Shown here: positions 1 through 24,266 of the stretch, in pieces
Numbering within the stretch: the stretch's first letter is position 1
Layout of the letters: each line of letters begins with the position of its first letter
IMG/VR virus record: IMGVR_UViG_3300047392_000086
Span: 1 to 24,266 of that record
DNA length: 24,266 bases
Source: a virus
Reading direction: 5' to 3' (one strand)
Position numbers and translations under genes: made by a program
Notes under the pieces: generated by a model
What the model saw: only the letters and a program-made list of their open reading frames with translations
The model's database searches: none
What the model was told of the DNA's origin: nothing

Positions 1-35
1 AGCATCTCACCCCTAATCTTTAAAAGGAAAACATC

Positions 36-332
36 ATGTCAGTAACTTGGTCTATCACAAATCTTGATCGCAACACAGACGATGGTTTTGTAACCACCGC
101 ACATTGGACAGCTACCGCAGTAGATGGTGAGCATACCGCTTCCGTTTACGCAACAGTCTCATGGGCTGAAGGTACTCCCACCATTCCTTATGCGAATCTT
201 ACAGAAGCAACAGTCCTTAACTGGGTCTGGGAGAGCGTAGATAAAGCCGCTACTGAGTCTGCCTTGGCTGCTCAGATTGCATTGCTTAAAGCGCCTGTAA
301 AAGCCTCTGGCACACCTTGGTCAGCTGCATAA
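36..332 (+). CDS. short phage protein of unknown function
   Basis: A 98-residue protein that starts at ATG, 5-10 bases after an AAAAGGAAAA ribosome binding site. The first half alternates beta-type residues (VTWSITNL, VTTAHWTATAV, TASVYATVSWAEG) and suggests a small beta-sandwich. The second half is helical (the LTEATVLNWVWESVDKAA region) and ends with GTPWSAA. The pattern is familiar from short phage proteins of unknown function found beside structural genes; that is recognition from memory, not a search. No signal peptide, TM segment or catalytic motif is visible. It is the first of the late-oriented genes here, so a minor virion role is an inference only. Confidence 0.75.
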   Translation: MSVTWSITNLDRNTDDGFVTTAHWTATAVDGEHTASVYATVSWAEGTPTIPYANLTEATVLNWVWESVDKAATESALAAQIALLKAPVKASGTPWSAA

Positions 333-338
333 TAGGCT

Positions 339-572
339 ATGAATACTGATGAAGTTACTCATGAGCATATCTATGATCGTTTACTGGCTGTAGAAGCTAA
401 GGTAGACAGTATAGACAAGAACACTCAAGAAGTTGTGAAGGCTTTCAATGCAGCTGCAGGAGCTTTCCAAGTACTTGAGTGGATCGCTAAAGCTGTTAAA
501 CCTCTTATCGTCATAGGTGCTTTCTTTGGAGCTATTTGGTTAGCTATTGATAATAAATTACACGGAAGTTAA
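339..572 (+). CDS. small coiled-coil plus single-TM protein (XhlA-like, possible holin accessory)
   Basis: A 77-residue protein. Residues about 5-45 form an amphipathic helix or coiled coil (HEHIYDRLLAVEAKVDSIDK). Residues about 50-70 form one TM segment (KPLIVIGAFFGAIWLAI), followed by a short polar tail. A cytoplasmic coiled coil followed by one C-terminal TM resembles XhlA/haemolysin-type phage membrane proteins that help lysis. This is architectural similarity only. It sits away from the main lysis genes (8316-9384), between an unknown gene and a DUF6496-like gene, so a role in virion entry or membrane docking is also possible. TAGG lies just upstream of the ATG, an unusually short spacing. 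Confidence 0.7.
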   Translation: MNTDEVTHEHIYDRLLAVEAKVDSIDKNTQEVVKAFNAAAGAFQVLEWIAKAVKPLIVIGAFFGAIWLAIDNKLHGS

Positions 573-579
573 TAACAAC

Positions 580-753
580 ATGAAAAAACCTACTAAAGCT
601 ATGCAAAAGATGGGTAAAGTAATGCACGAGTACAAGACAGGTACTCTGCATAGTGGCAAGGGAGGCCCAGTAGTTAAGTCACGTGCCCAAGCAGTTGCCA
701 TTGCCCTAAGTGAGGCAGGTAAGGCTAAAAAGCCCGGTAAAAAGAATAAGTAA
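580..753 (+). CDS. DUF6496-like small basic protein
   Basis: A 57-residue, very Lys-rich protein. I placed the start at ATG 580, with GGAAG about 11 bases upstream. A TTG at 547 would extend it into the preceding gene and has no ribosome binding site. The core KVMHEYKTGTLHSGKGG followed by VKSRAQAVAIALSEAGKA matches the DUF6496 pattern, a short G-x-L-x-S-G-x-x-G-x-x-V stretch followed by QAxAIALSxA. That family is common in phages and bacteria and has no proven function. High basicity suggests nucleic-acid binding, which is inference. It overlaps no neighbour and precedes the tail adaptor gene. Confidence 0.75.
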   Translation: MKKPTKAMQKMGKVMHEYKTGTLHSGKGGPVVKSRAQAVAIALSEAGKAKKPGKKNK

Positions 754-764
754 AGGATCTATAA

Positions 765-1415
765 ATGGCTACGTATTTAGACGCTGTGAACAATGTGCTC
801 AGACGCTTGCGTGAGCCTACTGTAACCTCTGTTAACGATACAGACTATGCTTCAATGATAGGTGTGTTTGTTAACGATGCTAAGCGTGAGATTGAAGATG
901 CTTATGATTGGAATGCACTGTCTGATACTTTGACAGCTAACACTACAGCTGACATCTTTAATTATGTTTTAGTAGGTTCTCGTACTCGTTTCCGTGTCAT
1001 TGATATTTACAATCAGACTAAGGGACTTGAGATGAGCTACAAGCCTACAACATGGATGAATAGACAGTTCATTATTGTTGATCAGCAGAAAGGTTCACCA
1101 ACATACTACAACTTTAACGGTGTAGATGCTAACGGTGATACTCAGGTTGATATTTATCCAGTTCCTGATGGTGTATATGCTATCAGGTTTAACTTAGTTA
1201 TTCCTCAGGCTGATCTAGTTAGTGACAATGATCGTATCTTAGTTCCTCCTCACTTGGTTAGCATGTTAGCATATTCTAAAGCTATTGCTGAGCGCGGTGA
1301 AGACTCTGGAGTGTTGTCCTCAGAAGCCTATCAAGCATACAGACTTGCAATGGCAGATGCTGTGGCTATTGAACGTAATCACTATGATGAAGAGATGTCT
1401 TGGGATTCAGTCTAA
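765..1415 (+). CDS. head-tail adaptor protein (SU10 adaptor / tail tubular A type)
   Basis: A 216-residue protein with an AAAGGA ribosome binding site 8 bases before ATG. The N-terminus (YLDAVNNVLRRLREPTV, then a helix ending in EDAYDWNAL) is typical of podovirus and SU10-type adaptor proteins. These form a ring below the portal and connect it to the nozzle. The middle is beta-rich (RFRVIDIYN, VDIYPVPDGVYAIRFNLV), as in this family, and the C-terminus is helical (HLVSMLAYSKAIAERGEDSG, then AYRLAMADAVAIER). Length is close to T7 gp11. Its stop codon directly abuts the start of the nozzle gene, the usual adaptor-nozzle order, which supports the call. Confidence 0.8.
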   Translation: MATYLDAVNNVLRRLREPTVTSVNDTDYASMIGVFVNDAKREIEDAYDWNALSDTLTANTTADIFNYVLVGSRTRFRVIDIYNQTKGLEMSYKPTTWMNRQFIIVDQQKGSPTYYNFNGVDANGDTQVDIYPVPDGVYAIRFNLVIPQADLVSDNDRILVPPHLVSMLAYSKAIAERGEDSGVLSSEAYQAYRLAMADAVAIERNHYDEEMSWDSV

Positions 1416-2957
1416 ATGTCAGAACAACTACTAACAACAACCGTACAAGCTCCGGGCTTCATGGGCTTGAACTTACAGGACTCTTCAGTGAGTCTTGAGA
1501 ATGGTTATGCCACTGTAGCTACTAACTGTGTTATTGATAAGTTTGGACGTATTGGTGCTCGTCAAGGATGGTCTCCAGCACACACTACAGTGTCTTCTTT
1601 AACAGGATACAATGTTAAATGTATCGGTGAGTTAATTGATAATGCAGGTGACTCATATATTGTAGCTACAGGACACAATAAGTTATTTAAACTTGTAGGT
1701 ACTACCTTAACTGAGTTAACCTATGGAGGGGGTGGTACAGCTCCTACCATTACAGATGATAACTGGCAGATGGCTCCATTGAACGGATGTATGTATCTGT
1801 ATCAATCTGGACATACTCCACTGGTGTTCGATCCTGCGGTCAGTACAACTACCTATAGGCGTATTTCTGAGAAGTCAGGATACTTAGGAACTGCACAGTC
1901 TAATAACTGTGTAATCAGTGCCTATGGTCGTACATGGAGTGCTAACAGTACTTCAGTTAAAAGCACTATACAATTCTCAGATCTATTAGCTGGTCATGTC
2001 TTGAATACAGGTACTTCAGGTACTTTGGATGTATCTCAAGTATGGCCTTCAGGCGCTGATGAAATTGTTGCCTTAGCTGCACACAATAACTTCTTGATTA
2101 TCTTTGGTCGTAGACAGATATTGATTTATGCCAATGCTACAGATCCTAATAATATAGCTCTATCAGACTCTATTACAGGTGTTGGCTGCTTCGCTAGAGA
2201 CTCCGTAGCTAAGACAGGTAGTGATATTGTATTCCTGTCAGATACGGGTGTAAAATCTCTAATGCGTACCATTCAAGAGAAATCAGCTCCAATGCGTGAG
2301 TTGAGCTTGAATGTTAAGGATAGTCTGGTTAAAGACTTATCTCTTGAAACAGCTTCCAATATCAAAGCAGTTTATTCAGATAAGAATGCTTTTTACTTAT
2401 TGTCTCTACCTACAGCCAATGTTGTCTATTGCTTTGATATGCGTGGACAGCTTCAGAATGGTGCTGCTAAGACTACAACGTGGGATAATATTACTCCTAC
2501 ATCCTTCTTCTACACACGTAGTAAAGATTTATTGTTAGGAAAAACAGGATATATTGGAAAATATCAAAATTATCTTGACAATACCTCTACTTATAAGTTA
2601 AAATACTATACTAACTACTTTGACTTTGGTTCTCCAACATCTTTAAAGATTCTTAAGAAGGTTAATCTTACCTTTATCGGTGGTAACGGTGCTGACGTTG
2701 TAGTTAAGTATGGCTTTGATTTCAGCCCTAGTTATGACTCAAGAATTATTGAACTAGGAGGTATCTCCATCGCTGAGTACGGTGTATCTGAATACAACAT
2801 TGGACAATACACAGCAGGTGTTGTTTACGATAATAAGAAGATTCAAGCCAGTGGTTCAGGCAATACTCTTCAAATTGGCATAGAAACAGATATAAATAAC
2901 TTTGAAATATCTTTACAGAAACTCGATTGCTATGTTAAAGCAGGAAGGACACGATAA
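1416..2957 (+). CDS. tail nozzle protein (tail tubular B-type beta-propeller)
   Basis: A 513-residue protein. The N-terminus (QAPGFMGLNLQDSSVSLENG, then CVIDKFGRIGARQGW) is the typical opening of phage nozzle or tail-tubular-B-like proteins, which close the short tail and gate DNA release. The rest is almost entirely beta-strand with repeated blades (CIGELIDNAGDSYIVATGHN, MAPLNGCMYLYQSGHTPLVF, IVALAAHNNFLIIFGRRQ, IVFLSDTGVKSLMR), consistent with a beta-propeller. It is shorter than T7 gp12 (about 790 aa). It follows the adaptor gene with no gap and overlaps the next gene by one base (TAATG). No catalytic motif was seen. Confidence 0.8.
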   Translation: MSEQLLTTTVQAPGFMGLNLQDSSVSLENGYATVATNCVIDKFGRIGARQGWSPAHTTVSSLTGYNVKCIGELIDNAGDSYIVATGHNKLFKLVGTTLTELTYGGGGTAPTITDDNWQMAPLNGCMYLYQSGHTPLVFDPAVSTTTYRRISEKSGYLGTAQSNNCVISAYGRTWSANSTSVKSTIQFSDLLAGHVLNTGTSGTLDVSQVWPSGADEIVALAAHNNFLIIFGRRQILIYANATDPNNIALSDSITGVGCFARDSVAKTGSDIVFLSDTGVKSLMRTIQEKSAPMRELSLNVKDSLVKDLSLETASNIKAVYSDKNAFYLLSLPTANVVYCFDMRGQLQNGAAKTTTWDNITPTSFFYTRSKDLLLGKTGYIGKYQNYLDNTSTYKLKYYTNYFDFGSPTSLKILKKVNLTFIGGNGADVVVKYGFDFSPSYDSRIIELGGISIAEYGVSEYNIGQYTAGVVYDNKKIQASGSGNTLQIGIETDINNFEISLQKLDCYVKAGRTR

Positions 2958-3187
2958 TGTCTAATTATACAAAAAGTACTGACTTTGCAGTCAAAGATGC
3001 ACTAGCTTCAGGTAATCCTAGTAAGCTTGTTAAAGGCACTGAGATTGATACTGAGTTTAGTGCTATCTCTTCAGCTGTGAACTCTAAAGCTGATAAAGTT
3101 AATCCCACATTCACAGGAACCCTGTCAGCTGCAGATATTGCAATGTCAGGAACATTTACAGGTACACTTGACGGAGGCTCGTACTGA
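2957..3187 (+). CDS. orphan tail-fibre anchor-like protein
   Basis: A 76-residue protein whose start overlaps the nozzle stop by one base, with AGGAAGG upstream. The stretch DALASGNPSKLVKGTEID followed by FSAISSAVNSKAD is the pattern often found at the N-terminus of podovirus tail-fibre and tail-spike proteins. There it docks the fibre to the tail and leads into a coiled coil. Here it is followed only by two short repeats of the form TFTGTL-S/D and then stops, so no receptor-binding domain is attached. It may be a docking adaptor for a fibre encoded elsewhere, or a remnant. The stop is followed after one base by the next start. Confidence 0.7.
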   Translation: MSNYTKSTDFAVKDALASGNPSKLVKGTEIDTEFSAISSAVNSKADKVNPTFTGTLSAADIAMSGTFTGTLDGGSY

Positions 3188-3188
3188 T

Positions 3189-4178
3189 ATGGCTGATTGG
3201 ACATCTTTAATTGGCCCTCTTTTGGGCACTGCAGGTAGTATTTATACAGCTAACAAAGCTGCTAGTGCTACTACCGATGCTGCTAACAATGCCGCACAAG
3301 CTGCACAGTTTAGACCTATAGGCATCACTACTAGGTTTGGTAAGTCAGGTTTTCAGTATGATCCTACAACAGGTCAAGTAACTGGTGCTGGCTATCAAGC
3401 AGCCCCTGATGTAGCTGCAATGCGTGAAGGTTTGATGGGCATGGCTGGTGCTGGCTTAGGTCAGGCTCAGGCTGCTCAAGCTCAGCAAGCAGGTATTACT
3501 CAAGCTGGTCAAGGCTTATTTAACTTAGGTCAGCAATATGTCGCTGAGACACCTCAGGCTGCAGCTCAGAGATTCATGGGTCAACAGCAGCAACTGTTAG
3601 CTCCCGGTCGTGAACAACAACTGGCTCAGTTGACTAACCAGCAACAACAGCAAGGTCGTTTAGGTCTAGCTACTGGTGGTACTTCTGCAGGTTACACAGC
3701 TGGTGGTCAAGGCTTGCAAGCTACTAATCCTCAGATGGCTGCATACTATAACGCTATGGCTCAGCAAGATGCTCAGTTGGCAGGACAAGCTCAACAGGCT
3801 GGTATGCAACAAGCTCAGTTCGGTCAAGGATTGATGACAGGTGGTATAGGACTACAAGGCGCTGGTTATGGCTTGCAGACACAAGCTTTGAACCCCTACT
3901 CAAGCTACATGCAAGGTGCTTCTAATATTGAAAACCAAGCTCAGAATGCCTTGACTCAAGGAATGGGATTAGGATCGTCTATTACAGCAGGATCAACCGC
4001 TGCTGCAAATATCCAGAATCAAGCAGCTCAACAAGCAGCAGCTTTGCAGATGCAACGTAATAACGCTGTAGTAGGTGGTCTAACAGATCCTATCAGTCAG
4101 TTGATTTCAGGACTAACAGGCGGTACATCTAATGCCAATGCAGCAATTAATCCTTACTTCCAGCCTGTAAAACCATAA
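3189..4178 (+). CDS. Ala/Gln-rich DNA-ejection (internal virion) protein 1
   Basis: A 329-residue protein starting at ATG 3189, one base after the previous stop. Upstream in-frame codons lie inside the fibre-anchor gene and are unlikely starts. The N-terminus (MADWTSLIGPLLGTAGSIYT) is weakly hydrophobic. The remainder is dominated by Ala, Gln and Gly (QAQAAQAQQAG, QQQQLLAPGREQQLAQLTNQ, MAQQDAQLAGQAQQAGMQQA). This composition, together with its place after the nozzle and before two further long helical proteins, matches internal virion proteins that leave the head with the DNA and form a channel through the cell envelope. Assignment rests on composition and order; the sequence gives no fold-specific motif. 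Confidence 0.65.
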   Translation: MADWTSLIGPLLGTAGSIYTANKAASATTDAANNAAQAAQFRPIGITTRFGKSGFQYDPTTGQVTGAGYQAAPDVAAMREGLMGMAGAGLGQAQAAQAQQAGITQAGQGLFNLGQQYVAETPQAAAQRFMGQQQQLLAPGREQQLAQLTNQQQQQGRLGLATGGTSAGYTAGGQGLQATNPQMAAYYNAMAQQDAQLAGQAQQAGMQQAQFGQGLMTGGIGLQGAGYGLQTQALNPYSSYMQGASNIENQAQNALTQGMGLGSSITAGSTAAANIQNQAAQQAAALQMQRNNAVVGGLTDPISQLISGLTGGTSNANAAINPYFQPVKP

Positions 4179-4187
4179 GGAAATATA

Positions 4188-5474
4188 ATGGCAACACAAT
4201 CAATTCAAGGCTTATTTGGAGGCATGGGTACTCCTGAGGAAATGCAGCAGCAAGCAGTAGACCAACGAGCTGCTCAGTTTGCCGCTATGTCTCCTCAACA
4301 ACAGATGTCTTTTAACATCTACAAGAACACTGGTAACTTAGGTCGTGGCTTAGCAGGTGCAATGGGTGTTGATGTGCAAGATCCTGCAGTGCGTAGAGCT
4401 ACAATGCTTCGTCAGTTGGCTTCACAGTATGATACAAGCACACCTGAAGGTCTAAAGCAAATGGCTTCAGCAGTTCAAGGTACAGATCCTGAGCTTGGCT
4501 ATCAGATTATGCAACGTGCTCAAGAGATGGAGAAAACAGCTGCTGAGACAGAGCTTAAGAAAGCACAAACAACGAAAGCATTAACAGCTAAAGAAACAAG
4601 TACAGCTTCTGAGCGTAACCGTAAAGAAATCTCAGCTGCTGAAGTTAAACTAGCTGAAGGTAAACCTTTGTCTAATGCTGAATTGGCAAGTCTTCGTTGG
4701 TTAGTGGCTCAAGAGACTAAGGTTAAGACATTCCAAGATCCTGATACTCGTGAGATTGTTCGTATTGAACCTATTGATTTATCTCAAGCAGCTCCTAACT
4801 TATTTAAACAACTTGTACAAGCCCCTGCTAACTTAGGTGGAACTGAAGGAGCACCTGCATCAGCTCAAGGTCAGCCAGCTCCTACAGGTACTTATGGTGG
4901 CGGTAAGGTCACTACAATGGCTACTCCAGCCTCTATAGCTAAAGAGCAAGCTGCTACTGAAGCTAAAGATATGGCTATTAATCGACTTGGTGAGGGATTA
5001 ATTAATATCAATCAAGCTATGGATCTTATGAAGAGTCCTTCAGCTAATCCTTGGATTTCAGGATGGACTGAGAGTTTCCCTACAGATGCCAGAGCTTTGA
5101 ACAATGTTGTAACTTCATTGAAGAGTCAGAAAACTATTGATCTGATTAATCAAATGAAACAAGCATCTAAGACTGGTGCTACAGGTTTTGGTTCAGTCAC
5201 TGAGAAAGAACTTGATTTGCTTCAGTCTGATATTGTAAAGTTAGATCAGCGTAGCCCAACATTTAAAGAAGATCTTAAGCGTCTCCAAACAACTTGGACT
5301 AACTTGCAGAACAAGATTAAGAGTTCACAAGCTGGCGGCAAACAACCTGCTGCTCCTACTGAAACATCTAATGCAGCTTTAGAAGCTAAAGTTTCTAAGT
5401 TTATGGCTGCTAATCCAACCATGTCTAGAGAAGCTGTTATTGAACAGATGAAGAAAACTGGACACTATAAATAA
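4188..5474 (+). CDS. DNA-ejection (internal virion) protein 2
   Basis: A 428-residue protein with AAGGA 7 bases before ATG. It is helical and soluble. Residues about 10-50 are Gln/Ala-rich (QQQAVDQRAAQFAAMSPQQQ). A charged helix follows at about 110-150 (MQRAQEMEKTAAETELKKAQ). A Pro/Gly/Ala linker lies at about 215-245, then a helical domain with KTIDLINQMKQASKTGATGF and GSVTEKELDLLQSDIVKLDQ. That second block resembles a conserved helical segment seen in many phage ejection-type proteins (recognition from memory). Gene order places it second of three, comparable with P22 gp20 or T7 gp15, although direct homology is not claimed. Confidence 0.65.
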   Translation: MATQSIQGLFGGMGTPEEMQQQAVDQRAAQFAAMSPQQQMSFNIYKNTGNLGRGLAGAMGVDVQDPAVRRATMLRQLASQYDTSTPEGLKQMASAVQGTDPELGYQIMQRAQEMEKTAAETELKKAQTTKALTAKETSTASERNRKEISAAEVKLAEGKPLSNAELASLRWLVAQETKVKTFQDPDTREIVRIEPIDLSQAAPNLFKQLVQAPANLGGTEGAPASAQGQPAPTGTYGGGKVTTMATPASIAKEQAATEAKDMAINRLGEGLININQAMDLMKSPSANPWISGWTESFPTDARALNNVVTSLKSQKTIDLINQMKQASKTGATGFGSVTEKELDLLQSDIVKLDQRSPTFKEDLKRLQTTWTNLQNKIKSSQAGGKQPAAPTETSNAALEAKVSKFMAANPTMSREAVIEQMKKTGHYK

Positions 5475-5482
5475 GGAATACA

Positions 5483-7774
5483 ATGGCTGATAATCGTCCA
5501 AATACACGACAAGAAGCATACGATTCACTTGTTAAACAGCTAAATTCTGCTAAAGATCGTTTGAACGCTGCCATTAAAAGTGGTGAAGTTCCTAACGACT
5601 CACGTGCTATTATCAACAGTAAATACGCTAAAGAGATAGACCGTATACAGGCACAGATTCGTTCTACTGGCCCTATTGGAGAACTGGGTGCAGGAATGAC
5701 ATCTGCTGCTGTAGGTCTTCTTACAGGTATTCCTGACTTAGGTATTGCTGGTTACAATCTCTATAATGAGAAACGTGCACCTACAATGTCTGAGTTAGTG
5801 ACGGGCAAGCCAGCACCTGTTACACCTCTTCGTGAGCGTGTGATGGAGTTTGCAGGTATGGCTCCTGAGGCAACATCTAAGGAAGGTGCTATGTTACAAG
5901 CAGCTCCTGATATTGCTGTAGGTGCTTATGGTTTGGCTCAACTAGGTAAACTAGGCTATACAGGCTTAAGGAATTGGCTTGATAGTCGTAAGACAAAAGA
6001 GCTTCTGTCTAAGTTATCTCCTGAAGAAGGAAATGTATTTAGAGATCTTATGCTTAAGGGTCAAGGTAGCTCCAATGCTGAAGTAGCTGCACAGATTGCT
6101 AAACTTGAGCGTGATCCTAAGTATGCTGAACTTTTAGCTGCTTTTAACCGTGAAGCTTCAACTCGCAGTGTGCAGGGAATAACTCCAGCAACATCTAGAA
6201 TTACTGAAGAACAAGCTGCTATAGGTTCAGCACAGGCCGTACAGAATAAGTTGTCAGGTCTTTCAGAGGCTCGTAAAGTAGCTGGAGATCAGTCATTTAA
6301 TAAAGCTTTTGGCTACGGTGAAGGTAAACAACTTGTAGACCCTTCTAATACTATTGCTAATATTGATAAACTGATTGCTCGTTATTCTAAGCAGACTACT
6401 GGCAATGCTGAGAAAGCTGTAGAAGTACTGAACAATCTTAAAGATAAACTGTCTACACCTACTGCACCTACTACACCTTTTACAGGTGTTGGTGGCGGTA
6501 TTCAACCGACAACTCTTAAGACTGCTGAAGAAGTTCAGGGTATTTTGTCTGAGTTTGGTAAGAAAGCCTCTCAAGGTGATAGTCTCATTAAAGACTTGGC
6601 ACTGTCAGATGAGAAGATTATTAGTTCAGCTGTCTTTGGTGGCATGAAGGATGATCTTGCAGCTGCTTTTAAACAGGCATCAGGTTCAGACAGGACAGCT
6701 CTAGGTATGCTTATTCGTGCTCGTAAAGAAGTATCAGATGCTTCTACAGCATATACAGATGCAGTTGCTCAAGGTATTCCAGCATGGTTGAAAGACAAGA
6801 GGCTTTCTGAGATTAACTTTGAAGATCTGTACTCACAATACAAAGCTACAACACCAGCTCAACGTGCTACGTTTAGGTCTTATGTACAGAATACAGAGCC
6901 TGAAGCTTTAAAGAATCTAGACTCTCGTGTATGGTCTGATTTTACAACTAAGTATCAGTCTATTCTCCCTGACGGTCTGCCCGGTATTGACTTGGCTAAG
7001 ATGGCTCAAGACTGGACTAAGATGTCAGCAGTTGAAAAGGATGCTGTAGCTACTGCTTTGGGTCAGAATACTTCTACTTTTAGTGATCGTATGAAAGATG
7101 CTCTTATCTTTACACGTAAACTACAAGTTGGAGCTGGAGAAGAATCTGCTGGAAGAGTTACTAGAGATGCAGCTGCCTTAGTTGGTACTACTCCTTTGGG
7201 CTATCAGGGTGCTAAAGCTACTCAGCTTGTAGGGGATACTTTAAGGTCATTTAAGTCAAATGCTATTCCTAGTGATCTTGCATTTAAGACATTATTGACA
7301 CCTGAAGGTGCTTCCTTCCTGAAATCAGCTGCCCTGTCTCCCGGAGGTCGTAAGACTTTAGAGGAGCTTACAAAGGTAAATCAATCTCAAGGTATTCTTC
7401 CAACAGTGGCTCAGATTGGTACTGCTGTAGCTCCTTCAACGACACCTGAAGCTGAACCTTCTTTTGTAGTTCCTGAAGAGTTTAAAATGCCTACTGAAGG
7501 AACTCCTATGGAACAACCTCAGCCTCAAGAGCAACAACAGCCAGCACAAGCACCTGCTGAGGGTGGTTTTGTTATTCCTGCAGAGTTTCAACAGACAGCT
7601 ACACAAGCTACTTCAACAGCCCCTAAGTCTCGTACAGATATGTCTAGAGAGATTCTTAATAACGAACTTACTAAGTTGCAGGGTGCTTTGTCAACTACTG
7701 CAGATCCAGCTCAACAAGGTCGTTTACAGCGAGATTTGGAAGCCCTTCAACGTGAAATATCACGGTTGAAATAA
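5483..7774 (+). CDS. DNA-ejection (internal virion) protein 3, longest
   Basis: A 763-residue protein with an AAGGA ribosome binding site. The N-terminal 55 residues form charged helices. Residues about 60-90 form a Gly/Ala-rich hydrophobic hairpin (GELGAGMTSAAVGLLTGIPD, then LGIAGYNLYN) that could insert in a membrane, and a second hydrophobic patch lies at about 140-160 (APDIAVGAYGLAQLG). A long helical middle follows. The C-terminus is a Pro/Gln-rich tail that carries the motif FV(V/I)P(E/A)EF twice, near residues 660 and 696, and ends in a predicted coiled coil. Length, hydrophobic hairpin and position suggest the membrane-penetrating ejection component. No lytic transglycosylase motif was seen. 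Confidence 0.65.
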   Translation: MADNRPNTRQEAYDSLVKQLNSAKDRLNAAIKSGEVPNDSRAIINSKYAKEIDRIQAQIRSTGPIGELGAGMTSAAVGLLTGIPDLGIAGYNLYNEKRAPTMSELVTGKPAPVTPLRERVMEFAGMAPEATSKEGAMLQAAPDIAVGAYGLAQLGKLGYTGLRNWLDSRKTKELLSKLSPEEGNVFRDLMLKGQGSSNAEVAAQIAKLERDPKYAELLAAFNREASTRSVQGITPATSRITEEQAAIGSAQAVQNKLSGLSEARKVAGDQSFNKAFGYGEGKQLVDPSNTIANIDKLIARYSKQTTGNAEKAVEVLNNLKDKLSTPTAPTTPFTGVGGGIQPTTLKTAEEVQGILSEFGKKASQGDSLIKDLALSDEKIISSAVFGGMKDDLAAAFKQASGSDRTALGMLIRARKEVSDASTAYTDAVAQGIPAWLKDKRLSEINFEDLYSQYKATTPAQRATFRSYVQNTEPEALKNLDSRVWSDFTTKYQSILPDGLPGIDLAKMAQDWTKMSAVEKDAVATALGQNTSTFSDRMKDALIFTRKLQVGAGEESAGRVTRDAAALVGTTPLGYQGAKATQLVGDTLRSFKSNAIPSDLAFKTLLTPEGASFLKSAALSPGGRKTLEELTKVNQSQGILPTVAQIGTAVAPSTTPEAEPSFVVPEEFKMPTEGTPMEQPQPQEQQQPAQAPAEGGFVIPAEFQQTATQATSTAPKSRTDMSREILNNELTKLQGALSTTADPAQQGRLQRDLEALQREISRLK

Positions 7775-7779
7775 CTACT

Positions 7780-8070
7780 ATGAGAAAGCTAATACTTGCC
7801 CTACTAACACTAGGGCTGTTAGCCTCAGCTCAAACTCCTCAGACGAACTGTTCAAGAGAATTCTATCTAATCTCCCAGACACTTCATAATCCTACAGAGA
7901 GACATCAGCAACTTTTAAAGATACTGTCAATCTATGAATGTACTACCACTGATTTAAATATTATATGGAATAACTTAAATAATTGGTCAGGGTCATCAGA
8001 CAGTGCAGCTTTAAGAGCAAAGGTTATATTTGAATACGACAAAGCTACTTTAAGGGAGATTAAGAAATGA
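7780..8070 (+). CDS. small exported protein with two cysteines
   Basis: A 96-residue protein with a clear signal peptide: MRK, a hydrophobic core LILALLTLGLLA, then SAQ-TPQ as the likely cleavage site. The mature part is about 78 residues and has two Cys (C24 in TNCSRE and C53 in YECTTT) that could form a periplasmic disulfide. There is no lipobox (the hydrophobic core is not followed by Cys), so it is not a typical Rz1-type lipoprotein. It sits just upstream of the lysis cassette and overlaps the next gene by 4 bases (ATGA). The ribosome binding site is poor. Function unknown; superinfection exclusion or a lysis accessory role would be guesses. Confidence 0.7.
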   Translation: MRKLILALLTLGLLASAQTPQTNCSREFYLISQTLHNPTERHQQLLKILSIYECTTTDLNIIWNNLNNWSGSSDSAALRAKVIFEYDKATLREIKK

Positions 8071-8306
8071 TTACCTTAGATAAGTGGTATCCAATGGTTT
8101 ATCCTACTCAGCAGAACATTGAGCAAGCAGCATTTGAAAGGGCTGCACAACGTGTTGAAGAGGAATATAAAGAAGCTTTAGAAGCTAATAAGATTGAGTT
8201 TAAGACTCATCAATTAGAAGTGGAACTATACGATAAAAAAGCTAGACAGAATACCATTGAGTTAGGCATGTTTGAGGATCGTAAAAGATTTCAGGTTTTT
8301 GTGTAA
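8067..8306 (+). CDS. small coiled-coil protein of unknown function
   Basis: A 79-residue protein. The start overlaps the preceding stop (ATGA), with AAGGGAG 8-9 bases upstream. After a short N-terminus (MITLDKWYPMVYPTQQN) nearly the whole protein is a charged helix (AAFERAAQRVEEEYKEALEA). There is no TM segment or signal peptide, so despite its place near the lysis genes it does not look like an inner-membrane spanin. It could be a small scaffold or cytoplasmic partner protein. I do not recognise the family. Confidence 0.7.
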   Translation: MITLDKWYPMVYPTQQNIEQAAFERAAQRVEEEYKEALEANKIEFKTHQLEVELYDKKARQNTIELGMFEDRKRFQVFV

Positions 8307-8315
8307 GGGAGTAAC

Positions 8316-8552
8316 ATGGAAATAACAATGAGAGAAAAACTTACCTTCTGGGTAACATTTATGATTAGCATTACTTTATGCTTTTCAGTCTTAGCTATGG
8401 TTGTAGCCTTCCTCATGGGTTTATGGGCTAAAGAAGTTGATAATGGTGAGATCTTTAAGATGATTAGTCCTGCTTTCTCAACACTCATCGGTGGCATGAT
8501 CGGCTTCTTATCAGGCATTAAATTAAATCAAGTAGAGGATGAAAAGAAATGA
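8316..8552 (+). CDS. two-TM membrane protein, holin or antiholin candidate
   Basis: A 78-residue protein with GGGAG just upstream of ATG. Two TM helices are evident: residues about 10-37 (FWVTFMISITLCFSVLAMVV, continuing to GLW) and about 47-67 (MISPAFSTLIGGMIGFLSGI). A charged loop (AKEVDNGE) joins them and the C-terminal tail is charged (NQVEDEKK). Size and topology match class II holins, and it directly precedes the GTA-type holin with a 4-base ATGA overlap, so the two are translationally coupled. It could be a second holin or an antiholin; the sequence cannot decide. Start: the second in-frame ATG (MREKL) five codons later also has plausible spacing. Confidence 0.75.
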   Translation: MEITMREKLTFWVTFMISITLCFSVLAMVVAFLMGLWAKEVDNGEIFKMISPAFSTLIGGMIGFLSGIKLNQVEDEKK

Positions 8553-8956
8553 TAGGACTAGATGCACTACTGAATGTTGGTGGTAAACTCATTGACAAGT
8601 TAATACCAGATCCTGAACAGAAAGCTAAGGCTCAGTTTGAACTAACTAAGATGGCTCAGGATGGTGAACTAGCTAAGATGGCTAATGAAACTAAGCTATA
8701 TGAGACTGAACAGAATAATCTTACAGAACGAGTTAAAGCTGATATGGCTAGTGACTCATGGATGTCTAAGAATATTCGTCCATTAACTCTAATCTTTATT
8801 CTCGTAGCTTATTCAGGTTTTGCTATTGCATCTATCTTTGAGTTTGAAACTAGAGGAGCCTACGTAGAACTTCTAGGGCAATGGGGAATGCTTGTTATGA
8901 GCTTCTACTTTGGTGGTCGTACAATGGAGAAGATTGCAGATAGGGTTAAGAAATGA
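8549..8956 (+). CDS. holin, GTA-type three-TM family
   Basis: A 135-residue protein. The N-terminus carries LIPDPEQKAKAQFELTKMAQ, then a charged helix, then SWMSKNIRPLTL and TM segments at about 77-98 (LIFILVAYSGFAIASIF) and 104-124 (ELLGQWGMLVMSFYFGGRTM). The pattern DPEQKAKA...SWMSKNIRPLT...FYFGGRTMEK is diagnostic in my recollection for the holin family of gene transfer agents and many phages (GTA_holin_3TM). The role is pore formation in the inner membrane to release endolysin. It is coupled by ATGA overlaps to both the upstream two-TM gene and the downstream endolysin gene. Confidence 0.88.
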   Translation: MIGLDALLNVGGKLIDKLIPDPEQKAKAQFELTKMAQDGELAKMANETKLYETEQNNLTERVKADMASDSWMSKNIRPLTLIFILVAYSGFAIASIFEFETRGAYVELLGQWGMLVMSFYFGGRTMEKIADRVKK

Positions 8957-9384
8957 CAAATCTAACTGAACACTTTACACTTGAAGAGTTAACTCATACA
9001 GATCACAGAGAGTTTGATAATATTCCAAATGAACAAGAACTTGCAAACCTTAAGCGACTTGCAGCCTTCCTTGAGGAAGTCAAAACTGTATTGGGTGGAA
9101 GACCAATCATGGTTAACTCAGCTTTTAGATGCAAGCAAGTCAATGATGCTGTCGGCTCTAAAGATAGTAGCCAGCATCGCATTGGTTGTGCTGTGGACAT
9201 CAGAGTACCTCAACTGACCCCTGATGAAGTAGTTAAGACAGTTATTGCTTCAGGTCTACCTTATGATCAGATCATTAGAGAATTTGATAGATGGACACAC
9301 ATAAGCATTCCAAACACACCGGATGCTAAGCCTCGAAAGCAAGCACTAATTATTGACAAGCAAGGTACTAGAGCATACGCTTAA
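8953..9384 (+). CDS. endolysin, peptidase M15 (D-Ala-D-Ala carboxypeptidase type)
   Basis: A 143-residue protein. HFTLEELTHTDHREFDNIPN is the standard opening of the M15A phage/bacterial peptidase family. The zinc site is visible: SSQHRIGCAVDI gives H75 and D82, and WTHIS gives H116. E110 in IREFDRW is the likely catalytic acid region, and R59 in NSAFRC is the usual substrate-side Arg. It cleaves peptidoglycan stem peptides. There is no signal peptide, so export through the adjacent holin is expected. It is the last gene of the late block and is followed immediately by the terminator. Confidence 0.92.
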   Translation: MTNLTEHFTLEELTHTDHREFDNIPNEQELANLKRLAAFLEEVKTVLGGRPIMVNSAFRCKQVNDAVGSKDSSQHRIGCAVDIRVPQLTPDEVVKTVIASGLPYDQIIREFDRWTHISIPNTPDAKPRKQALIIDKQGTRAYA

Positions 9385-9386
9385 AA

Positions 9387-9422
9387 GAAAAGCCCCAAAG
9401 GATCACTCCTAAGGGGCTTTTT
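9387..9422. terminator. bidirectional rho-independent terminator between converging blocks
   Basis: The outer stem pairs AGCCCC (9391-9396) with GGGGCT (9413-9418) and extends through flanking A/T pairs. An inner stem AGGA/TCCT lies beyond a small AA/AA internal loop, with a TCAC tetraloop. Reading plus, the stem is followed by TTTTT; reading minus, it is followed by CTTTTCTTTT. It therefore can stop both the late plus-strand genes and the minus-strand replication block. Confidence 0.9.
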
Positions 9423-9458
9423 AGTTATTATCCTCGTATATCCATCACACTGTGACGA

Positions 9459-9614
9459 TTAATCAAGGATAAATGCTAAGGAGATAAATCCTATATGCAG
9501 ATAGATAACAGGTACAGGTTCCTCACCTAAGTTATCTTGTTCGTCCAAAATGAATAGTTGATCAGCTTCTAAGCCAAACACTAAGCCAGCTTTAGTTTCA
9601 AACTCTAGCGTCAT
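9459..9614 (-). CDS. 51-aa acidic protein of unknown function
   Basis: Reading minus from ATG at 9614, the frame gives MTLEFETKAGLVFGLEADQL, then an acidic middle (DEQDNLGEEP) and a hydrophobic end (VPVIYLHIGFISLAFILD). A strong ribosome binding site, AGAAGGAAG, lies about 5 bases upstream. The start lies inside the end of the glutaredoxin gene (17-base overlap), which suggests translational coupling. It is the last gene before the terminator. The C-terminal hydrophobic segment of about 17 residues might be a beta hairpin or weak TM. Family not recognised. Confidence 0.7.
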   Translation of the reverse strand: MTLEFETKAGLVFGLEADQLFILDEQDNLGEEPVPVIYLHIGFISLAFILD

Positions 9615-9795
9615 TTAAACTTCCTTCTATAACCGTATAAGGCACTGTACGTACTGTAGGAAATTTACTCATAAACTCTTCCCTTGTAATGTCTTTACCG
9701 ATGTTAATCTCTTTAAAAGGCTTACCCTCTTGTGAGAGAGTAGCCTTCAAAGACACACAAGCTGGACAGTTATCCTTTGTGTAGACTGTGATCAT
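9598..9795 (-). CDS. glutaredoxin-like redox protein
   Basis: A 65-residue protein. I placed the start at ATG 9795, one base after the ribonucleotide reductase stop; a longer reading would run inside that gene. The sequence MITVYTKDNCPACVSLKATL has the thioredoxin-fold beta strand followed by the CPAC redox motif (C10, C13). TVPYTVIEG supplies the conserved cis-Pro region. It is short for a glutaredoxin (usually 75-90 residues), lacking most of the last helix. Directly following a class II reductase, it is the likely electron donor to the reductase C-terminal Cys pair (inference). The ribosome binding site is weak, so coupling to the upstream gene is likely. Confidence 0.85.
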   Translation of the reverse strand: MITVYTKDNCPACVSLKATLSQEGKPFKEINIGKDITREEFMSKFPTVRTVPYTVIEGSLNDARV

Positions 9796-9796
9796 G

Positions 9797-11701
9797 TCAG
9801 ATTTCACATCCGTTAGCTGTACAGGCAAGTGTCTGAGAACCTTCAACATTGTCAGTACGCTCAATGAAGCTATCCCAGTCAATACCTAAAGGCATCTTAC
9901 CTACCATGTCGTGATACTCAAACTCAGTCATGGATTCATAAGGAGCTTGTCGGTATGTTCCTCCGTCCATCGGTAAGAAGCTAACACCTGTAATCTCATC
10001 AAAGTTATTCCATACCCAAGCCCCAACTTCAGGCCATTCACTTTCGTTCACTGAGATAGTTACTGATGGCTTATGTTCACAGTAATGACGCTGAAACAAT
10101 AACCACAGTCTCAAGTGCTTAATAGCATTTAAGTCCTCACGCAGTACAGCACCTTTCTCAACTCGCATCGGGAAGCTAAAGATAGTAGTTGTCTCAGGCT
10201 TCATCACACAAGGCTCTGAAGGGAATCCTTGAGACTTCAAGAAGTCAGTCAGAGGATCTTTGTTATCAGACCGTACGCGACGAATAAAGTACTGACTGTG
10301 CTGAGGATGGATACCACTAGCAGTACCCGTAAGCTGAGAGACTGTTCCCTCGGGCTTAATGGCAGTAATGGCAGCACTTCGATTAATGCCAATAGCGTCA
10401 GCAAATTCAGCGTTAGTATCAATAGCAACATCTTTAAAGTCCTCTAAAATGGTAGGCAAGTACGGATCATCAGGATTATTCAACAAAGAATTATCCAAGA
10501 TACCAGTCATAGACACACCCAACAAACGTTCCTCTTCAGTGTTTGTCTGCCACACCTTACGCAAGTATGGGAAGTGAGTCATTGTCGATTGAAAAGTCCC
10601 CAGAATAGTAGCCAAGCGCACCTTATTCCGTAGAGTATCCACACTATCATTGCTCCGAACAATAACAGAAGACAGATTACAAAATTGATAAGGTCTAAGG
10701 ATAATCTCACTGCAAGGGTTTGTACCCCACTCTTTACCCAGTTCCCTACGTCCACTCTTAGCTGCTTGAAGTTCACTTGCATAACGATTAAAGATACCAC
10801 GTTCACCTGAATGAGATTCATAGATACTTGACCACTCACGCATGAACTTACCTACATCAGGCTTAACTTCGTAGATTGCACTGTTGTTAGCCAAGGCACG
10901 TTGACCATTACCGTCCCACCAGTTACCAGCTTTAGCGTGAGCCATACGATCATCACTCAAGTCTGATAGAGAGATCATAGCTGATCTTCGTACACCGCCA
11001 ACAACCACGACTTCTCCCACTTTACATAGAATGTCATGTGCTTCAAGAGAGGTAAGTTTCCGTCCTGTCGCTCCACGAAACTTTGCAACCACATACTTGA
11101 ACAGGTCAACAAGTGGCTCCGGCCCTGATGCTCTTCCACCAAAAGTCTTGAGCCTTGTACCTGCCGGACGTACACCCGAAACATCCCACTTAGGCACTTC
11201 TCCTGCATATAACAAGGCAATAACTTGTCGTAGAGCTTTAGCCCATCCCTCTTTGGAGTCCTTAACATTAATGACAGTGCCACTATTGTACAGCTCAGTT
11301 GGGATCTCAGGTAACTTAGATACATACTTTTGCTCCACACTAAAGCCTACACCAGTTCCGCATAACAGAATATACATAGCCTCATCAAAGGCTTTAGGAT
11401 CGTCAATAGGCAAGTATGAACAGTTATATCCAGCGACATTCTGTCGTTCGAGCGCGTCACCAGCTGTCATGATGCTACGCATTGAAGGCATCACTTCTAA
11501 GTTAGTCACTGCAGATGTAAGCTCAGACTTTAGATCTGCAGGTATGTCGTAGTTATGCTTTTCTTTCAAGTGCTTAGTCATGAAGTCAAAGTAACGGGTA
11601 ACAGTTTCAGACCAGTGTTCTCTTCGGCCTTTATCATCCAAGTAGCGAGAGTAGCGGCTCTTGCCAATATATTCTTGGTATGGTGTCATAGTTGTACTCA
11701 T
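9797..11701 (-). CDS. nrdJ: class II (adenosylcobalamin-dependent) ribonucleoside-triphosphate reductase
   Basis: A 634-residue protein. It converts ribonucleotides to deoxyribonucleotides using a B12-derived thiyl radical. Visible landmarks are NVAGYNCSYLPIDD (C94, one of the reducing pair), LLCGTGVGFSVE, then NPCSEI (C330 thiyl site and E332) and QFCNLSS (C341, second of the pair). The C-terminal ACTANGCEI (C627 and C632, spaced C-x4-C) matches the redox shuttle of the Lactobacillus monomeric RTPR. It is about 100 residues shorter than that enzyme. The glutaredoxin gene follows by one base. The enzyme needs cobalamin from the host but no oxygen or NrdB partner. The AAGGA ribosome binding site is 10-12 bases from ATG. 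Confidence 0.93.
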   Translation of the reverse strand: MSTTMTPYQEYIGKSRYSRYLDDKGRREHWSETVTRYFDFMTKHLKEKHNYDIPADLKSELTSAVTNLEVMPSMRSIMTAGDALERQNVAGYNCSYLPIDDPKAFDEAMYILLCGTGVGFSVEQKYVSKLPEIPTELYNSGTVINVKDSKEGWAKALRQVIALLYAGEVPKWDVSGVRPAGTRLKTFGGRASGPEPLVDLFKYVVAKFRGATGRKLTSLEAHDILCKVGEVVVVGGVRRSAMISLSDLSDDRMAHAKAGNWWDGNGQRALANNSAIYEVKPDVGKFMREWSSIYESHSGERGIFNRYASELQAAKSGRRELGKEWGTNPCSEIILRPYQFCNLSSVIVRSNDSVDTLRNKVRLATILGTFQSTMTHFPYLRKVWQTNTEEERLLGVSMTGILDNSLLNNPDDPYLPTILEDFKDVAIDTNAEFADAIGINRSAAITAIKPEGTVSQLTGTASGIHPQHSQYFIRRVRSDNKDPLTDFLKSQGFPSEPCVMKPETTTIFSFPMRVEKGAVLREDLNAIKHLRLWLLFQRHYCEHKPSVTISVNESEWPEVGAWVWNNFDEITGVSFLPMDGGTYRQAPYESMTEFEYHDMVGKMPLGIDWDSFIERTDNVEGSQTLACTANGCEI

Positions 11702-11860
11702 TTAGTCTAGTTCCTTTATTAAATATTCTTGTTTTTTCTCAATTACATCATCAAATCTTTCGACAAGATCATCACTCTGGAGTCCTAACAGTTCCAAGAG
11801 TGAGACCTCATCTAAACGTTTGAGAGCCTCTTTCAGTTCTTCAAATGTTATTGCGTTCAC
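11702..11860 (-). CDS. 52-aa conserved small phage protein
   Basis: Reading minus from GTG at 11860: MNAITFEELKEALKRLDEVS, then LLELLGLQSDDLVERFDDVI and a Lys-rich end. No ATG is available in frame. AGAGAG lies about 11 bases upstream, and the start overlaps the end of the DUF3310 gene by 20 bases. The stop TAA is directly followed by the reductase start. The opening TFEELKEALKRLDEV...LLE...L is a pattern I recognise from short hypothetical phage proteins near replication genes; function unknown. It is entirely helical and acidic. Confidence 0.75.
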   Translation of the reverse strand: MNAITFEELKEALKRLDEVSLLELLGLQSDDLVERFDDVIEKKQEYLIKELD

Positions 11861-12221
11861 GTTTGTCGATCTCTCTATCAATGTACCATTTAGCCTTCTT
11901 CAGGTCTTCAATAGCATCTTTCTTCAGGTCACAACGCCAGATATATTTGATTGCATTACCTAAGTTAAATCCCATGTGTTCAGTAACTTGGATACATTCA
12001 ATACCTGAAGGATGTTCAGTGTAGTGTTTAGGTTTGTTAACTATATCGTCCTCTTCTTTGACATCTACCCACTCTTTAATAGCTTCACTTAAAGGCTTAG
12101 CTGCTTCTCTAATGTACAGATCACGAGGAACCCAACGATCAAACTGAAAACAGTGGTTACAAGGATGTATGCCTTTATCTAAGTTACTATAGAAACATGT
12201 CTTACATTCTTTATCTGCCAT
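11841..12221 (-). CDS. zinc-ribbon plus DUF3310 protein (T7 gp1.7-like nucleotide kinase family)
   Basis: A 126-residue protein. I chose ATG 12221 (MADKEC...) because GGAG lies 7 bases upstream; an earlier in-frame ATG lies deeper in the preceding gene. The N-terminus has two CxxC pairs (C6-x2-C9 and C21-x2-C24), a zinc ribbon. The C-terminal half, from VNKPKHYTEHPSGIECIQVT through GNAIKYIWRCDLKKDAIEDL to WYIDRE, is a clear DUF3310 domain. T7 gp1.7, a nucleotide kinase, has been placed in this family, so nucleotide metabolism next to ribonucleotide reductase makes sense. The start overlaps the phosphoesterase gene by 11 bases. Confidence 0.85.
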   Translation of the reverse strand: MADKECKTCFYSNLDKGIHPCNHCFQFDRWVPRDLYIREAAKPLSEAIKEWVDVKEEDDIVNKPKHYTEHPSGIECIQVTEHMGFNLGNAIKYIWRCDLKKDAIEDLKKAKWYIDREIDKRERNNI

Positions 12222-12975
12222 ATCGTTTCTCCAAGTATTCAATGCTTAGAAACATCTCATCGAAGTGTCCGTCTTGTACTTCATTCATCATTAGAAGTCC
12301 ACGCCAGTGACGATTACTAAGTTGATCCATATACGACTCATCGTGTAGGTAATAAGAACCCACAATGATAGCACATATAGGTTTTCCGTCAGCTCTCTTA
12401 CCGTACGCGATTTGCTTTCCTTGTTGGTGTCCCGCAACGCAAGACATGTGTAGTTTATTAATGATAGCACTAGCAGCACCAGCAGGTCGCCCCATTGCCC
12501 CGACAGGCCAATAGTGATTAAAGCCAACACCATTAATGAACACAGGATGTAGAAAACCATGTACTTCCCAGTCTTTCTCATAGTCTAAGTCCTTAGTTGA
12601 AATCAAACCCTCTAGAGTTGGGTTATTGTTAACAGCTCTATCAATACGATTCTCATGGTTCCCTAGAGTCATCACCATACGAGGCTTGTACACCTTGTGT
12701 TTGGATTCCTTCTGAGCCTTCTGAGATTCTCTTAAAGGTGCTAGTAGAAGCTTCATAGCTTCCTTAGCAGCTTCAATGTCTTTCTTGTAGCGTAGACCTT
12801 CAAAGTACTTGCTCCCCTTGATGTCGTGGCTACTAAGACTTGGCATGTCAGCAAAGTCACCTAGATTAACAACTACATCAGGCTTGTAATCGACAATAGC
12901 TTTACCAGCCCATGTCAGGTGCTCTAAAGGTACTCCCTCTTTAACTTGACAGTCAGGTATCACTAATATCTTCAA
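12211..12975 (-). CDS. calcineurin-like metallophosphoesterase
   Basis: A 254-residue protein from TTG at 12975 (AAGGG 7 bases upstream), giving MKILVIPDCQ; another TTG at 12990 would add five residues. Metal-site motifs in order are PDCQ (D8, with Gln10 where most of the superfamily has His), NLGDFAD (D40), LGNHENR (N106, H107), FNHYWP (H154) and AGHQQG (H183). This is a dinuclear metal phosphatase/nuclease fold. Phage members of this subfamily commonly start with a PDxQ motif (recollection). The substrate is not predictable, but a DNA-processing or nucleotide role fits its place between endonuclease I and nucleotide genes. The upstream gene overlaps by about 20 bases. Confidence 0.85.
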   Translation of the reverse strand: MKILVIPDCQVKEGVPLEHLTWAGKAIVDYKPDVVVNLGDFADMPSLSSHDIKGSKYFEGLRYKKDIEAAKEAMKLLLAPLRESQKAQKESKHKVYKPRMVMTLGNHENRIDRAVNNNPTLEGLISTKDLDYEKDWEVHGFLHPVFINGVGFNHYWPVGAMGRPAGAASAIINKLHMSCVAGHQQGKQIAYGKRADGKPICAIIVGSYYLHDESYMDQLSNRHWRGLLMMNEVQDGHFDEMFLSIEYLEKRYGR

Positions 12976-13135
12976 GATCTTTCCCTTCAACAGTTAGTTT
13001 CTCACCACTACGTATACCGGCTTTAACAGCCTCCAGTATGCCGTAACTTAGAAGTGCCTTAGCTTCTTCCTGAGTTAAGTCAAACAGGAACGTAGCATCA
13101 CCGTTCTCATGTTCTTTAATCAGCTCTACGTTCAC
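12953..13135 (-). CDS. 60-aa phage protein of unknown function
   Basis: It starts with GTG at 13135, and an excellent AAGGAGG lies 7 bases upstream, which decides the start. The sequence opens MNVELIKEHENGDATFLFDL, then TQEEAKALLSYGILEAVKAG. The strand-then-helix pattern with ENGDA-F-FDLT-EE resembles short conserved phage proteins seen beside replication genes; no function is known. It overlaps the preceding gene by 20 bases and the phosphoesterase gene by about 20 bases. Confidence 0.8.
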   Translation of the reverse strand: MNVELIKEHENGDATFLFDLTQEEAKALLSYGILEAVKAGIRSGEKLTVEGKDLEDISDT

Positions 13136-13379
13136 TTTCAGCCTCCTTCAAGAACTCTTCAGCATCGGTGCGAACCATGAAGTATTTAAGACATACTGCA
13201 ATAGCTTCATTGACTTTCAAGTTCTCAGCAATGTCCTCAGGATGTGCACTGAATCCACCGTTTAAGGTATTCATATAGGTTTCTTTAAGAGACTCCACAA
13301 CTATAATATCTGTAAAGTCATACCAAATATGACGAAGTTCTTTAGACTTTTCTAGCTCTCGAATTAGAGTATTAAACAT
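13116..13379 (-). CDS. 87-aa phage protein of unknown function
   Basis: ATG at 13379 lies directly after the endonuclease I stop, with AAAGGA about 11 bases upstream. The sequence contains RELEKSKELRHIWYDFTDII and SLKETYMNTLNGG, then a helical C-terminus (AIAVCLKYFMVRTDAEEFLK). It is a soluble, helical protein with no obvious catalytic motif. I have the impression that this WYDFTDIIVVESLK-type sequence recurs in T7-like phages beside endonuclease I, but it is not characterised. Confidence 0.75.
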   Translation of the reverse strand: MFNTLIRELEKSKELRHIWYDFTDIIVVESLKETYMNTLNGGFSAHPEDIAENLKVNEAIAVCLKYFMVRTDAEEFLKEAESERRAD

Positions 13380-13380
13380 A

Positions 13381-13812
13381 TTACTTAGATCCTTTCTGTT
13401 CGTTTAACCACGACATTGGAATATCTTTATCTGCATACTTGAATCCATGCTTAGTGCACCAATCTCCGTATGTTGTCTGACTTAACTTTGACAGCTTGGC
13501 TTTAGAGTTACTAAAGACAAATCTAATATCTAACTTAGGATACTGCTCCTTAATCATTAGATGCTTCTGTCTATCTGCAGTCATGAACCTTCCCTTACTC
13601 TCAATGATAATCCCATTGTTTAAGAGTACAAAGTCAGGTGTGTACTTTCTAGCCTTAGCAGGTTGAGTGTAGTCAATAACTAGCTTCTCATACTCAAAAG
13701 GAACTTCTAAGGCTGTTAGTCTTTCAGCTATCTTGTCTTCTAAGCCTGATCTAAAACCATGCTTTAAAGCTACTTGTCTAACTGATAGTGGCTTCTTTCT
13801 CTTAGGTTTCAT
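13381..13812 (-). CDS. endonuclease I, Holliday-junction resolvase (T7 gp3 type)
   Basis: A 143-residue protein, about the size of T7 gp3 (149). The order FRSGLEDKIAERL (E25), then KYTPDFVLLNNGIIIESKGR (D60, E71, K73) matches the PD-(D/E)xK site of T7 endonuclease I (E20, D55, E65, K67). It cuts branched DNA and helps both recombination-intermediate resolution and host DNA breakdown. ATG at 13812 overlaps the HExxH gene stop by 4 bases. The N-terminus is strongly basic (MKPKRKKPLS), as expected for DNA binding. Confidence 0.93.
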   Translation of the reverse strand: MKPKRKKPLSVRQVALKHGFRSGLEDKIAERLTALEVPFEYEKLVIDYTQPAKARKYTPDFVLLNNGIIIESKGRFMTADRQKHLMIKEQYPKLDIRFVFSNSKAKLSKLSQTTYGDWCTKHGFKYADKDIPMSWLNEQKGSK

Positions 13813-14096
13813 ACCACTTTAGTCCTATGATACTGATGCAGCAGTGCTCCAAAGGCATCTGTAAACTCTTCATCGTGGTTCAGTTTACCCATTGTGAACA
13901 TAATGGCATGGACTAATTCATGATAAAAGGTTTGCTCAGTAGATTGTTCGTTCATTCCACTACGAATTGATATAGTCTGTTTCTCAGAATCACACTTACC
14001 CATATCATCTAAGTGATTAACAAACTCTACTGTCCAGACAGCTCCTGCGAGACTGAAGGTGGTTGCCACATCTGCTTTGGTTTTCTTCTTAACCAC
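13809..14096 (-). CDS. small HExxH putative metallopeptidase
   Basis: A 95-residue protein from GTG at 14096, with CGGGA about 8-9 bases upstream. The sequence QTFYHELVHAIMFTMGKLNH contains H59-E60-x2-H63, a zinc-peptidase helix, followed by FTDAFGALLHQ. The N-terminal half is beta-type (AGAVWTVEFVNHLDDMGKCD, TISIRSG). This SprT/IrrE-like small phage family is recognisable, but the substrate is unknown. The first 70 bases overlap the end of the exonuclease gene in another frame, one of the longest overlaps in the window. It is placed between exonuclease and endonuclease I. Confidence 0.8.
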   Translation of the reverse strand: MVKKKTKADVATTFSLAGAVWTVEFVNHLDDMGKCDSEKQTISIRSGMNEQSTEQTFYHELVHAIMFTMGKLNHDEEFTDAFGALLHQYHRTKVV

Positions 14097-14740
14097 AATA
14101 GTTTCCCGTTCTCCAGTACCCTGTCAGTGTTTCCATCATAAGCTTTGAGACAAGCTGCATATAGTTCCTCTTCGGTTGTACAGTCTTTTAAGATCTTATC
14201 AGCCTTTACAGGGCCAATACCTCGTATTCCTTCGATGTTATCAACTCTGTCGCCTGTCAGTATCTGTTTATAAAAACTGTACAAGCCTTCAAACTCAGTA
14301 ACATAATACTCTTCATCCTTAACAGGATTATAGTGCCATCCCGGTAATTGATCTAGATCCTTGTCAACATGGACGATCCAGTAGTTACCTTCGGTTGACG
14401 CTATGCCTACAGCATCATCAGCTTCTTCACCATCTGACATCTTAGCACCGAGCTTCATGAGATGTTTTCTGAGAGCCTCATAATGTTTAGGTTTTGGAGC
14501 ATCTTTACGGTTGCCTTTGTAGGGAACAGTGGTTGCTACCTCGAATCTAAAGTTAGTCTTACCTGTAATCCAAGCTCTGTAGTCATCACACTTCAAGCGC
14601 ATATAGATTATATCGGTAAACCACTCTGTAAGTCGATTTAGTGCCCACCGTTCCTCTTCATCCTCATTGGAGAAGCCGACCTTATAGACTAAGAAATCGG
14701 CATCTACAATAGCCTCAGTTGGCTTATCAGAGAACGTCAT
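14027..14740 (-). CDS. 5'-3' exonuclease / flap endonuclease (T7 gp6 type)
   Basis: A 237-residue protein. The PIN-type metal sites are visible: AIVDADFLVYK (D13), EEADDAVGIAS (E106, D108, D109), VHVDKDLDQLPG (D126, D128) and TGDRVDNIEG (D164, D167). GIRGIGPVKADKIL (171-184) is the helix-3-turn-helix DNA-binding element. PYKGNRK at 73-79 is the usual arch-side motif. The expected role is removal of RNA primers and degradation of host DNA to supply nucleotides, as T7 gp6 does. It is shorter than T7 gp6 (300). ATG at 14740 lies 14 bases inside the SSB gene end, so the two are coupled. Confidence 0.9.
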   Translation of the reverse strand: MTFSDKPTEAIVDADFLVYKVGFSNEDEEERWALNRLTEWFTDIIYMRLKCDDYRAWITGKTNFRFEVATTVPYKGNRKDAPKPKHYEALRKHLMKLGAKMSDGEEADDAVGIASTEGNYWIVHVDKDLDQLPGWHYNPVKDEEYYVTEFEGLYSFYKQILTGDRVDNIEGIRGIGPVKADKILKDCTTEEELYAACLKAYDGNTDRVLENGKLLWLRRKPKQMWQPPSVSQELSGQ

Positions 14741-15161
14741 CAGTCTCTTCTTCGGCTACTTCTGAGCCTTCAGGAGAGTACACTTTAAGTTCAGTAATCA
14801 CCAACTTCTTAATTGATGGTGCAGCACCAAACTTAGCTGACATCTTGTGGCGGTATGAGGACACCAGTGCATAACACTTAGTACCGTTACCAATCTTAGA
14901 GATGTCCACAGGATTACCTTCTTCATCCACAGGCTCAAACAAGAACTTAGACTTACCAACAATGTACTTACCCATTGTGTCTTTATCTTTAAGCTTAATA
15001 CCTAACTCTTCAAGCTTACTGCAAGCTGCTTCACTCAACTGACCAAGTGTGCATTCATACTTATCGTTAGCCTCGTTGAACTTCTTGTTGTACTCTTTCA
15101 TCCAGTTACTCCAGTACAGTTCACCAGCGACTTTTACGGGTTTGATGCTATCAATACTCAT
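14727..15161 (-). CDS. single-stranded DNA-binding protein (T7 gp2.5 type)
   Basis: A 144-residue protein with AAAGGA 8 bases before ATG. The OB-fold region includes VAGELYWSNWMKEYNKKFNE, then the LEELGIKLKDKD turn, GKYIVGKSKFLFEPVD and IGNGTKCYALVSSYRHK, ending in SIKKLVITELKVY. The C-terminus is the acidic tail EGSEVAEEETDDVL typical of phage SSBs that contact polymerase and helicase. T7 gp2.5 ends in Phe, which is important for those contacts; this one ends in Leu. It is shorter than gp2.5 (232 residues). It sits between polymerase and exonuclease, as expected for the replisome block. Confidence 0.85.
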   Translation of the reverse strand: MSIDSIKPVKVAGELYWSNWMKEYNKKFNEANDKYECTLGQLSEAACSKLEELGIKLKDKDTMGKYIVGKSKFLFEPVDEEGNPVDISKIGNGTKCYALVSSYRHKMSAKFGAAPSIKKLVITELKVYSPEGSEVAEEETDDVL

Positions 15162-15184
15162 TTCATTTTCCTTTAAGGTTTAGT

Positions 15185-15340
15185 TTACTCTGCTGCTGCT
15201 ACTACATCTTCAGCGGGTTGCTGAGATTTAATCTGGGCTTCCATCTTCTGAAGCAATACAAAAGCTCCAGTCTTAGTTGGAAGTTCCCCAATCACTTGAA
15301 ACAAGAAATTAATCTCGTTAGGTTCTAGATCCAATGTCAT
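15185..15340 (-). CDS. 51-aa small phage protein
   Basis: Reading minus from ATG at 15340 gives MTLDLEPNEINFLFQVIGEL, then PTKTGAFVLLQKMEAQIKSQ and an Ala/Glu-rich end. AGGA lies 8 bases upstream. It is helical, and short proteins opening MTLxL-xxE-N--LQ--GELP are common in phage genomes beside SSB or polymerase genes (recollection); the function is unknown. It is separated from SSB by 23 bases. Confidence 0.75.
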   Translation of the reverse strand: MTLDLEPNEINFLFQVIGELPTKTGAFVLLQKMEAQIKSQQPAEDVVAAAE

Positions 15341-15355
15341 TTAAAGTCCTATCAG

Positions 15356-15541
15356 TTAGTGTAGTTCATTTGAAGGGTGAACTGAAATCCCTTGTGCCAT
15401 CTCTTCCAAGTACATCATAGCTGATAACAGTATGGTGTATACCTCTTCAAGATCAATGTCACCTGTTACTTTAACCTTGAAGTGTTCTCCTTCAATGTCA
15501 AAGATAATCTGCTTGTTAGTGTGTTTCACGCCAGTTTGCAC
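15356..15541 (-). CDS. 61-aa protein of unknown function, starts inside the polymerase gene
   Basis: The frame opens VQTGVKHTNKQIIFDIEGEH and continues with FKVKVTGDIDLEEVYTILLS and AMMYLEEMAQG. I chose GTG at 15541, with GGGGAG 10 bases upstream; TTG at 15544 (spacing 7) or GTG at 15529 are alternatives, all inside the last 30 bases of the polymerase gene. A beta hairpin followed by an amphipathic helix is likely. Function unknown. Confidence 0.65.
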   Translation of the reverse strand: MQTGVKHTNKQIIFDIEGEHFKVKVTGDIDLEEVYTILLSAMMYLEEMAQGISVHPSNELH

Positions 15542-17231
15542 CAATTTTATACTCCCCGTCAAGTGGACAACGAAGCTTATAGTATTCACCAGCTTCAACG
15601 ATACTTCTCTTAGCAGCCTCACCTACTATTGTAGCATATTCCTTAGGAACTTCAAGCTGAAATTCATCGTGAACATTGGCTACCAGCTTCACAGGCCACT
15701 TATTTGCCTTAGTCTTATCATAAAATAATACTAAAGCTTTCTTCATCACTATCGCCCCAGCCCCTTGAAGGAGCGAATTGAGGGCAGCATGTTCTGACCT
15801 GACCCATATCTTACGACCATCAAGCCCCGGTACAAAGCCCTTACCCGCATATCTACTAACCGTACTTCTAAGACGCTGTAGGGCAGGTGTGTTCGCAAGG
15901 AAGGAATCAATAAGCTTCTGTCCCGCCTTAGCATTACCACCGACAATGGAACCAATCTTAGCTGGCCCTGCACCGTATAGGAATGCGTAAATAAAGGTCT
16001 TTGCTTGATCCCTTGTTTGAAGACCCGCAGCTTTCTGATTCTGCGTATGTACATCAGTGCCGTCCTTGGATGAACCTTCTGTGACTGTTTTAACATAGTT
16101 CTCATCTTTCATGTAATGTGCAAGCATACGCAGCTCAAGGCCACTAGCGTCACAACCAACCAATACATTGTTGCTTTCCACAGTCCAACATTCTCTACAT
16201 TCTTTTCCATAGATACTACCTGAATTAGGAATCTGTGCCATGTTAGGACTACTGTGTGTCATCCTACCAGTTACAGCTCCGTTCGTGATCACCTTACCGT
16301 GAACTCTACCGTCCTTACCTACAGCCTCTAACCAGCTTTCAATCTGAGCTACACGTTTCTGTAGCATCAGGTATTCAGCAATAATTTGACCCTCTGGGAA
16401 CTTAATATCCTTTAAAGTGTCCTCATCCACTATAGGTTGTCCCGTTGGGGTCAACTTAGTTGGCTTCCATCCAAGCTCCATTAGCTTCTGTCCAATCTGT
16501 TGTCTACTTCCGGGATTGAAAGTATCAACGCAGTCTTTGATAGGCTTTCCACTGGTTTTGTGGAATCTTGGAGTGACCACCGGAGGCCATCTCTGTTGCA
16601 TCGACTCATATATTCCTGCCATCTTTCCTTTGATGTCAGCAAGTAAGCAGGTTGCGAAGGGTAGGTCAAGTTTGAAGCCATTACGTTCCTGTTCTGAAAT
16701 AATTGCAGCTACCTTGTGTTCCAAAGTAAGGCTTTCTTCTGAAAAGTCCTTCTTAGTGAATTCATTAGTAAGATGCTTGTAAAGATCACAAGTGACCTCA
16801 ACGTCCCTAATGCAATAATGCTCCAAAAGAGCCATGTGAGGAACGTTAAAGCACTCACCTTTGTACTCCTCTCGTCTTTGCATTAACCATGTCCATACTC
16901 CTGCGTAGTCAATCTTATTCTTCCCTAATCTCGTCCCCCAAGCGTCTAAGCTGTGCCCGTTCTCTATTGAGGGATCTAGTAGACGACTTGCTATAAGCGT
17001 ATCGTAGATCTGGCTCAAGCGAATCTTCGTATTCCAGATACGATTCAGGATCGGTGCATCGAACCCGATTAGATTGTGACCGCAGATCAAGGTGACGTCC
17101 TTTAGATACTGCTTTAATGGTTCGGCTGCTTTCCATACCTTAACTTCTCCAGTATCAATATCCTTAGTGACTACCATCCAGATCGTGTTGTGATCTAATG
17201 TTGTCTCTATGTCTAGAACAATACGCTTCAT
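15516..17231 (-). CDS. DNA polymerase, family A, T7-like, with 3'-5' exonuclease domain
   Basis: A 571-residue protein. The exonuclease domain has DIET (D7, E9), GHNLIGFDAPIL (D58) and HYCIRDVEVT (D143). The polymerase domain has motif A DASGLELRML (D361, E366, R368), motif B RDQAKTFIYAFLYG (R407, K411, Y415) and motif C NVHDEFQLEV (H521, D522, E523), ending in GANWRETH. Y415 matches T7 Tyr526. The segment between thumb and palm that in T7 holds the roughly 76-residue thioredoxin-binding loop is reduced here to about 25 residues (WPPVVTPRFHKTSGKPIKD). Host thioredoxin is therefore unlikely to be the processivity factor. ATG at 17231; the ribosome binding site is weak. Confidence 0.95.
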   Translation of the reverse strand: MKRIVLDIETTLDHNTIWMVVTKDIDTGEVKVWKAAEPLKQYLKDVTLICGHNLIGFDAPILNRIWNTKIRLSQIYDTLIASRLLDPSIENGHSLDAWGTRLGKNKIDYAGVWTWLMQRREEYKGECFNVPHMALLEHYCIRDVEVTCDLYKHLTNEFTKKDFSEESLTLEHKVAAIISEQERNGFKLDLPFATCLLADIKGKMAGIYESMQQRWPPVVTPRFHKTSGKPIKDCVDTFNPGSRQQIGQKLMELGWKPTKLTPTGQPIVDEDTLKDIKFPEGQIIAEYLMLQKRVAQIESWLEAVGKDGRVHGKVITNGAVTGRMTHSSPNMAQIPNSGSIYGKECRECWTVESNNVLVGCDASGLELRMLAHYMKDENYVKTVTEGSSKDGTDVHTQNQKAAGLQTRDQAKTFIYAFLYGAGPAKIGSIVGGNAKAGQKLIDSFLANTPALQRLRSTVSRYAGKGFVPGLDGRKIWVRSEHAALNSLLQGAGAIVMKKALVLFYDKTKANKWPVKLVANVHDEFQLEVPKEYATIVGEAAKRSIVEAGEYYKLRCPLDGEYKIGANWRETH

Positions 17232-17346
17232 ATTCAGCTTTCAAGTCTTCGTAGTGATGGATAAGTAATTGATATTTGTCTTGCAACTCATAGTACTTAC
17301 TTTCCAAGTCAAGCATTCTACCAGCTATTTTGTCTAAGTCAATCAT
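17164..17346 (-). CDS. 60-aa coiled-coil protein overlapping the polymerase start
   Basis: ATG at 17346 has GAGG about 9 bases upstream. The sequence IDLDKIAGRMLDLESKYYEL, then QDKYQLLIHHYEDLKAEYEA has a clear heptad pattern over most of its length. The last 68 bases overlap the first codons of the polymerase gene in a different frame. Such an overlap is large but similar to that at 14027-14096. Translation through it may feed ribosomes to the polymerase start, which has a poor ribosome binding site (inference). Family not recognised. Confidence 0.6.
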   Translation of the reverse strand: MIDLDKIAGRMLDLESKYYELQDKYQLLIHHYEDLKAEYEAYCSRHRDNIRSQHDLDGSH

Positions 17347-17635
17347 GTTGTCTGCCTCTATAGGTCAGTTCAGGGCAGTAGTACACAGGAGCTTCTTTCC
17401 AGTTAGCTCTGTATGTACACTTGATAACACTGTCATTAGAGACTAACTTAAAAGGATTAGCTGTGTTCATCTTCAGCTTCTTACGAGCTGCATAGGCTCT
17501 CTTGTGTGCAGCTTTCTTTTCCTTGTTAAGCTCAGCCCACTCACGATCCTTAATCTTTCTTCTCTCAATCCTCTCTTCAATGACCTCAGGTGATACACCT
17601 CTATCAATCATCTTTTGAATCCACTTGGGTGTCAT
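17339..17635 (-). CDS. 98-aa basic protein of unknown function
   Basis: ATG at 17635 overlaps the preceding stop (ATGA), with AAGGG 12 bases upstream. The first half is a very charged helix (MTPKWIQKMIDRGVSPEVIE, then ERRKIKDREWAELNKEKKAA and HKRAYAARKKLK). The second half is less charged and has two Cys (KCTYRAN, YYCPEL). It is strongly basic, so nucleic-acid binding is plausible. The length and basic helix recall small homing-type or HNH-adjacent proteins, but no nuclease motif is present. Confidence 0.7.
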   Translation of the reverse strand: MTPKWIQKMIDRGVSPEVIEERIERRKIKDREWAELNKEKKAAHKRAYAARKKLKMNTANPFKLVSNDSVIKCTYRANWKEAPVYYCPELTYRGRQHD

Positions 17636-17844
17636 TTCTTCATATCCCTTACAAATGTTGCGAATGATTCAGCTGTAGTGCCAAAGGCAATTCGTAGATT
17701 GTCGAACTCCTTAGCTACCTCTTCAAGTACAAAGTTACGCTGTGATGGTGAGACATAAGTATCAAAATAGTAGGGCTGTCCTGACTTCATTTTGTTCTCA
17801 TGTTCAATCCTTGCAAACTCATCGTCTTCATCTGTATGTATCAT
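17632..17844 (-). CDS. 70-aa acidic protein of unknown function
   Basis: ATG at 17844 overlaps the stop of the two-TM peptide gene (ATGA), with GGAGG 10 bases upstream. The sequence is MIHTDEDDEFARIEHENKMK, then a central YYFDTYVSPSQRNFVLEEVA and a helical end (FATFVRDMKK). Acidic and soluble, with no recognised domain. Confidence 0.7.
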   Translation of the reverse strand: MIHTDEDDEFARIEHENKMKSGQPYYFDTYVSPSQRNFVLEEVAKEFDNLRIAFGTTAESFATFVRDMKK

Positions 17845-17990
17845 GGTTTTGCAGCCTCCAAGTAAAGTCCAACATTCCCCAGTGCATAACCTACAAAGGC
17901 TATACCCAGACCTGTATTCCCTTTGAAGAGTAGGTCAGCAGCCACTACAGCATAGACAACTCCAACGATAGCGATTAACCATGCACTCAT
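17841..17990 (-). CDS. 49-aa two-TM small membrane protein
   Basis: Reading minus from ATG at 17990: MSAWLIAIVGVVYAVVAADL, then LFKGNTGLGIAFVGYALGNV and GLYLEAAKP. Two TM helices (about 3-21 and 27-45) are joined by a FKGNTG turn. AGGAGCAGGA lies just upstream, and both ends overlap neighbours by ATGA, a strong sign of a real gene. I recall similar MSAWLIA...KGNxGxA-AY--YALANVGLY peptides next to primase-helicase genes in several podoviruses; the function is unknown. Confidence 0.82.
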   Translation of the reverse strand: MSAWLIAIVGVVYAVVAADLLFKGNTGLGIAFVGYALGNVGLYLEAAKP

Positions 17991-18175
17991 TTGTCCTGCT
18001 CCTCTTCAATGTTATCCATCTGTTTGTCAAAGGCTACATCACGTTCTTTATCACCCTTGTCCCGTCCAACGTCGTTATCACGACTGAAGATTAAGTCCCA
18101 CCTAGCATCGTACTCCTGCTGAGTCACACTGTAAGGCCGTGGTGAGCTGCCTTTGCCTCCATCTGATTTACTCAT
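17987..18175 (-). CDS. 62-aa protein with KGSSPRPYSV motif
   Basis: ATG at 18175 has AGGAGG 7-8 bases upstream and overlaps the helicase stop by 4 bases, so I reject the longer reading that runs into the helicase gene. The sequence MSKSDGGKGSSPRPYSVTQQ followed by EYDARWDLIFSRDN is a recognisable family of short phage proteins (GKG-xxRP...W-IF). The rest is highly charged and likely disordered (EEEQDK end). The function is unknown. Confidence 0.8.
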   Translation of the reverse strand: MSKSDGGKGSSPRPYSVTQQEYDARWDLIFSRDNDVGRDKGDKERDVAFDKQMDNIEEEQDK

Positions 18176-19800
18176 AATGTTTCCTCCTGCATCTCCATCA
18201 TACGTCCAGTATCCATGTCGTACTTCAAAGTACATGCTGGCCCTGTATAACCATTGTAACGATTCTTAGCGACAGATACCTTAGTTTGGTGTCTCTCATT
18301 GTCATCCTGAGCCATACTGTTACGCTCCAAGGTAATCACAGCATCACTCAGCTGAGCAATAGCGCCTGATCCTCTGAGCTGCGACAAAGATACAGCCTGT
18401 CCATCCTCATGACCTGCATTGCCTGAAGGCCTACGAAGGTGGCTGACACAGATCAGAGTGATCTCCAACTCTTGAACCAGTGTCCTGAGCTTCGTCATCA
18501 TGTTATCAATGGCTTTACGCTCGTCACCAAGATCCTGCCCACTAACCACGATAGAGATATGGTCGAGAAAAACCACACGACAGTCACACGCTTTTGCCAT
18601 GTATCGAATTCGGTTAGTAATGTTATCCACATCAGAACTACCGAAATGATCGAAAAGATAAATGCGATTAGATCCAAGAGTGTTATCAAAGGCATCTTTA
18701 AGTTCCTGTTCATTAGTTGGTGTATCGGGCAAATGTAGAAGCTTGTTCGCATGTAGCGACATAATGCTTCTAGCTGTCTTTCGAGTGGATTCTTCGAGGA
18801 ATAACCCTCCAATGTTCCACTTCGTAGTGTTCAGAATGTTGAACAATATCTCACGTAAGAATTGACTCTTACCTAGACCGCTTCCGGCAGTAACCGTGAT
18901 TAGCTCCGAAGGCCGGATACCGTAGAGAAGCTTATTCAAGCCCTTCCAAGGATACATAGCCTCAGCCTTAGCCTCAGGTTTAATCACTTCCTCCCACAGA
19001 GAGGCCGCATTGATAATCCCATCTGGAATGTAAACCTCAGCTCTCCACCACTCATTGACGAACTCTTTAGTAGCCCCTGCAATAAGGTAGTCACAAGCAT
19101 CTTTAAAGCCACTCAGGTGCTTAACGATCTTAGCCTTCTGTCCGAACAGTTCAGCTACCTCTTTAGAAGCCTTCTTACCCGGCTCATCACCGTCAAAGCA
19201 GATCACAATGCTATCGAAGCTATTAAGCCACTCATACTGAGCCTTGCAGTCCTTTAAAGCGGCCTGAGCACCGTTCCTGACTGATACTACAGGGTAGAGA
19301 CTGCCATTCATCTGAAAAGCTGCTAGTGCGTCAAGTTCTCCCTCAGTAATGGTGACTGCTTTGCCGCCTGAGTGAAACAACTGCTGACCGAACAACCTAG
19401 CATCTTTGAATGTGCCAAGTATTGAGAAGTTCTTATCTGCCACTCTTCTAACTTTTGCTGCGACAACCCCTCCGGCATCGTCAGTGTAAGGATAATAGTG
19501 TTGTCCATTGTCTTGAGTTACTCCGTATTTCTCACATGTTTGTAATGTAATACCCCTATCAGGTATCGCTTTAACAGTTCCTTTGATGTCTAGCATCTGT
19601 GTCTTCCTAGGCGCTACAGCCTGTTGCATGACCGATAAATTACAAGCATCTGTCTCATGCTCAGTGTGATGACAATTAAAACAGTAGAAGTGTCCATCGT
19701 CATATTCAGCACCTGCATCTGAACTCCCGCAGTGCTCACATGGAACATGTCGGAGGAACTTAGATTCAGGCTTAGGTTTACGTACGAGGTTAAGTTTCAT
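18172..19800 (-). CDS. primase-helicase (T7 gp4 type)
   Basis: A 542-residue protein, close to T7 gp4 (566). The N-terminal zinc finger is CEHC...CFNC (C21, C24, C40, C43). The TOPRIM primase core follows, with VTITEGELDAL (E154) and IVICFDGDEPGKKAS (D203, D205). The RecA-like helicase has Walker A TAGSGLGKS (about 304-312), FLEES (E336/E337, the catalytic Glu region), Walker B VVFLDHISI (D413), CVSHLRRPSG (H454 region) and the LRGSGAIAQLSD sensor (R476 region). It unwinds DNA and makes primers. GGGAGG is about 9 bases before ATG, and the gene is flanked by small ATGA-coupled genes. Confidence 0.95.
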   Translation of the reverse strand: MKLNLVRKPKPESKFLRHVPCEHCGSSDAGAEYDDGHFYCFNCHHTEHETDACNLSVMQQAVAPRKTQMLDIKGTVKAIPDRGITLQTCEKYGVTQDNGQHYYPYTDDAGGVVAAKVRRVADKNFSILGTFKDARLFGQQLFHSGGKAVTITEGELDALAAFQMNGSLYPVVSVRNGAQAALKDCKAQYEWLNSFDSIVICFDGDEPGKKASKEVAELFGQKAKIVKHLSGFKDACDYLIAGATKEFVNEWWRAEVYIPDGIINAASLWEEVIKPEAKAEAMYPWKGLNKLLYGIRPSELITVTAGSGLGKSQFLREILFNILNTTKWNIGGLFLEESTRKTARSIMSLHANKLLHLPDTPTNEQELKDAFDNTLGSNRIYLFDHFGSSDVDNITNRIRYMAKACDCRVVFLDHISIVVSGQDLGDERKAIDNMMTKLRTLVQELEITLICVSHLRRPSGNAGHEDGQAVSLSQLRGSGAIAQLSDAVITLERNSMAQDDNERHQTKVSVAKNRYNGYTGPACTLKYDMDTGRMMEMQEETL

Positions 19801-19996
19801 CCTTTAATGCCTCCCTTAGGCCTTCAATGGTCTTCAGAGCTGTTTTATCTTGGTATCCATAGTAGATGTCGCCCCTGAGCTGAAAAGCTGTGAAATCCTC
19901 TAGCATTGATAAAGTCTCAGCTAAAGCTTTCAAGGTGCTATCACCTCCCAAGGGTACAGACGGAAAAGGCCAAGGCTTATCTGGATCAATGGTCAT
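19790..19996 (-). CDS. 68-aa protein of unknown function, upstream of helicase
   Basis: ATG at 19996 follows directly on the stop of the 19-residue peptide; the only upstream signal is GTGAG at about 9 bases. The sequence MTIDPDKPWPFPSVPLGGDS, then STLKALAETLSMLEDFTAFQ and YYGYQDKTALKTIEGLREAL shows a Pro-rich N-terminus and helical remainder. It overlaps the helicase start by 11 bases. Family not recognised. Confidence 0.65.
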   Translation of the reverse strand: MTIDPDKPWPFPSVPLGGDSTLKALAETLSMLEDFTAFQLRGDIYYGYQDKTALKTIEGLREALKDET

Positions 19997-20056
19997 TTAT
20001 TTACTCACAATCAGTTTAATTAAAGTTACGACAGCTACAAACATAGCCATCATCAT
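19997..20056 (-). CDS. 19-aa single-TM micropeptide candidate
   Basis: Reading minus from ATG at 20056 gives MMMAMFVAVVTLIKLIVSK and a stop. The start overlaps the previous stop as ATGA, and the stop TAA is followed at once by the next gene's ATG, so the peptide exactly fills the 56-base gap. GGAAG is 10 bases upstream. It is hydrophobic throughout with a lysine at position 14 and at the end, which suggests a tiny membrane peptide. The reading frame is short enough to occur by chance; the exact fit at both ends is the support. Confidence 0.45.
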   Translation of the reverse strand: MMMAMFVAVVTLIKLIVSK

Positions 20057-20268
20057 AACAGTGGATCTTCCAGTGGAACATCAACGGGTGAGACATAACT
20101 TTCACCTAAGCGTTTAAGTACAGTTTCAGCTACATCAGCCATCACTCTATCACGACCATTGTTCATTATCAGATCAGCCATACTGTCAATGACAGACCAA
20201 TACCAACACTCATACTGTACGACATCCATATCGACATCATCATTATCAATCATCAGTTCAATAGACAT
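20053..20268 (-). CDS. 71-aa acidic protein, first gene of the replication transcript
   Basis: ATG at 20268 has AAAGGA 8 bases upstream. The sequence MSIELMIDNDDVDMDVVQYE, then CWYWSVIDSMADLIMNNGRD and a helical end (AETVLKRLGESYVSPVDVP) is acidic. No motif is recognised. As the first gene behind the promoter region at 20269-20434, it is transcribed first in this block. Confidence 0.75.
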   Translation of the reverse strand: MSIELMIDNDDVDMDVVQYECWYWSVIDSMADLIMNNGRDRVMADVAETVLKRLGESYVSPVDVPLEDPLL

Positions 20269-20339
20269 AAAATTATCCTTTCAATGGGTTTATTGCCTAC
20301 TTTAAAGTTACTTTATAAGTAATATACTTAAATAATACT

Positions 20340-20364
20340 TTAATAGTGTATTTAACTTCTATGT
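20340..20364 (-). repeat. 25-bp leader element, copy 1
   Basis: Reading minus, this segment (CATAGAAGTTAAATACAC as core) is identical over at least 25 bases to 24242-24266 on the plus strand. It lies about 40-60 bases after the predicted transcription start of the replication block. The second copy ends at the window edge, so the true repeat may be longer. Confidence 0.85.
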
Positions 20365-20374
20365 AACTTCTATG
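20353..20374. repeat. 11-bp perfect tandem repeat
   Basis: TAACTTCTATG occurs twice head-to-tail (20353-20363 and 20364-20374). One unit forms the end of the 25-bp shared leader element; the second exists only at this locus. A duplicated protein-binding or RNA element is possible. Confidence 0.8.
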
Positions 20375-20409
20375 GAACGTCTTAGTTCCTTTGTAGTTAC
20401 TTTAAAGTG

Positions 20410-20438
20410 AGGGTAGCATACTTTGTACAGATTGTCAA
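20410..20438 (-). promoter_or_regulatory. putative sigma70 promoter for replication block
   Basis: Reading minus, TTGACA (20438-20433) is followed by a 17-base spacer and TACCCT (20415-20410), preceded by TG at the extended -10 position (TGCTACCCT). The -35 is perfect; the -10 is weak but has the extended element. A 10-bp palindrome, ACTTTAAAGT, lies at 20399-20408, at the expected transcription start. Strength is uncertain. Confidence 0.5.
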
Positions 20439-20674
20439 TAGCCCTCCCTGTCAATGTTGTCACCAATGTGACTGTTATCATCATCTTCATCCTCTACACT
20501 ATCGTCAATGTCATCCTCTGAGATTAGGTCTCTACGATCCTTCGTAGGTAGGTTAGCATCCATTTGTACAGTCTTAAAGCACTGCCGACATAGGTCTATA
20601 AACACCCCTGTAACTGCATGTTTACGGGTAGCTTCAAAGTCTGTCAGTAGCTTGTCACAACATAAGCACTTCAT
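20435..20674 (-). CDS. 79-aa zinc-ribbon protein with acidic tail
   Basis: ATG at 20674 has GGAGG 5 bases upstream and overlaps the preceding stop (ATGA). Two CxxC pairs are visible: C3-x2-C6 (KCLCCDK) and C29-x2-C32 (LCRQC). Between them lies DFEATRKHAVTGVFID. The C-terminus is very acidic (EDDIDDSVEDEDDD). I recognise the MKCLCC-K-L-DFEATRK opening from small phage zinc-finger proteins, of unknown role. The acidic tail might mimic nucleic acid or bind basic proteins (inference). The stop lies within the -35 box of the next promoter. Confidence 0.82.
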   Translation of the reverse strand: MKCLCCDKLLTDFEATRKHAVTGVFIDLCRQCFKTVQMDANLPTKDRRDLISEDDIDDSVEDEDDDNSHIGDNIDREGY

Positions 20675-20823
20675 ACATCCTCCAGTACTTCAACCAATTC
20701 CATGTCATCAGGGTCATAACCTAGCTCTTCGTAGACCTTATCCTGAGCAGCTTCCTCACTTGAGGCATACACCCAAATTGTCCTAGTTGGGCTTACCTGA
20801 TAACAGTATTCATTCATAATCAT
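20671..20823 (-). CDS. 50-aa acidic protein of unknown function
   Basis: Reading minus from ATG at 20823 (GGAG 8 bases upstream; ATG 20817 is the alternative): MIMNEYCYQVSPTRTIWVYA, then SSEEAAQDKVYEELGYDPDD and an acidic end. An N-terminal strand pair plus an EEAxxxV-EEL helix resembles small phage proteins with a beta-beta-alpha layout. ATGA overlap with the zinc-ribbon gene supports it. Confidence 0.75.
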   Translation of the reverse strand: MIMNEYCYQVSPTRTIWVYASSEEAAQDKVYEELGYDPDDMELVEVLEDV

Positions 20824-20824
20824 G

Positions 20825-21034
20825 TCATTTTCTCCGTTTGTAAGGGTTAACAGTTGACCATGCCGCTAAGTGTACGGCCTTGCCTGAGTCATCGTAGCAG
20901 AGACTGTACATCCCGTCAATGTGCTTGAACCATAACATCCCTGCATGTGTCTTGACTGGTGTCTCTTTGGGTACGTCATACAATGGAATTGAAGATTGTT
21001 CAATCCAGTCTTTTAAGTCAATTTCTGATAACAT
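20825..21034 (-). CDS. 69-aa protein of unknown function
   Basis: ATG at 21034 has AGGG upstream. The sequence MLSEIDLKDWIEQSSIPLYD is followed by a beta-rich part (AGMLWFKHIDGMYSLCYDDS, then GKAVHLAAWSTVNPYK). It is a small soluble protein in the early block, with aromatic-rich strands. No motif or family is recognised. Confidence 0.75.
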   Translation of the reverse strand: MLSEIDLKDWIEQSSIPLYDVPKETPVKTHAGMLWFKHIDGMYSLCYDDSGKAVHLAAWSTVNPYKRRK

Positions 21035-21047
21035 AGCACCCTACCCC

Positions 21048-21341
21048 TTACCTAATGTTAAATGAAGGCTTAGAGAGGCCATAAACGGCTTCTAAAGTGT
21101 GTTTGTGATCGTAGTCAATGGTCTCTTGTTCAGAATACTCTAAGTCATAGGCCTTTTTAGCGTCCCATTCAAGTTCTGTCCATTGATTGTCAGACAAAAT
21201 GTCATGTACGTTAAAGCCCTCAAAAAGTACATGATTGAATTCTGCGATGTCCCCGTCTTGATCCACTTCGCAGGACACCGATACCAAAGCCCTACTATCA
21301 GCCAATAGTGTGTCAAAGTTAAAAGTTACAGTGTTGCTCAT
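21048..21341 (-). CDS. 97-aa acidic protein of unknown function
   Basis: ATG at 21341 has AGGA 7-8 bases upstream and overlaps the preceding stop (ATGA). The sequence opens with strands (MSNTVTFNFDTLLADSRALV, SVSCEVDQDGDIAEFNHVLF) and ends in a strongly acidic helix (DAKKAYDLEYSEQETIDYDH). Strong acidity in an early phage protein is compatible with DNA mimicry, but nothing specific is shown. Confidence 0.75.
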   Translation of the reverse strand: MSNTVTFNFDTLLADSRALVSVSCEVDQDGDIAEFNHVLFEGFNVHDILSDNQWTELEWDAKKAYDLEYSEQETIDYDHKHTLEAVYGLSKPSFNIR

Positions 21342-21487
21342 GCTTGTTTCCTAGTTATGACAAGTTTATAAAGGTTTGAAGGTTCCCCGTCAAGGTTGTT
21401 ATTGTCTTGCATCCACTCTTGAGCGAATTTAAGACTGTTAAATGTTGCCACTACAATGCCGGATGATATTGAGACTATTTTGTACAT
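21338..21487 (-). CDS. 49-aa protein of unknown function
   Basis: Reading minus from ATG at 21487: MYKIVSISSGIVVATFNSLK, then FAQEWMQDNNNLDGEPSNLY and KLVITRKQA. AAGG lies about 12 bases upstream. Beta-beta-alpha-beta layout; it resembles a mini version of the 50-aa protein at 20671-20823 (strands, then an A-E-W helix). ATGA overlap with the next gene; only one base separates it from the previous stop. Confidence 0.72.
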   Translation of the reverse strand: MYKIVSISSGIVVATFNSLKFAQEWMQDNNNLDGEPSNLYKLVITRKQA

Positions 21488-21488
21488 G

Positions 21489-21905
21489 TTACTGCTTAAC
21501 CTTTTTGAATGTTACAGTTTTGCCTTGTTGCTTTTGAAATAGTACTTCGAATTCTGCTTGATCCTCAGAAAATAGAGTACTTACAAGTTTACCCTTATCA
21601 TTGTAGACCTTCCACACTGGCTCACCGTCTAATCTTCCAGTATCGGGCAGATAATCTTGCTTTTCCTCGTCAAAGAATGACCATCCCTCCCAATGTCTAC
21701 GTTTATCGTCACAATCGAAGACAAGCGAATATTCACGTTTACCAATCATTAGAAAATTATGGTTACGCTCAAAACTACCGTGTCCAATGTCTCCGCTTGC
21801 ATATTGCCCATATTTAGGAAATAAAACATACCAATGATCCCTTTCTAGGTCGACAATCAGTTCTAGCTTGTGCTTGTTTACTTCAATGTTAAAGTGCTTG
21901 ATCAT
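21489..21905 (-). CDS. 138-aa protein of unknown function
   Basis: ATG at 21905 has GAGG 10 bases upstream and overlaps the previous stop (ATGA). It is the longest protein of the early block. Strand-rich, aromatic sequence (HKLELIVDLERDHWYVLFPK, HNFLMIGKREYSLVFDCDDK, RRHWEGWSFFDEEKQDYLPD), then VWKVYNDKGKLVSTLFSEDQ and a basic end. A single compact beta domain is likely. No family recognised. Confidence 0.77.
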   Translation of the reverse strand: MIKHFNIEVNKHKLELIVDLERDHWYVLFPKYGQYASGDIGHGSFERNHNFLMIGKREYSLVFDCDDKRRHWEGWSFFDEEKQDYLPDTGRLDGEPVWKVYNDKGKLVSTLFSEDQAEFEVLFQKQQGKTVTFKKVKQ

Positions 21906-22066
21906 TTGTTTATATCCTCTTCATCAATGTTAAGAATTGCTAAAATAGCCTTGACCTTATCAGCCGATACAGTCATCCACCTAGTGTCCCCGTTAAAACT
22001 TTGGAGCTTTAGGTCAACCTGATCCTTATCGCCTAACTTTTTAAATTCATGGTCATAATAAGTCAT
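21902..22066 (-). CDS. 54-aa protein of unknown function
   Basis: Reading minus from ATG at 22066 with AGGGA 9 bases upstream: MTYYDHEFKKLGDKDQVDLK, then LQSFNGDTRWMTVSADKVKA and ILAILNIDEEDINK. A beta hairpin (D-VDLKLQSFNGDTRWMTVS) followed by a helix recalls small phage DNA- or protein-binding modules, but nothing specific. ATGA overlap with the 138-aa gene. Confidence 0.75.
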   Translation of the reverse strand: MTYYDHEFKKLGDKDQVDLKLQSFNGDTRWMTVSADKVKAILAILNIDEEDINK

Positions 22067-22092
22067 TTTACTGTTTCCCTATATAGTACAGC

Positions 22093-22374
22093 TTAGGACA
22101 ATGACAGGTGCGTAACCTTGCCTTCATTGGTATCGCGTGCCTTAGCGTATGAGACACGCCTAGAGCTACCGTAAGCCTTCAAAACTGCGTTCATGTGTGA
22201 AGCTGTCGTTCGTGTGTAATAGCCTCCCCAATCAGTCACTAACTGGCCTTGCTCGTTCCAGTAGACAATAACTGTACGGTGTAAGGTGTAGCGTTGTCCA
22301 TCAGTGTGTGCATTGTGACAGTGAGCCGCTTTGTTGTTAATGAAAGCTTTTGCAGTTTGTTCAATAGTTGCCAT
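22093..22374 (-). CDS. 93-aa basic protein of unknown function
   Basis: I placed the start at ATG 22374 (MATIEQTAKAF...) because AAAGGA lies 10 bases upstream; upstream codons in frame lack such a signal. The sequence has TYTRTTASHMNAVLKAYGSS-like features: residues YTLHRTVIVYWNEQGQLVTD, then YYTRTTASHMNAVLKAYGSS and a basic end. One strand hairpin and a helix are evident; no recognised family. The 95 bases upstream (22375-22469) form a leader with small hairpins, for example AGGC-TACG-GCCT reading minus. Confidence 0.7.
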   Translation of the reverse strand: MATIEQTAKAFINNKAAHCHNAHTDGQRYTLHRTVIVYWNEQGQLVTDWGGYYTRTTASHMNAVLKAYGSSRRVSYAKARDTNEGKVTHLSLS

Positions 22375-22469
22375 GATCGTGTTTCCTTTAAAGGTAGGCC
22401 GTAGCCTTGAGTTACTGCGACAGTGCAGTGCATAGCAGTCTGTCACACTGCTACACAATAGGCTGTCAC

Positions 22470-22568
22470 TTAAGCGACTAATACGTCAAAATAGGCCAGT
22501 GCACCACAGGCCAATAGTAGGCCGATAAGTACTGCGCTCAGTAGATCATAGAATAATTCTTTAGACAT
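22470..22568 (-). CDS. 32-aa single-TM micropeptide
   Basis: Reading minus from ATG at 22568: MSKELFYDLLSAVLIGLLLA, then CGALAYFDVLVA. An AAGGAG ribosome binding site, 9 bases upstream, is among the best in the window and is the main reason to accept so short a gene. One TM helix spans about residues 8-26. The stop is followed by the 22375-22469 leader. Function unknown. Confidence 0.62.
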   Translation of the reverse strand: MSKELFYDLLSAVLIGLLLACGALAYFDVLVA

Positions 22569-22571
22569 GGT

Positions 22572-22796
22572 TTATACTCCTTTTGCATAGTTACGCAATG
22601 ACTTAATATAGCCCAGCTTGTCAGCGTGGCTTTGTACGTTACCTTGCCAAGCCACTACAATGGATCCTGACTTGCGTACACCTAAAAATCTACCCTTGTT
22701 AGTCTTATCACCTGCATAGACCATTTGACCCGCTTGGATGTGCTTACAAAGATCTGCAGGGATATCCCAAATATTGAACATTGACTGATATTTCAT
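22572..22796 (-). CDS. 74-aa basic protein of unknown function
   Basis: Start at ATG 22796 (MKYQSMFNIWDIPADLCKHI), with GGAG 9 bases upstream; a longer reading would run into the preceding gene. The middle is strand-rich with Gly and Lys (GQMVYAGDKTNKGRFLGVRK, then SGSIVVAWQGNVQSHADKLG). A small SH3-like or OB-like barrel is possible. No family recognised. Confidence 0.72.
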   Translation of the reverse strand: MKYQSMFNIWDIPADLCKHIQAGQMVYAGDKTNKGRFLGVRKSGSIVVAWQGNVQSHADKLGYIKSLRNYAKGV

Positions 22797-22800
22797 GATA

Positions 22801-23007
22801 TTACTCCGCTGTTTCAATTTCATTAATGAGTCGTTGAAGCTTATCCTGTTGTTGTACCAACAATGACCAACTGTAAGATAGATCACTAGTATCTGACAAT
22901 GCCTGTGTTGTTTTCTCGAGGCAATCTCTCAATTCCTGAAGTGTCCAAGTGTTGACTGCTGATAAGCCCTTGAAAACCTCTGCGCTGATAGTGTGATATT
23001 GTTTCAT
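22801..23007 (-). CDS. 68-aa helical protein of unknown function
   Basis: ATG at 23007 has AGGAG 9 bases upstream. The protein is helical: MKQYHTISAEVFKGLSAVNT, then WTLQELRDCLEKTTQALSDT and WSLLVQQQDKLQRLINEIET. A coiled-coil hairpin is likely. It has no recognised motif. Confidence 0.72.
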   Translation of the reverse strand: MKQYHTISAEVFKGLSAVNTWTLQELRDCLEKTTQALSDTSDLSYSWSLLVQQQDKLQRLINEIETAE

Positions 23008-23048
23008 GATTTAAGCTCCTAGTTGGTGGTTGATAAAAGTTTACTCCA

Positions 23049-23067
23049 AAGCCCCCAGTAGAGGCTT
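23049..23067 (-). terminator. weak hairpin between first two early genes
   Basis: Reading minus, AAGCC (23067-23063) pairs with GGCTT (23053-23049), followed by TTGGAGTAAACTTTTATC. The U-run is poor and separated from the stem, so this may be an attenuator, an RNA-processing site or nothing. Confidence 0.25.
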
Positions 23068-23086
23068 CAGGGTATACTCTTATAAT

Positions 23087-23323
23087 TTAACCATAGTGAC
23101 AGAACTGTGAGCGTGTGTTTTGGTTAGGATAGTCAGGCATATAGAAGTGGCACTGGTAAGCATGAGGTGTTTGTTTCTTGATCTCTAAAGTCTTTGCAAG
23201 TGCCTCAGCAGGATCTTTGCACTCTATTTCTACCTTTGCTAATAGATCACAGTATGCACCCTCTCTGTGTGTTATGGGCGTGTTGCCTGTTGCTGATAAC
23301 ACTGTAATGATTGTCTTATACAT
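23087..23323 (-). CDS. 78-aa protein of unknown function, first leftward early gene
   Basis: ATG at 23323 has a full AAGGAG 8 bases upstream. The sequence is MYKTIITVLSATGNTPITHR, then GAYCDLLAKVEIECKDPAEA and LAKTLEIKKQTPHAYQCHFY, ending FCHYG. Four Cys and an alternating strand-helix layout; no signal peptide. As the first gene leftward of the gene-free region it is expected very early after infection. No family recognised. Confidence 0.75.
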   Translation of the reverse strand: MYKTIITVLSATGNTPITHREGAYCDLLAKVEIECKDPAEALAKTLEIKKQTPHAYQCHFYMPDYPNQNTRSQFCHYG

Positions 23324-23439
23324 CTAGATTCTCCTTAAGTTAACAGTGCACTATTGCTCTGTCTTGTCCTCTATTATCCAGCCGAAACTTACACGAACCT
23401 TACAAACACTGACTTTGTATTGTCTTTACAAATCTTTAC

Positions 23440-23464
23440 ACTGTATACAGTACTTATACTGTAT
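23440..23464. promoter_or_regulatory. overlapping palindromes, operator-like
   Basis: Two perfect dyads share bases: ACTGTATACAGT (23440-23451) and ATACAGTA-CTTA-TACTGTAT (23445-23464). They lie about 120 bp before the first leftward gene, where a promoter is expected. A repressor operator is the simplest reading; the binding protein is unknown. Confidence 0.5.
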
Positions 23465-23527
23465 GAAGCGATTAGAGACTCTCAGAGGCTCTGAAGGGTC
23501 AAGTAGTACCTTACCCCTTAGAAAATG

Positions 23528-23658
23528 TTATCCACACCAGCTTTAATACTTATCCACAAATGTAACTCTTATATAAGACTTAACCTGTGCATAACTGTAT
23601 ACCCTTAGGAGTATCTTATCCACAGACATTGAATAACCTGTGATTATCTTGTGGATAA
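23528..23658. other. cluster of five DnaA boxes, putative replication origin
   Basis: TTATCCACA occurs on the plus strand at 23528-23536, 23550-23558 and 23616-23624, and on the minus strand at 23650-23658 (seen as TGTGGATAA). TTATGCACA occurs on the minus strand at 23586-23594. All fit the DnaA consensus TTATNCACA exactly. The stretch between boxes 2 and 3 is AT-rich (TCTTATATAAGACTT). Five perfect 9-mers in 131 bp is far above chance. Confidence 0.75.
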
Positions 23659-23722
23659 CTTTATAGTTAGCGTTAACCCCTAAATATACCCTAGGCAGTA
23701 TGGTGCATACTCTTGGGAGTAC
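23599..23722. repeat. three 16-bp partly palindromic iterons
   Basis: Copies are ATACCCTTAGGAGTAT (23599-23614), ATACCCTAGGCAGTAT (23686-23701) and ATACTCTTGGGAGTAC (23707-23722), consensus ATACYCTTRGGAGTAY. The last two are 21 bp apart, two helical turns. The first lies between DnaA boxes. The dyad symmetry suggests binding of a dimeric protein. Confidence 0.65.
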
Positions 23723-23811
23723 CTTTGTAGTTCCCCTCAGTAGGTGCTACACAGTCCCCCACACTGCTAAATCTAAATAGGAATCATTCTCATTTAGACT
23801 ATGTAGTTGCT

Positions 23812-23879
23812 AGTGAGTACTTACTAACATAGTTACTGACTCGCTGGTCATTAGCGTGCCTTGTAAGTGAGTGCTTACT
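23812..23879. repeat. direct repeat of AGTGAGTRCTTACT
   Basis: AGTGAGTACTTACT at 23812-23825 and AGTGAGTGCTTACT at 23866-23879 match at 13 of 14 bases, 54 bp apart. Each is also a partial palindrome (GTAAG/CTTAC type). Located right of the DnaA cluster. Confidence 0.6.
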
Positions 23880-24129
23880 TCAAAGTGATGGGGGGAGGGG
23901 TAGAGGCTTGTGAGTTACTTTTGCGGGAGCCTCTAAAGTACACAAAAAAGGTAAAATAGACCTAACTAGTTATAAAAGATAACTAATTGATCTACAAAGG
24001 AAAAGTTGAACTTTAAAGGACAACCTAGACACCCTAGGAACGGGGAACTTCAGCGGAGCGTCAGAGGAATGTTAAAGTTAGAGTTTAGACTCTAAAGTTA
24101 AATAAAAGTAAAAATAAATAAGAAAAGAC

Positions 24130-24158
24130 TTGACAAATAGACAAACATAGTGTATAAT
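24130..24158 (+). promoter_or_regulatory. perfect-consensus sigma70 promoter, rightward
   Basis: TTGACA (24130-24135), a 17-base spacer and TATAAT (24153-24158) give the ideal sigma70 core promoter. The start is expected near 24165. It drives transcription out of the window to the right. The upstream side is A/T-rich (24101-24129), like an UP element. Confidence 0.88.
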
Positions 24159-24185
24159 ATTCTTCATAGGAAATAATTGTGTTTA

Positions 24186-24211
24186 CTAAGAAGCCTGACC
24201 CCACTTCTTAG
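24186..24211 (+). promoter_or_regulatory. leader hairpin downstream of the rightward promoter
   Basis: CTAAGAAG (24186-24193) pairs perfectly with CTTCTTAG (24204-24211) across a 10-base loop, about 20 bases into the predicted transcript. There is no following U-run, so it is not an intrinsic terminator. It could protect the 5' end of the RNA or control a downstream gene. Confidence 0.55.
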
Positions 24212-24241
24212 GTTGACTGAAATGTACACCCTAGTAGGGGA

Positions 24242-24266
24242 ACATAGAAGTTAAATACACTATTAA
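24242..24266 (+). repeat. 25-bp leader element, copy 2 (runs to the window edge)
   Basis: Identical, in inverted orientation, to 20340-20364, and about 77 bases after the predicted start of the rightward transcript. The repeat reaches the last base of the window, so its full length is unknown. No gene starts between the promoter and this element with confidence. Confidence 0.85.

Follow-up and report, generated by a model that had tools for sequence, protein, structure and literature searches.

Blocks of tiny genes of unknown function are where phages keep many of their host-directed proteins, and the exchange and control of such genes are poorly known outside the T4-like phages. The locus described here raises both matters: what are the small genes of the window (the whole stretch of 24,266 nt that was analysed) for, and what governs which of them a phage carries? 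An earlier note saw in them a candidate early cassette for host takeover or anti-defence. The reading that we consider probable is that they form the end of a replication arm, divided into two zones, of which the distal one would carry a leader RNA that controls or exchanges accessory genes.

Composition of the small-gene block

The ORF listing places 12 ORFs, all on the minus strand, between positions 20435 and 23323, which bears out the extent and single-strand layout first described and confirms the small-gene block as observed. The count, previously about eleven, rises through an ORF at 22470-22568 (g4tm, 32 aa, one apparent membrane span) that falls below the 40-aa limit of the first listing. 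Relatives carry these genes too, at a dN/dS well below 1, so the block genes are more than chance reading frames; their median dN/dS of 0.04-0.23 indicates purifying selection. Most of the ORFs have Shine-Dalgarno-like sites in keeping with the strong ribosome binding sites ascribed to all of them, but those of g8 (21338-21487) and g10 (20825-21034) are weak or oddly spaced.

The block proteins are almost without named relatives, and the statement that none has a recognised function stands: the sole clear family match is that of g3 (22572-22796, 74 aa) to phrog_21585, itself of unknown function, which is matched over its full length (E 4.8e-26, profile positions 2-74 of 75). Relatives of g3 occur in 24 phage records. 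The protein g5 (22093-22374, 93 aa) has a weak likeness to PF23790 (Kyano_Gp96) at 20.6 bits, under the curated cut-off of 27, and no match in the phage collection. The acidity that had been pointed out in g9 (21048-21341, 97 aa; pI 4.2, net charge -14) and g11 (20671-20823, 50 aa; pI 4.1, net -11) is real and extends to g12 (20435-20674, 79 aa; pI 4.3, net -11), but g3 (pI 9.9) and g5 (pI 9.6) are basic. The combination of a zinc ribbon with an acidic tail in one protein, g12, also holds, with a four-cysteine zinc-ribbon-like N-terminus whose pattern (C3, C6, C29, C32) is kept in a 45-row alignment (A2).

The block had further been placed beside an early control region, which is correct only in part. 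Of the two conserved sigma70-like promoters found, one (24130-24158) leads outward into the late arm; the other (20410-20438, minus strand) lies at the block's downstream end. The latter, TTGACA-17-TACCCT with a TG before the second hexamer, sits at the end of g12 and leads out of the block into g13, g14 and the primase; a site is present at this junction in all 68 sources examined, nine of which match 11-12 of the 12 consensus bases. The T7-type RNA polymerase family PF00940 was found in none of the 14 relatives' contigs searched, whose ends may be missing, while the same search detected it in the positive control S-CBP3. The phage thus seems to lack an RNA polymerase of the phage type.

Two zones with different inheritance

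The block was compared across 80 related loci, with gene presence counted over 81 sources. The proximal zone on the primase side (20435-21341) is conserved and travels together with the replication genes: g9 is present in 65 sources (Mantel r against the primase 0.69), g10 (69 aa) in 44 (r 0.63), g11 in 54 (r 0.51) and g12 in 67 (r 0.77). The genes g9-g14 and the family F8 all track the primase (r 0.51-0.77, p<0.001 for each). At the transition lies g8 (49 aa, 33 of 81 sources, r 0.32). The distal zone (21338-23323) is a mosaic exchanged among related loci, with a gene content that varies even among close relatives. Here g1 (23087-23323, 78 aa, dN/dS 0.072) occurs in 4 of the 81 sources, g2 (22801-23007, 68 aa, dN/dS 0.137) in 7, g4tm in 45 (r 0.38), g5 in 5, g6 (21902-22066, 54 aa) in 8 and g7 (21489-21905, 138 aa) in 16, the last being strongly conserved wherever it is found (dN/dS 0.041). 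Neither g3 (r 0.17) nor g7 (r 0.04) significantly tracks the primase, and the same is true of the RNA element discussed below (r 0.11). Short sequences give noisy distances in Mantel tests, a concern answered in part by a length control in which 90-nt pieces of the primase gave r 0.62-0.75. The two zones are thus shown to differ in inheritance. No relatives of the primase were found in genome_contigs.

The turnover of the distal genes and the independence of g3 and g7 from the primase are as expected if these genes were host-directed. The proximal genes look more like support for replication or expression than like swappable anti-defence functions, since they are co-inherited with the primase and a g12-like gene stands directly before the primase of phage MEP402; homologues of g12 lie upstream of replication genes in both MEP402 and ct2os315.

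This division bears on the proposal of a single early cassette, spanning the entire block and dedicated to host takeover or anti-defence, in which the acidic proteins would mimic DNA or inhibit host enzymes. Several features are compatible with it: the replication arm opens with small genes, g9, g11 and g12 are acidic, the distal genes turn over and the dN/dS of g9 is relatively high (0.215). The accessory-like character of the distal half supports it in part. The acidic and zinc-ribbon genes, however, sit in the widespread proximal half and are co-inherited with the primase. Searches for defence, anti-restriction and inhibitor families gave no firm match for any block member, and PADLOC, run on 102 block proteins of relatives, returned only homing endonucleases and one weak match labelled DRT. 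DNA-mimic inhibitors such as Ocr carry a DNA-like surface charge and bind host enzymes; g9 has a net charge of -14 in 97 aa, and its predicted structure (pLDDT 77.9) consists of three strands and one long helix without a confident match among solved structures. As an account of the block as a whole, the cassette is doubtful.

Fold searches, which had been suggested as a check, were run for g9 and g7 and gave no confident match for either. The best matches of g9 were unnamed phage proteins in a viral library (E 5.6e-3 and 6.3e-3) and an exosome subunit among solved structures (Z 5.2). The model of g7 (pLDDT 88.6) shows a predicted fold of largely beta structure and a single helix close to the C-terminus; it came closest to FAIM domains (Z 6.4 and 6.1), and its scores against the phage baseplate proteins of Pam3 and XM1 (Z 5.7 and 5.1) are too weak to count as a likeness to virion parts. 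Profiles of g9 and g7 matched no solved structure. Among solved structures, g12 gave weak hits to TFIIE zinc ribbons (E 0.049 for the best) and one to an entry for the anti-CRISPR AcrIIC1 (E 0.3), all judged to reflect a generic zinc ribbon or chance.

A structured RNA element in the distal zone

Directly ahead of g5 lies a non-coding element of 89 nt (22382-22470, minus strand) which is shown to have an RNA structure with covariation. It contains three strongly covarying hairpins, and in an alignment of 33 copies (A7) 99.2% of 594 cells are paired, with a covariation of 0.429 against 0.122 +/- 0.014 in shuffled alignments (reached in 0 of 500 shuffles) and a pairing of at most 42.9% in slid controls. 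The regular expression used to gather the copies already prescribed the inner pairs in both hairpin 2 and hairpin 3, so that the unbiased evidence is that of hairpin 1 and the outer pairs. An additional, weaker hairpin encloses the ribosome-binding site of the following gene; across 37 copies the value for its own duplex is -2.82 kcal/mol against -2.09 for crossed duplexes (0 of 5000 permutations). The loop of hairpin 3 is TACG or CACG in 28 of the 33 copies, which we take to be of the UNCG type. Rfam contains no match to the element at E values up to 1, and no published account was found in Rfam and a narrow literature search.

At minimum energy, the window copy folds differently: the 5' end of the element pairs with part of hairpin 2, a competing conformation. 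The long hairpin so formed also fits the alignment, with 92.9% of 792 cells paired. This raises the possibility of a host RNase III site that cuts the polycistronic message and shields its downstream part; such sites lie between the early genes of T7. The window copy does fold as an irregular, internally looped hairpin of 20 pairs, and it sits between two small genes of one arm. Nevertheless, the unbiased covariation backs short separate hairpins. The long hairpin has a lower stem that hardly varies, shows almost no covariation and is broken at a pair in up to 9 of the 33 copies, and the L047 copy folds into separate hairpins. An RNase III site is accordingly unlikely.

Run over the 81 sources, a covariance model yields 45 sense copies at E<=0.0071, among them copies in L015, L038, L043, L059, L062 and L071 (two), all absent from model building; the weakest outgroup matches (L073, L079 and L075), at 25-27.5 bits, do not score clearly above the antisense shadows that true copies give. 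The element is missing from 12 of the 50 sources with enough sequence and from all five named phage records in which it was looked for (L082-L086). Its pattern occurs in 29 contigs, and the ten examined, not previously listed, bear genes of this lineage. In most copies only a few bases separate the element from the stop codon before it, and the start of the following gene lies 0-9 nt past its end; its orientation to that gene is the same in all the tabulated copies. The genes behind it are unrelated across phages (families F14, F18, F30, F36, F41, g5, F63, F65 and F8). The gene-to-gene placement is exact, and the element shows no detectable linkage with the primase, nor with the gene that follows it (r 0.04, p 0.42 for the latter).

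This placement matters for the proposal that the element binds host RNA polymerase directly and acts as an antiterminator, so that transcription continues through the arm. In the accessible parts of its description, the put RNA of phage HK022 is about 70 nt long and has two long stem-loops that bind the zinc-binding domain of the beta' subunit of host polymerase (PMC9378689). The size and multi-hairpin make-up of the element resemble put, and no phage-type polymerase was found; put, however, lies downstream of early promoters, while the element stands in the middle of the block and ends at a ribosome-binding site, which makes this function quite unlikely. Within 22382-22470 on the minus strand, no sigma70-like site (at least 9 of 12 bases, in a scan that covered the sigma70 type) and, by consensus-match scan, no terminator-like site was found. 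The element could act as DNA rather than as a transcript, but that it is solely a recombination or replication site with inverted repeats conserved by happenstance is improbable: it does sit where gene content changes, unlinked to the downstream gene, yet its orientation to that gene is constant in all tabulated copies, a covarying hairpin in its last part contains the ribosome-binding site of that gene, and the presumed UNCG-type loop of hairpin 3 fits RNA.

A model for the replication-arm end

The two-zone reading would accommodate these observations as follows. The block would be the upstream end of the replication arm. Zone 1 (g9-g12) would hold small, mostly acidic proteins inherited with the replication genes, which probably support phage DNA replication or expression, and zone 2 (g1-g8) would be an exchange zone of small accessory genes, some of them probably host-directed. 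The zone 2 RNA, which fills the entire gap from one gene's stop codon to the next start, would act as a leader within the transcript that sets processing or translation of the following gene, with the last hairpin covering the ribosome-binding site. We infer that the element serves as a leader RNA for the control, and perhaps also the exchange, of accessory genes; its shared sequence may permit homologous recombination that swaps the gene behind it.

More tentatively, the element might represent a new class of phage leader RNA, a portable adaptor that brings its own ribosome-binding-site hairpin and thereby ready-made control together with homology for swapping, possibly with the long hairpin and hairpin 2 as the two states of a switch. 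If so, it would be a searchable marker, the gene behind each copy would be an accessory candidate, and a covariance-model search would list host-directed candidates. The zone division itself guides screening, with the distal genes to be screened for anti-defence and the proximal ones for replication support.

Comparison with known systems

Like the window phage, the Methylophilales phages MEP401 and MEP402 (Zobellviridae) encode a g12-like protein ahead of their replication genes; they also share with it a replication arm opposite the remaining genes and a ribonucleotide reductase. MEP402 differs in that primase and helicase are encoded separately and the DNA polymerase is split, both being single genes here, and the resemblance to Zobellviridae consists of single genes only.

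Likened by description, and as far as the available portions of the put account go, HK022 put shares with the element that it is a phage RNA of similar size with hairpins in the early direction; the element differs in its mid-operon position at a ribosome-binding site and in its at least three short hairpins. The RNase III sites of T7 are likewise hairpins in gaps between small early genes, and a long irregular hairpin is possible for the element too, but covariation in the element favours short separate hairpins.

The PeSL (promoter early stem-loop) elements of T4-type phages, which combine an early promoter with a stem-loop that serves as terminator, were reportedly described by Arbiol in 2010 and Comeau in 2014. 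In the accessible parts of a later account, PeSL cassettes are structured and non-coding, occur in regions of intense small-gene shuffling and are thought to mediate it (PMC4503421). Measured against this partial description, the element resembles them in being structured, non-coding and placed between small genes, with a variety of genes following it. It differs in that the sigma70-type scan recognised no promoter in it, in its count of three or four hairpins and in the hairpin at the ribosome-binding site with which it ends. For the ORFanage of cyanophage S-PM2, the same excerpts state that its authors judged PeSL-type shuffling unlikely (PMC4503421). ORFanage regions such as this one, as the excerpts present them, resemble the block in their runs of small unknown genes absent from close relatives; the zone described here differs from them in having a conserved RNA at the junction.

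Layout of the window and reality of the small genes

The window, an IMG/VR virus record of 24,266 bases, carries what look from their products like virion and lysis genes on the plus strand (36-9384), and on the minus strand a replication arm that runs from 23323 down to about 9598. This arm encodes a primase-helicase, matching phrog_239 with E 1.1e-188, a PolA-type DNA polymerase and, judging by position and by a counterpart in HTVC115P, probably a ribonucleotide reductase. The block of small genes (20435-23323, minus strand) occupies its upstream end. The block's existence, which the earlier note had described as about eleven genes, is borne out with small corrections, as there are 12 ORFs from g1 (23087-23323) down to g12 (20435-20674), including a 32-aa peptide (g4tm, 22470-22568) overlooked by a coarser first ORF list.

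Relatives were collected via the primase (80 loci, 78-93% identity over the best segment; 81 sources with the window), and a simple ORF caller run upstream of the primase yielded 982 ORFs in 188 families, of which 100 are singletons and some are spurious ORFs in non-coding DNA. Each of the 12 window genes has relatives among these sources. With the window counted, g12 is found in 67 of 81, g9 in 65, g11 in 54, g4tm in 45, g10 in 44, g8 in 33, g3 in 17, g7 in 16, g6 in 8, g2 in 7, g5 in 5 and g1 in 4, numbers which are lower bounds because many sources are incomplete; g13 and g14, between the block and the primase, occur in 74 and 65. Median dN/dS (pairs with dS 0.05-1.2) is lowest for g7 (0.041) and highest for g4tm (0.228), with g1, g2, g5 and g6 represented by at most 10 pairs each. 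Two C-terminal forms of g7, full-length and shortened at about 91 aa, are seen among the window (21489-21905), L007, L014 and L022.

A stable core and a mosaic distal part

Pairwise gene distances were compared with those of the primase across the 35 loci with the RNA element discussed below, or those among them holding the gene. The primase is tracked by g12 (Mantel r 0.77), the ORF family F8 (0.74), g13 and g14 (0.70 each), g9 (0.69), g10 (0.63) and g11 (0.51), each with p<0.001, and more weakly by g4tm (0.38) and g8 (0.32). No tracking was found for g3 (r 0.17, p 0.18; 15 loci) or g7 (r 0.04, p 0.83; 14 loci). As g9-g12 follow the primase and g3 and g7 do not, the block has a stable core, which includes the acidic proteins (g9, g11, g12) and the zinc-ribbon protein (g12), and a mosaic distal part. 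The proposal that the block is an early host-takeover or anti-defence cassette is partly supported: the mosaic distal part speaks for it, and the acidic and zinc-ribbon proteins that had given rise to it speak against it by their place in the stable core.

The sole firm match of the block genes in Pfam, PHROGs, NCBIfam and PADLOC is that of g3 to phrog_21585, of unknown function; the scans covered g1-g3 and g5-g12 in PHROGs, g2, g3 and g5-g12 in Pfam and NCBIfam, and g1, g3 and g5-g12 in PADLOC. Weaker PHROG matches of g5, g10 and g11 are likewise all of unknown function, and g1 has a single weak PADLOC match (E 0.0096). A fold search with the predicted structures of g7 and g9 returned no confident relatives. 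For 102 block proteins of relatives (PHROG matches covering the first 25 of 51 families), the matches listed include GP88, DUF7249, DUF7222, HNH and homing endonucleases, a DNA methyltransferase and a YdcK-like repeat protein. One of these proteins also matches an Svx/AvrXca model (E 7.1e-12) and is presumably the beta-solenoid repeat protein. Distant relatives carry a tandem-repeat protein in the block (family F37; L072 533-1123), probably the member matching YdcK/bactofilin-like beta-solenoid models.

A structured RNA element ahead of unrelated genes

An 89-nt RNA element (22382-22470, minus strand) separates g4tm from g5; it contains no credible gene and combines a conserved structure and placement with a lack of linkage to the primase and to the gene behind it. 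Bases change among relatives while three hairpins are kept. In an alignment of 33 copies, 7 of the 10 pairs of hairpin 1 are changed on both sides, as is one pair each in hairpins 2 and 3; pairing holds in 99.2% of 594 cells (slid controls, at most 42.9%), and covariation, at 0.429, exceeds that of all 500 shuffles (0.122 +/- 0.014). Ten distinct hairpin-1 stems occur. These copies were collected by a regular expression that dictates the inner pairs in hairpins 2 and 3, which leaves the outer pairs and hairpin 1 as the unbiased evidence.

Across the 81 sources, a covariance model finds 45 sense copies (E<=0.0071), some of them outside its building set, as in L015, L038, L043, L059, L062 and, twice, L071. 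Because antisense shadows of true copies reach 27.2 bits, a hit is tentative when it scores less than about 28 bits; L077, L073, L079 and L075 gave hits in the weak range. The element is present in 12 of 12 searched records from a pattern scan, the 10 new ones carrying genes of the same lineage. Of the 50 sources whose sequence upstream of the primase reaches at least 3600 nt, 38 hold it when weak hits are counted, and the GP88 gene F16 is found in 9 of the 12 that lack it. In L030 (1283-1388), L066 (6864-6968) and L017 (2711-2797), additional hairpins, small and with loops of three bases, stand within or just after the element, as if they were added modules.

In most copies the 5' end falls at, or a few bases from, the preceding stop codon, and the next start codon follows the element at a distance of 0-9 nt. 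The genes behind it belong to unrelated families: among 46 copies tabulated, F14 11, F18 8, F30 6, F36 4, g5 3, F41 3 and others single. Where the ORF caller took another frame or a later gene, first-ATG reading gives F36-like (L004, L032, L069), F41-like (L019) and F14-like (L037) starts. L040 holds two copies, one ahead of g5 and the other ahead of F14. Element distance does not track the primase (r 0.11, p 0.10-0.12) or downstream-gene identity (r 0.04, p 0.42); as a length control, 90-nt primase pieces track a longer primase stretch with r 0.62-0.75.

A pyrimidine tract 3' of hairpin 3 is able to pair with the ribosome-binding site. This pairing exists in two forms in which both sides co-vary, and mean duplex energy over 37 copies is -2.82 kcal/mol for own pairs and -2.09 for crossed ones (0 of 5000 permutations as low). 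The element may work within the transcript, as a leader that controls whichever gene follows it, and its shared sequence could serve gene exchange. A long-hairpin fold competing with hairpin 2 is compatible with 92.9% of cells, so that the element might also be a switch or a site for RNase III. Put-like antitermination is possible as well, because no phage-type polymerase was found in the contigs of 14 relatives.

Promoters and a possible origin

A promoter at the block/g13 junction (20410-20438, minus strand; TTGACA, 17-nt spacer, TG, TACCCT) is oriented toward g13, g14 and the primase. A site at this junction occurs in all 68 sources long enough to show it: 59 have TG and match 9 of 12 consensus bases, and 9 more distant ones match 11-12 of 12. 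Its second hexamer, TACCCT, is near-invariant in the 59 ingroup sources, though far from TATAAT, which the 9 distant sources carry; this may reflect special regulation of the replication promoter. In most relatives, no equivalent conserved promoter was found upstream of the block. A second conserved promoter (24130-24158), with 12 of 12 sigma70 consensus bases, reads into the late arm; in L004, putative terminase-like genes follow a promoter of this type. Behind it stands a hairpin (24186-24211) with the invariant loop CCTGACCCCA, a motif that 39 of 81 sources share; 20 aligned copies show, by eye and unscored, stem changes that preserve pairing.

The divergent non-coding region holds four exact DnaA boxes, TTATCCACA, within 131 bases at 23528-23658 (five in the window, 0.21 expected from shuffles). 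Many relatives have comparable clusters, and the region is a possible replication origin.

Comparison with known phages

The RNA element, absent from the five named phage records searched and without an Rfam match, merits an experiment. Taken whole, the block is nothing unusual as phage regions go. MEP402 has a g12-like protein immediately ahead of its primase, and in ct2os315 such a protein is followed by two small genes and then the next replication gene.
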